DNA of 64,000 nucleotides, from assembly GCF_017565745.1 (NCBI RefSeq), contig NZ_JAGDYM010000007.1, forward strand, positions 186,001 through 250,000, read 5' to 3'. This document shows, piece by piece, positions 1 to 64,000 of this stretch. The DNA comes from Leucobacter weissii. Lineage in GTDB: Bacteria > Actinomycetota > Actinomycetes > Actinomycetales > Microbacteriaceae. The notes beneath the pieces were generated by a model, which was not told the origin of the DNA, searched no databases, and saw nothing but the letters and a program-made list of their open reading frames with translations. Each line of letters opens with the position of its first letter. Position 1 is the stretch's first letter. The position numbers and the translations under genes were made by a program.

Positions 1-1
1 C

Positions 2-415
2 GCCGTCGTGCGGGGCAACGCGAGCGAGATCATCGGGCTCGCCGGCGGCGCGGCCACGAGCAAGGGCGTCGACTCCACCGCGACACCGGAGGAGGCGCTG
101 GAGCCCGCGGTGGCACTGGCGGCCTCGAGCGGTGCGATCGTCGCGGTCAGCGGCGAGGTCGATCTGATCACCGACGGCACGCGCTCCGTGCTGATCCCCG
201 GCGGTCACGAGCTCCTCACCCGGGTGACGGCCACCGGCTGCGGTCTGGGCGCTCTCGTGGCGGCCTATCTCGGCAGCGGCCTCGATCCCTTCGACGCCGC
301 TGCGGGCGCTCACGCGACGCTCGCCGAGGCCGCCGCTCGAGCGGGTCGAACGGCCCGCGGCACCGGATCGTTCGTCACCGCGCTCGTCGACGAGCTCTCG
401 CTGCTGGAGGCGTGA
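2..415 (+). CDS. thiM: Hydroxyethylthiazole kinase, C-terminal part (cut by window start)
   Basis: Phosphorylates 4-methyl-5-(2-hydroxyethyl)thiazole in the thiamine salvage pathway. The reading frame runs in from before the window, so only the last 137 or so residues are seen. The segment begins with the RGNASEI motif and later has the glycine-rich VTATGCGLGAL stretch, both typical of ThiM (the usual protein is about 260-270 residues). The stop is three bases before the GTG of the next gene, so thiM heads or belongs to an operon with the ABC importer downstream. That context supports thiazole or thiamine-precursor salvage. The GTG at position 8 is internal and not the real start. Confidence 0.9.
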   Translation, partial: AVVRGNASEIIGLAGGAATSKGVDSTATPEEALEPAVALAASSGAIVAVSGEVDLITDGTRSVLIPGGHELLTRVTATGCGLGALVAAYLGSGLDPFDAAAGAHATLAEAAARAGRTARGTGSFVTALVDELSLLEA

Positions 416-418
416 GCG

Positions 419-1234
419 GTGCCGGTCGGCGCGGTTCGCCCGGCGGCGCCGGCCCGGGGGAGCCGCTCCCGCGCCGCGCCGCGGCCGTACGTCTACTGGC
501 TGAGCCCGCTCGCCATCCTGCTGCTCTGGGCGGCGGGCTCCGCCACCGGCGCGATCGGCGGGAACGTGCTGCCCTCCCCGCTCGGCGTCGTCGAGGCGGC
601 GGTCGACCTGACCAGCGACGGCACCCTCCCCGCGGCGATGCTCACGAGCCTCGGGCGCGTGCTCGCCGGCACCGTGCTCGGCCTCTCGATCGGCCTCGTG
701 CTCGGCCTGCTCTCCGGCTACTCGCGGATCGGCGAGGCGGTGTTCGACCGTCCGCTGCAGATGCTCCGCGCGGTTCCCTTCAACGCGCTGCTGCCCCTCT
801 TCATCATCGCCTTCGGCATCGGCGAGGGCATGAAAGTCCTGCTCATCGCCGTCGGCGTGCTGATCCCCATCTATCTCAATACGTATGCGGGTGTGAGGGG
901 GGTGGACGCCAAGCTGCTGGAGCTCGCGCGGGTCTACCGCTACCCGCGGTGGATCGTCACCACCCGCATCCTCCTCCTCGGCGCGCTTCCCTCGGTGCTC
1001 ACCGGGCTGCGCTTCTCGCTCGCGATCGCCTGGATCGCCCTCGTGACGAGCGAGACCGTCAACACCGACGCGGGCATCGGGTTCCTGCTCACGCAGGCCC
1101 AGCGGTTCGTGCGTCCCGAGATCGTGCTGCTCTGCATCGTCACCTACGCGGTGCTCGGCGTGCTGACCGACTGGGTGGTGCGCCTGCTCGAGTCCCGCCT
1201 GCTGCGCTGGCGCCCCTCCATCCTCGAAACCTGA
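419..1234 (+). CDS. ABC transporter permease, thiamine-precursor type (ThiX/SsuC-like)
   Basis: Inner-membrane permease of about 271 residues with roughly six hydrophobic segments. It carries a binding-protein-dependent transport loop of EAA type around residues 185-205 (LGALPSVLTGLRFS), as in the SsuC/TauC/ThiX family. GTG start three bases after the thiM stop. It is followed by a substrate-binding lipoprotein and an ATPase gene, giving a complete importer. The thiM neighbour suggests a thiamine precursor (hydroxymethylpyrimidine, thiazole or a degradation product) as cargo. Sulfonate or nitrate-type cargo cannot be excluded from sequence, because these permeases look alike. Confidence 0.82.
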   Translation: MPVGAVRPAAPARGSRSRAAPRPYVYWLSPLAILLLWAAGSATGAIGGNVLPSPLGVVEAAVDLTSDGTLPAAMLTSLGRVLAGTVLGLSIGLVLGLLSGYSRIGEAVFDRPLQMLRAVPFNALLPLFIIAFGIGEGMKVLLIAVGVLIPIYLNTYAGVRGVDAKLLELARVYRYPRWIVTTRILLLGALPSVLTGLRFSLAIAWIALVTSETVNTDAGIGFLLTQAQRFVRPEIVLLCIVTYAVLGVLTDWVVRLLESRLLRWRPSILET

Positions 1235-1277
1235 CCGATCCGACCCCGGGCAGCTTCGCCCATCGAAAGGAAACCCC

Positions 1278-2267
1278 ATGACCATCCTCCGCAGAACGAC
1301 GAGCGCCGCAGCCGCGCTCCTCGCCGTCGCCGCGCTCGCCGCATGCTCGAGCAGCGCCGAGCCGGCCGCCGACGCTCCCGCGTCGGCGGAAGACGTCACC
1401 TTCCGCGCCGCCTACCTCCCGACGGCGAACTTCCTCACCACCGCCAAGGACTCCGGTCTGATCGACGAGTCGCTGGAAGCGGTCGGCGGCACCGTGGAGT
1501 TCCTCGGCCCGATGGATCCGTTCACGGCGTACGACACGGTGACGGCTGGAGAGGCCGATGCCTCGTCGACCGGGACCGGCTACTTCGTGAACCTGGCCGC
1601 CCAGGGCGATCAGTGGGTGGCGTTCGCGCTCGAGAAGTACTCGGGCGCGAGCCAGGGCATCGTCGCGACCGAGCAGTCCGGGGTGACGGAGCTCGAGGAC
1701 CTCTACGGCAAGAAGGTCGGCATCGACGGGCCGGGCGCGACGGGCGACTACCTGCTCAACCTCGCGTTCGCGGAAGCCGGGCTGGACGTCGAGCAGGTCG
1801 AGAAGGTCACCCTCGACACGACGAGCTTCGCGACGGCGTTCGCGAGCGGCCAGGTCGACGCGATCGCCTCGTACGACCAGAACCTCGCCGCCGCGATCGC
1901 CACGCCGGGGTCGGAGGTGCTCGTCACCGGCGCGGAGCTCCCCTCGTACAACTGGTCGATCCACATCGCCAGCCGCTCCTTCGCCGAGGAGCATCCCGAA
2001 GCGCTGCAGGCCGCCTACGACGGACTCGTGGCTGAGGCCGCCAGGGCCGAAGCCGACCCGACGGTCATCACCCGGGCCTACACGGAGTTCGGAGCGACCG
2101 ACGAGGTGGTCGAGGTCATCTCGACCTTCGACGTGCCGACGATCGAGCCGCTCGACGCCGAGAACACCGGTGCCCTGCAGCAGCTCGCCGAGCAGTACGT
2201 GGAGTTCGGATTCCTCGACGCCGCACCCGACGTGAGCGCTGCAGTCGTCGATCTCGGCGCGCAGTAG
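1278..2267 (+). CDS. ABC transporter substrate-binding lipoprotein (NMT1/ThiY-like)
   Basis: Extracytoplasmic solute-binding lipoprotein of 329 residues. The N-terminus is a classic lipoprotein signal: two arginines, an alanine/leucine-rich core, and a LAAC lipobox with the lipidated cysteine at residue 23. The mature part resembles the periplasmic binding fold used for aliphatic sulfonates, nitrate and the thiamine pyrimidine precursor (NMT1/ThiY). The start is the ATG preceded by a GAAAGGA-type ribosome site. It lies between the permease and the ATPase genes, six bases before the latter. The cargo is inferred from thiM upstream and not from any binding residue that could be checked. Confidence 0.82.
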   Translation: MTILRRTTSAAAALLAVAALAACSSSAEPAADAPASAEDVTFRAAYLPTANFLTTAKDSGLIDESLEAVGGTVEFLGPMDPFTAYDTVTAGEADASSTGTGYFVNLAAQGDQWVAFALEKYSGASQGIVATEQSGVTELEDLYGKKVGIDGPGATGDYLLNLAFAEAGLDVEQVEKVTLDTTSFATAFASGQVDAIASYDQNLAAAIATPGSEVLVTGAELPSYNWSIHIASRSFAEEHPEALQAAYDGLVAEAARAEADPTVITRAYTEFGATDEVVEVISTFDVPTIEPLDAENTGALQQLAEQYVEFGFLDAAPDVSAAVVDLGAQ

Positions 2268-2273
2268 CCGCTC

Positions 2274-2981
2274 ATGGCGGCCCGGCCCCGTATCCGCTTC
2301 CGGGCGGTGGACAAGCGCTTCGGAACGGAGTCGATCCTCGAGCGCCTCGATCTGACCGTTCGATCCGGCGAGTTCCTCTCGATCGTCGGCAGATCCGGAA
2401 CCGGCAAGTCGACGATGCTCCGGATCGTCGCCGGGCTGGAGCAGCCCGACGGCGGCGAGGTGCGGATCGACGGCGAGCTCGCCGTCGCCTTCCAGGAGCC
2501 CCGGCTCATCCCCTGGCTCTCCGTCGGAAGGAACCTCACGCTCGGGCTCACGGGACGGGACCGCGCCGTCGTCGCGGAGCGGGCCCTGGCCGAGGTCGGC
2601 CTCGAGGACAAGCAGCGGGCCTGGCCGCTCACGCTCTCGGGCGGTCAGGCCCAGCGCGCGTCGCTGGCCCGCGCGCTGGCGCGGAAGCCCGACATCCTGC
2701 TGCTCGACGAGCCCCTGGGAGCAGTCGACGCGCTGACCCGACTGGGGCTGCAGGAGCTGATCGGGCGGCTGCGGAACGACCACGACCTCACGGTCGTCAT
2801 GGTGACGCACGACGTGGACGAGGCCGTGCGGCTCTCCGATCGCGTGATCGTTCTGGGCGAGGGGAGGATCCAGGCCGAGGTGCCGGTTCCCGGCCGCGGG
2901 CCGCGCCATCCCGACGACCCGGAGCTGGCGGCCCTCGGCGGACGGCTCCTGCGCGCTCTCGGCGTGGACGGCGCCGCCTAG
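2274..2981 (+). CDS. ABC transporter ATPase (ThiZ/SsuB-like)
   Basis: Cytoplasmic ATPase of 235 residues that powers the importer encoded just upstream. Walker A GRSGTGKST is at residues 39-47, the signature LSGGQAQR at 121-128, and Walker B ILLLDEP at 141-147, followed by the switch histidine in VTHDVDEA. Length and motifs fit the nitrate/sulfonate/taurine/ThiZ subfamily. The ATG is six bases after the stop of the binding-protein gene. It is the last gene of the thiM-permease-binding protein-ATPase operon. The next gene, glyA, has its own promoter and riboswitch. Confidence 0.88.
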   Translation: MAARPRIRFRAVDKRFGTESILERLDLTVRSGEFLSIVGRSGTGKSTMLRIVAGLEQPDGGEVRIDGELAVAFQEPRLIPWLSVGRNLTLGLTGRDRAVVAERALAEVGLEDKQRAWPLTLSGGQAQRASLARALARKPDILLLDEPLGAVDALTRLGLQELIGRLRNDHDLTVVMVTHDVDEAVRLSDRVIVLGEGRIQAEVPVPGRGPRHPDDPELAALGGRLLRALGVDGAA

Positions 2982-3002
2982 GCGGCGCTCCGGGGGCGGG
3001 GA

Positions 3003-3032
3003 TTCACGGACCGCCCGTCGGGTTGCTAGAGT
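3003..3032 (+). promoter_or_regulatory. Putative promoter of the glyA-folD operon
   Basis: A TTCACG box at 3003-3008 and a TAGAGT box at 3027-3032 are separated by 18 bases, each matching the housekeeping consensus at four of six positions. Transcription would start near 3038, exactly where the first paired strand of the riboswitch begins. The positional agreement is the main support; no start site is known. Confidence 0.45.
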
Positions 3033-3128
3033 TGTCTCGTCGCGACTGGCGTACAGATGGTCACCATCGGGGAACGACGAAACGCGCGGGGATACGAGCC
3101 GCGCACAACAAGGCCGCTCGCCTGGGCC
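3033..3128 (+). ncRNA. ZTP (pfl) riboswitch upstream of glyA
   Basis: The stretch carries the hallmarks of the ZTP/ZMP-sensing pfl RNA. Outer helix P1 is TCGTCG (3037-3042) pairing with CGACGA (3075-3080). Inside it is the conserved CGACTGGCG segment, an inner hairpin GATGG/CCATC (3056-3060 with 3064-3068), and the GGGGAA strand. A variable linker hairpin GCGCGG/CCGCGC (3084-3089 with 3099-3104) follows, and then the conserved 3' pseudoknot strand CCGCTCGCCTGGGC (3114-3127). These RNAs are known upstream of folate and purine one-carbon genes such as glyA and folD, which is the context here. The 3' strand lies about 25 bases before the glyA ribosome site, and no U-tract terminator is seen, so control of translation or of another kind is possible. 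Confidence 0.88.
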
Positions 3129-3164
3129 GCAGATCCTGGAAACACCTCAACAAGGGAGACGCAC

Positions 3165-4448
3165 GTGTCCAACCAGTCAGCATTCTTCAACGAGCCGCTC
3201 GAATCGGTCGACCCGGAGATCGCCGAGGTCCTGCAGAACGAGCTCGACCGCCAGCGCAGCACGCTCGAGATGATCGCGAGCGAGAACTTCGTGCCGCGCG
3301 CGGTGCTCGAGGCGCAGGGCTCGGTCCTCACCAACAAGTACGCTGAGGGCTACCCCGGCCGCCGCTACTACGGCGGCTGCGAGTTCGTCGACGTTGCCGA
3401 GGAGCTCGCCCGGGAGCGCGCGAAGTCGCTCTTCGGCGCGAAGTACGCGAACGTGCAGCCGCATTCCGGCGCCTCCGCGAACGCGGCGGTGCTCTCGGCG
3501 ATCGCGGAGCCCGGCGACACCATCCTCGGGCTGGAGCTCTCCCACGGCGGTCACCTCACCCACGGGATGAAGCTCAACTTCTCCGGCAAGCTCTACAACG
3601 TCGTGTCGTACGGGGTCGACCCCGAGACGTTCCTCGTCGACATCGACGTCGTGCGCCAGAAGGCGCTCGAGCACAAGCCGAAGGTGATCATCGCCGGCTG
3701 GTCGGCCTACCCCCGCACGCTCGACTTCGCGGCGTTCCGCGCGATCGCCGACGAGGTGGGCGCGACGCTCTGGGTCGACATGGCGCATTTCGCCGGTCTC
3801 GTCGCCGCGGGGCTGCACCCGAGCCCGGTTCCGCACGCGCACGTCACCAGTTCGACGGTGCACAAGACGATCGGCGGGCCGCGCTCCGGCTTCATCCTGA
3901 CGAACGACCTCGACCTCTACAAGAAGCTCAACTCGAACGTCTTCCCCGGACAACAGGGTGGGCCGCTCATGCACGTGGTCGCGGCGAAGGCGACCGCCTT
4001 CAAGCTGGCCGCCACCGAGGAGTTCGCAGACCGCCAGGCGCGCACGGTCTCCGGGGCGAAGCTGCTCGCGAAGGCGCTGACCGACGACGCCTCGAAGGCG
4101 GCGGGCGTCGACGTGCTCACCGGCGGCACGGACGTGCATCTCGTCCTCGCCGACCTGCGCAAGAGCGAGCTCGACGGGCAGCAGGCCGAGGACGCGCTGC
4201 ACGCCGTCGGCATCACGGTCAACCGCAACGCGGTGCCCTTCGATCCGCGCCCTCCGATGGTGACGTCGGGGCTGAGGATCGGCACCCCCGCGCTGGCGAC
4301 CCGCGGCTTCGGCGACGCCGAGTTCGCCGAGGTCGCCGACATCATCGCGCAGACCCTGCAGGGGGCCGGCGATGTCGAGGCGTTGCGGGCGCGGGTGACG
4401 AGCCTCGCCGAGGCCTTCCCGCTCTACCCCGGCCTCGAGAACTGGTGA
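3165..4448 (+). CDS. glyA: Serine hydroxymethyltransferase
   Basis: Interconverts serine and glycine with tetrahydrofolate and 5,10-methylene-tetrahydrofolate, a PLP-dependent cytoplasmic reaction. The 427-residue length is normal for the family. Seen motifs: the N-terminal IASENF segment, [15 protein letters not shown] around 57-71, and the PLP-binding lysine in [11 protein letters not shown] (K234). The start is taken as the GTG at 3165 because an AGGGAG site lies seven bases upstream. The in-frame codons before it belong to the riboswitch leader. folD follows after seven bases, forming a one-carbon operon under the ZTP riboswitch. Confidence 0.97.
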
Positions 4449-4455
4449 TCGAGGG

Positions 4456-5331
4456 ATGACGGCGCGCAAGCTCGACGGCACGGCCGCGGCGGCGCAGATC
4501 AAGGCCGAGCTCGCCGAGCGGGTCGCGGCCCTCGCGGAGCGCGGGATCGTCCCCGGTCTGGCCACGGTGCTGGTGGGCGAGGATCCGGGCTCTCAGTGGT
4601 ACGTCGCGGGCAAGCACCGCGACTGCGCCGAGGTGGGCATCGCCTCGATCCGCCGGGATCTGCCGGAGACGGTGACGCAGGAGGAGCTGGAGGCGGTGCT
4701 CGACGAACTGAACGCCGACCCGGCCTGCACCGGCTACATCGTGCAGCTGCCGCTCCCGAGGCACATCGACACGGACCGGATCCTGGAGCGCATCGACCCG
4801 GGGAAGGACGCGGACGGGCTGCACCCGACGAACCTCGGTCGGCTGGTCCTGAACGCGAACGCCCCGATCGTCTCCCCGCTGCCGTGCACGCCCCGCGGCG
4901 TGATCGAGCTGGTGCAGCGGAACGGCCTCTTGTGGGCGGGCAGGCGCGTCGCGGTGATCGGCCGCGGGGTCACGGTCGGTCGCCCGATCGGGCTGCTGCT
5001 CACCCGCCGGGAGTTCAACGCGACGGTCACGCTCACCCACACCGGCACCGCGGATCTCGGCGCCGAACTGCGCCGAGCGGACGTGATCGTGGCCGCGGCC
5101 GGCGTGGAGGGCATCGTGCGGCCGGAGGACGTGCAGCCGGGAGCGATCGTGCTCGACGTGGGCGTCTCGCGCCGGGTGGACCCGAGCACCGGCAAGAGCC
5201 GCGTGGTCGGCGATGTCGATCCCGCGGTCGCGGAGGTGGCCGGCTGGGTCTCGCCGAACCCCGGCGGGGTCGGTCCGATGACCCGCGCGCTCCTCCTCCA
5301 GAACGTGGTCGAGATAGCCGAGCGATTCTGA
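4456..5331 (+). CDS. folD: Methylenetetrahydrofolate dehydrogenase/cyclohydrolase
   Basis: Bifunctional enzyme that oxidises 5,10-methylene-THF and hydrolyses the product to 10-formyl-THF, which feeds purine and formyl-Met synthesis. 291 residues, a normal length. The catalytic motif [12 protein letters not shown] holds the essential lysine at K53. The substrate strand has VQLPLP, the Rossmann part carries [11 protein letters not shown], and the C-terminal PGGVGPMT signature is near residue 270. It is co-transcribed with glyA seven bases upstream, so the ZTP riboswitch should govern both genes. It ends 11 bases before the convergent LuxR-family gene. Confidence 0.97.
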
Positions 5332-5342
5332 ACGCCCCGCGC

Positions 5343-7961
5343 TCAGGCCGACTCGCGGGCGGGCGGTTCGCCGTCGAGGAGCCCCATCCGCTTCGCGACG
5401 AGGATGGCCTCGTCGCGATTCTTCGCGTGGAGCTTCCGGTAGACGGAGGCCAGATGCTTCTTGACCGTGCTCGATGCGACGTACAGCGCCGCGGCCGCCC
5501 GGTTGTAGGTGCGATGCTCGGCGATGGTCGCGAGCGTGCGGAGCTCCATCCCGGTGAGCCGCTCGTAGCGTCGCGGGCGGGCGGGCTCGGGCACTGAGTC
5601 GATCAGGTCGAGCAGCTCGCACCCCCCGGCGTCGCTCGCCGCCTCCGCGATCTCGCGCAGCGAGGAGTGCGGCACGCCCGCCAGCGTCGACGTCGGCGCG
5701 CCGCCCCGGATGAGCCGGCCCGCGTTGCGCAGCGCGCTGAGGGACTCGTCGGTCCGCCCGCAGTCCCACGCCGCGACGGCTGAGACGAGGCAGCGGTCGA
5801 GCTGCTGCCTCCTCGTCGTCCCCGCGTCGCCGATCCGCTGTGCGAGGAGCAGGGATCCGACGGGATCACCGGAGAACAGCGCGATGCGCGCGCGTTCGAT
5901 CTGCGCATCGGGGCGGGCGTCGGGCAGGTCCGCGAGGCGCTGCGCCGCGGCGGAGACGTCGCCGAGCACCGTGTGCAGCATGACCCGGTAGCACACGAGA
6001 TGCTCGTACCAGGCGCCGGAGAGCCGGCGCCCGCTCTCGGAGGCCTGGACGACGCTCGCGTCGAGCTGGGACAGCGCCCAGTCCGCGCCGCGGCTCCGGC
6101 GGACCATCTCGGCCTCGGCGAGCAGCACGAGCGGCCACTGCTCGACCCGGTCGCGCATCGGGGCGATGCGCTCCTCCGCGCGGGCGAACATGCGTTCGTC
6201 GCCCTGTTCGCTGGCGAGCACCGCGCGCGCGATCTCCCCGCTGAGGCGGGAGTTGCCGGGAGCCTTCCCGCTCCCGGACGCGCCGAGTGATTCCGACTGC
6301 TCGAGCAGTTCCGCGGCCGAGCGGAGATCGCCGTCCAGCAGCTCGGTGAGGGCGAGCTCGTTCAGCGCGGCCAGCAGCCACCGTCGTCCGGATTCCGCGT
6401 CGCTGACGGTCGCGAGCGCCGGACTCCCGCCCGCGAGCGCCGAGCCGCCCATGAGCTGCTCCGCGTGGGCGCGGAGCAGGCGAAGGTTCCGCCGGGCCTG
6501 GGGGAGGTCGCCGGCTCGGAGCGCGGAGAGCGCGATCTCCCTGGCGTGCATGGGAAAGGCGCTGCGCGACACCGAGGCGCCGTGCGCTCCCCTCGCCGCG
6601 GGGTGGGCCTCGTCCGGCGCCGTGTCGTTGAGGCGGGCCTCGACGTCCTCGGCGATGCGGTGGGCGGTGTCCGCGTCTCCGACGAAGCGCTCGAAGGTCA
6701 TGGCCTGGACGAGCAGGGGGAGATGCATCTCGGTCGGCGCGGCCTCCTCCGCGAGGATCCGCTCCCGCAGCGCGGGGAGGGCCTGTTCGAGCAGTCGCCT
6801 GAGCATCGGCAGCGGGGCCGCCGGATCCGGGCCCTCGAGGAGCAGGCGGGCCGCGACGAAGGTGGAGTGCGCGGCGAGGGCGCTCTCGGGGAGCGCGCGG
6901 AGCAGCCGGGCGGCCTCCTCGCCCTCGTCGGTGATCGCGGTGAAGTGCTGCGCCAGCACCGCCTCCGCCTCCGGGTAGGCGCCCGCGGCGCAGAGGTGGG
7001 TGAAGGCCGTGAACGGCGCGGCCGCCGCGATGCGGGAGGCCCGGTCGCGAAGGAGCGCGGCGCGGCGGGCGGGCGAGCTGGAGCGGAGGGATCGCGCGGC
7101 GAGCGCGGGTTGAACCGCGGGGTGGCAGCGGAACTCCGTGATCTCCGAACGGTGCGCCGCGAGCAGCAGACCGCGCTCCAGCAGATCGTGCACGCAGGCG
7201 CGGGCCTCGGCGATCGGGCACTCGGCGGCCTCGGCGAGCTGATCGAGGCCGGCGGCGTCGAGCTGGGAGGCGATGAGGATGATGCGCCGGCTCGGATCGT
7301 CGAGGAGCTCGAGGTGGTGGAGCGCGAAGCGGGTGAGATTCGCGATCGGATCGGCTCCCGGGCCGAGCGCCGCCCGCACGGCGAGCGGCCAGCCCCGCGT
7401 CTGCTCGACTGCGAGACGCAGCCGCTCGGTCTCGGGGAGCCCCGCCTCGGCGGCCATCCGCATCGCCTCGCCGGCGGAGACGGCGAAGTCCTCCGGCCCG
7501 AGCACGTGCACCGCGATGCGCCCGGTGACGAGCGGGCCGTCGAGCAGGTGCACGCGCCTCCCGGCGACCACGAGCGAGAGCCGGGGCGCCGCCTCGATCA
7601 GATCGGCGAGGGCGAGGTCGTTCGCGGCGCTCGTGGCGTGATGGTAGTCGTCGATCACCACCGTGCACGGCGCGGCGAGCTCGGTTGCCGCGCGTTTGAC
7701 GGTCTCCGGCGACGGATCCTCGGCGTCGGGCGACGACCCCGTGACGAAGGCGATCGCCCGGGAGAGGTCCGCCCAGACCGTGTCGACCGATCCCGGCGCG
7801 CAGCGGATCCAGCGCACCGGCTCCCGCGGGTCGCCGCCGTCGCCGTACCGTTCGACGACGGTCCGGGTCTTGCCGTGGCCGGCGGGGGCGTTGAAGAGCA
7901 CGAGCCGCGCGGTGCTCGGGGCGGTCGCCGGTGCGCCGTTCGGACTGGGCGAGAGCGGCAT
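5343..7961 (-). CDS. Large ATP-binding LuxR-family regulator (LAL/MalT type)
   Basis: Transcription regulator of 872 residues. The N-terminal NTPase has Walker A APAGHGKT at residues 25-32. A long alpha-helical middle part follows, rich in leucine and alanine and probably TPR-like. A C-terminal LuxR helix-turn-helix ends the protein, with the YNRAAAALYVASSTVKKHLA core typical of these regulators. The ATG at 7961 is chosen because GAAGGGGG lies just upstream; the longer in-frame extension is basic, low in motifs and has no ribosome site. It is divergent from the pilus locus starting near 8117, so pilus control is a natural guess. No effector binding can be read from sequence. Confidence 0.85.
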   Translation of the reverse strand: MPLSPSPNGAPATAPSTARLVLFNAPAGHGKTRTVVERYGDGGDPREPVRWIRCAPGSVDTVWADLSRAIAFVTGSSPDAEDPSPETVKRAATELAAPCTVVIDDYHHATSAANDLALADLIEAAPRLSLVVAGRRVHLLDGPLVTGRIAVHVLGPEDFAVSAGEAMRMAAEAGLPETERLRLAVEQTRGWPLAVRAALGPGADPIANLTRFALHHLELLDDPSRRIILIASQLDAAGLDQLAEAAECPIAEARACVHDLLERGLLLAAHRSEITEFRCHPAVQPALAARSLRSSSPARRAALLRDRASRIAAAAPFTAFTHLCAAGAYPEAEAVLAQHFTAITDEGEEAARLLRALPESALAAHSTFVAARLLLEGPDPAAPLPMLRRLLEQALPALRERILAEEAAPTEMHLPLLVQAMTFERFVGDADTAHRIAEDVEARLNDTAPDEAHPAARGAHGASVSRSAFPMHAREIALSALRAGDLPQARRNLRLLRAHAEQLMGGSALAGGSPALATVSDAESGRRWLLAALNELALTELLDGDLRSAAELLEQSESLGASGSGKAPGNSRLSGEIARAVLASEQGDERMFARAEERIAPMRDRVEQWPLVLLAEAEMVRRSRGADWALSQLDASVVQASESGRRLSGAWYEHLVCYRVMLHTVLGDVSAAAQRLADLPDARPDAQIERARIALFSGDPVGSLLLAQRIGDAGTTRRQQLDRCLVSAVAAWDCGRTDESLSALRNAGRLIRGGAPTSTLAGVPHSSLREIAEAASDAGGCELLDLIDSVPEPARPRRYERLTGMELRTLATIAEHRTYNRAAAALYVASSTVKKHLASVYRKLHAKNRDEAILVAKRMGLLDGEPPARESA

Positions 7962-8116
7962 GGGCACCCCCTTCGTGAGCGGGCGGACGGTGCGCGACCG
8001 AAAAGGGGAATTTCCGGGGGGAGATCGCCCCGCCGGTCGCGTTACGGAAGATTCTATGCCGTATTTTGAACGAGATTGCCGTATCGGCCCTGAATCGCGC
8101 GACCCCCGCCTCTCGG

Positions 8117-11100
8117 ATGGTGTGTGCGACGTGCAGACCATCGTTGGGAGTGAGTTTGAGGCGGAGTGGAACGCCGCGTGCGTCTCGGAGAGCGACGCCG
8201 CCCGAGCGCGCGCGGGCATTCCGTCTCGCGTCCCCGCTCATCGCCCTCGCGCTGCTGATCGGCGTCGCCGTTCCCGTCGACCACGCGACGCCCGCGTCGG
8301 CGCTCCGCCTGAGCGAGGACGCGCGCGGAGCGGACGCCACGCCGACGGGGGAGGAGCCGCCGTCCGCGCCGCCGGGCGACGGGGCCCCCGAGCAGCCGAG
8401 CACCCCCGAGCCCGATCCCGGGGAGGCCTCCCCGGAGCCGTCGTCCGAGGCGAGCCCCGAGCCCGACGAACCGGCTCCGGAGGAGCCCGCACCGGATCCC
8501 CGTGCGAGCAGATCCGGCCCGGCGTCCCTGAGCGGCGCGAGCGCTCCGGACGAGGACGTTCCCGAGGGGACGGGGCCCGAGCCCCGGATCACGAGCACCT
8601 GGACGCCGGACGGCGGATCCGCGTCCGGCGAGCCCCGCACGTTCACGGTGAGCTACGAGAACGACAAGACCGCCCCGATCTCCAACGCCCGGCTCTGGCA
8701 CCAGTTCATGATCGAGGCGGCTCACGACACCACCTACACGGTCAGCTGCGCGAGCACGCCCGCGGGATCGTGCCCGGACTGGGTGCCCACGGGCGCGCTG
8801 AGCCTCAGCGGCCAGAGCGGGGAGTACGCGAACACCTTCGCCGGGGTCGCGGACCTGGCGATCGGCCAGAAGCTCACCTTCACCATCGTGGTGACCCCGG
8901 TGCTCGACACCGCGGTCTGCAGCTACGGCGACACCGTCATGATCGGAGGCTGGGCGCGATTCGGCCGTGCCGGCTTCGAGGCGCCCGACGACATCGTCGC
9001 GAGCGCCTCGAGCGCCGGGCAGATCTCGGGAGCGACGCCCTGCCCGAACGGATCCGTGACGATGACCAACACGGTCACCTCGCCCGGCCCGGCCGGCAAC
9101 CCGAGCCGGGTGCTCTCGAGCGACGCGCGGGTCTTCACGGCGACCTGGCGCAACACGAGCTCGGGGACGCTGAACGTCCCCATCTCCTATCGGTACTACG
9201 TGCCGCTCACCGGTCACGTCACCGAGGCCGCCTGGACCTGCACCCCCTCCGGCGGCGCGAGCTGCCCCGACGTCGGCGGCACGAGCCGGACGATCGTCCA
9301 CGACCACGCGGGAGAGGCCGCCGACACCGTGTTCTCGGGCACGGCGACGCTGCCCGCCGGCGCCACGCTCACCTACGCGGTCACGCTCGCGACGACCCTC
9401 AACGCGTGCACGCAGGACGGCTATCTGCGCGTGCAGACCTACGCGTCCCGCGGGGCCGCCCCCGAGGGCGAGACCGGTTTCCGCTCGTCCGCGCCGAGCC
9501 CGCTGGTCGAGATCGGCTGCTCGACCTGGATGCTCGACGAGGACTTCTCCGGGACCAGCGTCGACGATCCCGGCTGGCGCGGACTCAGCCAGGCCTGCCT
9601 GACGCGGGCCCCGAGCGGATCGACGCCCGCCAACGGCCTCGGCTACTGCTCCAACCGGGTCAACAGCCCGGCGACCTCCTTCCAGGCGCCGGTGGGCACG
9701 CCGAAGGGGTTCCTGCAGCTCACCGACGACAGCAACGACAAGGTGGGCGCGGCGCTGTACAACCGCGCCCTCCCCTCGCAGGACGGCCTCGTCGTCGAGT
9801 TCACCAGCTACCAGTACGGCAACGACAGCGGCGGCGCCGACGGCATCGGCTTCTTCCTCTCGGACGGCTCCTACAACCTGACCCAGCCCGGCGACTCCGG
9901 CGGTGCGCTCGGCTACGCCTACCGGCCGAGCGGCACCAGCAACGTCTACAACACGAACGGCCTCGCCCACGGCTACCTCGGCGTCGGCCTCGACGTGTAC
10001 GGCAACTTCGTGAACACGTCCCACGCGGCCCCGACCTCGAGCTGCGACGGGTCCTCCTCCCTCCAGACCCCGCAGTCGGTCGGACTCCGGGGGCCCGGCA
10101 ACCTGCGCAGCGGCTATTGCCTCGTCGGGCAGAACCAGATCTCCGCGTCGCCGCTCTCGAAGACGCTCGACCACCCGTCGGCCGGGATTCCGGCGAGCGG
10201 GAACTCCGGTTACGACGCCGGCGTGCGCACCGCGCTCGACGCCGCGAAGCGCAAGGTCCGGGTGACGGTGCATCCGATGCAGCAGGGCGAGACGAATCCG
10301 CGGGTGACGGTCGAGATCGACTTCAACGAGGGCTACTTCCGCACGGTGATCGACCAGGTGATGCCCCAGCCGGTGCCTCCGCTCATCAAGTTCGGCTTCC
10401 TCGGCGCGACCGGCGGCTCGAAGCAGGCGCACCTCATCGACGCGGTGCGCGTCGGCACGGTGCTGCCGATGAAGGAGCTGAGCCTCACCAAGGCGGTCGA
10501 CTACGAGAACAGCACACCCCGGGACGAGGGCAAGACCGGCTTCGACGCGGGGGACACGGTCAGCTACAAGTTCGTCGTGCACAACGCGACCTCCGAGGAC
10601 GCCGTCGGCCTCACCGAGGTCTACAACATCGCGGTGACCGATCCGCTCATCCCGAACATCGTCTGCCCGACCACGACGCTGGACCGCTTCGAGAGCATGG
10701 AGTGCACCGGATCCCTGACCGTCACCGAGGGCCAGCGCGATGCCGGCCGCATCCCGAACACCGCGACGGCCGTGGGCTCGATCTCCTCGAGCGAGGGCGC
10801 CCCCAGGAACCTGCGGGCGACCAGTTCGGCGACGGTTCCGGTGAACCCGGAGGCGGACCCGGCCCTGCGGGTCATCGCGCCGGGCGGAACGGCCGCCTTC
10901 CAGGTGATCAAGCACGGCAGCACGCTCGGCATCGTCAGGCCCGACGATCCCAACCGCCTGACGCTCGAGGTGTGGAACGGTTCCGCATGGGTGCCGGCTC
11001 CCGCGAGCGGCAGCACGAGCATCGCGGCGAGCAACGGCACCTGGAGCGTCGATGCGAACCGTCGCGTGACCTTCGTGCACAACGGCGGCTCGAACCACAC

Positions 11101-12877
11101 CGTGACGCCGCTCAGATACCGCGTCTCGAACCTCTACGGCGGTTGGGACGAGTCCACGCTGAGTGTGAACATCAGCACCGTGCCGACGATGGCGTGCACG
11201 GTCGATCAGTCGAGCGAGAGCGACCGGTTCTGGGGCTTCGGCACCGCCGCGCGGTTCGATTTCGGCGGAACCACGCTGGCCGGCGCTATGCCGGACCTGT
11301 CGAGCACGCACGGCTCCTTCACCGTGACCGATTCGAAGGGCAAGCTGCTTTTCGTGGTCGATAGCGGCACCGGTGCCGCGAACAGCGCGGTGATTCGCAC
11401 CAGCACCGGTGCGCCCATGGCGGGGTCGAGCGTGCTCGGCAGTCAACTCATCGGCGCCTCACCCGTCGCGGTCATCCCGGCGGGTCAGGGAACCAGCAGG
11501 TTCATCGTGATCACGACCTCGGCGACCGCCACCGGCGCCGGACAGCTGAGCTGGCGGAGCGTCGATATGGCGCTGGCCGGAGGACTCGGACTCGTGGGCG
11601 GAGCGACGGCCTTCGGCGGAACCGCGGCATCCACCGCCGTGACCGCGGTGCCCAACGCGGACGGAACAGGATACTGGGTGCTGAGCCCTCGCCGGGGGAA
11701 CGCGAACATCGATGCGCACCTCTTCGATGCGAGCGGTTACACCGGCACGAGCCGGGCCTCCTCGGTCGGCACCAACACGGCTGCGAGCAACCCCAACTAC
11801 GAGGACATCAGATACAACGCCGGTCTGGCGCGTTCGAGCGGCGTCGCGCAATTCGCGGTCCTCGCTTCCGCGAGCACCACCAGCCGGGTTCGGCTGATGA
11901 GTTTTGACGCCGCGACGGGAAGCATCAGCGGAGTGGGTACCAATCGGACGTTCACGAACTCGAGCAACACCCACGGGTACAGCCTGGATTTCTCGCCTGG
12001 CGGCGGGTACCTGTTCGCCTCTCGCAATGGTTCCGTGAGCGGAACCGCGGGCGTGCTGTATCGCGCAACGGTGACCGCGACGTCGCTCGGCAACAACTTC
12101 GGTTCGGTGCACGCCACGGCGCCGAGCAGCAACAACGGTGGAGCGGTGAGGCTCGGCGCGAACGGCTCGCTCTACTGGGCGCAGTCCAACACCGCCACCG
12201 TGCGCGTCAAGTCCGATCCCAACGCCAGCACGTCGACGTGGGCAAACCAATCTCTGGCGTCGGGCACGATCTCCCGGCTCGGCCTCTCGAACACCCTCGT
12301 CGACTGCGCTATTCCGGCGGCGGAGTTCTGGGTCGAGAAATACGCGAGTGATGGCACGACGCTGACGGGCGGCGCGAGCTTCGCGCTCTTCCCCGACGAG
12401 AACGGCGCGGTTGGATCGACCCCGGTGTCGCCAGGAGTGCAGCCGGTGAGCGGGCAGCCGGGCAGGTTCACGGCGACGGGGATCCCGCCCGGTGCGTACT
12501 GGCTGCGCGAGACCGCGGCTCTGCCGGGGCATCAGCTGCTCACCCAGGACGTGCTCATCAACGTCTCCCTCGGCGGGGTGATCGCCGTCGACGCCCTGCC
12601 CAACCCGCAGGTCACCCTCGTGCGCACAGGCGCCGAGGGCGACTACAGCTACACGCTGCGAGTGGTCAACACCCGATCGGTCGCCCTGCCGCTCTCGGGC
12701 GGATCGGGATTCTGGCTGCTGATCGTCGGAGGCGTGCTCCTGGCGGCCGTGCTCGCGGGCATCGTCTGGTGGCGCAGACGGCAGGCGGGTCGGGCGGCGC
12801 TCGCGGACGGCGCACCGCTCCCCGACGAGCCCCGCGGCGCATTCGGCGACGACCGCGACGGCGGTGGTGCGCACTGA
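8117..12877 (+). CDS. Giant sortase-anchored surface protein, probable pilus tip adhesin
   Basis: Cell-wall-anchored exported protein of about 1586 residues. A signal peptide (hydrophobic core SPLIALALLIGVAV) is followed by a Pro/Glu-rich stretch (about 71-158) and repeated beta-sandwich domains resembling DUF11. A lectin-like beta-sandwich lies at about 470-790 (ADGIGFFLSDG, GYLGVGLDVYGNF), then a serine/threonine/glycine-rich region at about 1025-1400 that could be a beta-propeller, then a prealbumin-like SpaA domain. The C-terminus is a sorting signal: LPLSG (1524-1528), a membrane segment and WRRRQ. The start is uncertain: ATG 8117, GTG 8150 and TTG 8066 are in frame and none has a good ribosome site. 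Its place before pilins and sortases suggests a tip adhesin. The ligand is unknown. Confidence 0.82.
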   Translation: MVCATCRPSLGVSLRRSGTPRASRRATPPERARAFRLASPLIALALLIGVAVPVDHATPASALRLSEDARGADATPTGEEPPSAPPGDGAPEQPSTPEPDPGEASPEPSSEASPEPDEPAPEEPAPDPRASRSGPASLSGASAPDEDVPEGTGPEPRITSTWTPDGGSASGEPRTFTVSYENDKTAPISNARLWHQFMIEAAHDTTYTVSCASTPAGSCPDWVPTGALSLSGQSGEYANTFAGVADLAIGQKLTFTIVVTPVLDTAVCSYGDTVMIGGWARFGRAGFEAPDDIVASASSAGQISGATPCPNGSVTMTNTVTSPGPAGNPSRVLSSDARVFTATWRNTSSGTLNVPISYRYYVPLTGHVTEAAWTCTPSGGASCPDVGGTSRTIVHDHAGEAADTVFSGTATLPAGATLTYAVTLATTLNACTQDGYLRVQTYASRGAAPEGETGFRSSAPSPLVEIGCSTWMLDEDFSGTSVDDPGWRGLSQACLTRAPSGSTPANGLGYCSNRVNSPATSFQAPVGTPKGFLQLTDDSNDKVGAALYNRALPSQDGLVVEFTSYQYGNDSGGADGIGFFLSDGSYNLTQPGDSGGALGYAYRPSGTSNVYNTNGLAHGYLGVGLDVYGNFVNTSHAAPTSSCDGSSSLQTPQSVGLRGPGNLRSGYCLVGQNQISASPLSKTLDHPSAGIPASGNSGYDAGVRTALDAAKRKVRVTVHPMQQGETNPRVTVEIDFNEGYFRTVIDQVMPQPVPPLIKFGFLGATGGSKQAHLIDAVRVGTVLPMKELSLTKAVDYENSTPRDEGKTGFDAGDTVSYKFVVHNATSEDAVGLTEVYNIAVTDPLIPNIVCPTTTLDRFESMECTGSLTVTEGQRDAGRIPNTATAVGSISSSEGAPRNLRATSSATVPVNPEADPALRVIAPGGTAAFQVIKHGSTLGIVRPDDPNRLTLEVWNGSAWVPAPASGSTSIAASNGTWSVDANRRVTFVHNGGSNHTVTPLRYRVSNLYGGWDESTLSVNISTVPTMACTVDQSSESDRFWGFGTAARFDFGGTTLAGAMPDLSSTHGSFTVTDSKGKLLFVVDSGTGAANSAVIRTSTGAPMAGSSVLGSQLIGASPVAVIPAGQGTSRFIVITTSATATGAGQLSWRSVDMALAGGLGLVGGATAFGGTAASTAVTAVPNADGTGYWVLSPRRGNANIDAHLFDASGYTGTSRASSVGTNTAASNPNYEDIRYNAGLARSSGVAQFAVLASASTTSRVRLMSFDAATGSISGVGTNRTFTNSSNTHGYSLDFSPGGGYLFASRNGSVSGTAGVLYRATVTATSLGNNFGSVHATAPSSNNGGAVRLGANGSLYWAQSNTATVRVKSDPNASTSTWANQSLASGTISRLGLSNTLVDCAIPAAEFWVEKYASDGTTLTGGASFALFPDENGAVGSTPVSPGVQPVSGQPGRFTATGIPPGAYWLRETAALPGHQLLTQDVLINVSLGGVIAVDALPNPQVTLVRTGAEGDYSYTLRVVNTRSVALPLSGGSGFWLLIVGGVLLAAVLAGIVWWRRRQAGRAALADGAPLPDEPRGAFGDDRDGGGAH

Positions 12878-12963
12878 CCTCGCACCCCGCGCCCCGCGCG
12901 ACCCCTCCGACCGCACGAATCATCGAACGACTCTCACACCGGCTCTTCCACGAAAGGAACACC

Positions 12964-14472
12964 ATGAACACCCACAAGAAGCAGCGAGGGCTGCTCGTCT
13001 CGCTGGGCGCGCTCGCGACGGCCGCGGCGCTCGCCCTCGGCGGCGCGGCGGCGCAGGCGGCCCCGCCCAATCCGCCCGCGAGCACGAACGTGGTCATCAC
13101 CAAGGTCACCAACCCGGGCGGCACCCTCGCCGTCGGGGACGGCACGCAGGAGACGGTCACCGGCGGGCTCCCCGGCGCGACCTTCCAGCTGACCCTGATC
13201 GCGAACACCGCCGCCGGAGGATCGTCGAGCACGCTGACCAACGCCGGTCTGCTCGCGGCTCAGGGGCGTTCCCTCGACTCCGGAGGCGCGCTGGTCGGCG
13301 GCACCGAGTCGACGACCGCGCTGACGCTCGGCCCGACCGGCGCGAACGGCGCCACCGCGAGCACCTCGGTGCCGGCCGGTCAGTACGTGGTGCGCGAGAT
13401 CGACGTGCCCGCCGGGCAGACGAAGTCCGCACCGTTCCTGCTGACCCTGCCGCTGACCAACCCGGACGACGGCGCCGAGTGGCTGAGCACCGTCTACGCC
13501 TACCCGAAGGCCGCGAACGTCACCGCCACCAAGAGCGTCGACGAGGGCACCGCACGCGTGGTCGGCGAGAACATCGAGTGGGAGATCCTGACCGATGCGC
13601 CGCAGTTCGCGCAGAACCAGCCGCTGACCGGCTATGTGATCACCGACCAGCTCGACAGCCGCCTCGCGCTCGTCGGAGATCCGGCGGTGCGGTTCGTCGA
13701 CAACGCCATTCACGCCGCCAATCCGCTCGTCAAGGACACGGACTACACCGTGGCAGCCTCCGGAGGGCTCGTGACCATCACCTTCCTGTCGCCCGGGCTG
13801 GCGAAGCTCCAGAGCGTGGGGTCGGCCACGCCGACCACCAAGCTCTCCGTGAAGCTCACGACCGCGGTCAGCGCGACGGTCGCGCCGCTCACCGGAGCGA
13901 TCACCAACGACGCCAAGGTGACCATCAACAACGAGAACGAGATCGACACCAACGATGCGGAGATCGTCTACGGCGATCTCGTGCTGAGCAAGGTCGGCCA
14001 GAGCGGCTCGACCAAGACCCCGCTGAACGGCGCCAAGTTCAAGCTGTACCGCACCGCGGCCGACGCGACGAGCGGCACCGGTGCGATCTCGATCGACGGC
14101 GTGAGTGAGTGGACCACGCAGACCGTCGGCGGCGTCGACGGCCGGATCGTGATCTCCGGTCTGCTGCGCAGCGACTTCGTCGACGGCGGGCTCACCACGA
14201 CCCCCGCGGACTTCCGATCCTTCTACCTGGTCGAGACCGAGGCCCCCGCGGGCCACCAGCTCGTGCCGGGCCCGATCGAGGTCCAGGTCGTGCTCGAGGG
14301 CGGCAGCCCCAAGGTGTGGGAGATCGCCGACGTCGAGACCGAGGGCGGCTTCGAGCTGCCGCTCACCGGTGGCACGGGCACGCTGATCCTCACCATCGGC
14401 GGCATCGCGATCCTCGCGATCGTGCTGCTCGTCGCGCGTCGCCGCCGCACCGCGGAGGCGAGCGCGGAGTAA
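12964..14472 (+). CDS. LPxTG pilin, likely major shaft subunit (pilin A)
   Basis: Sortase-polymerised fimbrial subunit of 502 residues. It has a signal peptide (basic start, LGGAAAQAA cleavage region). The first domain carries the pilin motif WLSTVYAYPK with the lysine at 182 that forms the isopeptide cross-link. An E-box-like segment FYLVETEAPAG lies near 420. The C-terminal sorting signal has LPLTG at 465-469, a hydrophobic segment and RRRR. The ATG at 12964 follows a GAAAGGA ribosome site; longer in-frame versions read through untranslated DNA. A strong hairpin separates it from its sortase, which fits a subunit made in large amounts. Role as shaft is inferred from the canonical LPLTG and pilin motif. 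Confidence 0.88.
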   Translation: MNTHKKQRGLLVSLGALATAAALALGGAAAQAAPPNPPASTNVVITKVTNPGGTLAVGDGTQETVTGGLPGATFQLTLIANTAAGGSSSTLTNAGLLAAQGRSLDSGGALVGGTESTTALTLGPTGANGATASTSVPAGQYVVREIDVPAGQTKSAPFLLTLPLTNPDDGAEWLSTVYAYPKAANVTATKSVDEGTARVVGENIEWEILTDAPQFAQNQPLTGYVITDQLDSRLALVGDPAVRFVDNAIHAANPLVKDTDYTVAASGGLVTITFLSPGLAKLQSVGSATPTTKLSVKLTTAVSATVAPLTGAITNDAKVTINNENEIDTNDAEIVYGDLVLSKVGQSGSTKTPLNGAKFKLYRTAADATSGTGAISIDGVSEWTTQTVGGVDGRIVISGLLRSDFVDGGLTTTPADFRSFYLVETEAPAGHQLVPGPIEVQVVLEGGSPKVWEIADVETEGGFELPLTGGTGTLILTIGGIAILAIVLLVARRRRTAEASAE

Positions 14473-14477
14473 CCGCC

Positions 14478-14525
14478 CGGGATCCCGCGAGAGGCCGGCG
14501 ACGCCGGCGGAGCCGCGGGATCCCG
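14478..14525 (+). promoter_or_regulatory. Stem-loop between pilin A and sortase genes
   Basis: A perfect 12-base inverted repeat, CGGGATCCCGCG (14478-14489) and CGCGGGATCCCG (14514-14525), with a smaller GC-rich inner hairpin. It starts six bases after the pilin stop and has no U-tract. It probably acts as an mRNA stabiliser or processing site, or as a partial terminator that keeps sortase expression below pilin. Confidence 0.6.
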
Positions 14526-14563
14526 AATCGCGGATCCCGACGCACACGGAAAGGAGGTGCCCG

Positions 14564-15517
14564 ATGACTCAGCTGCTCGAACGTGACGCCCCGGGCGCCC
14601 CCGGCCCGGATGCGCCGCCCGCCGCCCGCAGAACGGGGAGGGCGGTGCCGATCGCTCTGCAGATCGGAGCGATGCTCGGCATCGGCGCGCTCGTCTACTC
14701 CAGCGCCGCCGACTGGTTCGCCACGCTGAACCACGATGCGGAGATCTCCGGCTACGCGGAAGAGGTCGAGGCCCTGCCCGACGGGATCGCCGAGGAGGAG
14801 CTCTCGATCGCGCAGGAGTACAACGCGCACCTGCCGCAGGGCGTGCTCCGCGACCCCTACAGCACCGCGGCCGACGCCGAAGCCGAGACCGCCGCCTACC
14901 GCGCCTACGAGGAGGTGCTGCGGGTGAGCGACCGCGGAGTGATCGGCGAGCTCGGCTATCCGCGGCTCGGCATCGTCCTGCCCGTCTACCACGGCACCGA
15001 TGACGAGGTGCTCTCGAGGGGCGTCGGCCACCTGTACGGATCGTCGCTGCCGGTCGGCGGACCCTCGACGCACGCCGCGCTCACGTCGCACTCCGGTCTC
15101 CTGAACGCGTCGCTCTTCACCCCGCTGCCCGACGCGAGGGTCGGCGACGCCTTCACGGTGTCGGTGCTGGGCGAGACCCGCTACTACGAGGTCGACCGCA
15201 TCGAGACGGTGCTGCCCGAGGAGACCGAGTCGCTGAGCATCGTCGAGGGCGAGGACTACGTGACGCTGATCACCTGCACCCCGATCGGCGTCAACAGCCA
15301 CCGCCTGCTCGTGCGCGGGAGCCGTGTGCCGGCGCCTGACGGCGGCGGAGCGCAGGCGTCGGGAATCGACGGTCGAAGCGCGGGCTTCCCCTGGTGGGCG
15401 GTCGCCTTCGTCGGAGGATCCGCCGTGACCGCCTATCTGCTCTTCGCACCTTCGAGGAAGCGGCCAGGCGCACGTCCTCGGAGGCCTCGAAGCGCGGGAC
15501 CGGAGGAGACGACATGA
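14564..15517 (+). CDS. srtC: Class C sortase (pilin polymerase) 1
   Basis: Membrane-anchored transpeptidase of 317 residues that joins pilin subunits. It has an N-terminal membrane segment, a lid motif DPY at 97-99 typical of class C enzymes, catalytic H176 (TSHSG), C238 in TCTPIGVNSHR, and R247. A second C-terminal membrane segment near 285-305 is also a class C trait. A strong AAAGGAGGT ribosome site precedes the ATG. Its stop overlaps the ATG of pilin B (ATGA), so the two are translationally coupled. It is clearly paralogous to the sortase at 17082. Confidence 0.95.
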   Translation: MTQLLERDAPGAPGPDAPPAARRTGRAVPIALQIGAMLGIGALVYSSAADWFATLNHDAEISGYAEEVEALPDGIAEEELSIAQEYNAHLPQGVLRDPYSTAADAEAETAAYRAYEEVLRVSDRGVIGELGYPRLGIVLPVYHGTDDEVLSRGVGHLYGSSLPVGGPSTHAALTSHSGLLNASLFTPLPDARVGDAFTVSVLGETRYYEVDRIETVLPEETESLSIVEGEDYVTLITCTPIGVNSHRLLVRGSRVPAPDGGGAQASGIDGRSAGFPWWAVAFVGGSAVTAYLLFAPSRKRPGARPRRPRSAGPEETT

Positions 15518-17085
15518 GAACCTCCGGAATCCGCGGCCGCCCGGCCGCCCTTCCCGGGCTCGTCCTGGCCGCGCTGCTCGGCCTTCTCGGCGTCGGGGTC
15601 GCGCCCGCCGTCGCGATCGATCCGTCCGCCGTCACCGCGATCGAGGTGCACAAGTTCGAGCAGCCCGACCGCATCGGCGACCCGGCCTCCGGCCTGCCGC
15701 AGGACACCGCCGGACTGATCCCGGTCGCGGGCGCCTCGTTCACCGCGAAACCGGTGCCGGGCATCGACCTGACGACGAGCGCCGGCCAGGCCGCGGCTGC
15801 GGCGCTGACCCCGGCCGAGGCGGCGGCGCTCGTCGCCGGACTGCCCGCCGCGGCGCAGGACACGACCGATGCGGCCGGGAACGCGACGCTCGCGCCCCTC
15901 GGCGTGGGACTCTACTACGTCGAAGAGACCGCGACTCCGGCGGGCTATGTGGGATCGGCGCCGTTCCTCGTGGCACTGCCGCTCACCGATCCGGTGAACC
16001 GGGACGGCTGGCTCACCACGGTTCACGTGTACCCCAAGAACGCCCCGGTGTCGATCGATCTGAGCATCGCCGATGCCGATGCGGTGAAGCTCGGCGACGC
16101 CGTGCGCTGGACGGCGCGCAGCGACATCCCGAACCAGCCGGAGATCGACGGCTACCGCATCGGCCTGCGCTTCCCGTCCGGCCTCGAGGTGACCGGCGGC
16201 GCGTCCGCCGCCGCGGTCGCCGTCGAATGCGGCGCGGCCGCCTGCCCGGAGCTCATCGCGGGTGTGCACTACACCCGCGCCCTCGACGCCGCAACGCGCA
16301 CCCTGGCGATCGACTTCACCGCCGCGGGGCGCCAGGTTCTCGCGGCGGCCGTCGCCGCGCATCCCGAGGCGCGGGTCGTGACCCGGGTCGATACCCGGGT
16401 GCTCGCCGAGGGAGAGCACCGGGTGCGGGCGGAGCTCGCCGCCAGCCGCGCCATCATCGACGGCGCGCCGGGCGCGCCCGGCCCGGTGAGCGACACCGCC
16501 CTGACGAAGTGGGGGCCGCTCGCCATCCTCGTCCACGAGCGCGGCAAGCCGAGGAACCTCATCCCGGGCGCGAAGTTCAAGCTCTTCCTCTCGGCGGAGG
16601 ACGCGCGCCGCGGACGCAACCCGATCACCGTGGACGGTGCCGACGAGTGGACGACCGACGCCGACGGCAGCATCGTGATCCACGGCCTGCGCTTCTCGGA
16701 CTTCGTCGACGGGCTCGAACGGGAGGAGAGCGATCCGCTCTTCCGCTTCTACTACGTGATCCTCACCGAGATCCCCGAGGGCTACTCCGGTGAGAAGCAT
16801 CCCATCGCGCTGACGGTGACCTCGACCACCGAGGCCGAGGTCGCCGTCGTCGAGCTCTGGCGCGACGGCGGAGACGATGATGACGACGGCGACGGCGATG
16901 ACGGCCGTGACGACGGCGACGACGGTGATGGCGGCGATCTCGCGATCACCGGCGCCCAGACGACCGGCCTCGTCCTGCTGGCCGTCCTCCTCGGCGGCGT
17001 GGGGATCCTGCTCGTCGCCAGACGCCGCGAGCGCGAGCGCGGGGAGAGCGCCGAGCCGAGCGGCCGGGAGAACACCGAGCAGTGA
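15514..17085 (+). CDS. Pilin B with LAITG sorting signal, possible base or second pilin
   Basis: Exported fimbrial subunit of 523 residues. Signal peptide at the N-terminus, E-box-like YYVEETATPAGY near 131-142, and pilin motif WLTTVHVYPK with lysine 175. A second prealbumin-like domain carries LIPGAKFKL. It ends in a run of Asp/Gly (about 453-475), then the sorting motif LAITG (476-480), a membrane segment and RRRERER. LAxTG signals are known for base pilins such as SpaB and for class E (housekeeping) sortase substrates, so it may anchor the fibre. The ATG overlaps the stop of sortase 1 and follows CGGAGGAG. Its stop overlaps the GTG of sortase 2. Confidence 0.85.
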   Translation: MRTSGIRGRPAALPGLVLAALLGLLGVGVAPAVAIDPSAVTAIEVHKFEQPDRIGDPASGLPQDTAGLIPVAGASFTAKPVPGIDLTTSAGQAAAAALTPAEAAALVAGLPAAAQDTTDAAGNATLAPLGVGLYYVEETATPAGYVGSAPFLVALPLTDPVNRDGWLTTVHVYPKNAPVSIDLSIADADAVKLGDAVRWTARSDIPNQPEIDGYRIGLRFPSGLEVTGGASAAAVAVECGAAACPELIAGVHYTRALDAATRTLAIDFTAAGRQVLAAAVAAHPEARVVTRVDTRVLAEGEHRVRAELAASRAIIDGAPGAPGPVSDTALTKWGPLAILVHERGKPRNLIPGAKFKLFLSAEDARRGRNPITVDGADEWTTDADGSIVIHGLRFSDFVDGLEREESDPLFRFYYVILTEIPEGYSGEKHPIALTVTSTTEAEVAVVELWRDGGDDDDDGDGDDGRDDGDDGDGGDLAITGAQTTGLVLLAVLLGGVGILLVARRRERERGESAEPSGRENTEQ

Positions 17086-18053
17086 GCATCGGCGAACCCG
17101 GCGGAGTGGCGACGGCGGAGCGGCGCGCCGAGGATCCGCCCCGGATCCCGCGAGACGCGCGCCGGCCCGCGCGCAAGCGGACGCGGGCGCTGTGGAGCGC
17201 CGTGCTGCAGCTTCTCGCCATGGTCGGCATCGGTCTGCTCGTCTACCCCGACGCCGCCGACTGGTTCGCCCGGCTCGGCCACAACGCCGAGATCTCCGGC
17301 TACGTGGAACGGGTGGAGGCCACGCCCTCCGCAGAGCGACGGGGGATCCTCGAGGCCGCCTACGCCTACAACGACGAGCTCGAGCCGGGTCCGCTGACCG
17401 ATCCCTACGTCGCTCAGCACGAGGACGAGGCGCTGCGCTCGGACGTGTACCTGGCCTATGAGCGGATGCTGCGGGTGAGCGGCACCGACACGATCGGCAC
17501 GCTCAGCTACCCCCGTCTCGACATCGGCCTGCCGGTCTATCACGGCACCGCAGACGCGACCATCTCCAAGGGCGTCGGTCACCTCTACGGCACGTCGCTG
17601 CCGGTCGGCGGTCCGTCCACGCGGTCGGTGCTCACGGCTCATTCCGGCCTGCCCCAGTCGCAGCTGTTCACGCGTCTCCCCGAGGCGGAGGTGGGGGACA
17701 CCTTCTGGATCAGCGTGCTGGGCGAGGATCACCACTACCGCGTCGAGAGGACCGAGACCGTCCTCCCGGGGGAGACCGAATCCCTGGAGATCATCGAGGG
17801 CGAGGACTGGGTGACGCTGTTCACCTGCACGCCCATCGGCGTGAACAGTCACCGTTTCATGGTGCACGCGGTGCGCATCGCGGATCCGCAGTCCGATCAG
17901 CAGGAGGCCATCGGCGGCGATGGGATCCCGCCGGGGTTCCCGTGGTGGGCGGTCTGGTTCGCCGGCGGATCCGCGGTGGTCGCCTGGGTGCTCTTCGCGC
18001 CGCCGCGGAAGAAGCGGCGCGCCGCCGCGCCCGAGCCGGGGCTCTCTTCATAA
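17082..18053 (+). CDS. srtC: Class C sortase (pilin polymerase) 2
   Basis: Second pilus-specific sortase, 323 residues, with the same layout as sortase 1: N-terminal membrane segment, lid DPY at 107-109, catalytic H187, C249 in TCTPIGVNSHR and R258, and a C-terminal membrane segment. The GTG start overlaps the pilin B stop by four bases (GTGA). Stretches such as EISGY, the VYHGT substrate-loop segment and IEGEDWVTL align with sortase 1, so the pair arose by duplication. Each sortase sits next to a different pilin, so each may prefer its own substrate. Confidence 0.95.
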   Translation: MSIGEPGGVATAERRAEDPPRIPRDARRPARKRTRALWSAVLQLLAMVGIGLLVYPDAADWFARLGHNAEISGYVERVEATPSAERRGILEAAYAYNDELEPGPLTDPYVAQHEDEALRSDVYLAYERMLRVSGTDTIGTLSYPRLDIGLPVYHGTADATISKGVGHLYGTSLPVGGPSTRSVLTAHSGLPQSQLFTRLPEAEVGDTFWISVLGEDHHYRVERTETVLPGETESLEIIEGEDWVTLFTCTPIGVNSHRFMVHAVRIADPQSDQQEAIGGDGIPPGFPWWAVWFAGGSAVVAWVLFAPPRKKRRAAAPEPGLSS

Positions 18054-18062
18054 GCTGGTCTC

Positions 18063-18773
18063 GTGCCCCGAAGCCTCACTCCGATCCTGTTCCCGCTGCA
18101 GACCGCCCCGAGCGCCGAGTACGAGGGCTTCATCGGCTGGGTCCTGAGCCTCATGGAGACGCTGGGGGAGGTCGGCGTCGGCCTCGCGGTGCTGATCGAG
18201 ACCTTCGTGCCGCCCATCCCGTCAGAGGCGGTGCTCCCCGGAGCGGGCTTCCTGGCGTACGAGGGGCGGATGAGCTTCTGGCTCGCCTGGGCGCTGGCGA
18301 CGCTCGGCGCACTCGTCGGCGCTCTGGCCTGGTATTTCATCGGCGCGGCGTTCGGGCGCGACCGCACGAGGCGAGTCGTCGGGCGTATTCCGCTCATGGA
18401 ATACGATGACTTCGACCGGGCCGAGGCATTCTTCCTCAGGTGGGGCGCCCTCGCTGTGCTGCTCGGCAGATGCGTCCCACTGGTGCGTTCCTTCATCTCC
18501 ATCCCCGCCGGCATCGAGCGCATGCCCCTCGTGAAGTTCGTCTTCTACACCGCGGTCGGCTCAGGCGTCTGGAACGGGATCTGGATCGGGCTGGGCTATG
18601 CCTTCGGCCCCGCGATCAAACCGGTGCTCGAGCAGTGGAGCGGCCTGATCAGCGACGCGGTCGTCGTCGTCATCCTCCTGCTCCTCCTGTGGTTCGTGAT
18701 CGCCCGAGTGCGGAGGATCCTGCGCCGTCGCCGCGCGGCCGAGGGCGCAGACGGAAGCGCGGACGAGCGCTGA
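18063..18773 (+). CDS. DedA family membrane protein
   Basis: Polytopic inner-membrane protein of 236 residues in the DedA/VTT family, whose members act in undecaprenyl-phosphate or phospholipid flipping and envelope homeostasis. Family marks visible: an amphipathic N-terminal part, the E..P.IPSE segment (FVPPIPSEAVLPGAGFLA), the GRCVPLVRSFISIPAG stretch near 145, and a basic C-terminal tail. GTG start nine bases after the stop of sortase 2, same strand, so it may be co-transcribed with the pilus locus. That would link lipid-carrier recycling with wall anchoring, but this is inference only. Confidence 0.9.
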   Translation: MPRSLTPILFPLQTAPSAEYEGFIGWVLSLMETLGEVGVGLAVLIETFVPPIPSEAVLPGAGFLAYEGRMSFWLAWALATLGALVGALAWYFIGAAFGRDRTRRVVGRIPLMEYDDFDRAEAFFLRWGALAVLLGRCVPLVRSFISIPAGIERMPLVKFVFYTAVGSGVWNGIWIGLGYAFGPAIKPVLEQWSGLISDAVVVVILLLLLWFVIARVRRILRRRRAAEGADGSADER

Positions 18774-18780
18774 GGACGGC

Positions 18781-19212
18781 TCACCGGGGCACGAGGAGCA
18801 GGGCGACGGCGAGCAGCGCGAGGATCGACAGATCGACCAGCAGCACGGCGCGTTGCACCGGCCGCGCGGTCGACCGATCGGGGCAGAGCTGCACGGCGAA
18901 CTCGACTCTGGCGGGCGCGGCCATCATGAAGAGCCCGGCCGCGACGTTGTGCACGGCGATCGCCGCCAGCGCGTCGCCGCCGATCGCCGCGATCGCCTCC
19001 GCCTGCGGTGCGGCGAACATCGCATTGGCCCCGCTGCTCGATCCGGTCATGAACCCGCCCAGTGCGCCGAACCGGAGAACCAGGGCCGAGGCCAGGGCGG
19101 CCCGGAGCGCCCCGAGTCGCCGGCCCCGCTCCGCCACCAGGAGCGCCGCGGCGCTCCCGGTTCCCGCGAACACGGGGAGGCTGGCCACGGCCGAGGCGAG
19201 CACAGCCGGCAC
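18781..19212 (-). pseudogene. Remnant of L-lactate/glycolate permease (C-terminal quarter)
   Basis: 143-residue frame matching only the C-terminal part of LctP/LutP permeases, which are usually about 550 residues. Key signs are the segment LGGFMTGSSSGANAMFAAPQ, the AAGLFMMAAPARVEFA stretch and a final membrane helix. The upstream three quarters are missing: the glycerophosphodiesterase gene ends 13 bases before the GTG. A GAGGGG site precedes the GTG, so a short product could still be made. Best read as a deletion remnant. A small independent membrane protein is the alternative. Confidence 0.6.
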
Positions 19213-19225
19213 GGGTTCGACCCCC

Positions 19226-21076
19226 TCAGAACACCACGACGAACGAGGTGAGCGCGTCGATGAGGGTGTTCGAGAGGCCGGTCTCGTGCTGCATGCTCGC
19301 CCTCGCGTCCAGCGCGGCGCCCGGACGGTCGGTGATCAGCCCGTCGACGCCGCGCCGCAGCAGCTCGCGCATCGTCGTCTCCTCGTCGACGGTCCAGACC
19401 ATGAAGCCGAGTCCCTCGCCCCCGGCCGCGTCCTGCAGGTCCTGGGACGCCGACCACTCCTCCACCACGATGAAGTCCGCGGGGGTGTCCGGGGCGCCCG
19501 CGCCGGCGAACGCCATCGTGTAGCCCACGGTCAGATCCGGTCGCAGACGTTTGAGATCCGAGACGCTCCCCGGATCCAGAGAATGGTAGATGTGATCGTC
19601 CAGCGCACCGAGGTCCTCGAGCTCTCCGACCAGCCGCGACACGTGGTCGGGCGTATCGGCGCCGCCGAGCTTTATCTCGATGAGCAGCGGCATCCCGAGC
19701 TCCCCTGCCCGGGTGACGTAGTCGGCGAGGCCCGGGATCGTCCCCTCGTTGCCGGCGCTGTCGCGCACCCGGGTGCCGACCAGCTCGTCGAAGGCGAGAT
19801 CCTTCACCATCGCGTCGATGCCGGCCAGTCGCGACAGGCTCGCATCGTGCATGACGATGAAGCGCCCGTCCCTCGTCTGCATGACGTCCATCTCGACCAG
19901 GTCGGCGCCGACCTCCGCGGCGGCCTCCAGCCCGCCGATGGTGTTCTCGACGCCCCCCGGGCCGCCGTCGCCGTCGAATCCCCGGTGCGCGAGCACCAGG
20001 GCCTGCGGCTGCTCCGCCAGCTTGCGCATCACCGGTATGTCGACGGCGCCGAGCAGGAGCGATGCGAGCACGACGGAGCCCGTCACCAGCAGCGCGGCGG
20101 AGCGCCCGCCGAGGCGGGTCCGCCCGCCGGTCGCATGCGGCGCGAAGGCGAGCCGTGCGGCGGCCGACCGCCGATCCAGCAGGACCACCAGCATCGCGGC
20201 CACTGCGGCCGTGACCAGCGAGGTCAGCAGCGAGCCGAGCACCTGGGCGGCACCCAGGGAGAACGCCGCAACGACCGGCGACGCGCTCGGAACCAGCTCA
20301 TCGCTGAGGGCCGTGGGAAGGACCGTCGCCGCGACCAGCGCGAGCGTGGCGAGTGCGGCGAGCAGCATCACCGTGAGCACCGCGCCGACGAGGGCTCCGG
20401 AGGCCCGGAAGCCGGTGAGCCGCCAGCTCGCCAGCATCGCGCGACCGCCGTTCGCCTCGGTCAGCACGAACACCGGAACGGTCAGGGCGAGCCGCACGTT
20501 CAGCAGGGCGAGCGCGACGAAGACGGCCGTGAGCAGCGCGGCGGTCGTCGGACTCTTCATGAGCTCGCCCGAGACGAACGGCGGGACGGCGATCCCCTGG
20601 GCGAAGACCGTCGTGAACCCGAACCCGGTGAGCGGCAGCAGCACGAACAGGTAGAGGACGAGCGGCGCGGACGACGGACGCAGCAGCTTCCGCGCGACCC
20701 GGCCCAGATCCCGCAGCACGTCCGTCGCCGCCAGCTCCACACCCCGGCGAAGACGGCTGAGCAGCAGCACCAGCACGGCGAACTGGAGCGCCACCAGCCA
20801 GAAGACGAGCAGCGATATCAGTATCAGCAGCCCCAGCGTGATCGTGACGCCCCCGCCGGGGCGCAGCGCGCCGAGGTCGACCGCGGTCATCCCATCCGCG
20901 CGGAGCGCCTGCCGGAACAGCCATCCGATCAGGGGGAAGGCCAGCAGCAGGGAGATCGCCTGGAACGCGAACAGCACCCCGATCAGTCTCGCGCCCCCGG
21001 CGCGAACGGCAGCCCAGCCCTCGCGCAGCAGGGCTCCCCACGTCGCCCAGAACCGCGCCGTCCCGACTGCGCTCAT
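19226..21076 (-). CDS. Membrane-anchored glycerophosphodiester phosphodiesterase
   Basis: Protein of 616 residues with an N-terminal membrane part of about eight hydrophobic segments (residues 1-350) and a C-terminal GDPD catalytic domain. Catalytic marks: LAHRG near 365, the E-N pair in ENTIGGLEAA, EMDVMQTRDG, the second histidine in VMHD, and IEIKL. The enzyme hydrolyses glycerophosphodiesters to glycerol-3-phosphate and an alcohol, probably on the outer membrane face. The membrane module matches the glycerophosphoryl diester phosphodiesterase membrane domain seen in Gram-positive bacteria. A strong GAGGAGGTG ribosome site precedes the ATG. Confidence 0.92.
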   Translation of the reverse strand: MSAVGTARFWATWGALLREGWAAVRAGGARLIGVLFAFQAISLLLAFPLIGWLFRQALRADGMTAVDLGALRPGGGVTITLGLLILISLLVFWLVALQFAVLVLLLSRLRRGVELAATDVLRDLGRVARKLLRPSSAPLVLYLFVLLPLTGFGFTTVFAQGIAVPPFVSGELMKSPTTAALLTAVFVALALLNVRLALTVPVFVLTEANGGRAMLASWRLTGFRASGALVGAVLTVMLLAALATLALVAATVLPTALSDELVPSASPVVAAFSLGAAQVLGSLLTSLVTAAVAAMLVVLLDRRSAAARLAFAPHATGGRTRLGGRSAALLVTGSVVLASLLLGAVDIPVMRKLAEQPQALVLAHRGFDGDGGPGGVENTIGGLEAAAEVGADLVEMDVMQTRDGRFIVMHDASLSRLAGIDAMVKDLAFDELVGTRVRDSAGNEGTIPGLADYVTRAGELGMPLLIEIKLGGADTPDHVSRLVGELEDLGALDDHIYHSLDPGSVSDLKRLRPDLTVGYTMAFAGAGAPDTPADFIVVEEWSASQDLQDAAGGEGLGFMVWTVDEETTMRELLRRGVDGLITDRPGAALDARASMQHETGLSNTLIDALTSFVVVF

Positions 21077-21096
21077 ACCCGCACACCTCCTCGCGC

Positions 21097-21128
21097 GCCG
21101 TCGGCGCCGCCGGGGCGGCGCCGACGGC
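21097..21128 (-). terminator. Hairpin downstream of the metallopeptidase gene
   Basis: A perfect 13-base inverted repeat, GCCGTCGGCGCCG (21097-21109) and CGGCGCCGACGGC (21116-21128), lies 14 bases past the metallopeptidase stop on the minus strand. No T-run follows, as is common in high-GC actinobacteria. Probable terminator. Confidence 0.6.
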
Positions 21129-21141
21129 TCTCACACTATCG

Positions 21142-22017
21142 TCACAGCTCGCCCGCGGGGATCGAGAAGGTGTCGCAGGCGGTGGCACCGCTGCGGTACC
21201 CCGTCTGGAACCAGCGCCGGCGCTGCTCCGAACTGCCGTGGGAGAAGCTGTCGGGGTTCACGTCCCGGCCCGAACGGCGCTGGATGTAGTCGTCCCCGAT
21301 CACCGAGGCCGCGTTCATGGCGTCGGCGATCTCCTCCTCGGTCACCGGCTTCATGAAGGCCGTACCGCGATCGTCGGTGACGTTCGAGGCGTCGCGCACC
21401 CAGGCGCCGGCATAGCAGTCGGCCTGCAGCTCGAGCCGCACGGACCCCGACGAGGCACCCGTCTCGCGTCCGACCTGAGAGAGCTGCCCCGTGAGATTGG
21501 AGATGTGATGCCCCCACTCGTGGGCGAGCACGTACATCTGGGAGAGCGGGCCCGCGGTCGCTCCGAAGTCCGTGCGGAGCGTCGTGAAGAAGGCGGTGTC
21601 GAGGTAGATCGACTCGTCGGCCGGGCAGTAGAACGGACCGACGGCCGCGGAGGCGCTCCCGCAGGCCGACTCGGTCGCGGTGCTGTAGAGGATCACCTCG
21701 GGCTTGCGGTATCCGCTGCTGAACTGATCCTGCCAGAAGGTGTCGAGGGAATCCGTCGCCGCGACCATCCGGCACTCGTCATCGGCGTTCGCGGAGGCGC
21801 CCGTCGTGCAGTCCTCGAGCTCCACCGTCTCCTCCTGAGCGGTGGCGCCGCCCGTCAGCGTGCTCGCGAGGGGCGTCAGATCAACGCCGAACAGCTGCGA
21901 GGCGACCACGAGCACGAGCACCCCGATCAGACCGCCGCCGCCGATCGCAGCGGCCTTCCCGCCGCGTCGCCGCGTGACCTTGCCGGTATCGATGCGCGCG
22001 TCGTCGTTGAACGTCAT
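21142..22017 (-). CDS. Neutral zinc metallopeptidase, YpfJ family
   Basis: Membrane-tethered protein of 291 residues. A basic cytoplasmic tail precedes one transmembrane segment (about residues 24-45, IGGGGLIGVLVLVVASQLFG), and the extracytoplasmic peptidase domain follows. The zinc-binding motif HEWGHH is at 166-171, with the third ligand probably in ELQADCYAG. The motif VGPFYCPADESIYLD is typical of the putative neutral zinc metallopeptidase family (YpfJ). The ATG at 22017 has AAGGAG nine bases upstream; longer frames cross non-coding DNA. The substrate of this family is not established. Confidence 0.92.
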   Translation of the reverse strand: MTFNDDARIDTGKVTRRRGGKAAAIGGGGLIGVLVLVVASQLFGVDLTPLASTLTGGATAQEETVELEDCTTGASANADDECRMVAATDSLDTFWQDQFSSGYRKPEVILYSTATESACGSASAAVGPFYCPADESIYLDTAFFTTLRTDFGATAGPLSQMYVLAHEWGHHISNLTGQLSQVGRETGASSGSVRLELQADCYAGAWVRDASNVTDDRGTAFMKPVTEEEIADAMNAASVIGDDYIQRRSGRDVNPDSFSHGSSEQRRRWFQTGYRSGATACDTFSIPAGEL

Positions 22018-22234
22018 ACCGGCTCCTTGAATCGCGCGCAGCGCTTCTCGAACAGAGAACCGAGCCGCAGAACGCCTCTCGGCGGAAGGCCGCTCGCGGC
22101 GGCGAAAATTGGAGCCCGGGGTTACTGCGGCCCGGCACCTCCAGTGTAACGCCCGCTCGAAGCGACCGAAACTCACGAACGCGTATCGAATCGTCGGCCG
22201 ACGCCGATCCCCGCCGTCCCCGGCCCCGCAGCGC

Positions 22235-22864
22235 TCAGTCCAGGGTGCCGTCGCGCCAGCGGCGCGAGCCGGCGCGGAGCTCATCCGCGAACGCGGCGTA
22301 GCGCAGTGAACGCTTCGTGAGGAGCCCGGCGTGCGCGTCGTCGAGGGCGTCCCGGTCGTCGGCGAGCGAGGCCGCGCCGAGCGACATGATCCTGCAGTAG
22401 CTCGATGCCCGGTCCAGGGCGGTGGCGAGATCGCCGCTGAAGACGCCGCGGAGGATCGTGTCGCACAGCGCGCCGATCGAGTCGGGATCGATCGGCTCCT
22501 CGACGCCGGCGACGACCGGGTCGATGGTGACGGATGCTCCGAGGCCGATGCGGAACAGCTCGGCGGATCCCTCCGGATCCCGTGCAGAGATGAGGCGGAG
22601 CAGGTAGATGCGCCACAATTGGCCGGCGAGCGAGTGGGCGCTCGCGTCCGCCCAGAGCTCCGCGATATCGTCGATGCCCTGATCCGTCGCGAGCGCGACG
22701 ACGCGCTCGACCACCTCCGGGTCGGCCACGCTGCGCACACGGTCGAGCAGCGCCCACGAGGTCTCCTGGGCGATCCGGTGGGCGGCTCCGGGCTCGTCGG
22801 AGCCGATGATCCAGTCGAAGTCGTCGGTGGGCTGCAGGAGCGGGCGCTGATAGTCGCGTGCCAT
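22235..22864 (-). CDS. Conserved hypothetical protein
   Basis: 209-residue acidic soluble protein with no signal peptide and no motif I can assign. It is rich in alanine, aspartate and leucine and probably all helical. Good codon usage and a clean ATG support it as a real gene. It stands alone between the metallopeptidase gene and tRNA-Lys. I do not recognise the family, though similar proteins seem to accompany tRNA-Lys in related actinobacteria. Confidence 0.75.
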   Translation of the reverse strand: MARDYQRPLLQPTDDFDWIIGSDEPGAAHRIAQETSWALLDRVRSVADPEVVERVVALATDQGIDDIAELWADASAHSLAGQLWRIYLLRLISARDPEGSAELFRIGLGASVTIDPVVAGVEEPIDPDSIGALCDTILRGVFSGDLATALDRASSYCRIMSLGAASLADDRDALDDAHAGLLTKRSLRYAAFADELRAGSRRWRDGTLD

Positions 22865-22995
22865 AGCGCGCTCCTCTCCTCGTGCTCGACGGCTCGTCTG
22901 CCCCGCGCCGTGATTCCCGGCCCAGCGAGTCTACGCGGTGCCCGCCCGCCCGCGTGCAGCGGGCACCGATCCCGACACGATAGATTATCTCGGAG

Positions 22996-23068
22996 GGGCC
23001 TCTAGCTCAGTCGGTAGAGCATCGGACTTTTAATCCGCGGGTCGTGGGTTCGAGCCCCACGGGGCCCA
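22996..23068 (+). tRNA. tRNA-Lys (anticodon TTT)
   Basis: Acceptor GGGCCTC pairs with GGGGCCC, D-arm GCTC/GAGC, anticodon loop CTTTTAA (anticodon TTT) and T-arm GTGGG/CCCAC with TTCGAGC. 73 bases; CCA is not encoded. The outer pair of the anticodon stem is a T-C mismatch. A TAGATT box lies about 15 bases upstream. Confidence 0.95.
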
Positions 23069-23270
23069 CTCGCTGCGCTCGTGGACCCCGTTCCGGGGCT
23101 CGACACGGAACACGAGAGAAAGCGCTGCTTTCCCTCCTGAGGGTTCCGTGCCCACGGGGCCCACAGACGATTGAGCCGAGTGGAAAGCAAGCTCGCTTGC
23201 TTGACCGAGGCGATTGACGTCTGTCGAATGATGCATAGCATCAGGAGCACTCGCTTCGCTCGTGGACCCC
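23056..23270 (+). repeat. Short direct repeats of the tRNA-Lys 3' end
   Basis: Two families of repeats follow the tRNA. CCCACGGGGCCCAC, the tRNA 3' end, occurs at 23056-23069 and again at 23151-23164. A 23-base segment starting CACTCGCT occurs at 23067-23089 and at 23248-23270 with a single mismatch (CTGCG versus CTTCG). Between them lies the perfect palindrome AAGCAAGC/GCTTGCTT (23185-23192 with 23195-23202). The layout resembles footprints of integration or deletion events at a tRNA gene. No integrase is present. Confidence 0.6.
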
Positions 23271-23311
23271 GAGTCCCGACCCTGCAGCGCACGACGTGAC
23301 AGAATCGGTGC

Positions 23312-24238
23312 GTGGCCAGCTCCTTCTCCATCGAGACTCGCACGGCGGTGCCGGTCGCGGCCCTGTTCGATGAGAGCCTGAGCATCGACGCGCACCTCGC
23401 GTCGATGTCGGGCTCGGGCGAGCGCGCCATCGGCGGAGTCACCAGCGGCACCATCGGGCGCGGCGAATCCGTCACCTGGCGCGCCAGGCACTTCGGGATC
23501 CGGTTCACGATGACGTCGTGGATCTCCGAGCTCGAACGACCCGCCCGGTTCGTCGACGAGCAGCTTCGCGGACCCTTCCGTTCGTTCCGCCACGAGCACG
23601 TCTTCACCCGGGACGGGGACGAGACCGTCATGGTCGACACCGTGACCGTCGCGTCGCCGATCCTCGGCCGCCTGGCGGAGCGTGCGGCCCTCGTCCCCTA
23701 CCTGCGCCGGCTGATCCGAATCCGGAACCGCCACCTCCTCGCCTCCCTGGGCGGGGCGCCGGGAACCGCGCCGGAGTCGCCCGTGTGGAGGCCCGGGCAG
23801 ACCCGCCCGTTCCGCCGATTCGAGGCGTCGACCGTGGTCGGGCACGGAGACGCGAGCTGGGAACGCGTGTCGCAGGAGGTGCTCGACTGGAAGGTGAAGA
23901 CCCGGAGCGGGTTCGCGGTCGACGGCGCCCGGCCGGCCTCGCCCGGAGCCGAACCCATGATCACGGTCCGCTTCGCCGGGCGCGTGATCCGTGAGCCGGT
24001 GCGGGTCGAGACCGTCGTCGAGACCGCCTCCCGGGTGGGCTTCTCCTATCGCACGCTGCCGGGGCACCCGGTCAGCGGCGAGGAGGCGTTCATCGCGCAT
24101 CGGGACGGCGACGCGGTCGTCCTCACGATCCGATCGCTGACCGCTGCCGCGCCGACGCAGCCGTGGCGGGCGCTCCACCCGCTGCTCCGGATCGCCCAGG
24201 CGATCGCGCGCCGCCGCTATCTCCGGGCGCTCCGCTGA
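23312..24238 (+). CDS. SRPBCC (START-like) domain fused to DUF1990
   Basis: 308-residue soluble protein of two parts. Residues 1-140 look like a SRPBCC/polyketide-cyclase-like ligand-binding domain: an N-terminal strand with TRTAVPVAALFDESLSI, FGIRFTMTSWISEL, and the RHEHVFTRDGDETVMVDTV strands. The part from about 165 onward is DUF1990, recognised by VLDWKVKTRSGF and the GYRTLPGHP-type strand SYRTLPGHPVSGEEAF. The fusion is known in actinobacteria but its ligand is not. GTG start; the end overlaps the convergent gene at 24217 by 22 bases. Confidence 0.8.
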   Translation: MASSFSIETRTAVPVAALFDESLSIDAHLASMSGSGERAIGGVTSGTIGRGESVTWRARHFGIRFTMTSWISELERPARFVDEQLRGPFRSFRHEHVFTRDGDETVMVDTVTVASPILGRLAERAALVPYLRRLIRIRNRHLLASLGGAPGTAPESPVWRPGQTRPFRRFEASTVVGHGDASWERVSQEVLDWKVKTRSGFAVDGARPASPGAEPMITVRFAGRVIREPVRVETVVETASRVGFSYRTLPGHPVSGEEAFIAHRDGDAVVLTIRSLTAAAPTQPWRALHPLLRIAQAIARRRYLRALR

Positions 24239-24585
24239 ACGGCTGCCGCCGGCGGATGCTCATCGATGTGGACGACCGTGATGCGCACCCCCGCAGCGGG
24301 GCGCCGCTCCCGCGACAGCACGCCCTCGATCGCGGCCCGCACCCGGTGGGCGGTGGCGGCCGCCGATGCGCGCACGCCGATCGCGACCTCCACCCGAGTT
24401 CCATCGGCGGTGTCCTCGACGCGCACGAGCGGTGCGTCCCGATCGCGGATCCCGAGCAGGCGCCCCCCGGCCTCGACGGCCTTCGACGCGCTGCCACCGG
24501 TCTGGAAGACCGTCGAGACGCCCGGGACCGCGCGGACCGCGGCCTCGACGCCTGCGGCGAGATCCCGCTCCGATGCGGTGCTCAT
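24217..24585 (-). CDS. Small Asp23-like protein of the sigma-factor operon
   Basis: 122-residue soluble protein. The segment from about 50 to 110 (VRVEDTADGTRVEVAIGV, then AHRVRAAIEGVL) has the alternating strand-helix pattern of Asp23/Gls24 domains, but the match is weaker than for the gene at 28306. Its ATG overlaps the stop of the upstream Asp23-domain gene (ATGA), so the two are translationally coupled and follow the ECF sigma factor gene. Its 3' end overlaps the convergent DUF1990 gene by 22 bases. Function is inferred from the operon only. Confidence 0.65.
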   Translation of the reverse strand: MSTASERDLAAGVEAAVRAVPGVSTVFQTGGSASKAVEAGGRLLGIRDRDAPLVRVEDTADGTRVEVAIGVRASAAATAHRVRAAIEGVLSRERRPAAGVRITVVHIDEHPPAAAVQRSARR

Positions 24586-25205
24586 CGTGCGCCTCCCAAC
24601 GAGTCCTGCAGCCGTCGGACGTCCTGAACGGCGATGTCGATCCCGGCGACGTTCAGGGGGGTGTGCAGCGCCAGCCGTGCGGCTATCTCCGCTCGCAGGC
24701 GCTCGACGAGCCCGGGGATCGGGTCGCCGTAGGGCACACTGACCTCCAGCTGCACCCGGATCGGAGCGCCCGCCTCGGCGACCTCTCCGGAGAGTCTGCA
24801 CCGTCCCACGAGCGCTCCCGGCACCGTCTCCTCGGCGGCCCGGATCAGCCCGCGCACCGCGCCCTCGGTGACCCCCAGGTCGGCGGTTGCCTCCGCGGCG
24901 GGGATCGGGATGCGGCGCCCGGCTCGCGCGTCGAGCCGGATGCCCGCGAGGATGCCCTGCACCCAGTGCTCGTCGGGCACGGGCTCGTCGGCCGTGTCTG
25001 CCGCGAGCAGCTCCGGGGACAGCGCTCGAAGGCGTGCGAGCGCGTCCAGCGCGAGTCGGCATCCGGGCGACGCGTCGATGGACGGGTTCGCGGGGGTGCG
25101 GCCGCCGTCGAGATACTCGGCGAGCTCCTCCAGTGTGTGCCCGTCGAGGTCGTCCGGCTCCACCCCCCAGGATCCGGGCCCGCGGGCGTCGTGTGCGTGA
25201 GTCAT
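24582..25205 (-). CDS. Asp23/Gls24-domain protein with extra N-terminal region
   Basis: 207-residue soluble protein. The C-terminal half (about 90-200) fits an Asp23/Gls24 envelope-stress domain (IRVQLEVSVPYGDPIPGLVERLRAEI). The N-terminal 85 residues are acidic and helical (LEELAEYLDGGRTP, SPGCRLALDAL). They lack a zinc-binding HxxxCxxC signature. Its ATG overlaps the stop of the sigma factor gene by four bases, an arrangement usual for anti-sigma factors. It may therefore be a non-canonical anti-sigma or sensor protein. No membrane segment is seen. Confidence 0.72.
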   Translation of the reverse strand: MTHAHDARGPGSWGVEPDDLDGHTLEELAEYLDGGRTPANPSIDASPGCRLALDALARLRALSPELLAADTADEPVPDEHWVQGILAGIRLDARAGRRIPIPAAEATADLGVTEGAVRGLIRAAEETVPGALVGRCRLSGEVAEAGAPIRVQLEVSVPYGDPIPGLVERLRAEIAARLALHTPLNVAGIDIAVQDVRRLQDSLGGAR

Positions 25206-25768
25206 CGCCACTGCTCCATTCGAACGATGAGGTACTTCCGGGCTCGGGCGAGCTGTCCCCGCACCGTCGGCAGGGGGAGGTCGAGCTCCTCGGAGATCTC
25301 CTCGTAGCGGTAGCCGCCGATCTCCCGCAGCACCCAGCACTCCCGCTGGGTGTCGGGGAGCTCCTGCAGAGCGGCGCCCAGCGCTGCGACGCCGGCCCGG
25401 GCCTCGACGCGCTCGGGCGGGGCGACGTGCTCCGGCGCCGGAGGGTCGACCTCCGCGATGTCGGCGTGCGCCCGGGATGCCCGGATCCGGTCGATGGCCT
25501 TGCGGCCGGTGATCCGCATCAGCCAGGCCTTCACGCGGTCCAGGTCCTCCAGCTTCGGCAGCCGGTCCCACGCGGCGATGCAGGCGTCCTGCACCACATC
25601 GTCGACCTCGGCCGTTCCGGGAAGGATCCGGCGGGCGTACGCGCGCATCATCGGCGCGTAGCGGCGCACGAGCACCCCGAACGCATGCGTGTCTCCGTCC
25701 GCGGCGCGGCCGGCCAGGATCCGGTCGTCGGCGTCCGCGAGCGAGCCGCTCGGGCGATCAGCGTCCAT
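25202..25768 (-). CDS. ECF-type RNA polymerase sigma factor
   Basis: 188-residue alternative sigma factor. Region 2 is at about 25-95, with YARRILPGTAEVDDVVQDACIAAW. Region 4 is at about 125-185, with LPDTQRECWVLREIGGYRYEEISEELDLPLPTVRGQLARARK forming the helix-turn-helix. It is the first gene of a three-gene operon with two Asp23-type proteins, each joined by ATGA overlaps. Location next to the AmaP/Asp23 cluster suggests it controls envelope-stress genes. No conserved promoter pair for autoregulation could be assigned. Confidence 0.92.
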   Translation of the reverse strand: MDADRPSGSLADADDRILAGRAADGDTHAFGVLVRRYAPMMRAYARRILPGTAEVDDVVQDACIAAWDRLPKLEDLDRVKAWLMRITGRKAIDRIRASRAHADIAEVDPPAPEHVAPPERVEARAGVAALGAALQELPDTQRECWVLREIGGYRYEEISEELDLPLPTVRGQLARARKYLIVRMEQWR

Positions 25769-25958
25769 GCCTCATCCCTCCCCGTGAGAGGAGTCCTTCC
25801 CGGCGGGAGTCCCCGGAAGGCTCCGGTGCCTCCGATGCCTTCATCCTCTCCGACCTCGCTCGGTCGGCGTCCCGCTCTTGTGCCATCCCTGCAGATCCGG
25901 CCGCGTCTCCCGGCGGTCCATCCGTAGATGAGCGACACCGCGAGGCGCTCGCCGGCTG

Positions 25959-25991
25959 CGGCGGAGCGGGCCTCGGCAGCCCGCTCCGCCG
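25959..25991 (-). terminator. Hairpin terminator after csbD
   Basis: Perfect 13-base inverted repeat CGGCGGAGCGGGC (25959-25971) and GCCCGCTCCGCCG (25979-25991), starting six bases beyond the csbD stop on the minus strand. It separates csbD from the sigma-factor operon. Confidence 0.7.
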
Positions 25992-25997
25992 ACCGGA

Positions 25998-26171
25998 TCA
26001 CTTCTTGAAGACGTCCTTGACGTCCTCCACCGTCTCCTTGGCCTGGCCCTTGGCCTGGTCCGCCTTGCCCTCGGCGACGAGCTTGTCGTCGTCGGTCAGC
26101 TTGCCGACGGTCTCCTTCGCCTGACCGGCGACCTTGTCCGCGGCGGCCTTGATCTTGTCTCCTGCACTCAT
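25998..26171 (-). CDS. CsbD family stress protein
   Basis: 57-residue highly charged protein with the CsbD pattern of repeated AK-ETVGKLTDD and KGQAKETVEDVK segments, and no hydrophobic stretch. CsbD proteins are general stress proteins controlled by stress sigma factors in other bacteria; their molecular role is unknown. The ATG follows an AGAAAGGAA ribosome site. A terminator hairpin lies just after the stop. It sits between the envelope-stress cluster and the ECF sigma operon. Confidence 0.88.
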   Translation of the reverse strand: MSAGDKIKAAADKVAGQAKETVGKLTDDDKLVAEGKADQAKGQAKETVEDVKDVFKK

Positions 26172-26257
26172 GATGCGCGTTCCTTTCTTCTCTTCTCATC
26201 TCTGCGGGCCCCGGGTTTCGGGAATCCGCTCCACGGCGGAGGGGTGCTCCGTCCGAG

Positions 26258-26473
26258 TCATTTGCCGAGCAGGGCCTTGCGCGTCTGCTCGATCGACTTG
26301 CGCGCGCGCTTCGCCAGCCGTCGCCGCGATCTCTTCGCGTCCGGGCTCGTCCAGAGGCGTTCGAGCTGGTGCCGCAGGTCCTCGTAGTTCCTGCCGCGGG
26401 ACTTCGCCGATTCGACGCCGACCAGGTAGGCGGCGACGGCGATCACCCCGAGGATCAACAGGTTCTTCCGCAT
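26258..26473 (-). CDS. Small single-span membrane protein with basic tail
   Basis: 71-residue protein: MRKN start, one membrane segment at about 5-20 (LLILGVIAVAAYLVGV), then a strongly basic region (SRRRLAKRARKS near 49-60). It resembles YtxH-like stress membrane proteins in layout only. The ATG is preceded by AAGAGGAG. It lies 65 bases after the stop of the AmaP-like gene, on the same strand, and may be the last gene of that operon. Function unknown. Confidence 0.72.
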   Translation of the reverse strand: MRKNLLILGVIAVAAYLVGVESAKSRGRNYEDLRHQLERLWTSPDAKRSRRRLAKRARKSIEQTRKALLGK

Positions 26474-26538
26474 GTCATCACTCCTCTTCCGTTCTTCTTC
26501 GTCCTCATACTGGTGTCCCGGTCCTCCGGGGAGGTCCG

Positions 26539-27156
26539 CTAGCGCACTCGCGCCTGATCCGCGGCCAGGCGAGAGCGCACACCGGACCGGATCGACACGC
26601 AGCTCGGTATCTCGCGGCCGGTGAGCACGGCGAGGTTGTCGAGCAAGCGGGCCACCGTCTCCGCGAGATCCGACGGCGAGGCGTTCTGCCGCGGCGTCAC
26701 GCGCACGTGCAGCACGTCCGCGCCCCGCACCCGGTGCGCGCTCACCCGCGAGGAGAGGACCTCGTCGTGCTCCGCGAGCGCGTGGGTGATCGCATCGGCG
26801 ACGAATCCCTGCCGGATGGTCACCGGCCCCTGGGCGCCTTCGCCGGACTCCGCGCGGATCACCACCCCGCTCCGGCCGCCGCCGAGCCTCGCGATCACGA
26901 CCACGGCGATCAGCACGATCAGGAGCAGCAGCGCGAGCAGCGCCACGGCGAACCAGCTCGCCGCGGTCGACTCGGAGATCCTCGTGGCCCGATCGGCGTC
27001 GAGCATCCACGTCGCGGCCGACGAGAGCCCGGATTCCCAGATCTCGCCGGCGGGCGGCCAGAGGCTCGCCACGACCGCGGATCCGCCGACGACCACGAGC
27101 ACGAGGCCGGCGACGAGGAGGACGGTGCGGTTCACCCCTCGGTTCGTCGCGTTCAC
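26539..27156 (-). CDS. amaP: AmaP-like alkaline-shock membrane anchor
   Basis: 205-residue membrane protein with two hydrophobic segments (about 10-33 and 63-88) and a cytoplasmic C-terminal domain (about 95-205) that folds like Asp23 proteins. In staphylococci AmaP anchors Asp23 at the membrane together with a DUF2273 protein; the same partners are encoded upstream here. The GTG start overlaps the stop of the preceding gene by four bases (GTGA). Assignment rests on layout and neighbours more than on strong motifs. Confidence 0.72.
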   Translation of the reverse strand: MNATNRGVNRTVLLVAGLVLVVVGGSAVVASLWPPAGEIWESGLSSAATWMLDADRATRISESTAASWFAVALLALLLLIVLIAVVVIARLGGGRSGVVIRAESGEGAQGPVTIRQGFVADAITHALAEHDEVLSSRVSAHRVRGADVLHVRVTPRQNASPSDLAETVARLLDNLAVLTGREIPSCVSIRSGVRSRLAADQARVR

Positions 27157-27734
27157 GGCGCCGCTCCCGTCTCGGGGCGGGGCCTCACCCGCGCCCGCAC
27201 CGCGAGCCGCGGGGAGAGATCGTGGGCCGCGAGCGACGCCTCGGCGGCGGCGCGCACCCCGGAGGGGTCGAGGATCTGACCGGGCTCCGGGCGCACGGTG
27301 ACGTCGGCGGCCCGGTGGCCGATCCCCACGACCACGCCGCCGGGGGAGAGATCGAACTCCCGCCGCACCTGCTCCGCGACCGCCGAGGCGATCACGCCGT
27401 TGTCGACGACGACCGCGTGCGAGGAGACCTCCATCCGATGCCTGGCCAGCCGGCCGGGGGCCACCGCGAACCAGAGCAGGCCGATCCCCGCGGCGGCGAG
27501 GAGCGCCCCGGCGGCGGCGGCGGGCGCCGGCTGCAGCTCGGGCAGCTCTGCGAGCCATCCGAGTGCCGACCCGGGCGACCACAGCAGGGGCGCCGCGCCC
27601 AGCAGACGTCGCACGATCTCGATGCCCGCGAGGACCGCGGCGGCGGCGGCCACGATCAGCACGATCACGGTCGCGACCGTGCGCGGAGAGTGGGTCTCTC
27701 GGCGCACCACCCGTTTCAGCACCGCATCCGTCAT
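27153..27734 (-). CDS. DUF6286-type membrane protein of the Asp23 cluster
   Basis: 193-residue protein with two membrane segments (about 20-45 and 70-90) and a cytoplasmic domain from about 105 (VVDNGVIASAVAEQVRREF, then GGVVVGIGHRAADVTV). The domain follows the strand-helix rhythm of Asp23-like modules. Actinobacterial Asp23 clusters commonly carry such a gene, annotated as DUF6286. Its ATG starts right after the stop codon of the upstream gene and its stop overlaps the amaP start. The exact domain name is from memory and moderately sure. Confidence 0.62.
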   Translation of the reverse strand: MTDAVLKRVVRRETHSPRTVATVIVLIVAAAAAVLAGIEIVRRLLGAAPLLWSPGSALGWLAELPELQPAPAAAAGALLAAAGIGLLWFAVAPGRLARHRMEVSSHAVVVDNGVIASAVAEQVRREFDLSPGGVVVGIGHRAADVTVRPEPGQILDPSGVRAAAEASLAAHDLSPRLAVRARVRPRPETGAAP

Positions 27735-28121
27735 CTATCTCACCCTCTTTCGCTCGGGAGCGACCGCTCCCGTCACGGTCACGGAGACCCGGCTGATCCG
27801 GCGGCCCGTCAGCCGGGCGAGATCCTCGGCGAGGGCGCCCTGCACCCCGCGTATCCGCTCGAGGATCGGCGTCTCCGTGCGGATCGCCTCGGTATCGCCC
27901 AGGTCCGGGATCGGGAGCCTCGCGGCGATCCGCACGGCCAGGCCGCCGCTCCACTCCGCGACCTGCACCTCGGCGTCGCGTCGCGGGATCCCGACGGCCG
28001 ATGCCGAGGCCTCCCGGACGACCTTCTCGATCACCCGCTCGTGCACCCGGATGCAGCCGCGCGCCTCCGGCGGGCTCGCGGGGTCCGCGAGCGCCGGGGA
28101 ACCGACGGTCGCCGCGCTCAT
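27735..28121 (-). CDS. Asp23/Gls24-like protein
   Basis: 128-residue soluble protein. IRVHERVIEKVVREAS followed by two long amphipathic strands (VQVAEWSGGLAVRIAARLPIP) and RRISRVSVTVTG at the C-terminus fits an Asp23/Gls24 domain. Start overlaps the stop of the DUF2273 gene (ATGA). Part of a tightly packed five-gene run, so co-expressed. A second, diverged copy of the domain beside the canonical one at 28306 suggests hetero-oligomers at the membrane. Confidence 0.65.
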   Translation of the reverse strand: MSAATVGSPALADPASPPEARGCIRVHERVIEKVVREASASAVGIPRRDAEVQVAEWSGGLAVRIAARLPIPDLGDTEAIRTETPILERIRGVQGALAEDLARLTGRRISRVSVTVTGAVAPERKRVR

Positions 28122-28309
28122 GACGACGTGCGCCGGCCGGTGAACGCGCCCGCGAGGGCGCGCAGATCGAGACGTCCGGAGACGACGCGGCCCGTGAGCG
28201 CGCCGATCCCCATGAGCAGCGCCACGAGGAGGAAGCCCCAGAACCCGAAGATCAGCGCTGCGAACGCCAGGGTCGCGCCGACGAGCGCGCCGACGACGGT
28301 GGAGCTCAT
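28118..28309 (-). CDS. DUF2273-like small membrane protein
   Basis: 63-residue protein with two adjacent membrane segments (about 3-20 and 21-38) and a basic tail GRRTSS. Proteins of this size and layout (DUF2273) are encoded next to Asp23 and AmaP in Gram-positive bacteria. The start overlaps the asp23 stop by four bases, and the stop overlaps the next start, so it is translated as part of the operon. Confidence 0.72.
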   Translation of the reverse strand: MSSTVVGALVGATLAFAALIFGFWGFLLVALLMGIGALTGRVVSGRLDLRALAGAFTGRRTSS

Positions 28310-28812
28310 GATACGCGGGGCTCGGCGTCGTCGTCGGCGTCCTCGCTGGGGAGGCGCACGTCGTCGACGTCCACGTTGACCTCCACCACCTGGAGACCGA
28401 CCAACCGCGTGATCGCGTCGGCGACCGCCGTGCGCACCTGATCAGCGACGTCCTGGATCGGCGTCGGGTAGTCCACGACGATGGTGATGTCCGCCGCCGC
28501 CTGGGTCTCTCCGACCTCGACCTTCACGCCCTGCGCCAGATCCTTCGCGTTGACCGCGTCGCGGATCGCGCCGAGCGCCCGTGCTCCGCCCCCGCCGAGG
28601 GCGTGCACGCCGGGGACCTCGCGAGCGGCGATCCCCGCGATCTTCGCGACGACGCCCTCCGCGATCGTCGTGCGACCGGCCGAGTCGGCCTCCGCGGCGG
28701 GCCGCGGCGCCGCGGGAGCGCGATCGACCCGCGATGTCGCCGCGAGCGGCTTGGCCGGTTTCGGCGCCGTCGTCTCGGGCGCAGCCGTCGTGTCCGTGTC
28801 AGTCGTAGCCAT
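28306..28812 (-). CDS. Asp23/Gls24 family envelope stress response protein
   Basis: 168-residue soluble protein: an Ala/Pro/Thr-rich N-terminal tail (1-50) and an Asp23 domain (about 50-155) with TTIAEGVVAKIAGIAAREVPGV, ADITIVVDYPTPIQDVADQVR and LQVVEVNVDVDDV. The ATG at 28812 is chosen because GGAGGTG lies seven bases upstream; another ATG 21 bases earlier has no such site. It is the first gene of the minus-strand operon Asp23, DUF2273, Asp23-like, DUF6286, AmaP. Such proteins form filaments or sheets under the membrane and respond to cell-wall stress in other Gram-positives. Confidence 0.88.
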   Translation of the reverse strand: MATTDTDTTAAPETTAPKPAKPLAATSRVDRAPAAPRPAAEADSAGRTTIAEGVVAKIAGIAAREVPGVHALGGGGARALGAIRDAVNAKDLAQGVKVEVGETQAAADITIVVDYPTPIQDVADQVRTAVADAITRLVGLQVVEVNVDVDDVRLPSEDADDDAEPRVS

Positions 28813-29055
28813 CTGAGCCACCTCCAGTGTCATCGGCGCGAGCTCTCCGGTCGCGCCGTCCGAACGAGCGGAGAAGACCGCTCTGCCTATGAGACGGTCC
28901 GCGCCGGGGAAACGTCACAAATCTCTTCGCGACGCCTTCGCTCCTGGATACCCGACGGCCTCGACGCCCGCTCCCGGGGGGCTGTTAGGCTGCTGGCAGG
29001 ATCATTCAGCGATCGAGGCGCGGCCCGGATCCATGGCCCGTTCTGGAGGTGGCCG

Positions 29056-30189
29056 ATGGACGCGAGAGACGGCTCGTACGAGGACCAGTTCCACGCGAAG
29101 TACCGCGAGCAGGCCGAGAAGATCGGGCGCTTCAACCTGGCCGTGTTCGGCAAGACCGGCGTCGGCAAGTCGACGCTGATCAACGCCGTCTTCGGCGACG
29201 AGGTCGCCGCGACCGGCATCGGCGAGCCCGTCACGATGGACGAGCACCTCTATCTGCACCGCTCGGGGTTCTTCGGCCTCCTCGACACTCGGGGTCTCGA
29301 GATCGGCGTCGACACCGAGACCCTCATCGGAGAGCTCGGCCGGTACGTGGAACGGATGCGACGGCAGCCGCTCTCTGAGCAGATCCACGCGGCCTGGTAC
29401 TGCGTGCGCGCCACCGACCGGCGCTTCGAGGACACCGAGGCGGAGTTCGTCCGCCGCCTGCACGAGCTCGGCCTGCCGGTCATCGTCGTGCTGACGCAGG
29501 TGCCGTCGCGGAACGCCCGGTACCACGCCGACGCCCTCGCCATGTTCGAGCACATCGCCGGGCTCGGGCTGCCCATCGAGGGCGGGCGGCCCATCCTGGT
29601 GATGGCGCAGGGCGACGACTTCACCGGCCAGATCCAGCACGGCGTGAAGGATCTCCTCGATGCCACCTTTCGCGCTGCTCCGGAGGGGGTGAGCAGCGCG
29701 CTCGCGGCCGCGCAGAAGATCGACCTGGATCGGAAGTGGAAGGAGGCGCAGGCCGCCATCACGACCGCCGGGACGGCCGCCGCCGCGGTGGGCGCGATCC
29801 CGATCCCCGTCGCCGACGCGGCCCTGCTCGTCCCGATCCAGCTCGGGCTCATGGGCTCGGTCTCGGCGATCTACGGGATCCGGCCGGAACTCGCCTCGGT
29901 GGCCGCGATCGCGGCGGCGACGGTGGCCACGACGGCCGGCCGCGGCACCGTGGTGGGGCTGCTCAAGCTGATCCCCGGCGCCGGCATCGTGGTCGGAGGG
30001 GCCGTCAGCGCCGCCACCGCCAGCACGTTCACGCTCGCCATCGGCTACGCCTGGGCCACGGTGTGCAGCCAGCTCACCCAGGGCCGGCTCAAGGGAGTCG
30101 ACGGCGCGCTCGACGACGGCGCCGTGCGGAAGCTGTTCAGATCCGAGGTCATGGCCTGGTTCACCAGGCTGCGGGGCGGCGGGAAGTAG
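29056..30189 (+). CDS. Membrane-associated GTPase with C-terminal DUF697-like hairpin
   Basis: 377-residue protein. The P-loop is GKTGVGKST at 32-40, the G3 motif DTRG at 77-80. The usual G4 motif (N/T-K-x-D) is replaced by TQVPSR near 147-152. A C-terminal membrane part (about 240-345) has several hydrophobic stretches rich in alanine and glycine with paired helices, as in DUF697/YcjF-like proteins. ATG with GGAGGT upstream; longer frames run through the divergent promoter region. It is divergent from the Asp23 operon and may share stress regulation. Role unknown; membrane remodelling is only a guess. Confidence 0.8.
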   Translation: MDARDGSYEDQFHAKYREQAEKIGRFNLAVFGKTGVGKSTLINAVFGDEVAATGIGEPVTMDEHLYLHRSGFFGLLDTRGLEIGVDTETLIGELGRYVERMRRQPLSEQIHAAWYCVRATDRRFEDTEAEFVRRLHELGLPVIVVLTQVPSRNARYHADALAMFEHIAGLGLPIEGGRPILVMAQGDDFTGQIQHGVKDLLDATFRAAPEGVSSALAAAQKIDLDRKWKEAQAAITTAGTAAAAVGAIPIPVADAALLVPIQLGLMGSVSAIYGIRPELASVAAIAAATVATTAGRGTVVGLLKLIPGAGIVVGGAVSAATASTFTLAIGYAWATVCSQLTQGRLKGVDGALDDGAVRKLFRSEVMAWFTRLRGGGK

Positions 30190-30194
30190 GGCGC

Positions 30195-30872
30195 TCAGAA
30201 CATCCGGGACCGGGTCAGCAGAGCGAGCAGCTTCTCCTGATCGAAGCGGAAGGTGGGCGCCGCCAGCGACAGCGCGGCGAGCTCGAGACCCGGCAGCCTG
30301 ACGGGCACGGCGATCGTGGTCATGCCCACGAGGAACTCGTCCGAGACCACCGCGTATCCCTGGCGTCGGATACCGGCGAGATCCTCGTCCGGAGGCGTCC
30401 GCCGATCGTCTGCGAAGGCGCGCAGCACGCCTCCCGACGCCGAGGAGTGCGCGGGCATCGTGCGACCCGCGGCCAGATCGGTCATGAGCGAGCTGTCGAT
30501 CGTGGTCCGATAGAGGATGAAGATATCGTCGCCGCGCAGGACGGACAGGCTGGCGGTCTCGCCGGAGCGCGCCGCGAGCCCCGCCACGCGGACGGCCACC
30601 TGCGGCCCGATGCCGCCCTGCTGCAGGGCCGAAGACCCGAGGGTGATCGTCTCGAGCGACACCTGATAGCCGCCGTTGGCGTTCTGCGTGGCGTAGCCGC
30701 CCTCGACCAGCGTGCGGAGCTGCTGGTGGACCGAGCCCTTCGGCTGGGCCGACAGCTCGGCGAGGGCGCTGAGCGACATCGGCGTCGACTGCCCGGCGAG
30801 CAGCCGCAGCAGCTGCAGGCATTTCAGCGACGAGGTGAGGATCCTCGTTCTCGCGTCTCCGCTGTCGGCCAT
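30195..30872 (-). CDS. IclR-family transcriptional regulator
   Basis: 225-residue regulator with an N-terminal winged helix (about 15-70, LSALAELSAQPKGSVHQQLRTLVEGGY) and an IclR effector domain (about 80-220). It is divergent from the permease-hydrolase cluster starting at 31107 and ends six bases after the convergent GTPase gene. The N-terminal ATG at 30872 is followed by a normal IclR start; an upstream extension is out of keeping with the family. The likely role is control of the heterocycle-utilisation genes in response to substrate or an intermediate. Confidence 0.85.
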   Translation of the reverse strand: MADSGDARTRILTSSLKCLQLLRLLAGQSTPMSLSALAELSAQPKGSVHQQLRTLVEGGYATQNANGGYQVSLETITLGSSALQQGGIGPQVAVRVAGLAARSGETASLSVLRGDDIFILYRTTIDSSLMTDLAAGRTMPAHSSASGGVLRAFADDRRTPPDEDLAGIRRQGYAVVSDEFLVGMTTIAVPVRLPGLELAALSLAAPTFRFDQEKLLALLTRSRMF

Positions 30873-31106
30873 GCTCCGAGTATCGCAGACGACCCGGCGG
30901 CGACGGTGGGCGCGGCCGCGGTCGGAGGGCGCGCGGTTCGGCATGCCCGAACCGCGTGCGGCGCAGGGCGGACGCCGTCCGGTATGCGGACGGGACCGTG
31001 CGCCCCCGCCGGATGTTCGCCACCGGTCCCGCACGGGCGGGCCCCGGCTGGCTAGAGTTCTCGTCCAACGGGGTCATCATCGCCCCCGCCGACCAAAGGA
31101 GTCCGC

Positions 31107-32468
31107 ATGGCCAACGACGCCCATCCAGATCTTCACCGCAGCGACCGCGCAGACGACTTCGCTTCGGTCCGCGTCCCGCTCGCCGAACGGCGCGGGCACT
31201 CGTCCATCTTCATGATCCTGTTCGGGATCGTGACCGCCTTCTTCTTCCTGGCCACGGGAGGCTCCTACTTCACCGCCTACGGCGCCTGGGCCACCTGGCT
31301 CGGACTCGCCATCGGCTTCGTGGTCCTCGTGCTTCTCGCGGTGGTCGTCTCGCGCGCCGCATCGAGCGAGGGGCTCACCGCCGAACTCATCACCCGCGCC
31401 TGCGGCTTCGGCTACGCGGGCACCATCCTCACCTCGTTGATCTACGCGGTGACGTTCATCTTCTACACCGCGATCGAGGGGCAGATCCTCGCCGACGCCG
31501 CGGCGCATCTGATCCCGCTCCCCCCGATCGTCTGGTACATCATCGCCGGGCTCATCTTCATCCCGCTGCTCTGGAAGGGGACCACCCAGCTGACCTGGCT
31601 CATGTGGCTGACGATCCCCGTCTACGTCATCCTCATCACCGTCGCGATCGTGCGGGCACTCGGACTCAACGGCGGGTTCCCCACCCAGATCTTCACCGCC
31701 GAGGCCCCGGGCGGGATGGCGGCGGGCATCGCGCTCTCGGGCGTGCTCGCGGGACTCGCCGGCACCATCGGCCTCAACCCCATCGAGGCCGCCGACTACA
31801 ACCGCTACATCCACCCCGACAAGTTCCGGCGATCCTTCTGGATCTCCCTCGTGCTGCCCTACGCGCTGATGTTCTTCTTCGCGATGCCGCTCGGCATGTT
31901 CTTCGCCGCGGCCACCGGGGACAGCAACCCGGCCTCCATGTTCGCAGCCCTGCTGGGGCCCCTGCTCGCGGTGCTGCTCGCGTGGATCTCGCAGATCCGC
32001 ATCAATCTCACCAACATCCATCTGGGATCCATCGCGCTCACCAGCGTGAGCAACCGCGTCCGTCACTCCGAGCACGCCCGCAAGATCTGGACGACCGTGA
32101 TCTGCATCGCCGCGATCCCGCTGATGGCCATCGACATCGTGCAGTACATCCTGCCGTTCCTCGCCTTCAACGGCGTCTTCCTGCTGGCCTGGGTGGGATG
32201 CGTGGTGTCGGATCTCCTGATCGTCCGGAGACTGCTCGGCATCGTGCCGCGCGAACTGGTCTTCGAGCGCGAGCGCGTGCGTTCGATCAACCCCGTGGGG
32301 CCGACCGCCCTGGTGACCGCCGTGGTGATCGGCTCGGTGCTGCTGTTCGCGCCCGGCCTCGGACCGGTCAGCAGTTTCGCCGCCTATATCGGGTTCGGGG
32401 TGGCCGTCGTCGTCCAGGCGGTCATGGCTCGCGCGACCAACGGCAAATACTACGTGAAGGGAGCATGA
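31107..32468 (+). CDS. NCS1-family purine/pyrimidine-type permease
   Basis: 453-residue inner-membrane transporter with about 12 hydrophobic segments. The nucleobase:cation symporter-1 (CodB-like) character shows in AFFFLATGGSYFTAYGAW near the start, GLNPIEAADYNRYIHPDKFRR around residue 230, and the even spacing of helices. Cargo is probably a nucleobase or related N-heterocycle. ATG preceded by AAAGGAG. It heads a four-gene unit with a cysteine hydrolase, a PF06684 protein and an amidohydrolase; the next start overlaps or abuts its stop. Confidence 0.88.
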   Translation: MANDAHPDLHRSDRADDFASVRVPLAERRGHSSIFMILFGIVTAFFFLATGGSYFTAYGAWATWLGLAIGFVVLVLLAVVVSRAASSEGLTAELITRACGFGYAGTILTSLIYAVTFIFYTAIEGQILADAAAHLIPLPPIVWYIIAGLIFIPLLWKGTTQLTWLMWLTIPVYVILITVAIVRALGLNGGFPTQIFTAEAPGGMAAGIALSGVLAGLAGTIGLNPIEAADYNRYIHPDKFRRSFWISLVLPYALMFFFAMPLGMFFAAATGDSNPASMFAALLGPLLAVLLAWISQIRINLTNIHLGSIALTSVSNRVRHSEHARKIWTTVICIAAIPLMAIDIVQYILPFLAFNGVFLLAWVGCVVSDLLIVRRLLGIVPRELVFERERVRSINPVGPTALVTAVVIGSVLLFAPGLGPVSSFAAYIGFGVAVVVQAVMARATNGKYYVKGA

Positions 32469-32470
32469 TC

Positions 32471-33094
32471 ATGACGATCGCCCGACAACTCGACGGTTTC
32501 TCCGACAAGATGGCGCAGAAGGCCCCGCCGGAGATCGACCGTTCCGCCTTCGCGCTCGTGGTCGTCGACATGGTGCAGGCGTATCTCGACCCCGAGGGCG
32601 AGATGCCGGTCGCCGATCCGGAGCCCGTCATCGCCGCAGCGCTGCGCCTGATCGCGGCCGCCCGCGCGGCGGGCGGGCGGGTGATCTGGGTGCGGCCGGG
32701 CCACACCGAGGAGGCCGACGGGCTCTTCCGCATCCGGATCCCGCACGCGATCGGCGAGGACGGGGGTGCGCGGATCCACCCCGCCTTCGACCCCGCGGAC
32801 GACGAGAAGATCGTCAGGAAGCGCCGCTACTCGGCCTTCTTCGGCACCGACCTCGACCTCTATCTGCGCGAGCACGGCATCCGGTCGGTGCTGGTCTGCG
32901 GCGTGGCCCTGAACATCTGCGTCCGCAGCACCGTGCACGACGCGTTCTTCAACGGCTATGACGTGTTCGTCGTAGCAGACGCGTGCCAGGCCACGGGCCC
33001 GCGCGAGCACGAATCGTCGCTCTACGACATCGCGACCCACTTCGGAACCGTCCTCCCGCTGGACGAGACCGTCGGCCGCCTCGAACGAAACTGA
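32471..33094 (+). CDS. Isochorismatase-family cysteine hydrolase
   Basis: 207-residue hydrolase of the amide-cleaving cysteine hydrolase family. The triad is visible: D33 in VVVDMVQAY, a lysine in VRKRRYSAF near 118, and the nucleophile cysteine in GVALNICVRSTVHDAF near 150. Family members cleave maleamate, N-carbamoyl compounds, ureidoacrylate or biuret; which one applies here is unknown. The ATG at 32471 is preferred because AAGGGAG is seven bases upstream; the ATG at 32465 overlaps the permease stop but sits too close to that site. Confidence 0.88.
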   Translation: MTIARQLDGFSDKMAQKAPPEIDRSAFALVVVDMVQAYLDPEGEMPVADPEPVIAAALRLIAAARAAGGRVIWVRPGHTEEADGLFRIRIPHAIGEDGGARIHPAFDPADDEKIVRKRRYSAFFGTDLDLYLREHGIRSVLVCGVALNICVRSTVHDAFFNGYDVFVVADACQATGPREHESSLYDIATHFGTVLPLDETVGRLERN

Positions 33095-33114
33095 ACCAGG
33101 TCGGAGGAACACGC

Positions 33115-33723
33115 ATGCATCAGGAACTCACCCAGATCGTCACCGCCGCAGGCACGGTGCCGGTGCGGAAGACCGTCATCCATCTCGAGAGCGTCGTCGC
33201 GGACGGAGGGCGCGCCGTGGAGCGGCCCGTGCACCGCGCGGTGGTCGGCGCGGTGCTCCGGAACCCGTTCGCCGGAGTGGTCGACGACGAACTCGAGCTC
33301 CTGCAGGAAGCAGGGGGAGTCTTCGGCGAGTGGGCCATGACCGTGGCCGTGGGCCTGCTCCCCGGCGAGGTCAAGGCCTACGGCAAGGCCGGAGTGGTGG
33401 GGGAGAGCGGAGAGCTCGAGCACGTCGCCGCGCTGCTGCACCCGCGCTTCGGCGGGCCCACGCGTGAGATCGCCGGCGGGATCTCGATTCTGCCGAGCGT
33501 CAAGAAGCGCGGCGGCACCGGCTGCACGGTCGACATCCCGGTGCACCACAAGACCGCGATGAAGATTCGGGACTACTTCGACTCGGTGACGGTCAGCGTG
33601 GCCGACGCTCCGCTCTCCGACGAGCTCCTGCTGCTGCTCGCCGTGACGGACGGACCGCGCCCGCACCCCCGCATGGGCGGGCTGCGCGAGGCCGACGCGG
33701 TCGGAGAGGACGGCGTCAATTGA
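33115..33723 (+). CDS. Amino acid synthesis family protein (PF06684)
   Basis: 202-residue protein of the PF06684 family. Conserved marks: GGRAVERPVHRAVVGAVLRNPFAG near 36-60, GELEHVAALLHP, IPSVKKRGG, DIPVHHKTA and DGPRPHPRMGGL. Despite the family name, no reaction is established; genes of this family often sit beside heterocycle or amide degradation enzymes, as here. ATG with CGGAGGAA upstream. The stop overlaps the TTG start of the amidohydrolase gene by three bases (TTGA), showing coupled translation. Confidence 0.85.
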   Translation: MHQELTQIVTAAGTVPVRKTVIHLESVVADGGRAVERPVHRAVVGAVLRNPFAGVVDDELELLQEAGGVFGEWAMTVAVGLLPGEVKAYGKAGVVGESGELEHVAALLHPRFGGPTREIAGGISILPSVKKRGGTGCTVDIPVHHKTAMKIRDYFDSVTVSVADAPLSDELLLLLAVTDGPRPHPRMGGLREADAVGEDGVN

Positions 33724-34919
33724 GCGGCCGGATCCACCTGATCGGCTGCGGGGGGATCGTCTCCGGCGATCTGACCGCGCCGCTCGTCGAGGCCGACGCC
33801 GTGGTCGTCGAGGACGGCGCGATCCGTCATCTCGGCCCGCGGATCGACGTCGATCGCGCCGACACGGTCATCGACGTCCGAGGGGGGCTGGTGGCCCCCG
33901 GACTGATCGACGCGCACGCGCACCCCGTCGTCGGCGACTTCACACCCCGCCAGAACGCGCTCGGATGGACCTCGCGCACGCTGCACGGCGGGGTCACCTC
34001 GCTCGTGTCGGCCGGGGAGACCCACTGGCCCGGGCGGCTGAAGGACGGCGTCGAAGCCGCCGCGATCTGCGCCGCCGCGCACCTGACCTCGCGGTCCCGG
34101 CAGCCGGGCTGCTCGCGGGTGTTCGGGGGCGCGCTGCTGCTCGACCGCGGGATCGAGGAGTCGGACATCGAGGCGCTGCATCGACTGGGGGTCCGCAGGC
34201 TCGGCGAGATCGGCCTCGGCTCGGAGAAGGATCCGGGCCGGATCGCGGCGCTCGTCGCCTTCGCTCGCTCGCTGGGCTGGGTCGCGCCGCTGCACTTCGG
34301 CGGCGCGTCGGTACCCGGTTCGAGCGTCGTCGACGGCGACCTGGCCCGTGCGGTGGCCCCGACGGTCATCAGCCACGCGAACGGCGGCCCGACGGCGCGC
34401 CCGGTCGAGGAGGTGCTGGAGCTGATCGAGGAGACCGACGCCGCCATCGAGCTCGTGTTCGCCGGCAACAGCCGCGCGGCGGCGACGATCGCCCGGAACC
34501 TCGCCGAGCGGGGGGAGCTGCATCGGCTCCAGTTCGGCACCGATACGCCCTCGGGCACCGGCGTCGTGCCGCTCGGGCTGCTCCGCGCCGTCACCGAGGC
34601 GGTGAGCCTCGGAGGCCTCGATCCGGTCGACGCGCTGTGCGCCGCGACCGGCGTCACCGCCGAGCGCTACGGGCTCGTCGCACCGGTGCCCCCCGGCGCC
34701 TCCGGGGGCGCCGGGTCCGAGCGCGGGCTGGGGCGGATCGCGGCGGGGGCGGCCGCCGACCTCGTGGTGCTCGCGCCGGCGCTCGGCTCGGAGTCGGAGG
34801 ACGCCGCGGAGTCGATGCGCCGGGGGAATCTCCCCGCCGTCGCCCTGGTCGTCGTGGACGGGGAGGTCGCGGTGCGCAGGAGCAGCACGACGCCGCCTCC
34901 GGCGCGGCCGGTGATCTGA
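33720..34919 (+). CDS. Amidohydrolase-superfamily enzyme, enamidase-like
   Basis: 399-residue metal-dependent hydrolase. The HxH metal motif is in LIDAHAHP near 62-70, and the next ligands are probably in PLHFGG near 195 and SHANGG near 220. The tail motif GTDTPSGTGVVPLG strongly resembles enamidase of nicotinate fermentation, which opens 1,4,5,6-tetrahydro-6-oxonicotinate. Here it is the last gene after a permease, a cysteine hydrolase and a PF06684 protein. Ring opening of a cyclic amide or imide is inferred. Start is a TTG overlapping the previous stop. The C-terminus has a serine/threonine/proline tail beyond the fold. Confidence 0.82.
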   Translation: MSGRIHLIGCGGIVSGDLTAPLVEADAVVVEDGAIRHLGPRIDVDRADTVIDVRGGLVAPGLIDAHAHPVVGDFTPRQNALGWTSRTLHGGVTSLVSAGETHWPGRLKDGVEAAAICAAAHLTSRSRQPGCSRVFGGALLLDRGIEESDIEALHRLGVRRLGEIGLGSEKDPGRIAALVAFARSLGWVAPLHFGGASVPGSSVVDGDLARAVAPTVISHANGGPTARPVEEVLELIEETDAAIELVFAGNSRAAATIARNLAERGELHRLQFGTDTPSGTGVVPLGLLRAVTEAVSLGGLDPVDALCAATGVTAERYGLVAPVPPGASGGAGSERGLGRIAAGAAADLVVLAPALGSESEDAAESMRRGNLPAVALVVVDGEVAVRRSSTTPPPARPVI

Positions 34920-34963
34920 GCGGCCGGTGATCCGCGCCGCCGGATCGCTCCGGCTCCGGCGCC

Positions 34964-35749
34964 CTACCGCCTCCGGCGCGGTCGGCTCCGCGCGCGCGGG
35001 AGGCGCCGGGCTCCGCGGCCGTCCGGGGTGCGGGCCGCCGGCGTCCTCCTCGGAGTCTCCGGCTCCGCCTCCGCGTCGGAGGCGCGCGAACTGCGCGCGG
35101 TGCGTCCGCGCATGATCGCCACGAGCCGCTGCACATCGTCCGCGTCCCGCTCGACGTCCCAGGTCGCCCAGACGGAGGTGCCCGCGAGCGGGGGATCGGC
35201 CTCGACGCGCAGCACCGCGTGGCGGCCCTTCTCCGCCAGATGACGGGCCAGGGGCAGGGGGAGCAGCACGCCTCCGGTGCCCGTCGCTGCGAACTCCAGG
35301 GCCTCGCCCGCATCCGCAGGAGCCCATGCGGGGTCCGGTCGGGGCCCGGGAGGCGGCCACGCCGCCGCATGATCCGGATGGCCGATCAGCTCGATCAGCT
35401 CGATCGTCGCCCGGTCGATCGTCGCCTGCTCGGCGACTTCGTGCTCGGCCGCGACGACGAGCGCGATTTCTTCGGTGTAGAGGCGCACCGCGTGGCGATC
35501 CTGCGTCGGCGGCTCCGCTCCCGCGGGCCGTGCGCCCGGCGCGGCGCGCTCGAGCAGCACATCCGCCGCCGGGGGCGCTTCGCCGGAGGAGAACGGAATC
35601 AGCTCGAGCGGAGTCGACGTCCGCTCGTGCCAGCGCCGCGCCCACTTCCCCGGGGCGATGCCGCGGACGAAGCCGAGCCTCAGCGGCGCCGGTTCCGGAG
35701 CCGACGCGGCGGACGCCGATCGCCCCGCCGGCGGCCGGCCGGAGCTCAC
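34964..35749 (-). CDS. LysR-type substrate-binding domain protein without DNA-binding domain
   Basis: 261-residue protein resembling only the effector domain of LysR-type regulators: LRLGFVRGIAPGKWARRWHERT at the start, LYTEEIALVVAAEHEVA near 95-115, GTGGVLLPLPLARHLAEKGRHAVLRVEADPP near 160-190. No helix-turn-helix is present. The C-terminal 40 residues are an arginine-, proline- and serine-rich tail. The GTG overlaps the stop of the MGMT-family gene (GTGA). Stand-alone LysR effector proteins exist in actinobacteria, but their role is unclear. Confidence 0.7.
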   Translation of the reverse strand: MSSGRPPAGRSASAASAPEPAPLRLGFVRGIAPGKWARRWHERTSTPLELIPFSSGEAPPAADVLLERAAPGARPAGAEPPTQDRHAVRLYTEEIALVVAAEHEVAEQATIDRATIELIELIGHPDHAAAWPPPGPRPDPAWAPADAGEALEFAATGTGGVLLPLPLARHLAEKGRHAVLRVEADPPLAGTSVWATWDVERDADDVQRLVAIMRGRTARSSRASDAEAEPETPRRTPAARTPDGRGARRLPRARSRPRRRR

Positions 35750-36111
35750 GGCGCCGCCTCGGCGTAGATCTCGTGGTCGTAGTCCAGGCGCGCGGAGGAG
35801 AGCGCGATCCGGTAGCCGTCCGCGAGATCCCCGCCGCCGCGGGGTTCGCGCAGCGGGGTGCCCTCCTCGAGATAGTGCGGCAGCGCGAGCCGCTCGTGAC
35901 CCCGCGGTGGGCCGCCGCTCGCGGGGACGACCCGCCACCACGGCACCGCGTGGCCGTAGTAGGCCATGACGCGGCCGACCGCGCGGGGCGCGTTCGTTCC
36001 GAGGGCCCAGGCCAGGTCGCCGTAGGTGACGACGCGGCCAGGAGGGACGCGTCTCACGAGATCGAGCACCGCGCTCACGAAATCGTTGTCGACGAATTCG
36101 GGGCCTGGCAT
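35746..36111 (-). CDS. MGMT-family alkyltransferase-like protein lacking the cysteine
   Basis: 121-residue protein with the compact DNA-binding domain of O6-methylguanine methyltransferases. VPPGRVVTYGDLAWALG (24-40) and AVGRVMAYYGHAVPWWRVVPASG (about 44-68) are visible. The catalytic PCHR motif reads PWWR, so it cannot accept alkyl groups and belongs to the ATL (alkyltransferase-like) type. ATL proteins bind alkylated bases and recruit nucleotide excision repair. ATG start; stop overlaps the next gene. Confidence 0.88.
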   Translation of the reverse strand: MPGPEFVDNDFVSAVLDLVRRVPPGRVVTYGDLAWALGTNAPRAVGRVMAYYGHAVPWWRVVPASGGPPRGHERLALPHYLEEGTPLREPRGGGDLADGYRIALSSARLDYDHEIYAEAAP

Positions 36112-36125
36112 GCTCCTACACTACG

Positions 36126-36851
36126 TCAGCCGAGGCCCGAGACGCCCAGCAGCCTGCCGATGCCGTAGGTCACCGCGACGGCGATGCCGCCGAACAGCAG
36201 CTGACGGCCGGCGCCGGCGAAGGGGTTCCGGTCGGTGAAGCGCGCCGCGATGAAACCGGCCAGCAGCAGGCCGACGCCGCCGAACAGCAGACCCCAGAAG
36301 AGGGTCCCGAAGCCGAGGAGGAAGGGCAGCACCGGGATCACGGCCCCGGCGCTGAAGGCGAGCAGCGAGGCGCCGGCCGCGACCATCGGGGAGGGGCGCT
36401 CATCGGGGCTGAGTCCCAGTTCGTGCGCGAGATGCACCCGGAGCGCCTGCTCGGTGTTGGCGTGCACCTGGGACGCGGCCGTGCGCGCGGTCCGCTCGTC
36501 CATGCCGAGGTGGGTGAACATCACCGAGAGCTCCGCCTCCTCGCCCTCGGGGTTGCGGTCGAGCGCCGCGCGCTCGGTCTGCACCTCGACGGCGAGCTGC
36601 TCGTTCTGGGTCCGCACCGAGGTGTACTCGCCGAGCGCCATCGAGATCGCACCGGAGATCAGGCCCGAGATGCCCGTGATCGCGACGATGGCGCTGCTCG
36701 CGCCCGCGGCCGCGATGCCCGAGATCAGTCCGATGTTCGAGACGAGCCCGTCCATCGCGCCGAACACCGAGGCGCGCAGCCAGCCGGATCCGGCCGAGGA
36801 CGAGTGGCTGTGGTCGTACTCGTGCGGCTTGGCGATGTCGTAGTCGGGCAC
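36126..36851 (-). CDS. VIT1/CCC1-family iron/manganese transporter
   Basis: 241-residue membrane protein with five predicted helices. The start contains a short histidine/aspartate region (HEYDHSHS), the first helix carries GAMDGLVSNIGLISGIA, and GLISGAISMALGEYTSVRTQNE follows near 78-98. The cytoplasmic E-rich segment is around 110-160. These are marks of the CCC1/VIT1 family, which moves iron or manganese out of the cytoplasm. GTG start with AGGAG upstream. Its end is 15 bases from the MGMT-family start on the same strand. Confidence 0.9.
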   Translation of the reverse strand: MPDYDIAKPHEYDHSHSSSAGSGWLRASVFGAMDGLVSNIGLISGIAAAGASSAIVAITGISGLISGAISMALGEYTSVRTQNEQLAVEVQTERAALDRNPEGEEAELSVMFTHLGMDERTARTAASQVHANTEQALRVHLAHELGLSPDERPSPMVAAGASLLAFSAGAVIPVLPFLLGFGTLFWGLLFGGVGLLLAGFIAARFTDRNPFAGAGRQLLFGGIAVAVTYGIGRLLGVSGLG

Positions 36852-37058
36852 GGCGGCTCCTGTGGTTCGAACGGCGGTCTCGCACCCTGATCCGGGCGCG
36901 GATCCTGGCGGCCGAGAGGCAACGCTAGCAAGCAAAACGACTTGGTGAGAACCGGCTCGTGAAGCTCGCTGCTCCGTTCCGGGGGAGTACGCCGCGCCGA
37001 AGTCGCGCGCGGTGCGCCGACGACTCGGATGCTCCTTGCTCGACTCGCGACGGAGGAT

Positions 37059-37592
37059 TCAGGAGTCGCCGGGGCGCAGCACCCGGTAGCGCGCGCAGAC
37101 GAAGCCGCGGTTGCGCGCCGTGTCGACGAGTTCGAGGGCGAGGGGGCGGGGCAGCAGCGGCCGGCCGGAGCCGAGGGTCGCCGGCGCGAACTGGACCCAC
37201 AGCTCGTCGAGCAGGCCGGCATCGGCGAACTGGCCGGCGAGGTCGCCCCCGCCCAGGATCCAGACGTCCTTCCCGCCGGCCGCGGCGACGGCCTCCGCGT
37301 GGACCCCGCGGACGTCGCCCCGCGCGAAGCGGACGTCCGCTTCGTCCGGCACCGGCAGCTCGCGGTGGGTGAACACCCAGGCCGGCTGATCGTAGACCCA
37401 GCCCTCCTGGTTGCGCAGCAGCCATTCGTAGCTCGACGCGCCCATGACGAGCGCTCCGATGCGCTCGACGAAGGCCGGATAGGCCATCGGACCGTCGGAG
37501 TCGAACTCCTGCGCGAACAGCCAGTCGAGCGAGTGGTCGTGCGTGGCGATGAAGCCGTCGAGGCTCGAAGCGGTGTAGAAGTGCGTGGTCAC
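37059..37592 (-). CDS. RibD C-terminal / DHFR-fold reductase
   Basis: 177-residue protein of the RibD C-terminal (dihydrofolate-reductase fold) family. SSLDGFIA at 9-16, GASSYEW near 52, VWILGGGDLAGQFADAGLLDELW near 115-137, and PRPLALELVDTARNRGFVCARYRV at the end are typical. Such stand-alone proteins use NADPH; the substrate is unknown. GTG start. The next gene on the same strand (methyltransferase) ends 11 bases upstream, so the two may be co-transcribed. Confidence 0.85.
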   Translation of the reverse strand: MTTHFYTASSLDGFIATHDHSLDWLFAQEFDSDGPMAYPAFVERIGALVMGASSYEWLLRNQEGWVYDQPAWVFTHRELPVPDEADVRFARGDVRGVHAEAVAAAGGKDVWILGGGDLAGQFADAGLLDELWVQFAPATLGSGRPLLPRPLALELVDTARNRGFVCARYRVLRPGDS

Positions 37593-37602
37593 AGGCGCAA
37601 CC

Positions 37603-38241
37603 CTAGCGCGCTCGTGACCCCCCGCTCGTGCGGGTCGCGACGATCATCGCCTCCGGCCGCCGACCCGGGACGGGGCGCGCCGAGGGGTCGAGGCGCGCGC
37701 GAACGTCGCCGACGGCGAACCCGGCGGCTTCGATCCGGGAGCCGAGCAGATCGACCGGCCAGTAGTAGGCCGTCGCGATGGCGTGTTCGAAGGGCTCGAG
37801 TTCGGCCCCCGTGAAGAAGCCGACCAGCAAGGAGCCGCCGGGGGCGAGGGCCCGGGCGAACTCCTCGAGTGCGATGTCGACGGTCTCCGGCTCCATGTGG
37901 ATCAGTGAGTACCAGGCGAGCACGCCGGCGAGGCTCGCATCCGCCACCCCCAGCCGCTCGGCCCGGCCCGCTCGGAAGCGCGATTCCGGGTAGCTCCGCC
38001 GCGCCGCGGACAGGAACTCCGGCACGGGCTCGACGCCCTCGATCCGCACCCCCTGGCGCCGCAGATGATCCGTCCACTGCCCCGGCCCGGAGCCGACGTC
38101 GAGCACGCGACCGCGCAGTCCCGTCGCCCAGGCGCCGACGCACTCGCGATCCGCCTCCGAGGCGTGCCCGATCCTTCCGACGGCTTCGACGTACTCCCCG
38201 GCGAGCGAGGCGTAGGCGGCCCGCACCTGCTCGAAGCTCAT
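37603..38241 (-). CDS. Class I SAM-dependent methyltransferase
   Basis: 212-residue methyltransferase. SAM motif I is VLDVGSGPGQWT near 46-57, followed by the acidic end of strand two (GVEPVPEF) and LAWYSLIHMEP (motif IV). The fold is complete and without membrane segments. ATG at 38241 is preferred; a GTG seven codons earlier is also possible and neither has a clear ribosome site. The substrate is not indicated by context. It precedes the DHFR-fold gene on the same strand. Confidence 0.85.
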   Translation of the reverse strand: MSFEQVRAAYASLAGEYVEAVGRIGHASEADRECVGAWATGLRGRVLDVGSGPGQWTDHLRRQGVRIEGVEPVPEFLSAARRSYPESRFRAGRAERLGVADASLAGVLAWYSLIHMEPETVDIALEEFARALAPGGSLLVGFFTGAELEPFEHAIATAYYWPVDLLGSRIEAAGFAVGDVRARLDPSARPVPGRRPEAMIVATRTSGGSRAR

Positions 38242-38346
38242 GCGGTCAATGGTAGCGAGCACGCGCGTCCCGATCGGTTCCCCGGCGACCGGCGCGCCGT
38301 CCCGAAGGGCGGCCGTGCTCGTGATCGGGGTGGCTCGCCGACGGCT

Positions 38347-38416
38347 CGGGCGGAGATCGCAGCTCGGGCGGAGGACTTCTCGGCTCAGGATCCTCCGGGA
38401 CTGCGATCTCCGCCCG
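38347..38416 (-). repeat. Long imperfect palindrome spanning the end of the luciferase-like gene
   Basis: A perfect 16-base inverted repeat: CGGGCGGAGATCGCAG (38347-38362) and CTGCGATCTCCGCCCG (38401-38416). The shorter inner pair GGAGGA/TCCTCC lies inside it. The stop codon (38385-38387) of the luciferase-like gene is in the loop. It may be a terminator, but it also encodes the last ten residues of the protein. No T-run follows. Confidence 0.65.
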
Positions 38417-39509
38417 AAGCGCCGCCGCTCACCCCCGGTGAGCCGCCGAGGCCGGCGTGCTCAGACCCCATCCCCTGCACCGGTCCCTCGGTGTTCGGCT
38501 GCCATCCGAGCGCCGGGGCGACGTGCTCCGCGAAGGCCTGCAGCACGTGCAGGTTGTACTCGGGGCCCAACTGGTTCGGGATCGTGAGCATGAGCGTGTC
38601 GGCCGCCATGACCGCCTCATCCGCCCGCAACTGCTCGACGAGGCGGTCCGGCGTGTCGGCGTAGGTCTTGCCGAACGTCGAGCGGAAGCCGTCGATGACG
38701 CCGATCTGATCCTGGTTCTCGCGCGAGCGCAGACCGAAGTAGAGCTGATCCTGCTCGGTGATCAGGGGGAACACGCTGCGGCTCACGCTGACCCGCGGCG
38801 CTCCGCTGTGCCCGGCCTCGCGGTACGCGGTGCGAAAGCGCTCGATCTGCTCGCGCTGCAACTCGTGGAACGGCTGCCCGGTCGCCTCGGTCAGCAGCGT
38901 CGAGCTCATCAGGTTGAGGCCCAGCCGGCCGGTCTGCTCGGCGGTCGCGCGGGAGCCGGCGCCCCACCAGATCCGGTCGCGCAGCCCGCCGGAGCGCGGC
39001 TCGATCGCGAGCCGGCCCGCCGGTCCCATCTGCGGGTCGGCGTCGACCACCGTCTCCCCGTCGATCGCGCGCAGGAAGAGGTCGAACTTGTCGCGCGCGA
39101 GGTCGGCGCCCTTCGGATCCTCCGCTCCGGTGTAGCCGAAGGCCTCATAGCCGCGCAGCGCGGTCTCGGGGGAGCCCCGGCTGATGCCGAGTGCGATCCT
39201 GCGCGATGCGATCAGGTCGAGCGCCGCGGCCTCCTCGGCCAGATAGAGCGGGTTCTCGTAGCGCATGTCGATCACGCCGGTGCCGACCTCGATGCGATCG
39301 GTGCGGGCGGCCATCGCGGTGAGCAGCGGGATCGGCGAGGCCGCCTGCTTCGCGAAGTGGTGGACCCGCAGGTAGGCGCCGTTCACGCCGAGCTCGTCCG
39401 CCCCCTCGGCGAGCTCGATGGTCTGGCGCAGCATGTCGCCGGCGGTACGGGTGCGAGATCCGGGAACGTTGCCGTAGTGCCCGAAGGAGAGGAATCCGAA
39501 TGCTTTCAT
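38385..39509 (-). CDS. LLM-class flavin-dependent monooxygenase
   Basis: 374-residue luciferase-like oxidoreductase (F420- or FMN-dependent TIM barrel). Seen: AYLRVHHFA with the conserved histidines, GTGVIDMRYENPLYLAEEAAALDLIASRRIALGISRGSPE, and RIWWGAGSRATAEQTGRLGLNLM. The C-terminal tail after about residue 352 is a Gly/Ser/Pro-rich extension partly encoded by a palindrome. ATG start. It is alone on its strand, with an AT-richer divergent region before pepA. Substrate unknown. Confidence 0.88.
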   Translation of the reverse strand: MKAFGFLSFGHYGNVPGSRTRTAGDMLRQTIELAEGADELGVNGAYLRVHHFAKQAASPIPLLTAMAARTDRIEVGTGVIDMRYENPLYLAEEAAALDLIASRRIALGISRGSPETALRGYEAFGYTGAEDPKGADLARDKFDLFLRAIDGETVVDADPQMGPAGRLAIEPRSGGLRDRIWWGAGSRATAEQTGRLGLNLMSSTLLTEATGQPFHELQREQIERFRTAYREAGHSGAPRVSVSRSVFPLITEQDQLYFGLRSRENQDQIGVIDGFRSTFGKTYADTPDRLVEQLRADEAVMAADTLMLTIPNQLGPEYNLHVLQAFAEHVAPALGWQPNTEGPVQGMGSEHAGLGGSPGVSGGASGGDRSPGGS

Positions 39510-39586
39510 GTCGGGTGAAACATGTATGCATTTGCATCTATTCCTGACGGGTCAACGATGTCGGTGCGCGCGAGTATGGTGGTCCC

Positions 39587-41113
39587 ATGACCGTTGTGAT
39601 CGACTCAGACTTCAATCCGGTTCCCTCGCTCGCACGCGAGGTCGAGGTGACGGTGGCGGTGAACGCCGATGCCGGCCGTTCCCCGTCGGCGCTCGCCGTG
39701 TTCGTCGCCGACGAGGGGGCGCTGCCTGAGGGATTGCCCGGCGATCTGGATCGGGAGGCGCTCGCCGCCGTGGGCTTCACCGGCAAGAAGGGGCAGACGC
39801 TCGCGCTGCCCGGGACTCCGGTCCGCGTGCTGGTGGGCGTCGGCTCGGGGCTCTCGACGGCGGCCGCAGTGCGCGACGCGGTGGCCGCGCTCACCCGCGC
39901 GGCGAAGGAATCGGAGGCGCTCGTGGTCCCGCTGGGGGATGCGGTCTCGGCGGGAGCGGAGCCGCTCGCGGCGGCTCAGGCCGCGACCGAGGGGGCGATC
40001 CTCTCCCGGTACCGCTACGACGCGCTGACGAGCGACCCGAAGACGGTGCAGCTCACGAGCCTCACGATCGTGGTCGACGAGGCCGACGAGGAGCAGGCGG
40101 ATCTCGGGGTCGAGCGCGGACTGGTCCTCGCCCGGACCGCGAGCCTGGCGCGGGATCTGGCCAACACGCCGCCCCGGCATCTGAGCGCCGTGAAATTCGC
40201 CGAGATCGCGCGCGAACTCGGCCCGCGGTTCGGCCTCGAGGTCGAGGTCTTCGACCGCGAGGCCCTCATCGAACTGGGGTGCGGCGGGCTGCTCGGCGTC
40301 AACGCGGGCAGCGTCGAGGAGCCCCGGATGGTGAAGCTGCGCTTCTCGCCCGAGGGGTCCGGCGGCGACGCCCCGCACCTGGCCCTGGTCGGCAAGGGCA
40401 TCATGTACGACTCGGGCGGCATCAGCCTCAAGCCGTCCAACGCGATGCACGCGGCGATGAAGCTCGACATGATGGGCGCCGCGGCGGTGTTCTCCGCGAT
40501 GACGGCACTGCGCGAGCTCGGCGCGCAGACCGCGGTGACCGGCTGGCTCATGTGCACCGACAACATGCCGTCGGGCAGCGCGACCAAGCTGGGAGACGTG
40601 CTCACGATCCGCGGCGGCACCACGGTCGAGGTCAAGAACACCGACGCCGAGGGGAGGCTGGTGATGGCCGACGGCCTCGTGCTCGCCACCGAGGAGGCGC
40701 GGCGACCCGACGCGATCGTCGACATCGCGACGCTGACCGGCGCGGCGATGGCCGCGCTCGGCACGCGCAGCGCGGCCATGCTCGCCAACGACGACGCGGT
40801 GGCGGCGCAGCTCGAGGCCGCGGCGGAGACCACCGACGAGACGATCTGGCGGCTGCCCCTCGATCACCGCTACCGGGACCAGCTGAAGTCGAGCGTTGCG
40901 GATCTCTCGAACATCGGGGGCCAGTACGCGGGCGCGATCCTCGCCGCGCTGTTCCTGAACGAGTTCGTGGACGAGCTGCCGTGGGGGCACCTCGACATCG
41001 CCGGGACGATGCAGGCCGAGAGCGACGACCTCTGGCGCTCGACGGGGTCGACCGGTTTCGGCGCCCGGCTGCTGGCCGAGTTCGCGACCGGCTTCGAGGC
41101 TCCGAAGCGATGA
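39587..41113 (+). CDS. pepA: Leucyl aminopeptidase (M17)
   Basis: 508-residue cytosolic metallo-aminopeptidase that removes N-terminal residues from peptides. The M17 signature NTDAEGRL is near 350, and the first active-site segment is GIMYDSGGISLKPS near 268-281, containing the catalytic lysine. It is usually a hexamer with two metal ions. The stop overlaps the ATG of the M18-family gene, giving a two-peptidase operon. Confidence 0.95.
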   Translation: MTVVIDSDFNPVPSLAREVEVTVAVNADAGRSPSALAVFVADEGALPEGLPGDLDREALAAVGFTGKKGQTLALPGTPVRVLVGVGSGLSTAAAVRDAVAALTRAAKESEALVVPLGDAVSAGAEPLAAAQAATEGAILSRYRYDALTSDPKTVQLTSLTIVVDEADEEQADLGVERGLVLARTASLARDLANTPPRHLSAVKFAEIARELGPRFGLEVEVFDREALIELGCGGLLGVNAGSVEEPRMVKLRFSPEGSGGDAPHLALVGKGIMYDSGGISLKPSNAMHAAMKLDMMGAAAVFSAMTALRELGAQTAVTGWLMCTDNMPSGSATKLGDVLTIRGGTTVEVKNTDAEGRLVMADGLVLATEEARRPDAIVDIATLTGAAMAALGTRSAAMLANDDAVAAQLEAAAETTDETIWRLPLDHRYRDQLKSSVADLSNIGGQYAGAILAALFLNEFVDELPWGHLDIAGTMQAESDDLWRSTGSTGFGARLLAEFATGFEAPKR

Positions 41114-42387
41114 TCGGGAGTCGCGACGCCTACGTCGACGGGTTCATCGACTTCGTCTCCGACTCGCCCAGCTCGTATCACGCGGTCGCGGCGCTGGGCA
41201 CGACGCTGGCCGCCGCGGGCTTCCGTCGGGTGCGCGAGGACGAGTCGTGGGATCCGCTCCGCGCCGGTTCCCGCGGTCTCACCATCCGGGACGGGGCGCT
41301 GATCGCCTGGCGGGCCGGCGAGGGACTCTCCGCGACGAGCCCGGTGCGGATCCTCGGCTGCCACACGGATTCGCCGGGTTTCGTGCTCAAACCGCGACCG
41401 GATTTCGAGGCCGAGGGCTGGGCGCAGGCGGGCGTCGAGATCTACGGCGGCCCGCTGCTGAACTCCTGGCTCGACCGCGACCTCGCGCTGGCCGGGCGCG
41501 TCGTCACGCGCGAGGGCGTCCAGCATCTGGTGCGGACAGGGGCGGTGGCCCGGATCCCGCAGCTCGCGATCCATCTCGACCGCGAAGTCGGCAGCGGGCT
41601 CGTGCTGGACAAGCAGCGGCATACGCAGCCGGTGCTCGGCGTCGCGGGCGCGGGAGCCTCCGTCCACCAGCTGCTCGCCTCGGCCGCGGGGGTGTCCGCG
41701 AACGACATCGCCGGCGCGGACGTGCGTCTCGCCGATGCGCAGCCGCCGGCGCGGATCGGCGCGGCGGGAGAGCTGCTCGCCTCGCCCCGCCTCGACAATC
41801 TGAGCTCCGTGTTCGCCGGTCTGCGAGCGCTGGTCGAGACGGAACCGGCGCCGGGCACGATCGCCGTGCTGGCGGCGTTCGATCACGAGGAGCTCGGGTC
41901 GGAATCCCGCTCCGGGGCGAGCGGGCCCTTCCTGGAAGAGGTGCTCGGACGGCTGTTCTCCGGGATCGGCGCCGGCGCGGAGGAGCGGGCCCGGGCGCTG
42001 TCCGGATCCTGGTGCCTCTCGGCCGATGCCGGACATGCCGTGCATCCCAACTACCCCGATCGCCACGACCCGCGGGTCCGCCCGCGGGCCGGCGGCGGAC
42101 CCATGCTGAAGCTGAACGCCAAGCAGCGCTACGCGAGCGATGCGCACGGCGCCGCGCTGTGGCGCCGGTGCTGCGAGGCCGCGGGCATTCCGGCCCAGGA
42201 GTTCGTGTCCCACAACGGAGTGCCCTGCGGCTCCACCATCGGGCCGCTCACGGCCACGCGGATCGGGATCCGCACGGTCGACGTCGGGGTGCCGCTGCTC
42301 TCGATGCACTCGGCACGCGAACTCGCGCACGTCGATGATCTGCGCGGCCTGGCCGCTGCGACCGCAGCCTTTTTCGCCGGGAGCTGA
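41110..42387 (+). CDS. apeB: M18-family aminopeptidase
   Basis: 425-residue metallo-aminopeptidase. Family marks: HTDSPGFVLKP near 79, GGPLLNSWLDRDLALAGRV near 115-133, SPRLDNLSSVFAGL near 224, FDHEELGSESRSGASGPFL near 260, SADAGHAVHPNYPD near 305 and the closing SMHSARELAHVDD. Length is normal. Start overlaps the pepA stop by four bases (ATGA). Together the two enzymes complete peptide breakdown. Confidence 0.94.
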   Translation: MIGSRDAYVDGFIDFVSDSPSSYHAVAALGTTLAAAGFRRVREDESWDPLRAGSRGLTIRDGALIAWRAGEGLSATSPVRILGCHTDSPGFVLKPRPDFEAEGWAQAGVEIYGGPLLNSWLDRDLALAGRVVTREGVQHLVRTGAVARIPQLAIHLDREVGSGLVLDKQRHTQPVLGVAGAGASVHQLLASAAGVSANDIAGADVRLADAQPPARIGAAGELLASPRLDNLSSVFAGLRALVETEPAPGTIAVLAAFDHEELGSESRSGASGPFLEEVLGRLFSGIGAGAEERARALSGSWCLSADAGHAVHPNYPDRHDPRVRPRAGGGPMLKLNAKQRYASDAHGAALWRRCCEAAGIPAQEFVSHNGVPCGSTIGPLTATRIGIRTVDVGVPLLSMHSARELAHVDDLRGLAAATAAFFAGS

Positions 42388-42431
42388 GCGGGCCTTTCCC
42401 GATTCTCGCGCGGTTTTACTATGATGACGGT

Positions 42432-42722
42432 ATGAGCGAGTTGGCGGCAGAGGCGCAATCGAATGAGATCACTCTTTCGACGCGCGCGCTTGTTCCGACG
42501 CTGCACCGCATCGGCAATCGTGAGATCGAGGCGACCTTCCTCGGCAACAACACCCACGGTCAGCCGACCTGGGTGCTGTGGAACGCGGATGAGCCGTATC
42601 TGATCGGGGTGCTGCGGCAGGGCAAGATGGGTTTCACCTTCGAGCAGCGCACCAGTGCGGGCGTGGAGATCCACGAGGACGTCTCGTTCAAGCGGGTCCG
42701 CAGAGCGCTCGATCGCGGCTGA
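42432..42722 (+). CDS. Small conserved hypothetical protein
   Basis: 96-residue soluble protein with no motif I recognise. A short beta-rich pattern (TWVLWNADEPYLIGVLRQG, GFTFEQRTS) is visible. A TACTAT box lies at 42417-42422, ten bases before the ATG, so the message may have a very short leader. It stands just before the tRNA cluster. Start and codon usage support a real gene. Confidence 0.72.
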   Translation: MSELAAEAQSNEITLSTRALVPTLHRIGNREIEATFLGNNTHGQPTWVLWNADEPYLIGVLRQGKMGFTFEQRTSAGVEIHEDVSFKRVRRALDRG

Positions 42723-42793
42723 GCCGATTTGCGTCGATGCGCCGGAACAACGTAAGCTATCTATTCGGTAGCCAACGACGCGCAAGCGTTCAC

Positions 42794-42866
42794 GGCCCCA
42801 TCGTCTAGTGGCCTAGGACGTCGCCCTTTCACGGCGGTAACACGGGTTCGAATCCCGTTGGGGTCA
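42794..42866 (+). tRNA. tRNA-Glu (anticodon TTC)
   Basis: Acceptor GGCCCCA with TGGGGTC, anticodon loop CTTTCAC (TTC), T-arm ACGGG/CCCGT. 73 bases, CCA not encoded. A probable promoter with TTGCGT and TAAGCT, 18 bases apart, lies about 40 bases upstream. First of three tRNAs. Confidence 0.95.
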
Positions 42867-42895
42867 CTGACTACCACAACAATTGAATACACCAT

Positions 42896-42969
42896 GGCCC
42901 TGTGGCGCAGTTGGTTAGCGCGCCGCCCTGTCACGGCGGAGGTCGCGGGTTCAAGTCCCGTCAGGGTCG
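42896..42969 (+). tRNA. tRNA-Asp (anticodon GTC)
   Basis: Acceptor GGCCCTG with CAGGGTC, anticodon loop CTGTCAC (GTC), T-arm CGCGGG region with TTCAAGT. 74 bases. Followed directly by CCA (42970-42972), so the tail is encoded, unlike its neighbours. Confidence 0.95.
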
Positions 42970-42971
42970 CC

Positions 42972-43010
42972 AGATGAAAGAGGCCCTTCTTCGGAAGGGC
43001 TTCTTCATCT
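42972..43010 (+). terminator. Stem-loop after tRNA-Asp
   Basis: GCCCTTC (42983-42989) pairs with GAAGGGC (42994-43000) around a TTCG loop, and the outer arms AGATGAA / TTCATCT extend the stem with few mismatches. TTCG-loop hairpins are very stable. Probable terminator or RNA-processing site between tRNA-Asp and tRNA-Phe. Confidence 0.7.
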
Positions 43011-43038
43011 TCGGCGGTCGTCGCATGGTGGCCGCCAC

Positions 43039-43111
43039 GGCTCTGTAGCTCAGTTGGTAGAGCGTTCGACTGAAAATCGAAAGGTCACCGGATCGATGCC
43101 GGTCGGAGCCA
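43039..43111 (+). tRNA. tRNA-Phe (anticodon GAA)
   Basis: Acceptor GGCTCTG with CGGAGCC, anticodon loop CTGAAAA (GAA), T-arm CACCGG with ATCGATG loop and CCGGT. 73 bases, CCA not encoded. Last tRNA of the Glu-Asp-Phe group. Confidence 0.95.
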
Positions 43112-43135
43112 CGTAGCGGCTATTACACCGTTACC

Positions 43136-43170
43136 GAACCCTCGCAAGGCTTCTACTTGCGGGGGTTCTC
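43136..43170 (+). terminator. Terminator after tRNA-Phe
   Basis: GAACCCTCGCAAG (43136-43148) pairs with CTTGCGGGGGTTC (43156-43168) with one mismatch, followed by a T-rich stretch (TCTTGTGTTCC). A classical intrinsic terminator ending the tRNA cluster. Confidence 0.82.
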
Positions 43171-43226
43171 TTGTGTTCCCCCTGGTCAGGAGCTGGTTGT
43201 GCGGCCCGCTCCGCTGGCCCGGTTCC

Positions 43227-43613
43227 TCAGCCGCGAGCGGGGAGTGCCCGCAACGCGATCGCCTGGCTCATTGCGAAGAGGGCGATGTCGATCGCCACGG
43301 TGACGACCGCGGCGACGATGAGCAGCGTCGCCGCGGTCGCCGAGGCGAACCCGACGGCGACGGTGGCGAGCACGTTGACGATCATCACGGAACGCAGAGC
43401 CGCGCGCAGGGAGAGCCGTGCGAGCATCCACACGATGCCGCCGGCCCACACCACGACGGCGGCACCGGCGACCGCGATGAGCGGCGGGGGCAGCGCGAGG
43501 CCGTCGGCGATCCGCCCGGCGAACAGGGCCACGGCCGTGCCGAGCACCGCGCAGTAGAGGGCGTCGAGACGCAGGCTCCACCGTCCGAACCTCTCGCCGT
43601 CGATCTCTCGCAT
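43227..43613 (-). CDS. Hypothetical membrane protein, four spans
   Basis: 128-residue protein with four hydrophobic segments spaced about 25 residues apart and a short soluble N-terminus (MREIDGERFGRW). Rich in alanine and valine. No family recognised. It is the first of three small minus-strand membrane-protein genes and lies in convergent orientation to the tRNA cluster. ATG start. Confidence 0.68.
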   Translation of the reverse strand: MREIDGERFGRWSLRLDALYCAVLGTAVALFAGRIADGLALPPPLIAVAGAAVVVWAGGIVWMLARLSLRAALRSVMIVNVLATVAVGFASATAATLLIVAAVVTVAIDIALFAMSQAIALRALPARG

Positions 43614-43718
43614 CGGGGCTCCTGTTCGTCGCGTGGGAAGTCGATCAGCACGAGCGTATCGCTGCGCGGCCGGGTATCACCGGCGGATACCGGGGTGTCG
43701 GACTCGCGTCGGGAGCCC

Positions 43719-43994
43719 TCAGCCTGCGAGCGTGCGAGTGAGCCGCACAGCGAGCAGGCCCGCGGAGACGAGCAGTTCGAGATAGGCGAGGACGAGACCG
43801 AGGACCGCGGCCCAGATGAGCGGCCCGCGTCGCCGCATCGCGCGATGCCCGATGATCACGGCCGCGGCACCGATCGCGACGAGGATCAGGTAGTCCGGGA
43901 TCCCGCCCGGCAGGGCGAAGAGCATGCCCATCGCGGCGATGCCGGCGACGAGTGCGATGAGGTGGGGCGTCCGTGCGGGAGTCGTCTCCGTCAT
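43719..43994 (-). CDS. Hypothetical small membrane protein
   Basis: 91-residue protein with three hydrophobic segments (about 10-28, 32-48, 57-78) and a basic patch HRAMRRRG between the second and third. No motif recognised. ATG start, overlap-free. Codon usage looks like a real gene. Function unknown. Confidence 0.65.
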   Translation of the reverse strand: MTETTPARTPHLIALVAGIAAMGMLFALPGGIPDYLILVAIGAAAVIIGHRAMRRRGPLIWAAVLGLVLAYLELLVSAGLLAVRLTRTLAG

Positions 43995-44025
43995 CCTCTC
44001 AGGATAGGCGGCGGAGCGCGCGAGC

Positions 44026-44364
44026 TCAGTCGTCCGATTCGCGCTCGCTCTGGTCCCTGCGCAGGAAGATCACCTCGACGGCGAGGACGAGGGCCGCGAG
44101 GACAGAGACGCTCGCGGGCACGAAATACATCAGCAGGTGGATCGTCCGGTCCTCCTCCGGAAGGAACATCTCGATCCACACCACGACGAGCCCGACGGCG
44201 GTGGCGATCCCCCCGACGATGCTCGCGCCGTGGAACAGGATCCGTGCGGTGCCGCCCGTTCGACTGAAGCGGTACTTGGCGTCGATGCTGAAGAAGATCA
44301 TGAGGGTTACGAGCAACCCGGCGAACTCCACGAGTTGACCGGTTCCCAGCTCCTGCAGATACAC
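44026..44364 (-). CDS. Hypothetical membrane protein
   Basis: 112-residue protein with three hydrophobic segments and a charged C-terminal tail RRDQSERESDD. GTG start with GGAGGGAA upstream supports this shorter version; longer in-frame extensions are arginine-rich and lack a start signal. No family recognised. The motif IFFSIDAKYRFS near 25 may lie on the cytoplasmic side. Confidence 0.62.
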   Translation of the reverse strand: MYLQELGTGQLVEFAGLLVTLMIFFSIDAKYRFSRTGGTARILFHGASIVGGIATAVGLVVVWIEMFLPEEDRTIHLLMYFVPASVSVLAALVLAVEVIFLRRDQSERESDD

Positions 44365-44645
44365 GGATTCCCTCCCCCTGCCCGTGGTGAGACCATAGCC
44401 CACCCCTCGGGCGCCCTCAAGGCCTTGCCGCCCCGATGGGGCTGTGCCGCCGCAGTCGGGTTCGCGACGCGATCGGCCGCCGCGTCCTCGATCATCGGCT
44501 ACTATCTGCTCATGCGCGCGCAGACCGTCGTGGGCCCGCTGCTCTCCGGCTCCGGCGCTCGCCGTCGCCGATCCGCGGCAGCGCGATGCGAGGCGGTTCC
44601 GTCCGGGTTTCCGCTCGGTGTTCCTCAAGAGGGTGGGTGGCAGAC

Positions 44646-45017
44646 ATGGCGCTGGTCTGGGTGCTCGGCGCGGTGTGCTTCGAGGTGTTCGCCACGGTGT
44701 CGCTCCGAGCAGGAGTCGACGACTCGCGCTGGTACCTGGCTGCGACGCTCGGATACGTCGTCTCCTACGCCCTCCTCGGCCTGGCGCTTCGCGCCGGTAT
44801 GCCCGTCGGAGTCGCCTACGCGATCTGGGGCGCGGTCGGCGTCGTCGCCACGGCGATCCTCGGCATCGCGCTGTTCGGCGAGGGACTGAGCATTCCGCAG
44901 CTGCTCGGCATCGGCGTGATCGTGCTCGGCGTGGTCCTCGTCGAGACCGGCGCGGGCAGACGGAGCGCTCCTGCCGGCGGAGCCGAATCCGGCGGTCTCG
45001 AACGGGGGCTCTCGTGA
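44646..45017 (+). CDS. SMR-family small multidrug/guanidinium transporter, subunit 1
   Basis: 123-residue membrane protein with four helices. The key glutamate of the SMR (EmrE/SugE) family is present in VCFEVFATVSLRAG near residue 13. GMPVGVAYAIWGAVGVVATAILG near 55-77 is the signature region. It has an extra polar C-terminal tail of about 20 residues. ATG with a weak GAGGGTGG upstream. It is paired with a second SMR gene, overlapping by one base, which suggests a heterodimer. Confidence 0.9.
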   Translation: MALVWVLGAVCFEVFATVSLRAGVDDSRWYLAATLGYVVSYALLGLALRAGMPVGVAYAIWGAVGVVATAILGIALFGEGLSIPQLLGIGVIVLGVVLVETGAGRRSAPAGGAESGGLERGLS

Positions 45018-45331
45018 TGGCCTGGACCTGGCTGCTCGCCGCCATAGTGTTCGAGGTGGCGGCGACGCTCTGCCTGAGCGCATCCGACGGCCTGCGCAAG
45101 AAGAGGTGGCTGGCGCCGGTCGCGCTCGGGTACGCCGCAGCGTTCCTCCTCCTCTCGCTCTCCCTGCGGGAGGGGATGCCGGTCGCGGTGGGCTACGGCA
45201 TCTGGACGGCGGTCGGAATATCGGCCGTGGCTATTCTCGCGCGGGTGATCTGGAAGGATCCGCTCACCCGGCGCATGCTGGTCGGCATCGCGCTGATCGT
45301 CGTCGGCGTGGCGCTCGTGCGCCTGGGATAG
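45017..45331 (+). CDS. SMR-family small multidrug/guanidinium transporter, subunit 2
   Basis: 104-residue partner of the preceding gene. The conserved glutamate is in IVFEVAATLCLSAS near residue 13; the loop GMPVAVGYGIWTAVGISAVAILA corresponds to the SMR signature. The start overlaps the stop of the first gene (TGATG). Tandem SMR genes are known as EbrAB/YkkCD-type heterodimers. No guanidine riboswitch was found upstream. Substrate cannot be decided. Confidence 0.9.
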   Translation: MAWTWLLAAIVFEVAATLCLSASDGLRKKRWLAPVALGYAAAFLLLSLSLREGMPVAVGYGIWTAVGISAVAILARVIWKDPLTRRMLVGIALIVVGVALVRLG

Positions 45332-45381
45332 GGCGCGGCGTCCGGAATCCACGCGTCGGCGGGACGCTAAGCTCGGTGAAC

Positions 45382-45924
45382 ATGGCGATTGGCGCGACGA
45401 TCCGCACCTGCGAGGTGGAGCTGGCGGACGTGGACCGGGGCGTCTACGAGGAGTTCTCGCTGCGCCTGGCCCAGCACCCCTCGGAGACCGGCGCCTTCCT
45501 GGCGACCCGTCTGCTCGCCTACTGCCTGGAGTACGAGGAGGGCATCGCCTTCGGCGCGGGCGGCATCTCGTCGTCGGACGAGCCGGCGGTGCTGGTGCGG
45601 GATCTCACCGGCCGGGTCACCGTCTGGATCGAGATCGGGGCTCCCGATGCGCAGCGCCTCCACTTCGGCAGCAAGCTCGCGGACCGCGTCGCGGTCTACA
45701 CCCACCGAGATCCCGCGAAGCTGCTCTCGGCATGGTCGGGGAAGACGATCCACCGGGCCGAGGAGATCGTCCTGCGCTCGTTCGACCCGGGCTTCGTCGA
45801 CGCGATCGTCGCCGCGCTGGCCCGGCGCAACGCGCTGACGCTCTCGGCGACCGAGGGGCAGCTCTACCTCGAATGCAACGGCACGGCGCTCAGCTCGCCG
45901 ATCCACGAGCACCGGCTCGGCTGA
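45382..45924 (+). CDS. yaeQ: YaeQ family protein
   Basis: 180-residue protein of the YaeQ family, which has a PD-(D/E)xK nuclease-like fold. Typical segments: ELADVDRGVYEEFSLRLAQHPSET near 14-37, LAYCLEYEEGIAFG near 46-59, VTVWIEIGAPDAQRLHFGSKLADRVAVYTHRDP near 78-110. Its cellular role is not known. ATG start at 45382, with GTGAAC two codons earlier as alternative. Single gene, convergent with the IclR regulator. Confidence 0.9.
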   Translation: MAIGATIRTCEVELADVDRGVYEEFSLRLAQHPSETGAFLATRLLAYCLEYEEGIAFGAGGISSSDEPAVLVRDLTGRVTVWIEIGAPDAQRLHFGSKLADRVAVYTHRDPAKLLSAWSGKTIHRAEEIVLRSFDPGFVDAIVAALARRNALTLSATEGQLYLECNGTALSSPIHEHRLG

Positions 45925-45955
45925 CGCGCCGACCCGGGTGCCGACCCGCCGGGGC

Positions 45956-46762
45956 TCATCCCGGGCTCACGGTGAACTGCGGGGCCGCCGCCAGCTGCGC
46001 GTAGTCCGTGCTGATCTGGCTCGCCGTGCGCAGCAGCAGCGGTAGGCACTCGTCGATGAGCTGCCGATGGCTGAGCTCCGAGGAGATCGCCGCGATGTTG
46101 ATCGCGGCGAAGACTCGACCCTCGCCATCGCGCAGCGGAGCGGCGACCGAGCGGACTCCGGGATGGATCTCCTCGTCGGTCGCGGCCCAGCCCTGTGCCC
46201 TGATCTCCCGGAGCTGCTCCTCGAGCATGCGGCGGTCGATCGGATGGTGCGGGATCACGGGGGAGCGGGGGGCGAGCGCGAGGGTCGTCTCGAGGTGCTC
46301 CGGCGAGAGCGACGCGAGCAGCACCTTGCCGAGCGCGGTGCTCTCGCTCGGCAGGCGAGTGCCGACGTCGACCGAGAGCGCGACCATCTTGGGGATCTCG
46401 ACTCTGGCCACGTAGATGATGTCGGCGCCGTCGAGCTGAGCGATCGAGGCGGCTTGGTTGGTCGTCTTCACGAGATCCGCGAGATGGGCCCGCGCCGCGG
46501 CCCATACGCCGCTTCGCAGCACGTGGGCCATGCCCAGTTCGAGTACGCGGGGGGTGACGGTGTAGCCGCCCTCTTCGCTGCGCACGTAACCGAGATGCTC
46601 GAGGGTGAGGATGACTCGCCTGGCGGTGGCCCGCGCCAGGCCGGTGGAGGTCGCGACCTCCCGGAGCGTGAGCGGACGTTTGCTGTCGCCGAAGCTCCGG
46701 AGCACCTCGACACCTCGAGCCACCGCTTCGACGAAGTCGGGCCCCACCTCATTCCGCGACAC
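45956..46762 (-). CDS. IclR-family regulator (PcaR/PobR-like) of the aromatic operon
   Basis: 268-residue regulator. Winged helix at about 12-70 (LTLREVATSTGLARATARRVILTLEHLGYV) and an effector domain at about 90-260 with DIIYVARVEIPKM, GTRLPSESTALGKVLLA and EIHPGVRSVAAPLRDGEGRVFAAINIAA, all typical of PcaR/PcaU/CatR-type IclR proteins. It is divergent from the catabolic operon at 47031, and the AT-rich gap between them has several palindromes. Its likely effector is an aromatic acid or ring-cleavage intermediate. Confidence 0.9.
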   Translation of the reverse strand: MSRNEVGPDFVEAVARGVEVLRSFGDSKRPLTLREVATSTGLARATARRVILTLEHLGYVRSEEGGYTVTPRVLELGMAHVLRSGVWAAARAHLADLVKTTNQAASIAQLDGADIIYVARVEIPKMVALSVDVGTRLPSESTALGKVLLASLSPEHLETTLALAPRSPVIPHHPIDRRMLEEQLREIRAQGWAATDEEIHPGVRSVAAPLRDGEGRVFAAINIAAISSELSHRQLIDECLPLLLRTASQISTDYAQLAAAPQFTVSPG

Positions 46763-46792
46763 CGAAGCGGCTCCTCACTCTTCCTTATGCAT

Positions 46793-46900
46793 CTCGAGAA
46801 TTTCGAGTTTCACCAGTATAAGAATACACGGTTTTGCCGTTCAGCGAACGAGTGGCCAGTTTTCAAAACTCACCGGTATTCCCGGAATATCAAGATATTC
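46793..46900. promoter_or_regulatory. Cluster of palindromes, candidate IclR operators
   Basis: Four short inverted repeats lie in the AT-rich gap: CTCGAGAATTTCGAG (46793-46807), GTTCAGCGAAC (46839-46849), AGTTTTCAAAACT (46858-46870) and GAATATCAAGATATTC (46885-46900). The last ends eight bases before a perfect TTGACA box, a position suited to a regulator. Binding is not shown. Confidence 0.5.
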
Positions 46901-46907
46901 ATCGGAC

Positions 46908-46936
46908 TTGACAAAGCGGTTGGGGTGGATCACAAT
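46908..46936 (+). promoter_or_regulatory. Promoter of the hydroxyquinol-type operon
   Basis: A perfect TTGACA box (46908-46913) and a CACAAT box (46931-46936) are separated by 17 bases. Transcription would start near 46943, giving a leader of about 90 bases that contains the tandem repeat before the TTG start of the monooxygenase. Confidence 0.6.
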
Positions 46937-46981
46937 CGGAAATGCGCCGATAGTGCCCGCTGAGCGAACACTAGGGCGGTA

Positions 46982-47019
46982 GATGAACTCAATGAGGAGT
47001 CGATGAACTCAATGAAGAG
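46982..47019 (+). repeat. Tandem 18-base direct repeat at the leader end
   Basis: GATGAACTCAATGAGGAG (46982-46999) is repeated as GATGAACTCAATGAAGAG (47002-47019), one mismatch. Each copy carries a ribosome-site-like GAGGAG or GAAGAG. The second copy supplies the Shine-Dalgarno sequence of the monooxygenase gene. Confidence 0.8.
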
Positions 47020-47030
47020 GAGCGTGGATC

Positions 47031-48554
47031 TTGGATCTGTCTGACATGTTCGATGTCGTCGTCGTCGGGGCCGGCCCGGCGGGCAGCACCGTCGCCGCGG
47101 AGGCCGCGAGAGCGGGGGCCTCCGTATTCGTCGCCGAGAAACGGACCGGCGACTCTCCGTCCCGGGCGGGGGTGATCCAGCCGCGCGTGCTCGAGCAGCT
47201 CGCGCTGCGCGGCATGATGGGCCGGTTCCGCGAGGCGGCAGCGGAATGGCGACCGGACTTCGAGGTCCCGCTCTACATGTACGCCGGCCAGCTGGGCCTG
47301 AGATACCACGAGATGGACAGCGACTTCCCCTACGCGCTGATCCTCCCTCAGACCACCACCGAGCATCTGCTCCGCGCATGGGCGCAGGAGCAGGGCGCCG
47401 AGCTCCGTCGCGGTGTCACCTACGTCGGGCACCGCGAAGAAGCAGACGGGGTCTCGGTCGATTTCGAGGACCAGAACGGCGAGACGATCACGGTCGGGGG
47501 CCGCCACCTGGTGGGCGCGGACGGGGCCCGCAGCCAGGTCAGAACGGCCGCCGGCATACCCTTCGAGGGGCGGGAGACCACGCTGACGGCTCTCTCGGTC
47601 GACGCGGATCTCGACTTCCCCTGGCCGGTCGGCATGAAGATGTTCAAGAACGGCGCCGGATGGATCCTCTCCTATCCGTTCGGCAAGAACACCACGCGCT
47701 TCATCATCGTCGCGGAGGCGGCCCGGCATACTCCGTTGTCGGTCGCGGTCACCCTCGACGAGGTCACGGAGCATCTGCGGGCCATCGCGGGCACGGACTT
47801 CGAGATCCGGTCGGCGAAGCGGATGTCCCGCTACGGGGACGACCACAAGACGGTGCCCCTCCTGACACGGGGGGCGGTCTCCCTCGTGGGCGAGGCCACC
47901 CGGGTGCACTATCCCGCGAGCGGCATCGGCATGAACTACTGCATCCAGGACGCCTTCAACCTCGGATGGAAGCTGGGGGCCGTGGCCACGGGGCGGGCAA
48001 CCGAGGATCTCCTGATCAGCTATCACGAGGAGCGCTACCCCGTGCTGCAGAAGCTCATGGCCGATGTCGACACACAGACGTCGCTGAACTTCAACTTCTC
48101 CGAGGCGGGAAGGCAGCTGCAGAAGTTCTTCGAGGAGGAGCTCGTGCCGATCCCCGAGGTGAACCGGATCCTCCGGGACCGGCTGAGCGGCTTCGGAACC
48201 AGCTATCACCGGGAGGAGGACGCGCACCCCGCGATCGGAGAACGCGTGAGCCGGCTCACGCTCGACGACGGTCGCAGCTACGCCGAGCTCGCCGCGACCG
48301 CGGACTTCGTGCTCATCGAGCGGCAGGCCCCGGACTCCGCGAGGAGTCTCCCGGACCGCACCGCCTACGGAACCGTTCGCGATCTTCCCGCGAGCACCAC
48401 GGCGCGAGGGGCGGAGGCGCTGCTGGTCAGGCCCGACGGCTACATCGGCCACGCGTGGGCCGACGCTCCCGCGGACCGCGAGATCCGGGAGGCTCATGAC
48501 CGTTCGTTGCGGCGGGCGAAGGCCCCGACCGCCACTGCCGGGGCGGGGGTGTGA
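47031..48554 (+). CDS. Class A FAD-dependent aromatic monooxygenase
   Basis: 507-residue flavoprotein hydroxylase of the PHBH/PgaE-MhpA group. FAD motif GAGPAG is at 13-18 and the DG motif GADGARS at 162-168. The second flavin motif reads GEATRVHYPASGIGMN from 287, so the usual GD is GE. A C-terminal thioredoxin-like domain follows (RSYAELAATADFVLIE, VRPDGYIGHAW). TTG start at 47031 with GAGGAG eight bases upstream; ATG 47046 is less likely. It heads an operon ending in hydroxyquinol cleavage, so it probably adds a hydroxyl to a resorcinol- or aminophenol-like ring. NADH or NADPH preference is not decided. Confidence 0.88.
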   Translation: MDLSDMFDVVVVGAGPAGSTVAAEAARAGASVFVAEKRTGDSPSRAGVIQPRVLEQLALRGMMGRFREAAAEWRPDFEVPLYMYAGQLGLRYHEMDSDFPYALILPQTTTEHLLRAWAQEQGAELRRGVTYVGHREEADGVSVDFEDQNGETITVGGRHLVGADGARSQVRTAAGIPFEGRETTLTALSVDADLDFPWPVGMKMFKNGAGWILSYPFGKNTTRFIIVAEAARHTPLSVAVTLDEVTEHLRAIAGTDFEIRSAKRMSRYGDDHKTVPLLTRGAVSLVGEATRVHYPASGIGMNYCIQDAFNLGWKLGAVATGRATEDLLISYHEERYPVLQKLMADVDTQTSLNFNFSEAGRQLQKFFEEELVPIPEVNRILRDRLSGFGTSYHREEDAHPAIGERVSRLTLDDGRSYAELAATADFVLIERQAPDSARSLPDRTAYGTVRDLPASTTARGAEALLVRPDGYIGHAWADAPADREIREAHDRSLRRAKAPTATAGAGV

Positions 48555-49900
48555 GCATCATGGCGACCATTTCGCGCAGAACCCTGATCCGCGGAGGCAC
48601 GGTCATCGCCGGGGCCGAGGCGGGCGAAGCGATCGAACGCGGCGAGGTGCTCGTCGACGACGGGATCGTCGTCGCGGTCGGCCGCTCCCTCGAAGCCGAG
48701 GGGGCCGAGATCGTCGAGGCGGACGGGATGATCGTCATGCCGGGGCTCGTCGACACGCACAAGCACACCTGGCAGTCCGCGATCCGGCATCGTTGCACCG
48801 ACATCGACCTCAACCCCTACTTCGGCGAGATGTTCGCGAACCGGGGGGCGAGATACTCCGCGGAAGACGTCTACATCGGGAACCTCCTCGGCGCGCTCGC
48901 CGCGATCGACGGCGGAACGACCACGCTGATGGACTGGTCGCACATCCAGAACTCGCCCGCGCACAGCGACCGGGCGATCGACGCCCTCCAGGAATCGGGG
49001 ATCCGTGCGATCTTCGGGCACGGCTGGCCGTGCGTCGATCTCTTCGACTGGATCGCCGACAGCGCACTGCCGCACACGGACGACGTGAGACGGATCCGGG
49101 AGAGCCGCCTCTCGGACGATGGGGCGCTCGTGACCCTGCAGCTCGCGGGACGCGGCCCCGAACTCGCCACGATCGAGGCGACCCGCGCCGACCTGGCGAT
49201 GGCGCGAGACCTCGGGATCCGCACCTCCATCCACATGGGGTGCGGCGTGGAGCGCGGAGAGCTCGCCGCGATCGCGCAGCTCGGGGAGGCCGGACTGCTC
49301 GGATCCGACCTGAACTTCGTCCACTGCAGCGAGAGCAGCGACGCCGAGCTGGACCTGATGGCCGAGCACGGCATCAGCATCTCGCTCGCCCCCCAGCACG
49401 AGTTCATCATGGGCGGGATCGGCTACAGCCCGATCGACCGCTGTCAGGCCCGGGGCATCAGCATCGGCCTCAGCAGCGATACCGAAGCGGTCGGTCCGGC
49501 GGATCTGTTCGTGCAGATGCGCGCGGCGCTGGCCGCGCAACGGAGCGTCGTCAACGAGGGCCGCAGTCGCGCCGTGCCGGTGCCCGAGCCGCTGTCTGCG
49601 GCCGATGTGTTCCGGATGGCCACGCTCGGAGGAGCGGAGGCGTTGGGAATCGCCGATCGCGTCGGAGTGCTCCGCCCCGGCTACCAGGCCGATCTCATCC
49701 TCATCCGCGGGGCCGATCTGAATCTGCACCCCGTCTCGGATCCGATCGCGGCCGTGGTGACGGCGGCCCATCCGGGGAACGTCGACTCGGTCATGGTCGC
49801 CGGGCGCTTCCTGAAACGAGCCGGCGCGCTGGTGGGCCGCGATCTCGAGGGGGTGCGCGCCGCCGCTCAGGAGTCCCACGATCGGCTCCTGCGCGACTGA
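48551..49900 (+). CDS. Amidohydrolase of the AtzB/TrzA/8-oxoguanine deaminase group
   Basis: 449-residue metal-dependent aminohydrolase. The first metal motif is MPGLVDTHKHTW with H70 and H72; other ligands lie in SIHMGCG near 221, NFVHCSES near 258 and SDTEAVG near 317. The fold is complete with both strand sandwich ends. Members remove amine or chloride groups from heterocycles or deaminate aminopurines. In this operon it may deaminate or hydrolyse an aromatic or heterocyclic amide. Starts with GTG overlapping the monooxygenase stop (GTGTGA); ATG 48560 is an alternative. Confidence 0.82.
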   Translation: MSIMATISRRTLIRGGTVIAGAEAGEAIERGEVLVDDGIVVAVGRSLEAEGAEIVEADGMIVMPGLVDTHKHTWQSAIRHRCTDIDLNPYFGEMFANRGARYSAEDVYIGNLLGALAAIDGGTTTLMDWSHIQNSPAHSDRAIDALQESGIRAIFGHGWPCVDLFDWIADSALPHTDDVRRIRESRLSDDGALVTLQLAGRGPELATIEATRADLAMARDLGIRTSIHMGCGVERGELAAIAQLGEAGLLGSDLNFVHCSESSDAELDLMAEHGISISLAPQHEFIMGGIGYSPIDRCQARGISIGLSSDTEAVGPADLFVQMRAALAAQRSVVNEGRSRAVPVPEPLSAADVFRMATLGGAEALGIADRVGVLRPGYQADLILIRGADLNLHPVSDPIAAVVTAAHPGNVDSVMVAGRFLKRAGALVGRDLEGVRAAAQESHDRLLRD

Positions 49901-49955
49901 GACGGATGACCGAGACCCGACCACCAGATATCGACAGCAAGAAAGCAGAGCACGC

Positions 49956-50912
49956 ATGACACTCGATCCAGAATTCGCCGGGTTCCTCTCCTTCCTGAAG
50001 GAGGTGGGCGCCCCTTCGACGTTCGACGGCACGCCGGAGGAGGCCAGGCTGCGGATGGCGGAGACCATCGAGGGGGGATGGGATCGCGACGCCTTCCCGG
50101 CGGTCGCCTCGGTATCGGAGCAGGAGGTGGGATCGATCCCGACCCCGGTGCAGATCGTACGGCCGGTGACGGAGAAGGCCAGCGTCCCCACCGTCGTGCT
50201 CTTCCATCCCGGAGGATTCATCGTCGGCGCGGCGCGGCTCGTGCAGGACGTGGCCCAGCGACTCGCGAACGAGATGGAGGCCGTGATCGTCTCCGTCGAC
50301 TATCGACTGGCTCCCGAGCATCCGTTCCCCGCCGCGCCCGAAGACGCCGTCGAGGTGACGGCCTGGGCGCATGCGCACATCTCCGAGCTGGGAGGGGATG
50401 CCGCGAGGCTCGCCGTCGCGGGGGAGAGCTCCGGCGCCAACCTCGCCACCGTCGCCGCGCGTGCGATGCGGGATCGCGGCATCCCGGTGGCGGCCCAGCT
50501 CCTCGCGTCGCCGTACACCGATTTCTCGAGGGACTACCCGTCCGCGCTCGAGAACGGCGCCGGCTTCTTCCTCTCGAAAGCCGACCTCGATCTGATCCGG
50601 CGCACCTACCTCCCCGACGCCGAGGCGGCGAGGCTCCCGGACGCCTCTCCCGCGCGCGGCGATCTGGCGGGCACGGCTCCGGCCGTGATCGGCGTCGCGG
50701 GCTTCGACCCCCTGCGAGACGACGGAACGGTCTACGCGGCGAAACTGCTGCAGGCCGACGTGCCCGTGCAGCTCCGGGTCTTCCCCGGACTCATCCACCC
50801 GTTCTTCGGCATGGCCGGAGTCTCGGCGGCGGCTCGGGCGGCGGGGGACGAGCTGATCGCCCTGTTCTCCGCCGCGATCGAGCGGTCGGCTCTGGTCCCC
50901 GCCTCGGCGTAG
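49956..50912 (+). CDS. Alpha/beta hydrolase, HSL (hormone-sensitive lipase) type
   Basis: 318-residue esterase/lipase-like enzyme. The oxyanion motif is HPGG at 84-87 (in place of HGGG), the nucleophile elbow GESSG at 156-160 with S158, an aspartate is in VAGFDPLRDDG near 248, and a histidine in LIHPFFG near 280. Likely hydrolyses an ester or amide bond of the substrate before ring cleavage. Its ATG follows the amidohydrolase by 55 bases, with AAAGCAGAG upstream. It is followed by a transport cassette. Confidence 0.85.
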   Translation: MTLDPEFAGFLSFLKEVGAPSTFDGTPEEARLRMAETIEGGWDRDAFPAVASVSEQEVGSIPTPVQIVRPVTEKASVPTVVLFHPGGFIVGAARLVQDVAQRLANEMEAVIVSVDYRLAPEHPFPAAPEDAVEVTAWAHAHISELGGDAARLAVAGESSGANLATVAARAMRDRGIPVAAQLLASPYTDFSRDYPSALENGAGFFLSKADLDLIRRTYLPDAEAARLPDASPARGDLAGTAPAVIGVAGFDPLRDDGTVYAAKLLQADVPVQLRVFPGLIHPFFGMAGVSAAARAAGDELIALFSAAIERSALVPASA

Positions 50913-50948
50913 ACCACTTATATCACTCACCTGAAAGGACACAGACGA

Positions 50949-52109
50949 ATGAGTCTCAAAGAACGTCGGCGCAACGGTGCGCTGGCACTGCTCGCCGTCG
51001 CCGCGCTGCTCACCAGCGCGTGCGCCGGCGGAGGATCCGCCTCGACCACCGACGGAGGAGACGAGGCCCCCACGGCCTCGGCGAGCCCGGTCAGCCTCGA
51101 GGAACTGGCCGCGGGCGACTACGGCGCGCCGCCGACGAGCGCGCCCCCGATCGCCGAGGACAAGTCGATCTGGATCGTCTCGTGCGGGCAGAACGCGATC
51201 GGCTGCGCCATCGGAGCGGAATCCGCGAAGGAGGCCGCCGAGTCGCTCGGCTGGACCGCGCAGGTCTGCGACGGGCAGTTGAACGCCGGCGGAGCGTTCG
51301 CGGACTGCGTCCGCCAGGGCATCGCGGCCGGCGTGGACGGCATCGTGACCGAGGCCATCGACTGCAGCGTGATCCAGGATCCGCTGCGCGAGGCCGAGGC
51401 CGCCGACATCGTCACCGTGAACTTCTGGGGCTTCGACTGCGACCAGGGGGTGAATCCCGCCGGGGATCCGCTCTTCTCCGCCTCGGTGCAGCCCTCCGAG
51501 GAGTATGCGAGCAACGAGGACTATCAGTTCGCCGTCGGGCAGGCCCGCGCCGAATGGATCATCGCGGCGTCGGGCGGCGAGGCGGAGATCATCGAACTCG
51601 AGTTCAAGGGGACCAACATCGGCGGAGTGCTCTCCGCCGGATTCCACGACGCGATCGAGAGCTGCGGATCCTGCACGGTGCACACGGTCGACGTGACGCA
51701 TCAGACGTTCGGCGACGCGCGCCAGATCGTCGAGTCCGCGCTGCTGCAGCACCCCGCGGCCGAGTGGGTCGCGATCCCGCTCGAATCGCTCGTCCTGCTG
51801 GGCGCCGCCCAGGCGGTCGCGTCGTCACCCCGCTCCTCGGATATCTCCCTGATCGGCGGCGAGGGCTTCCCGCCCAACCTCGATCTCATCCGCGAGGACC
51901 AGGGCCAATCCGCGTCGGTCGGCCAGCCGATCGGATGGTACGGCTACGGCGCGATCGACACCATCAACCGCGTGTTCAACGGGGAGTCCGCGGTGCCGCA
52001 GGGGATGAGCTTCCAGATCGTCGACGCGGAGCACAACCTTCCCGACGAGGGCGGGTACGTGCCTCCCGTGGACTACGAATCCGCCTACCGCGAGGCGTGG
52101 GGAGTCTGA
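50949..52109 (+). CDS. Ribose-type ABC substrate-binding lipoprotein
   Basis: 386-residue lipoprotein. Signal: RRR, LALLAVAALLTSAC with lipidated cysteine near 25. After a short Ser/Thr/Gly-rich linker, a periplasmic-binding-protein-like domain (PBP1 type, as for ribose) begins with IWIVSCGQNAIGCAIGAES. It is unusually rich in cysteine (several pairs, such as SCGQNAIGC and SCGSC). It feeds the RbsA/RbsC-like transporter that follows. Cargo is unknown; the catabolic genes around it suggest an aromatic or heterocyclic compound, not a sugar. Confidence 0.85.
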   Translation: MSLKERRRNGALALLAVAALLTSACAGGGSASTTDGGDEAPTASASPVSLEELAAGDYGAPPTSAPPIAEDKSIWIVSCGQNAIGCAIGAESAKEAAESLGWTAQVCDGQLNAGGAFADCVRQGIAAGVDGIVTEAIDCSVIQDPLREAEAADIVTVNFWGFDCDQGVNPAGDPLFSASVQPSEEYASNEDYQFAVGQARAEWIIAASGGEAEIIELEFKGTNIGGVLSAGFHDAIESCGSCTVHTVDVTHQTFGDARQIVESALLQHPAAEWVAIPLESLVLLGAAQAVASSPRSSDISLIGGEGFPPNLDLIREDQGQSASVGQPIGWYGYGAIDTINRVFNGESAVPQGMSFQIVDAEHNLPDEGGYVPPVDYESAYREAWGV

Positions 52110-53659
52110 TGGCCCCCGTCTCGACGGTTGTGCCCCGGCGGCCCGCGATGCGGGTCGCCGGGGCGACCAAGAGGTATCGAGGCATCCCGGCGCTGGACGG
52201 CGTCGAGCTGTCGATCGAGCACGGCGCCATCCACGCGCTGGCCGGCAGCAACGGTTCGGGCAAGTCGACGTTGATCAAGCTCCTCGCCGGGGTCGAGCAG
52301 GCCGATGGCGGCACGGTCACGGTCGGGGAGCGGACGGAACCGCTCGCGCACCTCGGCCCGCAGAACTCCCGCGCGCTGGGATTGCGCTTCGTGCATCAGC
52401 ATCCGGGGATCTTCGGCGACCTCACCGTCGCGGAGAACTTCGGCTTCACCCTCGACTTCCCGCTGCGCGCCGGTGGCATCGACTGGAGGCGGCTGCGTCG
52501 CCGCACCTCCGAACTGCTGGATCGCTACGAGATCATGGCGCGCCCGGATCAGCTCGCCAGAGAACTGCGGCCCGCGGCGCAGACCATGCTCGCCATCGCC
52601 CGGGCCCTCGCCGATGAGGAGGGCGGCGATCGGATCCTGGTGCTCGACGAACCGACGGCGAGCCTGCCGGCCCACGAGGTCGACGTGCTGCTCGAGGCGC
52701 TGAGCCGGAGAGCGCGACTGGGGCAGACGATCCTCTACGTCAGTCATCGTCTCTCCGAGGTCAAGGCGATCGCGAGCGACATCACCGTGCTCCGGGACGG
52801 CGTCGTCGTCGCCGACCGCTCGGTGGAGGGGCTGTCTCAGCATGACATGGTCGAGCTGATGGCCGGGGAGCCGCTGGAGGACTTCTATCCGCCGATCCCG
52901 GAGCCCGTCGCCGATCCGCGCCCGCTGCTCGAGATCAGCGGGCTGACCGCCGGTCCGCTCCGGGACGTGCGGCTCGCGGCCCACGGCGGACAGATCCTCG
53001 GGATCGCCGGACTGCTCGGCTCCGGCCGCTCGACCCTGCTGCGCTCCATCTTCGGGGCGCTGCCCACCGGGGCGAGCGTCGTCGTCGACGGTCGTGAATT
53101 CGACGGCTGGTCGATGCACCGCGCCCTGGAGCAGGGCATCGCCCTCGTCCCGGAGGACCGGCCGGGCGAGGCGCTCTTCAGCACCATGTCGGTGGTGGAG
53201 AACGCCACCATCGCCGCGCTGGACGAGTTCAGCGACGGACCTCAGCTGAGGCGGGGCCGGGAGGCGGCGGCCTATGCGGACATGAGCGATCGCCTGAAGG
53301 TCAAGGCCGCCTCTCCGGAGCTTCCCATCACGGGCCTGTCCGGAGGGAACCAGCAGAAGGTGATCCTCGGGCGGTGGCTGCAGCGCTCGCCCGCGGTGGT
53401 GCTGCTCGACGAGCCGGCCCAGGGTGTCGACGCGATGGCCAGGGCGGAGATCTACCACCTGCTCAGATCGGTCGCGTCGGAGGGCCGAGCGGTGATCATC
53501 GCCTCCTCCGACTACGAGGAGCTCTCCAACCTCTGCGACCGGGTCGTCGTGCTGCGCGACGGCCGGATCGTCGCCGACCTCACCCACGACGAGGCGTCGA
53601 TTCCGACGCTCATCGAGTACTCGAACACGCCCGCAACCGCCGAGCAAGGATCACCATGA
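52109..53659 (+). CDS. Ribose-type ABC ATPase with two nucleotide-binding domains
   Basis: 516-residue RbsA/MglA-like protein with two tandem NBDs. The first has Walker A GSNGSGKST near 48-56 and Walker B ILVLDEPTAS near 182-191. The second has GLLGSGRST, where arginine replaces the lysine of Walker A, as usual for this family, plus SGGNQQK and VVLLDEPAQGVD near 430. The ATG overlaps the stop of the binding-protein gene by one base (TGATG). It powers the importer of this operon. Confidence 0.93.
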   Translation: MAPVSTVVPRRPAMRVAGATKRYRGIPALDGVELSIEHGAIHALAGSNGSGKSTLIKLLAGVEQADGGTVTVGERTEPLAHLGPQNSRALGLRFVHQHPGIFGDLTVAENFGFTLDFPLRAGGIDWRRLRRRTSELLDRYEIMARPDQLARELRPAAQTMLAIARALADEEGGDRILVLDEPTASLPAHEVDVLLEALSRRARLGQTILYVSHRLSEVKAIASDITVLRDGVVVADRSVEGLSQHDMVELMAGEPLEDFYPPIPEPVADPRPLLEISGLTAGPLRDVRLAAHGGQILGIAGLLGSGRSTLLRSIFGALPTGASVVVDGREFDGWSMHRALEQGIALVPEDRPGEALFSTMSVVENATIAALDEFSDGPQLRRGREAAAYADMSDRLKVKAASPELPITGLSGGNQQKVILGRWLQRSPAVVLLDEPAQGVDAMARAEIYHLLRSVASEGRAVIIASSDYEELSNLCDRVVVLRDGRIVADLTHDEASIPTLIEYSNTPATAEQGSP

Positions 53660-54759
53660 CGACCACCTCCAACACCATCCCACTCCCCGACGAGGCGCCG
53701 GGGAGCGCGCTTGCCGCACGTCTCGCCGATCTGGGAGAGCGATTCGGCCTGCTGATCCTCGTCGCCCTCGTCTGGGCGATGTTCGCGCTGCTGCCGTCGA
53801 GTTCGGCGGCCTTCACCTCCGCGGCCAATCTCCAGGTCATCCTCGCCAACCTGCCCGTGGTGACGATCGTCGCGATCGCCGCCATCTTCCCGCTCATCTG
53901 CGGGCACTTCGACTTCTCGGTGGGCGCCACGGCGGTGCTCAGCTCCATCGTCTGCGCGGCGGCGCAGTCCCACTTCCAGCTCCCGCTGCCGCTCGCCATC
54001 GCGGCCGGCGTGCTGGCGGGAGCCGTCGTGGGCGTTCTCAACGCGGCGCTCGTGGCCGGACTGCACCTGAACGCGTTCGTCGTGACCATCGGCATGGCCA
54101 CCCTGGTCCCCGGCGTCGTGCACTGGTACACGGGCGGCGTCGACATCACCAGCAACATCGCCCAGCCCCTGCGCGAGTTCGGCTCGCAGCAGTGGCTCGG
54201 CCTGCCGCGCTCCATCTGGCTCCTGCTCGGCGTGGCGGTCGTCTGCTGGTACCTGCTCACTCAGACCCCCTTCGGCCGCCGCAGCTACGCGGTCGGCATC
54301 AACGCGGCCGCCGCCAAGCTGGTGGGGATCAGGGTCGACCGCGTCGCGTTCGCCAGTTTCCTCCTCTCGGGGGCGCTGGCGGGCCTCGCCGGCATCGTGC
54401 TCACCGCCAGGAACGGCGGCGGGCTGGTCGGCGACGGGACCGATCTGCTCTTCCCCGCGCTGACCGCCGTGTTCCTGGGCGCGACCGCCATCACGCCCGG
54501 CAGGTACAACGTCATCGGCGTCGTCATCGGCGTGCTCTTCGTGGCGGTCTCGGTGAGCGGACTCCGGCTCTCGGGGGCTGCGGACTGGCTTCCCGCCGTG
54601 TTCAACGGGACGGCGCTCATCGCCGCGATCGCGCTCTCGACGGCGCTGTCCAGGCGGCGGATGAACACCCCCGGCAGACGCGCCGCCGCGCGCGATCGCA
54701 AGAGGACCGCGGCGAGTAGCGTCGGCGACGGGAACAGAGTGAAGGAGATGAGCCGATGA
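53656..54759 (+). CDS. Ribose-type ABC permease
   Basis: 367-residue inner-membrane permease of the RbsC/AraH family with about eight to ten helices. Marks: LICGHFDFSVGATAVLSS near 78-95 and GINAAAAKLVGIRVDRVAFASFLLSGALAGLAGIVLTARNGG near 214-255. Start overlaps the ATPase stop (ATGA). The C-terminal tail is basic. Its stop overlaps the ATG of the dioxygenase gene, which ties the importer to aromatic breakdown. Confidence 0.93.
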   Translation: MTTTSNTIPLPDEAPGSALAARLADLGERFGLLILVALVWAMFALLPSSSAAFTSAANLQVILANLPVVTIVAIAAIFPLICGHFDFSVGATAVLSSIVCAAAQSHFQLPLPLAIAAGVLAGAVVGVLNAALVAGLHLNAFVVTIGMATLVPGVVHWYTGGVDITSNIAQPLREFGSQQWLGLPRSIWLLLGVAVVCWYLLTQTPFGRRSYAVGINAAAAKLVGIRVDRVAFASFLLSGALAGLAGIVLTARNGGGLVGDGTDLLFPALTAVFLGATAITPGRYNVIGVVIGVLFVAVSVSGLRLSGAADWLPAVFNGTALIAAIALSTALSRRRMNTPGRRAAARDRKRTAASSVGDGNRVKEMSR

Positions 54760-55631
54760 CCTCGGATCTTCGCGGTCGAGAACTGACCGAGCAGGTGGTG
54801 CGCAGCTTCGCCGAGACCCCCGACCCGCGGCTTCGCCAGGTGCTCGAGAGCCTCGCCCGGCACCTGCACGCCTTTGTGAACGAGGTGTCGCCGACGATCG
54901 AGGAGTGGGAGGCCGGCATCGACTTCCTCACTCGGACGGGCCAGACCTGCACCGATGTGCGGCAGGAGTTCATCCTCTTCTCCGACGTGCTCGGGGTCTC
55001 GATGCTGGTCGAGACGATCAACGACGCCGAGACCCCCGACGCCACCGATTCGACGGTGCTGGGCCCGTTCCACATGGTCGAGTCGCCCGCGCGGGCGCTG
55101 GGGGACGACGTCTCCCCGCAGAGCCGGGGGGAGACGACCGTCGTGCGGGGCAGGGTGGTGGACACGACCGGGCGTCCCGTTCCCGGTGCCGTGATCGACG
55201 TCTGGCAGGCGAACGCGGAGGGCTTCTACGACGTGCAGCAGAGCGGTGTCCAGGAGGTCGGCAACGGGAGAGGCCTGTTCCGGGCGGACGAGGAGGGGCG
55301 GTTCTGGTTCCGCACCATCATCCCGGCCCACTACCCGATCCCGACCGACGGGCCGGTGGGGGAGTTGCTCGTCGCCACGAGGCGGCACCCGTATCGGCCC
55401 GCGCACATCCACTTCATCGTGGATGCTCCGGGCTACCGGGAGCTGACCACGCACATCTTCGTCGCCGGAAGCGAGTACATCGACTCCGACGCCGTCTTCG
55501 CGGTCAAGGACAGCCTCGTCAAGTCCTTCGAACCCGTGGACTCGGCCGAGCTGGCGGCCGACTTCGGCGTGACGGCGCCGTTCCGTCTCGCCGGTTTCGA
55601 TATCGTGCTCCACACCGAAAGCGAGGACTGA
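54756..55631 (+). CDS. Hydroxyquinol 1,2-dioxygenase
   Basis: 291-residue intradiol ring-cleavage dioxygenase. It opens 1,2,4-trihydroxybenzene to maleylacetate using Fe(III). The four iron ligands can be placed: Y158 in WQANAEGFYDV, Y193 in HYPIPTDGP, H217 and H219 in RPAHIHF. The N-terminal helical linker domain (1-105) is that of catechol/hydroxyquinol dioxygenases. The following gene is maleylacetate reductase, which fits hydroxyquinol better than catechol. ATG overlaps the permease stop (ATGA). Confidence 0.93.
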   Translation: MTSDLRGRELTEQVVRSFAETPDPRLRQVLESLARHLHAFVNEVSPTIEEWEAGIDFLTRTGQTCTDVRQEFILFSDVLGVSMLVETINDAETPDATDSTVLGPFHMVESPARALGDDVSPQSRGETTVVRGRVVDTTGRPVPGAVIDVWQANAEGFYDVQQSGVQEVGNGRGLFRADEEGRFWFRTIIPAHYPIPTDGPVGELLVATRRHPYRPAHIHFIVDAPGYRELTTHIFVAGSEYIDSDAVFAVKDSLVKSFEPVDSAELAADFGVTAPFRLAGFDIVLHTESED

Positions 55632-55635
55632 AGCC

Positions 55636-56691
55636 ATGATCGAATTCTCCTACGAGGCACTGCCGATGCGCGTGCGGTTCGGCGCCGAGGCCGCCCAGGC
55701 GGTGGGCGACGAGATCCGTCATCTGGGCCTGAGCCGCGTGCTGATGCTCTCCACCCCGTTCCAGGCCGAACTGGCCCGGAACCTCTCGCGGCAGCTGGGC
55801 GGACTCAGCGCCGGCGTCTTCTCGGAGGCGGAGATGCATGTACCGGTGGAGGTCGCGGCCAAGGCGCGCGCGGCGGCCGGAGAACTGGGCGCCGACGCCT
55901 GCGTGGCGGTCGGCGGAGGCTCGACGATCGGCCTCGGGAAAGCGATCGCGCTCGAATACGGACTCCCCATCATCGCCGTGCCCACCACGTTCGCAGGATC
56001 GGAGATGACCCCGATCTGGGGGATCACCGAAGGCGGCGAGAAGAAGACCGGGCGGGATCGGAGGGTGCTGCCGACCAGCGTCGTCTACGACCCCGAGCTC
56101 ACCAGGACGCTGCCGACGGGGATGTGCGTGGTCAGCGGGTTCAACGCCATCGCGCATGCCGTCGAGGGGCTCTACGCGCCCGATCGGTCGCCGATCATCT
56201 CGCTCATGGCGGCGGAGGGCGTGCGAGCGCTCTCGCGCTCGCTGCCGGCGATCGTCGCGGAGCCCGGCGCGGTGGCGCCCCGCGCCGACGCGCTCCGCGG
56301 ATCCTGGCTGTGCGGCGCGGTGCTGGGCGCCACCACGATGTCCCTGCATCACAAGCTCTGCCATGTGCTGGGCGGGAGACTGAACCTTCCGCACGCCGAG
56401 ACGCATACCGTGGTGCTGCCGCATGTGCTGGCGTTCAACCAGCCGGTCGCCGGCGACGCGCGTCGATCGCTGGAGGAGGCGCTCGGCGTCGACGATCCGG
56501 CGCGGGAGCTGCAGCGACTCGCCCGCGAGCTCGGCGCCCCCGGCTCTCTGGCCGAACTCGGCATGCGAGAGACCGACGTCGCGGCGGTCGTGGAGCAGGT
56601 GCTCGCGCAGCCCTACGCCAATCCGCGGCCGGTCGATGCCGCGGCGGCCTCCGCGATCGTCCGGAACGCGTTCTCGGGGGCCGAGGTCTAG
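55636..56691 (+). CDS. Maleylacetate reductase
   Basis: 351-residue iron-type alcohol dehydrogenase-like enzyme that reduces maleylacetate to 3-oxoadipate with NAD(P)H. Dinucleotide and family marks: VAVGGGSTIGLGKAIALEYGLPIIAVPTTFAGSEMT near 93-125, and metal-type ligands in HAVEGLYAP near 174 and HHKLCHVLGG near 236. It follows hydroxyquinol dioxygenase by four bases, with GGACTGAAGCC as weak ribosome site. The product enters the beta-ketoadipate route, whose later genes are not in this window. It ends 21 bases before the convergent response regulator. Confidence 0.93.
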   Translation: MIEFSYEALPMRVRFGAEAAQAVGDEIRHLGLSRVLMLSTPFQAELARNLSRQLGGLSAGVFSEAEMHVPVEVAAKARAAAGELGADACVAVGGGSTIGLGKAIALEYGLPIIAVPTTFAGSEMTPIWGITEGGEKKTGRDRRVLPTSVVYDPELTRTLPTGMCVVSGFNAIAHAVEGLYAPDRSPIISLMAAEGVRALSRSLPAIVAEPGAVAPRADALRGSWLCGAVLGATTMSLHHKLCHVLGGRLNLPHAETHTVVLPHVLAFNQPVAGDARRSLEEALGVDDPARELQRLARELGAPGSLAELGMRETDVAAVVEQVLAQPYANPRPVDAAAASAIVRNAFSGAEV

Positions 56692-56712
56692 AACCGCGGG
56701 CCCGGCGCCGGA

Positions 56713-57381
56713 TCAGGTCGGTCCGGCCGCGAGCCGGTAGCCGACGCCGCGCACCGTCTCGATGCGACTCGAGCCCAGCTTCTGGCGCAGGTAGCCGACG
56801 TAGACGTCGACGATGTTCGAGCCGGGGTCGAAGTCGTAGCCCCAGACGCGGCTCAGCAGCTGCTCGCGGCTGAGCACCTGCCCCGCATGGCGCACGAGCT
56901 CCTCCGCGAGCGCGAACTCGCGCGCCGACAGCTCGATCGCCTGCTCGCCGACGTGCGCGCGCCGCGTGCGGATGTCGAGGCGCAGGTCGCCGCAGGTCAG
57001 ATCGGCTGGCGCCGCGGCGCCGTCCACGCGCATCCTCGCCCGGACGCGGGCCAGCAGCTCGTCGAAGAAGAACGGCTTGCCGAGATAGTCGTCGGCCCCG
57101 TGCTCGAAGCCGGCGATCGTGTCGTGCAGCTCCACGCGGGCGGTGAGCATGATCACGGGAAGCCGCGATCCGGAGCCGCGCAGCTGCTCCAGCACGTGGA
57201 AGCCGTCGAAGCCGGGCAGGCCGACGTCGAGGACCATCAGGTCGAACTCGTCGGTCAGCGCGAGCTGCAGCGCCTCCGGCCCGGTCGTGGCGACCCGGGT
57301 CGCGAATCCCGCGGCGCGCAGGCCCTTCTCGACGAATCCCGAGATGCGGGGCTCGTCGTCCGCGATGAGAATCGATGCCAA
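56713..57381 (-). CDS. OmpR-family response regulator
   Basis: 222-residue regulator. Receiver domain with phosphoacceptor D52 (LMVLDVGLPG), conserved D8/D9, and the lysine in YLGKPF near 102. A C-terminal winged helix has LSAREFALAEELVRHAGQVLSREQLLSRVWG and the YVGYLRQKLG recognition part. A TTG start at 57381 with AGGAGAG about eight bases upstream. It is encoded after the kinase with a gap of four bases, so both come from one message. Confidence 0.93.
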   Translation of the reverse strand: MASILIADDEPRISGFVEKGLRAAGFATRVATTGPEALQLALTDEFDLMVLDVGLPGFDGFHVLEQLRGSGSRLPVIMLTARVELHDTIAGFEHGADDYLGKPFFFDELLARVRARMRVDGAAAPADLTCGDLRLDIRTRRAHVGEQAIELSAREFALAEELVRHAGQVLSREQLLSRVWGYDFDPGSNIVDVYVGYLRQKLGSSRIETVRGVGYRLAAGPT

Positions 57382-57385
57382 GGTG

Positions 57386-58930
57386 TCACTCTCCTGTTCC
57401 GGTTCGGCCGATGTCGGCCGGCTGCGGGCGTTCGGCGCCCGGCGGCGGCGCAGGGTCCTCCGAGGAGCCGGCCGGCCGCTCGCCGCCCTCCGGGATGGCG
57501 ATGACGAAGCGCGCTCCGCCGCCCGCGGCGTCCTCGACCCAGACCTCCCCGCCGTGCGCCCGCGCGATGACCTGCACGATGTTGAGGCCGAGGCCGCTGC
57601 CGACCCGCTCGCCCGCCGCGCTGCCGCGGGTGAAGCGCTCGAAGATGCGCGCCTTCGCGTCGTCGTCCACGCCGGGGCCGTGGTCGCGCACCCAGAGCAG
57701 CAGCCGCGACTCGTCGGTGCGGGGGTCGACGTCGGTGCGGCTGCCGATCTCGACGCGGCCGCCGCCGTGCGTGACCGCGTTCTGCACGAGCTGCAGCACC
57801 GCCTGGGTGATCCGCGCCGGATCGAGCAGCGCGACCCCGTCGGCCACGACTCCCGGAGAGACCTCGGCTCCGGCGATGCCGCTCGCCTTGCGCGCGATCT
57901 GATGCACCAGGTCCGAGACGTCGACGGGCCGCGGCTGCACCGGGCTCGGGCCGTGCAGAGCGGCGGAGTCGGCGAGATCCTGCACGAGCCGGGCCATGCG
58001 CGCGAGCTCGTCGATCGCGAGCTCGCGGGTCGCGCGCGTGTCGTCCGGGTCGTCGGGATCCATCACCTCGAGGTGGCCCCGCACGATCGTGATCGGGGTC
58101 TTCAGCTCGTGCCCGACGTCGCTCAGCAGCCGGCGCTGCGACTCGAGCGCGTCGTCGAGCCGGTCGAGCATGCTGTTCATGGTGTCGGCGAGTTCGGCCA
58201 CGTCGTCGTTGCCGACGATCGGCAGGCGCTCGTCGAGGGACCTCGCGGACACCCGGTCCGCGGTCTCCCTCATCTGGCGCAGGGGCCGGAGCAGCCGGGT
58301 CGCGACGATCGTTCCGGTGGCGGCCACGACCACCAGCACGATGGCGGAGACGACCACGAACATGCGCGCCGCCTCGTCGAACTCCGCGAGCTCCCGGTCG
58401 AGGTCGTAGACCATGACGAACGTGGTATCCGCCGAGCCCGAGGATCCCTCGACCCGGATCGGGGTCGACAGGTAGCGCCAGGCCACGCCGTTCTCCGCAT
58501 AGGTGCCGATCCGCGGATCGTCGCCCTCCGTCATCGCGGCGACGTGCGCGGCGAACGCGTCCTCGCCCTGCAGGTCCAGATCGAGGTCGACGCCGGGGAC
58601 GATGGCGATCCGGCCGTCCACCATGCCCAGCGCGCCGGTGTTGTCGTCGGGGCTCATCCGCTCCACTACCGCAGTCAGCGCATCGGTCGCCGATGCCCAC
58701 CTCCCCGAGTCGGGATGCCCCTCGGTGACGATGTACCTGGCGGATTCGAGGTTCGCGCGCAGGCGCACGTCCACCTGTTCGAGGATGCGGTAGCGCTCGA
58801 CGAGATACACGGACACGCCCACCGCGAGCAGGCCGAGGGCCGTCACCACGGTGATGACGGCGATGATGCGGGTGCGCACGGAGAACGAGAGGGCGCGCTG
58901 GCGGCCGCCTCGCTTGGTCGTCGTACTCAC
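57386..58930 (-). CDS. Sensor histidine kinase
   Basis: 514-residue membrane kinase. Two membrane segments (about 20-42 and 190-212) enclose an extracytoplasmic sensor of about 145 residues. A HAMP region follows, then the dimerisation box DVGHELKTPITIVRGHLE with H274. The catalytic domain has N, D and G boxes (LVQNAVTHGGG, RDHGPGVDDD, GSGLGLNIVQ). GTG start. It lies first in the kinase-regulator pair. The signal is not known; no target genes are adjacent. Confidence 0.93.
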   Translation of the reverse strand: MSTTTKRGGRQRALSFSVRTRIIAVITVVTALGLLAVGVSVYLVERYRILEQVDVRLRANLESARYIVTEGHPDSGRWASATDALTAVVERMSPDDNTGALGMVDGRIAIVPGVDLDLDLQGEDAFAAHVAAMTEGDDPRIGTYAENGVAWRYLSTPIRVEGSSGSADTTFVMVYDLDRELAEFDEAARMFVVVSAIVLVVVAATGTIVATRLLRPLRQMRETADRVSARSLDERLPIVGNDDVAELADTMNSMLDRLDDALESQRRLLSDVGHELKTPITIVRGHLEVMDPDDPDDTRATRELAIDELARMARLVQDLADSAALHGPSPVQPRPVDVSDLVHQIARKASGIAGAEVSPGVVADGVALLDPARITQAVLQLVQNAVTHGGGRVEIGSRTDVDPRTDESRLLLWVRDHGPGVDDDAKARIFERFTRGSAAGERVGSGLGLNIVQVIARAHGGEVWVEDAAGGGARFVIAIPEGGERPAGSSEDPAPPPGAERPQPADIGRTGTGE

Positions 58931-59019
58931 CTATCCAGTATTACGAGGTGCGGGCCCGGAGGAGCCACTCTAAGAGATATCTCATCCCCGGCGGCCCGCG
59001 GACGTGATGCAATTGAAGG

Positions 59020-60333
59020 ATGAGCGGACAGGGCGAGCGGGCGTCGACCGCGGGGTCCCCTCGCGGCGCGGCCGCCGCATCCCTCGCGGAGCTCGAACTG
59101 CTCCGCGAAGCGCTCGGGATCGGGCCCGAGGCCGTCTCGGCGGTGTCGCGGGAGCCGCTGGGAGCCGGGTCCGCGGCGGGTTTCGACGTGAGCGTGGACG
59201 CCGACGACTCCGCTCCGGCCCGGCTGCGATACTACGTCGACACCTCCCGGCTCGCGGTCGAGCGGGAGACCGGGCTGGCCCTCGGAGCGCCCGACGGTCC
59301 CGGCGGTCCCGATGCGCGGATCTGGCTGCACCCCGCCGATCCGCACCTGCCGGCGCTCCCCGCGGTCGCCTTCCACGGCGCGGCGGAGGCGCTGCTCGCG
59401 CGGATCGGCGTCTCCGGCGGCTCCGCGCCCGAGTTCGTCGCCTACCGCCCCGGTCGTCGGGCGGTGCTCCGCATCGACACCGCTGACGGCACGGTCTGGG
59501 TGAAGGTCGTGCGCCCGCGGCGTGCCGAGCGGATCGCCGCCGCTCACGCGGCCTGCGACGAGGCCGGCCTGCCCACCCCGGCCGTGCTGGGCTGGTCGCC
59601 GGCGGGCGTGCTGCTGCTCGCGGACGCCGACGGGATCCCCGCGGCCTCGGCGGACTGGGAGCCCGATGACCTGCTGGACCGGGTCGCCCGTCTGCGGGAG
59701 AGCATCGCCGAGGTCGAGACCTCCGCCCCGAACGTTCTCGGACGTTCGGGGCCGGTAGGTGCTGCGCGGTCTTCAGCGGTTCCCACCGCTGAAGCGGTGC
59801 GCGGCATCGCCGAGCGGCTCGACTGGTACGCGGACCGCTTCGCGGGCTCGGAGCGCGCGGCGAGGATCGCGGCACGGGCGAGAGCGATCCTCGACGGCGA
59901 GTCCGGTCGAGCGGCAACGGTCGTCCACGGCGATCTCCACTTCGGCCAGCTCTTCCTGGGACCGGACGGCTCGATCACGGGCCTCGTCGACGTCGACACC
60001 CTGGGCGTCGGCGATCCCGGGGAGGATCCCGCGGCCTTCCTCGGTCATGCGGTGGCGAGCGCGCTCCTCACCGTGCCGGAGCGCCGCCGCCGCGTCTGGG
60101 ACCTGGCCGACCGCGCCGCGGCGCGCTGGGCGCACGACAGCGGGGTGCGCGCCCGCTTCGCCGTCCACATGCTCGGCCACGCGCTCGCCGCCGCCGACCG
60201 CGACGACCCTCCGGGCGCCGCCCGCCTGCTGGGCGCCGCCGAGGCGGTGCTCCGCGGCGACCCGCCCTCCGGGGCTCCGCAGGCGGCCGACGAGCCTAAG
60301 AATGCTCTCACCCGTCCCTTGGAGACGGTTTAA
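59020..60333 (+). CDS. APH-fold phosphotransferase-like protein
   Basis: 437-residue protein with an aminoglycoside phosphotransferase/choline-kinase-like fold. Catalytic loop VVHGDLHFGQLFL near 303-315 and the second aspartate in GLVDVDTLGVGDPGEDPAAFLGH near 322-344. A glycine-rich loop is poorly marked. A region near residues 236-258 is encoded by two palindromes and is probably an insertion. Natural substrate unknown; resistance is not implied. ATG with weak TTGAAGG upstream, divergent from the kinase gene. Confidence 0.72.
   Translation: MSGQGERASTAGSPRGAAAASLAELELLREALGIGPEAVSAVSREPLGAGSAAGFDVSVDADDSAPARLRYYVDTSRLAVERETGLALGAPDGPGGPDARIWLHPADPHLPALPAVAFHGAAEALLARIGVSGGSAPEFVAYRPGRRAVLRIDTADGTVWVKVVRPRRAERIAAAHAACDEAGLPTPAVLGWSPAGVLLLADADGIPAASADWEPDDLLDRVARLRESIAEVETSAPNVLGRSGPVGAARSSAVPTAEAVRGIAERLDWYADRFAGSERAARIAARARAILDGESGRAATVVHGDLHFGQLFLGPDGSITGLVDVDTLGVGDPGEDPAAFLGHAVASALLTVPERRRRVWDLADRAAARWAHDSGVRARFAVHMLGHALAAADRDDPPGAARLLGAAEAVLRGDPPSGAPQAADEPKNALTRPLETV
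59726..59794 (+). repeat. Two palindromes inside the APH-like gene
   Basis: CCCCGAACGT (59726-59735) pairs with ACGTTCGGGG (59742-59751), and CTTCAGCGGT (59771-59780) pairs with ACCGCTGAAG (59785-59794). Both are perfect ten-base inverted repeats, six and four bases apart. Together they span about 23 codons in frame. Confidence 0.8.
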
Positions 60334-60409
60334 CCCCGGCCGGGAGTATTGAGAGTGCAACATCCGGGCGCGGCCGACCGCCGTTCCCGACCAGACGAAG
60401 GAGAACGAC

Positions 60410-60820
60410 ATGGACAAGAAGAAGTGGATTCTGTATGGGACCACCGGCGTCTTCGGCCTGAGCCTGTTCGCGGGCGGCGCCGTCGTGGCGGCGAACGCCC
60501 TCGAACTGCGGACCACCGACGGCACCGTCGTGCCGGGCGGCGCGATCACCGACGACGGCCGGACCGTCGCGGTGAACGGGCCGGCGCAGGAGACCGCCGT
60601 CGACTCGTCGGTGACCGTCGTCAGCGTCCCCTCCGCGGCCTCGGTGCCCACGCCGGCCTCGGCCGCGTCCGCTCCGTCGGCGCAGACGCCCGTCTCGGTG
60701 CCGACCCCCGCCTCGCCCGCCTCCCCGGCCTCGGCCCCCTCGGCCCAATCGGCGCCGACCCCCGCCAGCCCGCCGAGTGCGGCCTCGCCCGCCTCGGCGG
60801 CCTCCGCCGGCTCCCTCTGA
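60410..60820 (+). CDS. Small exported Ala/Ser/Pro-rich protein
   Basis: 136-residue protein: MDKKKW start, a single membrane segment (about 8-28), a short globular part (about 30-65) and a low-complexity tail rich in PAS repeats (SVPTPAS, SAPTPAS types). It may be exported or membrane-anchored; no cleavage site is certain and no sorting signal is present. ATG follows AAGGAGAA. No family recognised. The tail probably forms a flexible linker through the wall. Confidence 0.75.
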   Translation: MDKKKWILYGTTGVFGLSLFAGGAVVAANALELRTTDGTVVPGGAITDDGRTVAVNGPAQETAVDSSVTVVSVPSAASVPTPASAASAPSAQTPVSVPTPASPASPASAPSAQSAPTPASPPSAASPASAASAGSL

Positions 60821-60830
60821 ACGGTTCCGT

Positions 60831-60862
60831 GACCCCGCCGCGCCCTTGAGCGCGCCGGGGTC
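60831..60862 (+). terminator. Hairpin after the Ala/Ser/Pro-rich protein gene
   Basis: GACCCCGCCGCGC (60831-60843) and GCGCGCCGGGGTC (60850-60862) form a 13-base stem with one mismatch, 11 bases after the stop. No T-run. Probable terminator. Confidence 0.65.
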
Positions 60863-60991
60863 GCGCGTGTTACCGGTTGTTTCCGAGCCGCTTCGGCCTC
60901 GCTGCGACAGTCCGTACGCTGAGGGAACGAGAAGTGAGGCCGGCGCCGGGCGCCTGCGCCTCATCCGCGAGATCGGCGAAGGGAGGCCGCA

Positions 60992-62053
60992 GTGCCTGAC
61001 GACACCGCAGCTCGGAACCCGTCCGAGTGGAGGCTCCCCTCCGGCTTCCGCGACCCAGCCGAATCCCCGGTCTTCGCCGACGTGCTCGAGAACGTCGGCG
61101 CCACCCCTCTGGTGCGCGTGAACCGCCTGGCCCCCGGGGCTCCGGGAGAGATCTGGGTGAAGCTCGACCAGTTCAACGTCGGGGGATCCTCGAAGGACCG
61201 GATCGGCCTGAACATCATCCGCTCGGCGATCGCCGCGGGCGAACTGAGACCGGGGCAGCGCATCGTCGACTTCGGAGCGGGCAACACCGCGATCGGATAC
61301 GCGCTCGCCGGGCTGGCCACGGGACACCCGGTCACGATCGTGCACAACCCGGAACTGTCGCCGGAGAAGGCGAGCCTCCTCCGGCTCCTCGGTGCCGATC
61401 TCGTGCCCGGACGCCACGACGTGCCCCCGGACGACCCGCGGAACTGGGCCGCCATCGCCGAGCGCTACGAGCGCGAGGACCCGAGCAACTGGTGGGCGAG
61501 GCAGGTCTCGACGCCCGCGAATCCCGACGCCCACGTCGACTCGACCGGCCCCGAGGTGTGGCATCAGACCGGCGGTCGCGTCACCCACTGGATCGCGGCC
61601 GTGGCCACCGGGGGCACGGTCAGCGGCACCGGCAGGTATCTGAAGTCCAGGAAGCCGGAGGTGTCGGTGATCGCGACGGATTTCACCGAGAAGGTCGAGG
61701 TCACGAACCTGCTGCCGATCCTGGACCGGGCCGAGGGCTGGGAAGAGCTCGAACGCGATTTCCCCGAGAACCTCCAGCTCGACGTGCTCGATCGCTTCGA
61801 ATCGCGGCGCAAGGCGGAGGTCATCGATTACGGCTGGCACGTCGCCCGCACCGAGGGGCTGGTGCTCGGGCCCTCGTCCGTGCTGAGCCTGCGCATCGCC
61901 GTGGATCTCGCCCATCGGGTGCCTCCGGGCTCGGTCATCGTCAGCTTCTCCGCCGACAGCGGCCGCGACTACACCAGCCGGGAATACAACGCCGACTGGC
62001 TGCGGGCGAACGGCTACGGCGAGATCGCCGACAAGTACGAACCCCGCCACTAG
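60992..62053 (+). CDS. PLP-dependent cysteine synthase/cystathionine beta-synthase-like enzyme
   Basis: 353-residue fold-type II PLP enzyme. The Schiff-base lysine K68 lies in GGSSKDRIG, and the phosphate-binding loop ATGGTVSGTGRYLK is near 204-217. The usual substrate loop SGNTG reads GAGNTAIG here. FSADSGRDYTSREY near 322-335 fits the CBS-like group. There are no regulatory CBS domains. Uses O-acetylserine or a similar acceptor with sulfide or homocysteine; which is not decided. GTG start with GAAGGGAGG upstream. The gene after it encodes a flavin monooxygenase that might release sulfur or nitrogen. Confidence 0.82.
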   Translation: MPDDTAARNPSEWRLPSGFRDPAESPVFADVLENVGATPLVRVNRLAPGAPGEIWVKLDQFNVGGSSKDRIGLNIIRSAIAAGELRPGQRIVDFGAGNTAIGYALAGLATGHPVTIVHNPELSPEKASLLRLLGADLVPGRHDVPPDDPRNWAAIAERYEREDPSNWWARQVSTPANPDAHVDSTGPEVWHQTGGRVTHWIAAVATGGTVSGTGRYLKSRKPEVSVIATDFTEKVEVTNLLPILDRAEGWEELERDFPENLQLDVLDRFESRRKAEVIDYGWHVARTEGLVLGPSSVLSLRIAVDLAHRVPPGSVIVSFSADSGRDYTSREYNADWLRANGYGEIADKYEPRH

Positions 62054-62344
62054 AGCGAGAGCGTGCTCGACCCGCACGCTTTCGTGCTCGATCTGGAGCA
62101 TCGCTCGCCGTCGCGATGAGCGCCGTCGGCGCGTCCTCCGCCGAGTTCGCGCGCCCGGTTCCGCGCTCTCGCCCTCGTCCCCGGGGCTCGTTCTTGTCGC
62201 CGTGTGACGCTCGGTTTCCTCGCGTGAAGCACGGTTGCCCACTGTTACCGCGCGCCGGGAGCGCCGCCGTCTCCTGCGCCTAGCATGTTCCACGAGTCGC
62301 GCCGCGGCGCACCGCGATCACGGAGCAAGAGAGCAGGTCCTCCC
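62054..62344. other. Intergenic stretch before the flavin monooxygenase gene
   Basis: 291 bases without a gene. A TAGCAT box near 62281 may be the -10 element of the downstream gene; a GCACG/CGTGC pair lies at the start. No riboswitch, tRNA or clear operator is visible. Confidence 0.5.
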
Positions 62345-63670
62345 ATGTCAGAGCCCATCCACTTCGGCTGGTTCGTCGGCCAGGGCTTCGGCGTCCAGGG
62401 CTGGCGCAAGGACAGCTCGCGCTGGGGCTACCGCTGGTATCAGCCCGACATCTGGGAGCAGGCGGCCCGCGTGCTGGAGCAGGCCGGGTTCGACTTCCTG
62501 CTCCTCAAGGACGGTCCCGTCTTCACCGGCACCGAGGCCAGCAGGAGGATCGGATTGGCCAGCGCGGAGGCGGCCCCGCGGCACGAGCCCCTGCTGCTCG
62601 TCCCTCTGCTGCTGCGGGCGACCACGCACCTGGGCATCGTCCCGACCCTGAACAGCTCCCACTACGACCCCTACATCGCCGCACGTCAGATCGCCACGCT
62701 CGCCCACCTCGACACGCCTCGCGTGGGCCTGAACGTGGTCACGAGCGGAGGGCCGAACGCGCTCGAGAACTTCAGCCTGTTCGATGAGCAGCTCGACTCC
62801 CGGGGCACGTACGACCGCGCCACGGAGTGGATCACGATCGTCAAGCAGCTTTGGCAGAGCTGGGACCGCGACGCGGTGATCGAGGACGAGGCGGGCCGCG
62901 TCTACGCGCTCGCGGAGCGGACGCGCCGGATCGACTTCTCGGGCGAGTTCTTCGACGTCGCGGGGCCCGGAGTGTCGCTCCCGTTCCAGGACGACGGGCC
63001 GCTCATCGTGGCGCCGTCCAACTCACCGCGCGGCCTGCAGTTCGTCGGCGAGCACGGGGACGTGCAGTTCGGCTACGCGACGAAGCCCGAGCACATCGCC
63101 CGGATCCGATCCGGCATCGACGGAGCCTCCCGTCCGGACGGGCGCGATCCGCGCGAGGTGAAGGTGTTCACCGCCATCTCTCCCAAGGTCGTCGGATCCC
63201 GGGCCGAGAAGGAGGAATACCTCAGCTGGCGCCGGAGCGACGAGTCGCTGCTCCGCGAGCTCCCGCTGCTCTCGGTGATCCTGGACTACGACCTGACCAC
63301 CCTCGACTTCGATGAGCCGTTGCCGCGCGAGCTGCACGAGCAGTGGACGTCGAACCCGGTCAGCGCGGGGGTGGTCGGAGCCTTCCTCAGCACCGTCGAC
63401 GATCCGGAGACGGCGCCGTTCCGCGAACTCGCCGCGCGAAGCACGCACGGCCAGTCCGGGGACATCGTCGGCACCGCCGAGGAGATCGCCGACCACGTCG
63501 AAGAGCTCGTCGACACGACCGCGCTCGACGGCGTGCTCTTCGACTTCAACGTCGACCCGGAGAGCCTGTTCGGCACGCTGGTGCCGCTCGTGCCGGTGCT
63601 GCGCCGTCGCGGGCTGCTGCGCACCGAGTACGGATCCACCTCCCTGCGCGAGAATCTGAACGAGTTCTGA
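62345..63670 (+). CDS. NtaA/SnaA/DszA-family FMN monooxygenase
   Basis: 441-residue luciferase-like FMNH2-dependent monooxygenase of the NtaA/SnaA/DszA/SoxA family. Marks: FGWFVGQGFGVQGWRKDSSRWG at the N-terminus, LGIVPTLNSSHYDPYIAARQIATLAHLDTPRVGLNVVTSGGPNALENF near 97-144 (typical), and LIVAPSNSPRGLQF near 221. Members oxidise chelators, sulfones or streptogramins. ATG start. Usually needs a separate flavin reductase, which is not in this window. It is three bases from the next gene, a hydrolase. Confidence 0.88.
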   Translation: MSEPIHFGWFVGQGFGVQGWRKDSSRWGYRWYQPDIWEQAARVLEQAGFDFLLLKDGPVFTGTEASRRIGLASAEAAPRHEPLLLVPLLLRATTHLGIVPTLNSSHYDPYIAARQIATLAHLDTPRVGLNVVTSGGPNALENFSLFDEQLDSRGTYDRATEWITIVKQLWQSWDRDAVIEDEAGRVYALAERTRRIDFSGEFFDVAGPGVSLPFQDDGPLIVAPSNSPRGLQFVGEHGDVQFGYATKPEHIARIRSGIDGASRPDGRDPREVKVFTAISPKVVGSRAEKEEYLSWRRSDESLLRELPLLSVILDYDLTTLDFDEPLPRELHEQWTSNPVSAGVVGAFLSTVDDPETAPFRELAARSTHGQSGDIVGTAEEIADHVEELVDTTALDGVLFDFNVDPESLFGTLVPLVPVLRRRGLLRTEYGSTSLRENLNEF

Positions 63671-63672
63671 TC

Positions 63673-64000
63673 ATGAGCGGGATACGACACGTCTACGACG
63701 TGCAGCTCCCCGGGCGCGGGGGCGGATCGCTCGCAGTGGACCTGCACTTCACCGGCAGCGCGGACGAGCACCCGGTCCTGCTCTGGTTCCACGGCGGAGG
63801 ATGGACCCGCGGCGGCCGTCGAGCCTCGGAGGAGAAGATCCTCTGGCCCTATGCGCGGGCCGGCCTGACGGTGGTCTCGGTCGGGTACCGGCTGTCGGGA
63901 GAGGCGAATCACCCCGCGCAGCTCGACGACGCGTTCGACGCGCTCGCGTGGCTGTCGGATCCAGAATCCGGCTATTCGTTCGACACCTCGAGGGTGTTCG
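63673..64000 (+). CDS. Alpha/beta hydrolase (cut by window end)
   Basis: First 109 residues of an esterase/carboxylesterase-like protein. The oxyanion motif HGGGW lies at about 41-45, followed by VSVGYRLSGEANHPAQLDDAFDALAWL, typical of the HSL/BD-FAE type. The nucleophile elbow is beyond the window. ATG lies two bases after the stop of the flavin monooxygenase gene, so the two are in one operon. Confidence 0.8.
   Translation, partial: MSGIRHVYDVQLPGRGGGSLAVDLHFTGSADEHPVLLWFHGGGWTRGGRRASEEKILWPYARAGLTVVSVGYRLSGEANHPAQLDDAFDALAWLSDPESGYSFDTSRVF

Follow-up and report, generated by a model that had tools for sequence, protein, structure and literature searches.

A putative operon of Leucobacter weissii that joins a ribose-type importer to a predicted hydroxyquinol route

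Organization and conservation of the locus

The DNA analysed (here called the window) is a stretch of 64,000 nucleotides from contig NZ_JAGDYM010000007.1 of Leucobacter weissii. Positions 47031-56691 hold eight genes, all on the forward strand. These encode a single-component FAD monooxygenase (47031..48554, TTG start), an amidohydrolase-superfamily protein (48551..49900, GTG start), an HSL-type alpha/beta hydrolase (49956..50912), a substrate-binding protein (50949..52109), an RbsA/AraG-like double ATPase (52109..53659), an RbsC/AraH-like permease (53656..54759), a putative intradiol dioxygenase of the hydroxyquinol 1,2-dioxygenase type (54756..55631) and a putative maleylacetate reductase (55636..56691). 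Recounted spacings gave overlaps of 4, 1, 4 and 4 bases, the other three joints being gaps of 55, 36 and 4 bases, which bears out the single-strand run with overlaps of 1-4 bases described in an earlier note on this DNA; Pfam and NCBIfam assignments also concur with the gene-family labels given there. Base composition was considered as an indicator of foreign origin and is not telling (G+C of 0.699 for the cluster and 0.711 for the window).

A gene for an IclR-family regulator (45956..46762, reverse strand, GTG start; Pfam IclR_C and HTH_IclR), absent from the earlier note, lies divergent from the operon. Its product is nearest to the PcaR/PcaU/PobR subfamily, scoring 243.4 bits against TIGR02431, below the cut-off of 284.75. 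A consensus scan identified a sigma-70-like promoter-like site (TTGACA-17-CACAAT, 46908..46936, forward strand) upstream of the operon; across positions 46700-56800 the scan returned two promoter-like sites, compared with 0.3 expected.

The earlier note had proposed a search for the same gene order in other actinobacteria, and Herbiconiux ginsengi (L005) was found to carry the whole block, with all nine genes (the eight and the divergent regulator) in identical order at 62-74% identity, the regulator homologue occupying the same place at 67%. Because nine genes recur in order in this species, the arrangement is taken to be more than chance. The TTGACA element is also present in the Herbiconiux intergenic stretch. 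As for a conserved IclR operator, the window has four short inverted repeats, none of which was found in Herbiconiux.

Predicted enzymes and a portable three-gene core

The protein of the seventh gene (PF00775 and PF04444) possesses the two tyrosine and two histidine iron ligands of intradiol dioxygenases, at exactly the positions previously named (Y158, Y193, H217 and H219). Its solved relatives include PnpC (280 bits), 6-chlorohydroxyquinol dioxygenase (278 bits) and hydroxyquinol 1,2-dioxygenase (265 bits). Three of the five best are named as (chloro)hydroxyquinol enzymes, and these five score 260-280 bits whereas the first catechol enzyme scores 141. The last gene encodes a protein of the iron-type alcohol dehydrogenase family that matches the solved maleylacetate reductases 3w5s (336 bits) and 3hl0 (325 bits), against 108 bits for the next non-member; it also matches the unnamed structures 3jzd (373 bits) and 3iv7 (292 bits), and no NCBIfam model reached its cut-off for this protein. 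The nearest solved relatives thus support the prediction of a hydroxyquinol-type dioxygenase and a maleylacetate reductase, as the earlier note had proposed for the final two enzymes. A candidate 3-oxoadipate sink was identified on another contig, C12, where PF01144 pairs and a thiolase (419 bits, below the pcaF cut-off of 597) adjoin Dioxygenase_C genes.

The monooxygenase (PF01494 and PF21274) possesses a GAGPAG motif at residue 13 and a C-terminal Rng_hyd_C domain. Rifampin and polyketide oxygenases are the solved proteins most similar to it (216-186 bits), and no NCBIfam model was at its cut-off among the matches listed (25 of 75). The protein is predicted to hydroxylate the ring, the conversion of a resorcinol- or aminophenol-like ring to hydroxyquinol being a candidate reaction. 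The HSL-type hydrolase (PF07859, 206 bits) has the nucleophile motif GESSG at 156 and is putatively an esterase or amidase.

The amidohydrolase scores well above the cut-off of NF006056/PRK08204 (516.8 and 391 bits, respectively), a model titled 'hypothetical protein'. Its metal ligands (H70, H72, H228, H258 and D310) are kept across the family (70 rows). AtzA and AtzB of pADP-1 (L064) have the superfamily fold and metal ligands in common with it, at 23.8% and 26.5% identity respectively, but they carry the glutamate of an HxxE motif three residues past the third metal-binding histidine, where the window protein has Cys231. None of the 70 family rows has glutamate at this position (14 have aspartate and 4 a gap), while Glu284, which is specific to NF006056, occurs in 67. 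The protein matches SAH-deaminase-like proteins at 123.7 bits; the enamidase 2vun reaches 25.5 bits over the first 74 residues only, so the protein is not closer to enamidase than to SAH/guanine deaminases. Judged by its sequence, the protein is not an ordinary AtzB-like deaminase, and the earlier suggestion of an 'AtzB/TrzA-like' enzyme that removes an amide or amine is not borne out by its NF006056 membership, its distance from AtzB and its altered HxxE position. In addition, family members occur with importers of another branch in clusters that hold no ring-cleavage gene (group E), and the reaction therefore need not concern aromatics.

Sequence comparison shows the monooxygenase, amidohydrolase and esterase genes to form a conserved core. 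Two Cupriavidus plasmids (of Cupriavidus P-10 and C. pinatubonensis HN-2) and one replicon of Burkholderia cenocepacia CMCC(B)23006 carry the three in identical order, beside different importers and ring-cleavage genes; the HSL homologue is at the same place in these three Burkholderiales records (44-45% identity). In two Rhodococcus plasmids the core is rearranged. Genes for FAH and a VOC-type dioxygenase replace the intradiol pair in four of the five core records (Burkholderiales and Rhodococcus), and no ring-cleavage gene was seen within 19 kb of the P-10 core. When presence of the monooxygenase was mapped on the amidohydrolase tree, 3 changes were required, whereas 200 shuffles of the labels required 9-12. 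Within the same clade of 20 rows, further amidohydrolases adjoin dioxygenases of the intradiol (L063, L086) or LigB (L062) type. Both the amidohydrolase tree and that of the importer are quick trees supported by SH-aLRT only. The gene tally for the amidohydrolase loci covers those with an amidohydrolase of at least 38% identity (L040, L046 and L051, among others, fall below this), and its counts are lower bounds because gene calling fused or overlooked some genes (for example the dioxygenase of L005 and the amidohydrolase of L063).

The importer and its neighbours

The three component families of a ribose-type (CUT2) ABC importer lie side by side: Peripla_BP_4 (PF13407, 80.2 bits), the double ATPase and BPD_transp_2 (PF02653, 128.3 bits). 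The complete RbsB/A/C-like importer reported earlier is thus present. Assignment of the ATPase follows its NCBIfam matches, AraG (369.7 bits), XylG-like (369.4 bits) and RbsA (360 bits), all below their respective cut-offs, together with the importer tree. The permease matches AraH at 141.4 bits, again below cut-off, and among the matches listed no named sugar-transport model was at cut-off for the importer. The binding protein carries a lipobox-like TSAC. In a profile search it matched solved sugar-binding proteins weakly (best E 2.3e-5), and its alignments to ribose-binding proteins are not strong enough at the sugar contacts for comparison residue by residue.

Importers related to that of the window were identified at 13 loci, ten by similarity search and three (L114-L116) picked by hand from 12 listed of 101 records. 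An FAH-type hydrolase adjoins the importer at six of the 13 versus none of seven control RbsA-like stretches (one-sided Fisher P 0.044), the control being small and drawn from the L. weissii genome alone. Of the seven loci that lack FAH, two adjoin amidases. FAH, VOC, cupin or CoA-ligase genes are found beside these kin; the VOC3, FMO3, FMO4 and cupin queries themselves originate from kin loci, so the FAH queries (L057, L058) are the sole independent test of the neighbours. By these comparisons the importer belongs to an RbsABC-like branch often located beside ring-fission genes, and its cargo is for this reason probably not a sugar, as the earlier note had supposed. The same note's description of a sugar-type importer joined to ring cleavage as unusual is right only in part; the pairing recurs within one importer branch.

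Proposed pathway and comparison with known systems

The locus is likely an aromatic-catabolic operon, and the analysis supports the catabolic role first suggested for it. Our main reading, held at a probability of roughly 0.6, is an IclR-controlled operon by which a small phenolic compound is imported and fully degraded via hydroxyquinol. The RbsABC-like importer would take up the phenolic compound, and the monooxygenase, NF006056 amidohydrolase and HSL-type hydrolase would jointly yield hydroxyquinol, in one order or another, through a hydroxylation, the cleavage of an ester or acyl group and a metal-dependent cleavage at a site that lacks the HxxE glutamate. The intradiol dioxygenase would then convert hydroxyquinol to maleylacetate and the reductase maleylacetate to 3-oxoadipate, whose entry into central metabolism may be provided by the CoA-transferase and thiolase encoded on contig C12. 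For the substrate we would guess first at a resorcinol or hydroquinone of plant type with an acyl, ester or lactone substituent, and second at an N-substituted ring, for instance an aminophenol or benzoxazolinone.

An alternative, in which a conventional AtzB/TrzA-type hydrolase first strips a ring resembling aminophenol or resorcinol of its amine or amide and the monooxygenase then forms hydroxyquinol, draws on the superfamily membership, the full set of five metal ligands, the matches to deaminases and triazine hydrolases and the two importer kin adjoining amidase-family genes; the consistent absence of the HxxE glutamate and the distance from AtzB make it unlikely. The amidohydrolase might instead open the ring or act on a C-C or C-O bond and not on C-N, possibly using O2, like KpiC (GenBank MT469879), an Amidohydro_1 protein reported to cleave 3,4-dihydroxypyridine (PMC7356986). 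The rewired active site is in keeping with this, as is the presence in the Cupriavidus clusters of the same four protein superfamilies as in the kpi cluster. However, the operon already has a dedicated dioxygenase, and the nearest relatives of KpiC, which is compared here through its published description, are enamidase-like, unlike the window protein; we regard such a role as improbable.

It is similarly improbable that the importer carries a sugar or aryl glycoside and is a mere neighbour of the ring-cleavage genes. Each of its three parts has sugar-transport models as its closest matches, and ATPases like RbsA are common (nine matches at 1e-70 in the L. weissii genome), but the permease gene runs 4 bases into the dioxygenase gene, the order is maintained in Herbiconiux, the kin adjoin the FAH, VOC, cupin or CoA-ligase genes described above, the binding protein is only distantly similar to solved sugar-binding proteins, and Pfam and NCBIfam identify neither a glycosidase nor a sugar kinase among the products of the eight genes.

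A more far-reaching and tentative proposal, which we consider possible but doubtful, joins two undescribed features: that this branch of ribose-type importers carries phenolics or other aromatics and not sugars, and that NF006056 has shifted its catalytic carboxylate from HxxE to where strand 7 ends and catalyses a novel ring-processing reaction in a portable core with interchangeable importers and ring-cleavage enzymes. If the branch does carry aromatics, many 'sugar ABC transporter' genes of Microbacteriaceae and other actinobacteria would be misnamed, and phenolic uptake in Gram-positive bacteria would become directly testable via the soluble binding protein. If Glu284 replaces the usual glutamate, a superfamily that serves as a model of enzyme evolution would have a new catalytic layout. 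The exchange of ring-cleavage and import modules about a single core shows how catabolic pathways are assembled.

A literature search, whose coverage excluded most subscription journals, gave, among the papers listed, no matching cluster uniting hydroxyquinol, an amidohydrolase, maleylacetate reductase, a monooxygenase and an ABC transporter. Resorcinol and gamma-resorcylate operons, like the present one, encode a monooxygenase, hydroxyquinol 1,2-dioxygenase and maleylacetate reductase; they differ in having a decarboxylase of another amidohydrolase branch (PF04909) and secondary transporters. Breakdown of riboflavin or lumichrome, considered on account of the ribose-type importer, was dropped, the steps described there being of P450, thiamin-dependent, xanthine-oxidase and Rieske type (PMC12746152). 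The piperine hydrolase PipM is a tertiary-amide amidohydrolase, compared by description only, and its available account mentions no hydroxyquinol cluster (PMC12753220).

Closer parallels are found in three other clusters. For hcdABC of Pseudomonas mandelii 7HK4, which acts on 7-hydroxycoumarin (PMC6222606) and is likened here by description only, a class A FAD hydroxylase supplies a hydroxylated phenyl compound for ring cleavage and an FAH-family hydrolase is present, as in the Cupriavidus relatives; cleavage is extradiol and not intradiol, and the available description mentions neither an amidohydrolase nor an importer. In the ifc cluster of Variovorax, involved with isoflavones, an FAD monooxygenase introduces a hydroxyl group into the resorcinol-type A ring and is followed by a glyoxalase-fold dioxygenase and an alpha/beta hydrolase, with cupins in place of the amidohydrolase and, as described, no hydroxyquinol branch (PMC11069340). 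The kpi cluster of Arthrobacter sp. IN13, for 4-hydroxypyridine, has a permease of another family, an enamidase-like, ring-opening dioxygenase in KpiC and, as far as it is described, no hydroxyquinol branch, yet it combines an FAD monooxygenase, an Amidohydro_1 protein and an alpha/beta hydrolase in one cluster, as the operon does, together with an FAH protein (PMC7356986).

Operon structure, flanking genes and conservation

The eight same-strand genes of the operon (window 47031-56691) encode a monooxygenase, an amidohydrolase, an HSL-type hydrolase, the binding protein, ATPase and permease of an importer, a dioxygenase and a maleylacetate reductase. Their coordinates in the earlier note were confirmed, and Pfam and NCBIfam concur with the gene families named there. 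Neighbouring genes overlap by 4, 1, 4 and 4 bases at four joints and are separated by 55, 36 and 4 bases at the other three; together they likely form an aromatic-catabolic operon ending in a hydroxyquinol branch. A divergent IclR gene (45956-46762; TIGR02431, 243.4 bits, below the cut-off of 284.75) and a promoter-like site (46908-46936), both absent from that note, precede it. Directly ahead of the monooxygenase gene, the leader contains two copies of the 14-base word GATGAACTCAATGA 20 bases apart (46982-47015); the window has two matches to this word, versus none in 100 shuffles. The 3' neighbour of the operon is a putative two-component pair on the opposite strand (56713-57381 and 57386-58930), recognised by reading. 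Two adjacent membrane proteins of small multidrug-resistance-like type were also identified at 44436-45331, an arrangement known from paired SMR transporters (the first PF00893 by scan, the second putative, by reading).

Elsewhere in the genome, contig C12 carries PF00775 matches, two CoA-transferase pairs and a thiolase whose 419 bits fall short of the 597 required for pcaF; judged by sequence, these genes are a plausible candidate 3-oxoadipate route. About 8 kb past the window end, a 747-residue open frame matches Dioxygenase_C in part, over positions 3-97 of 182 (G000:C22:257851-258144).

An amidohydrolase scan of genome contigs returned nine loci. Herbiconiux ginsengi possesses all nine genes (IclR plus the eight) in unchanged order, with identities of 67% for IclR, 66% for the monooxygenase, 71% for the amidohydrolase, 62% for the HSL-type hydrolase, 67% for the binding protein, 62% for the ATPase, 74% for the permease, 69% for the dioxygenase and 68% for the reductase. 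In a Leucobacter MAG (L006, 147-8521) a contig end carries the monooxygenase at 62% identity and, over 221 residues, the amidohydrolase at 67%. Upstream of this pair are an additional FAD monooxygenase, an IclR gene at 33% identity and a permease of branched-chain/urea type, the latter being a fourth kind of transporter near the monooxygenase-amidohydrolase core. The operon looks accessory within Leucobacter: among the nine same-genus genomes listed, no match was found to the amidohydrolase at 1e-60, the monooxygenase at 1e-80 or the binding protein at 1e-30. Monooxygenase matches occurred in two of 398 family genomes, L. weissii included, and in one of 396 phylum genomes, namely L. weissii itself.

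The monooxygenase-amidohydrolase core

Searching plasmids by tblastn identified records with monooxygenase and amidohydrolase together. Three records, Cupriavidus sp. P-10, C. pinatubonensis HN-2 and Burkholderia cenocepacia CMCC(B)23006, keep the monooxygenase-amidohydrolase-HSL order, with identities of 41% for the monooxygenase, 48-50% for the amidohydrolase and 44-45% for the HSL-type hydrolase. In these, LysR, MFS transporter and porin genes take the place of the IclR gene and ABC importer. FAH and VOC genes, hydrolase and dioxygenase types of other ring-cleavage routes, follow the triad in HN-2 and B. cenocepacia; none was seen within 19 kb in P-10. Rhodococcus J1-2 and ZPP encode a monooxygenase, amidohydrolase, alpha/beta hydrolase, MFS transporter, FAH and VOC in rearranged order, and in C. 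necator C39 a TctC-type receptor accompanies the amidohydrolase, monooxygenase and hydrolase. A further group combines an MhpA-type monooxygenase (28% to that of the window) with an alpha/beta hydrolase, amidohydrolase, CoA transferase and citryl-CoA-lyase-like gene. Among its members, Rhodococcus NBC_00297 has a LigB-type dioxygenase, R. opacus G13 and G903 each encode a dioxygenase sharing 45% identity with that of the window, and genome G036 carries an RbsABC-like importer.

A quick tree was built from 72 amidohydrolase rows, which include AtzA, AtzB, the window gene twice and several paralogues per locus. The 13 of 72 rows that have a monooxygenase no more than 9 kb away all fall inside one 20-row clade (SH-aLRT 98); seven clade rows lack one at that distance, one of which (L049) has a monooxygenase about 13 kb away (L101). 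With the duplicate removed, monooxygenase presence requires three changes, versus 9-12 in 200 shuffles. This clustering and the few changes indicate that the monooxygenase moves with this amidohydrolase lineage while the importer and ring-cleavage genes vary.

Outside the clade, group E amidohydrolases (33-42%) lie beside ketopantoate-reductase-like, Zn-alcohol-dehydrogenase and M24 genes and RbsABC importers. At least 13 of 44 loci counted have an RbsA-like ATPase within 8 kb of the amidohydrolase. Recurrent Microbacteriaceae clusters (L035, L036, L037, L041, L052 and L053) contain two to three amidohydrolases like NF006056, an uncharacterised family, plus an RbsABC-like importer from a different branch, with ApbA, Zn-alcohol dehydrogenase, Dabb and M24 proteins among the members scanned. 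The window itself holds a second catabolic-looking set (31107-35941), consisting of gene 31107-32468, an isochorismatase-domain protein, AA_synth (PF06684), a short amidohydrolase (33720-34919) and a divergent LysR-type gene; the short amidohydrolase resembles that of the operon over its first 65 residues only.

The importer branch

At 1e-30, 11 of 398 family genomes had a binding-protein match. Thirteen importer kin loci, picked on binding-protein similarity and not on gene context, comprise ten from this search (including L124 of the same genome) and three plasmid loci. FAH-type hydrolases occur in six (L114, L117, L120, L123, L124 and L126), accompanied by cupin and maleylpyruvate isomerase in L114, FAD monooxygenase and glyoxalase-fold dioxygenase in L117, and a VOC gene in each of L120 and L123. 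Elsewhere the importer adjoins AMP-binding and acyl-CoA dehydrogenase genes (L116, L122, L125), thiolase and ETF (L118) or amidases (L119, L121), and L115 has broken-looking genes with amidase fragments. L124 (G000:C29:46000-65900) is the second importer of this branch in the genome (ATPase 47%, permease about 50%), adjoining a cyclase (PF04199) and two FAH-type hydrolases.

Seven control stretches lie around other RbsA-like genes, all from the L. weissii genome, and some of them overlap. Matches to FAH, VOC, cupin, intradiol and monooxygenase sequences are absent from all seven; one stretch had a weak acyl-CoA dehydrogenase match and another weak HSL and reductase matches. The FAH difference between kin and controls is modest (one-sided Fisher P = 0.044). 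In the ATPase tree, all 13 kin join the window, Herbiconiux and G036 sequences in one group of 16 rows (SH-aLRT 99), with control and group E rows outside. This sequence context moderately supports aromatic or related carboxylic compounds as the cargo of the branch.

The amidohydrolase active site and published clusters

The amidohydrolase is the sole operon protein above the cut-off for an uncharacterised family (NF006056). H70, H72, H258 and D310 are invariant across 70 rows and H228 is present in 68. While AtzA and AtzB possess Glu at position 231, the window protein has Cys231 together with the family Glu284. By a MAFFT alignment with distant rows, on which both placements rest, position 231 is Glu in 0/70 rows (Asp in 14, gap in four) and position 284 is Glu in 67/70 (Asp in two; Asn in AtzA, Val in AtzB). 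In HMMER alignments to solved deaminases a Glu adjoins His, and the window protein has no Glu there either. The deamination step proposed in the earlier note is weakened because the AtzA/AtzB-type Glu is absent from this family. The altered amidohydrolase merits specialist attention, along with the importer branch.

No published cluster with this gene set was found in the literature searched. The nearest, as far as the portions of their descriptions consulted allow them to be likened, are hcdABC (PMC6222606), kpi (PMC7356986) and ifc (PMC11069340). By analogy, these suggest that hydroxylated phenyl compounds, benzopyrones or N-heterocycles may be the substrates of the operon.
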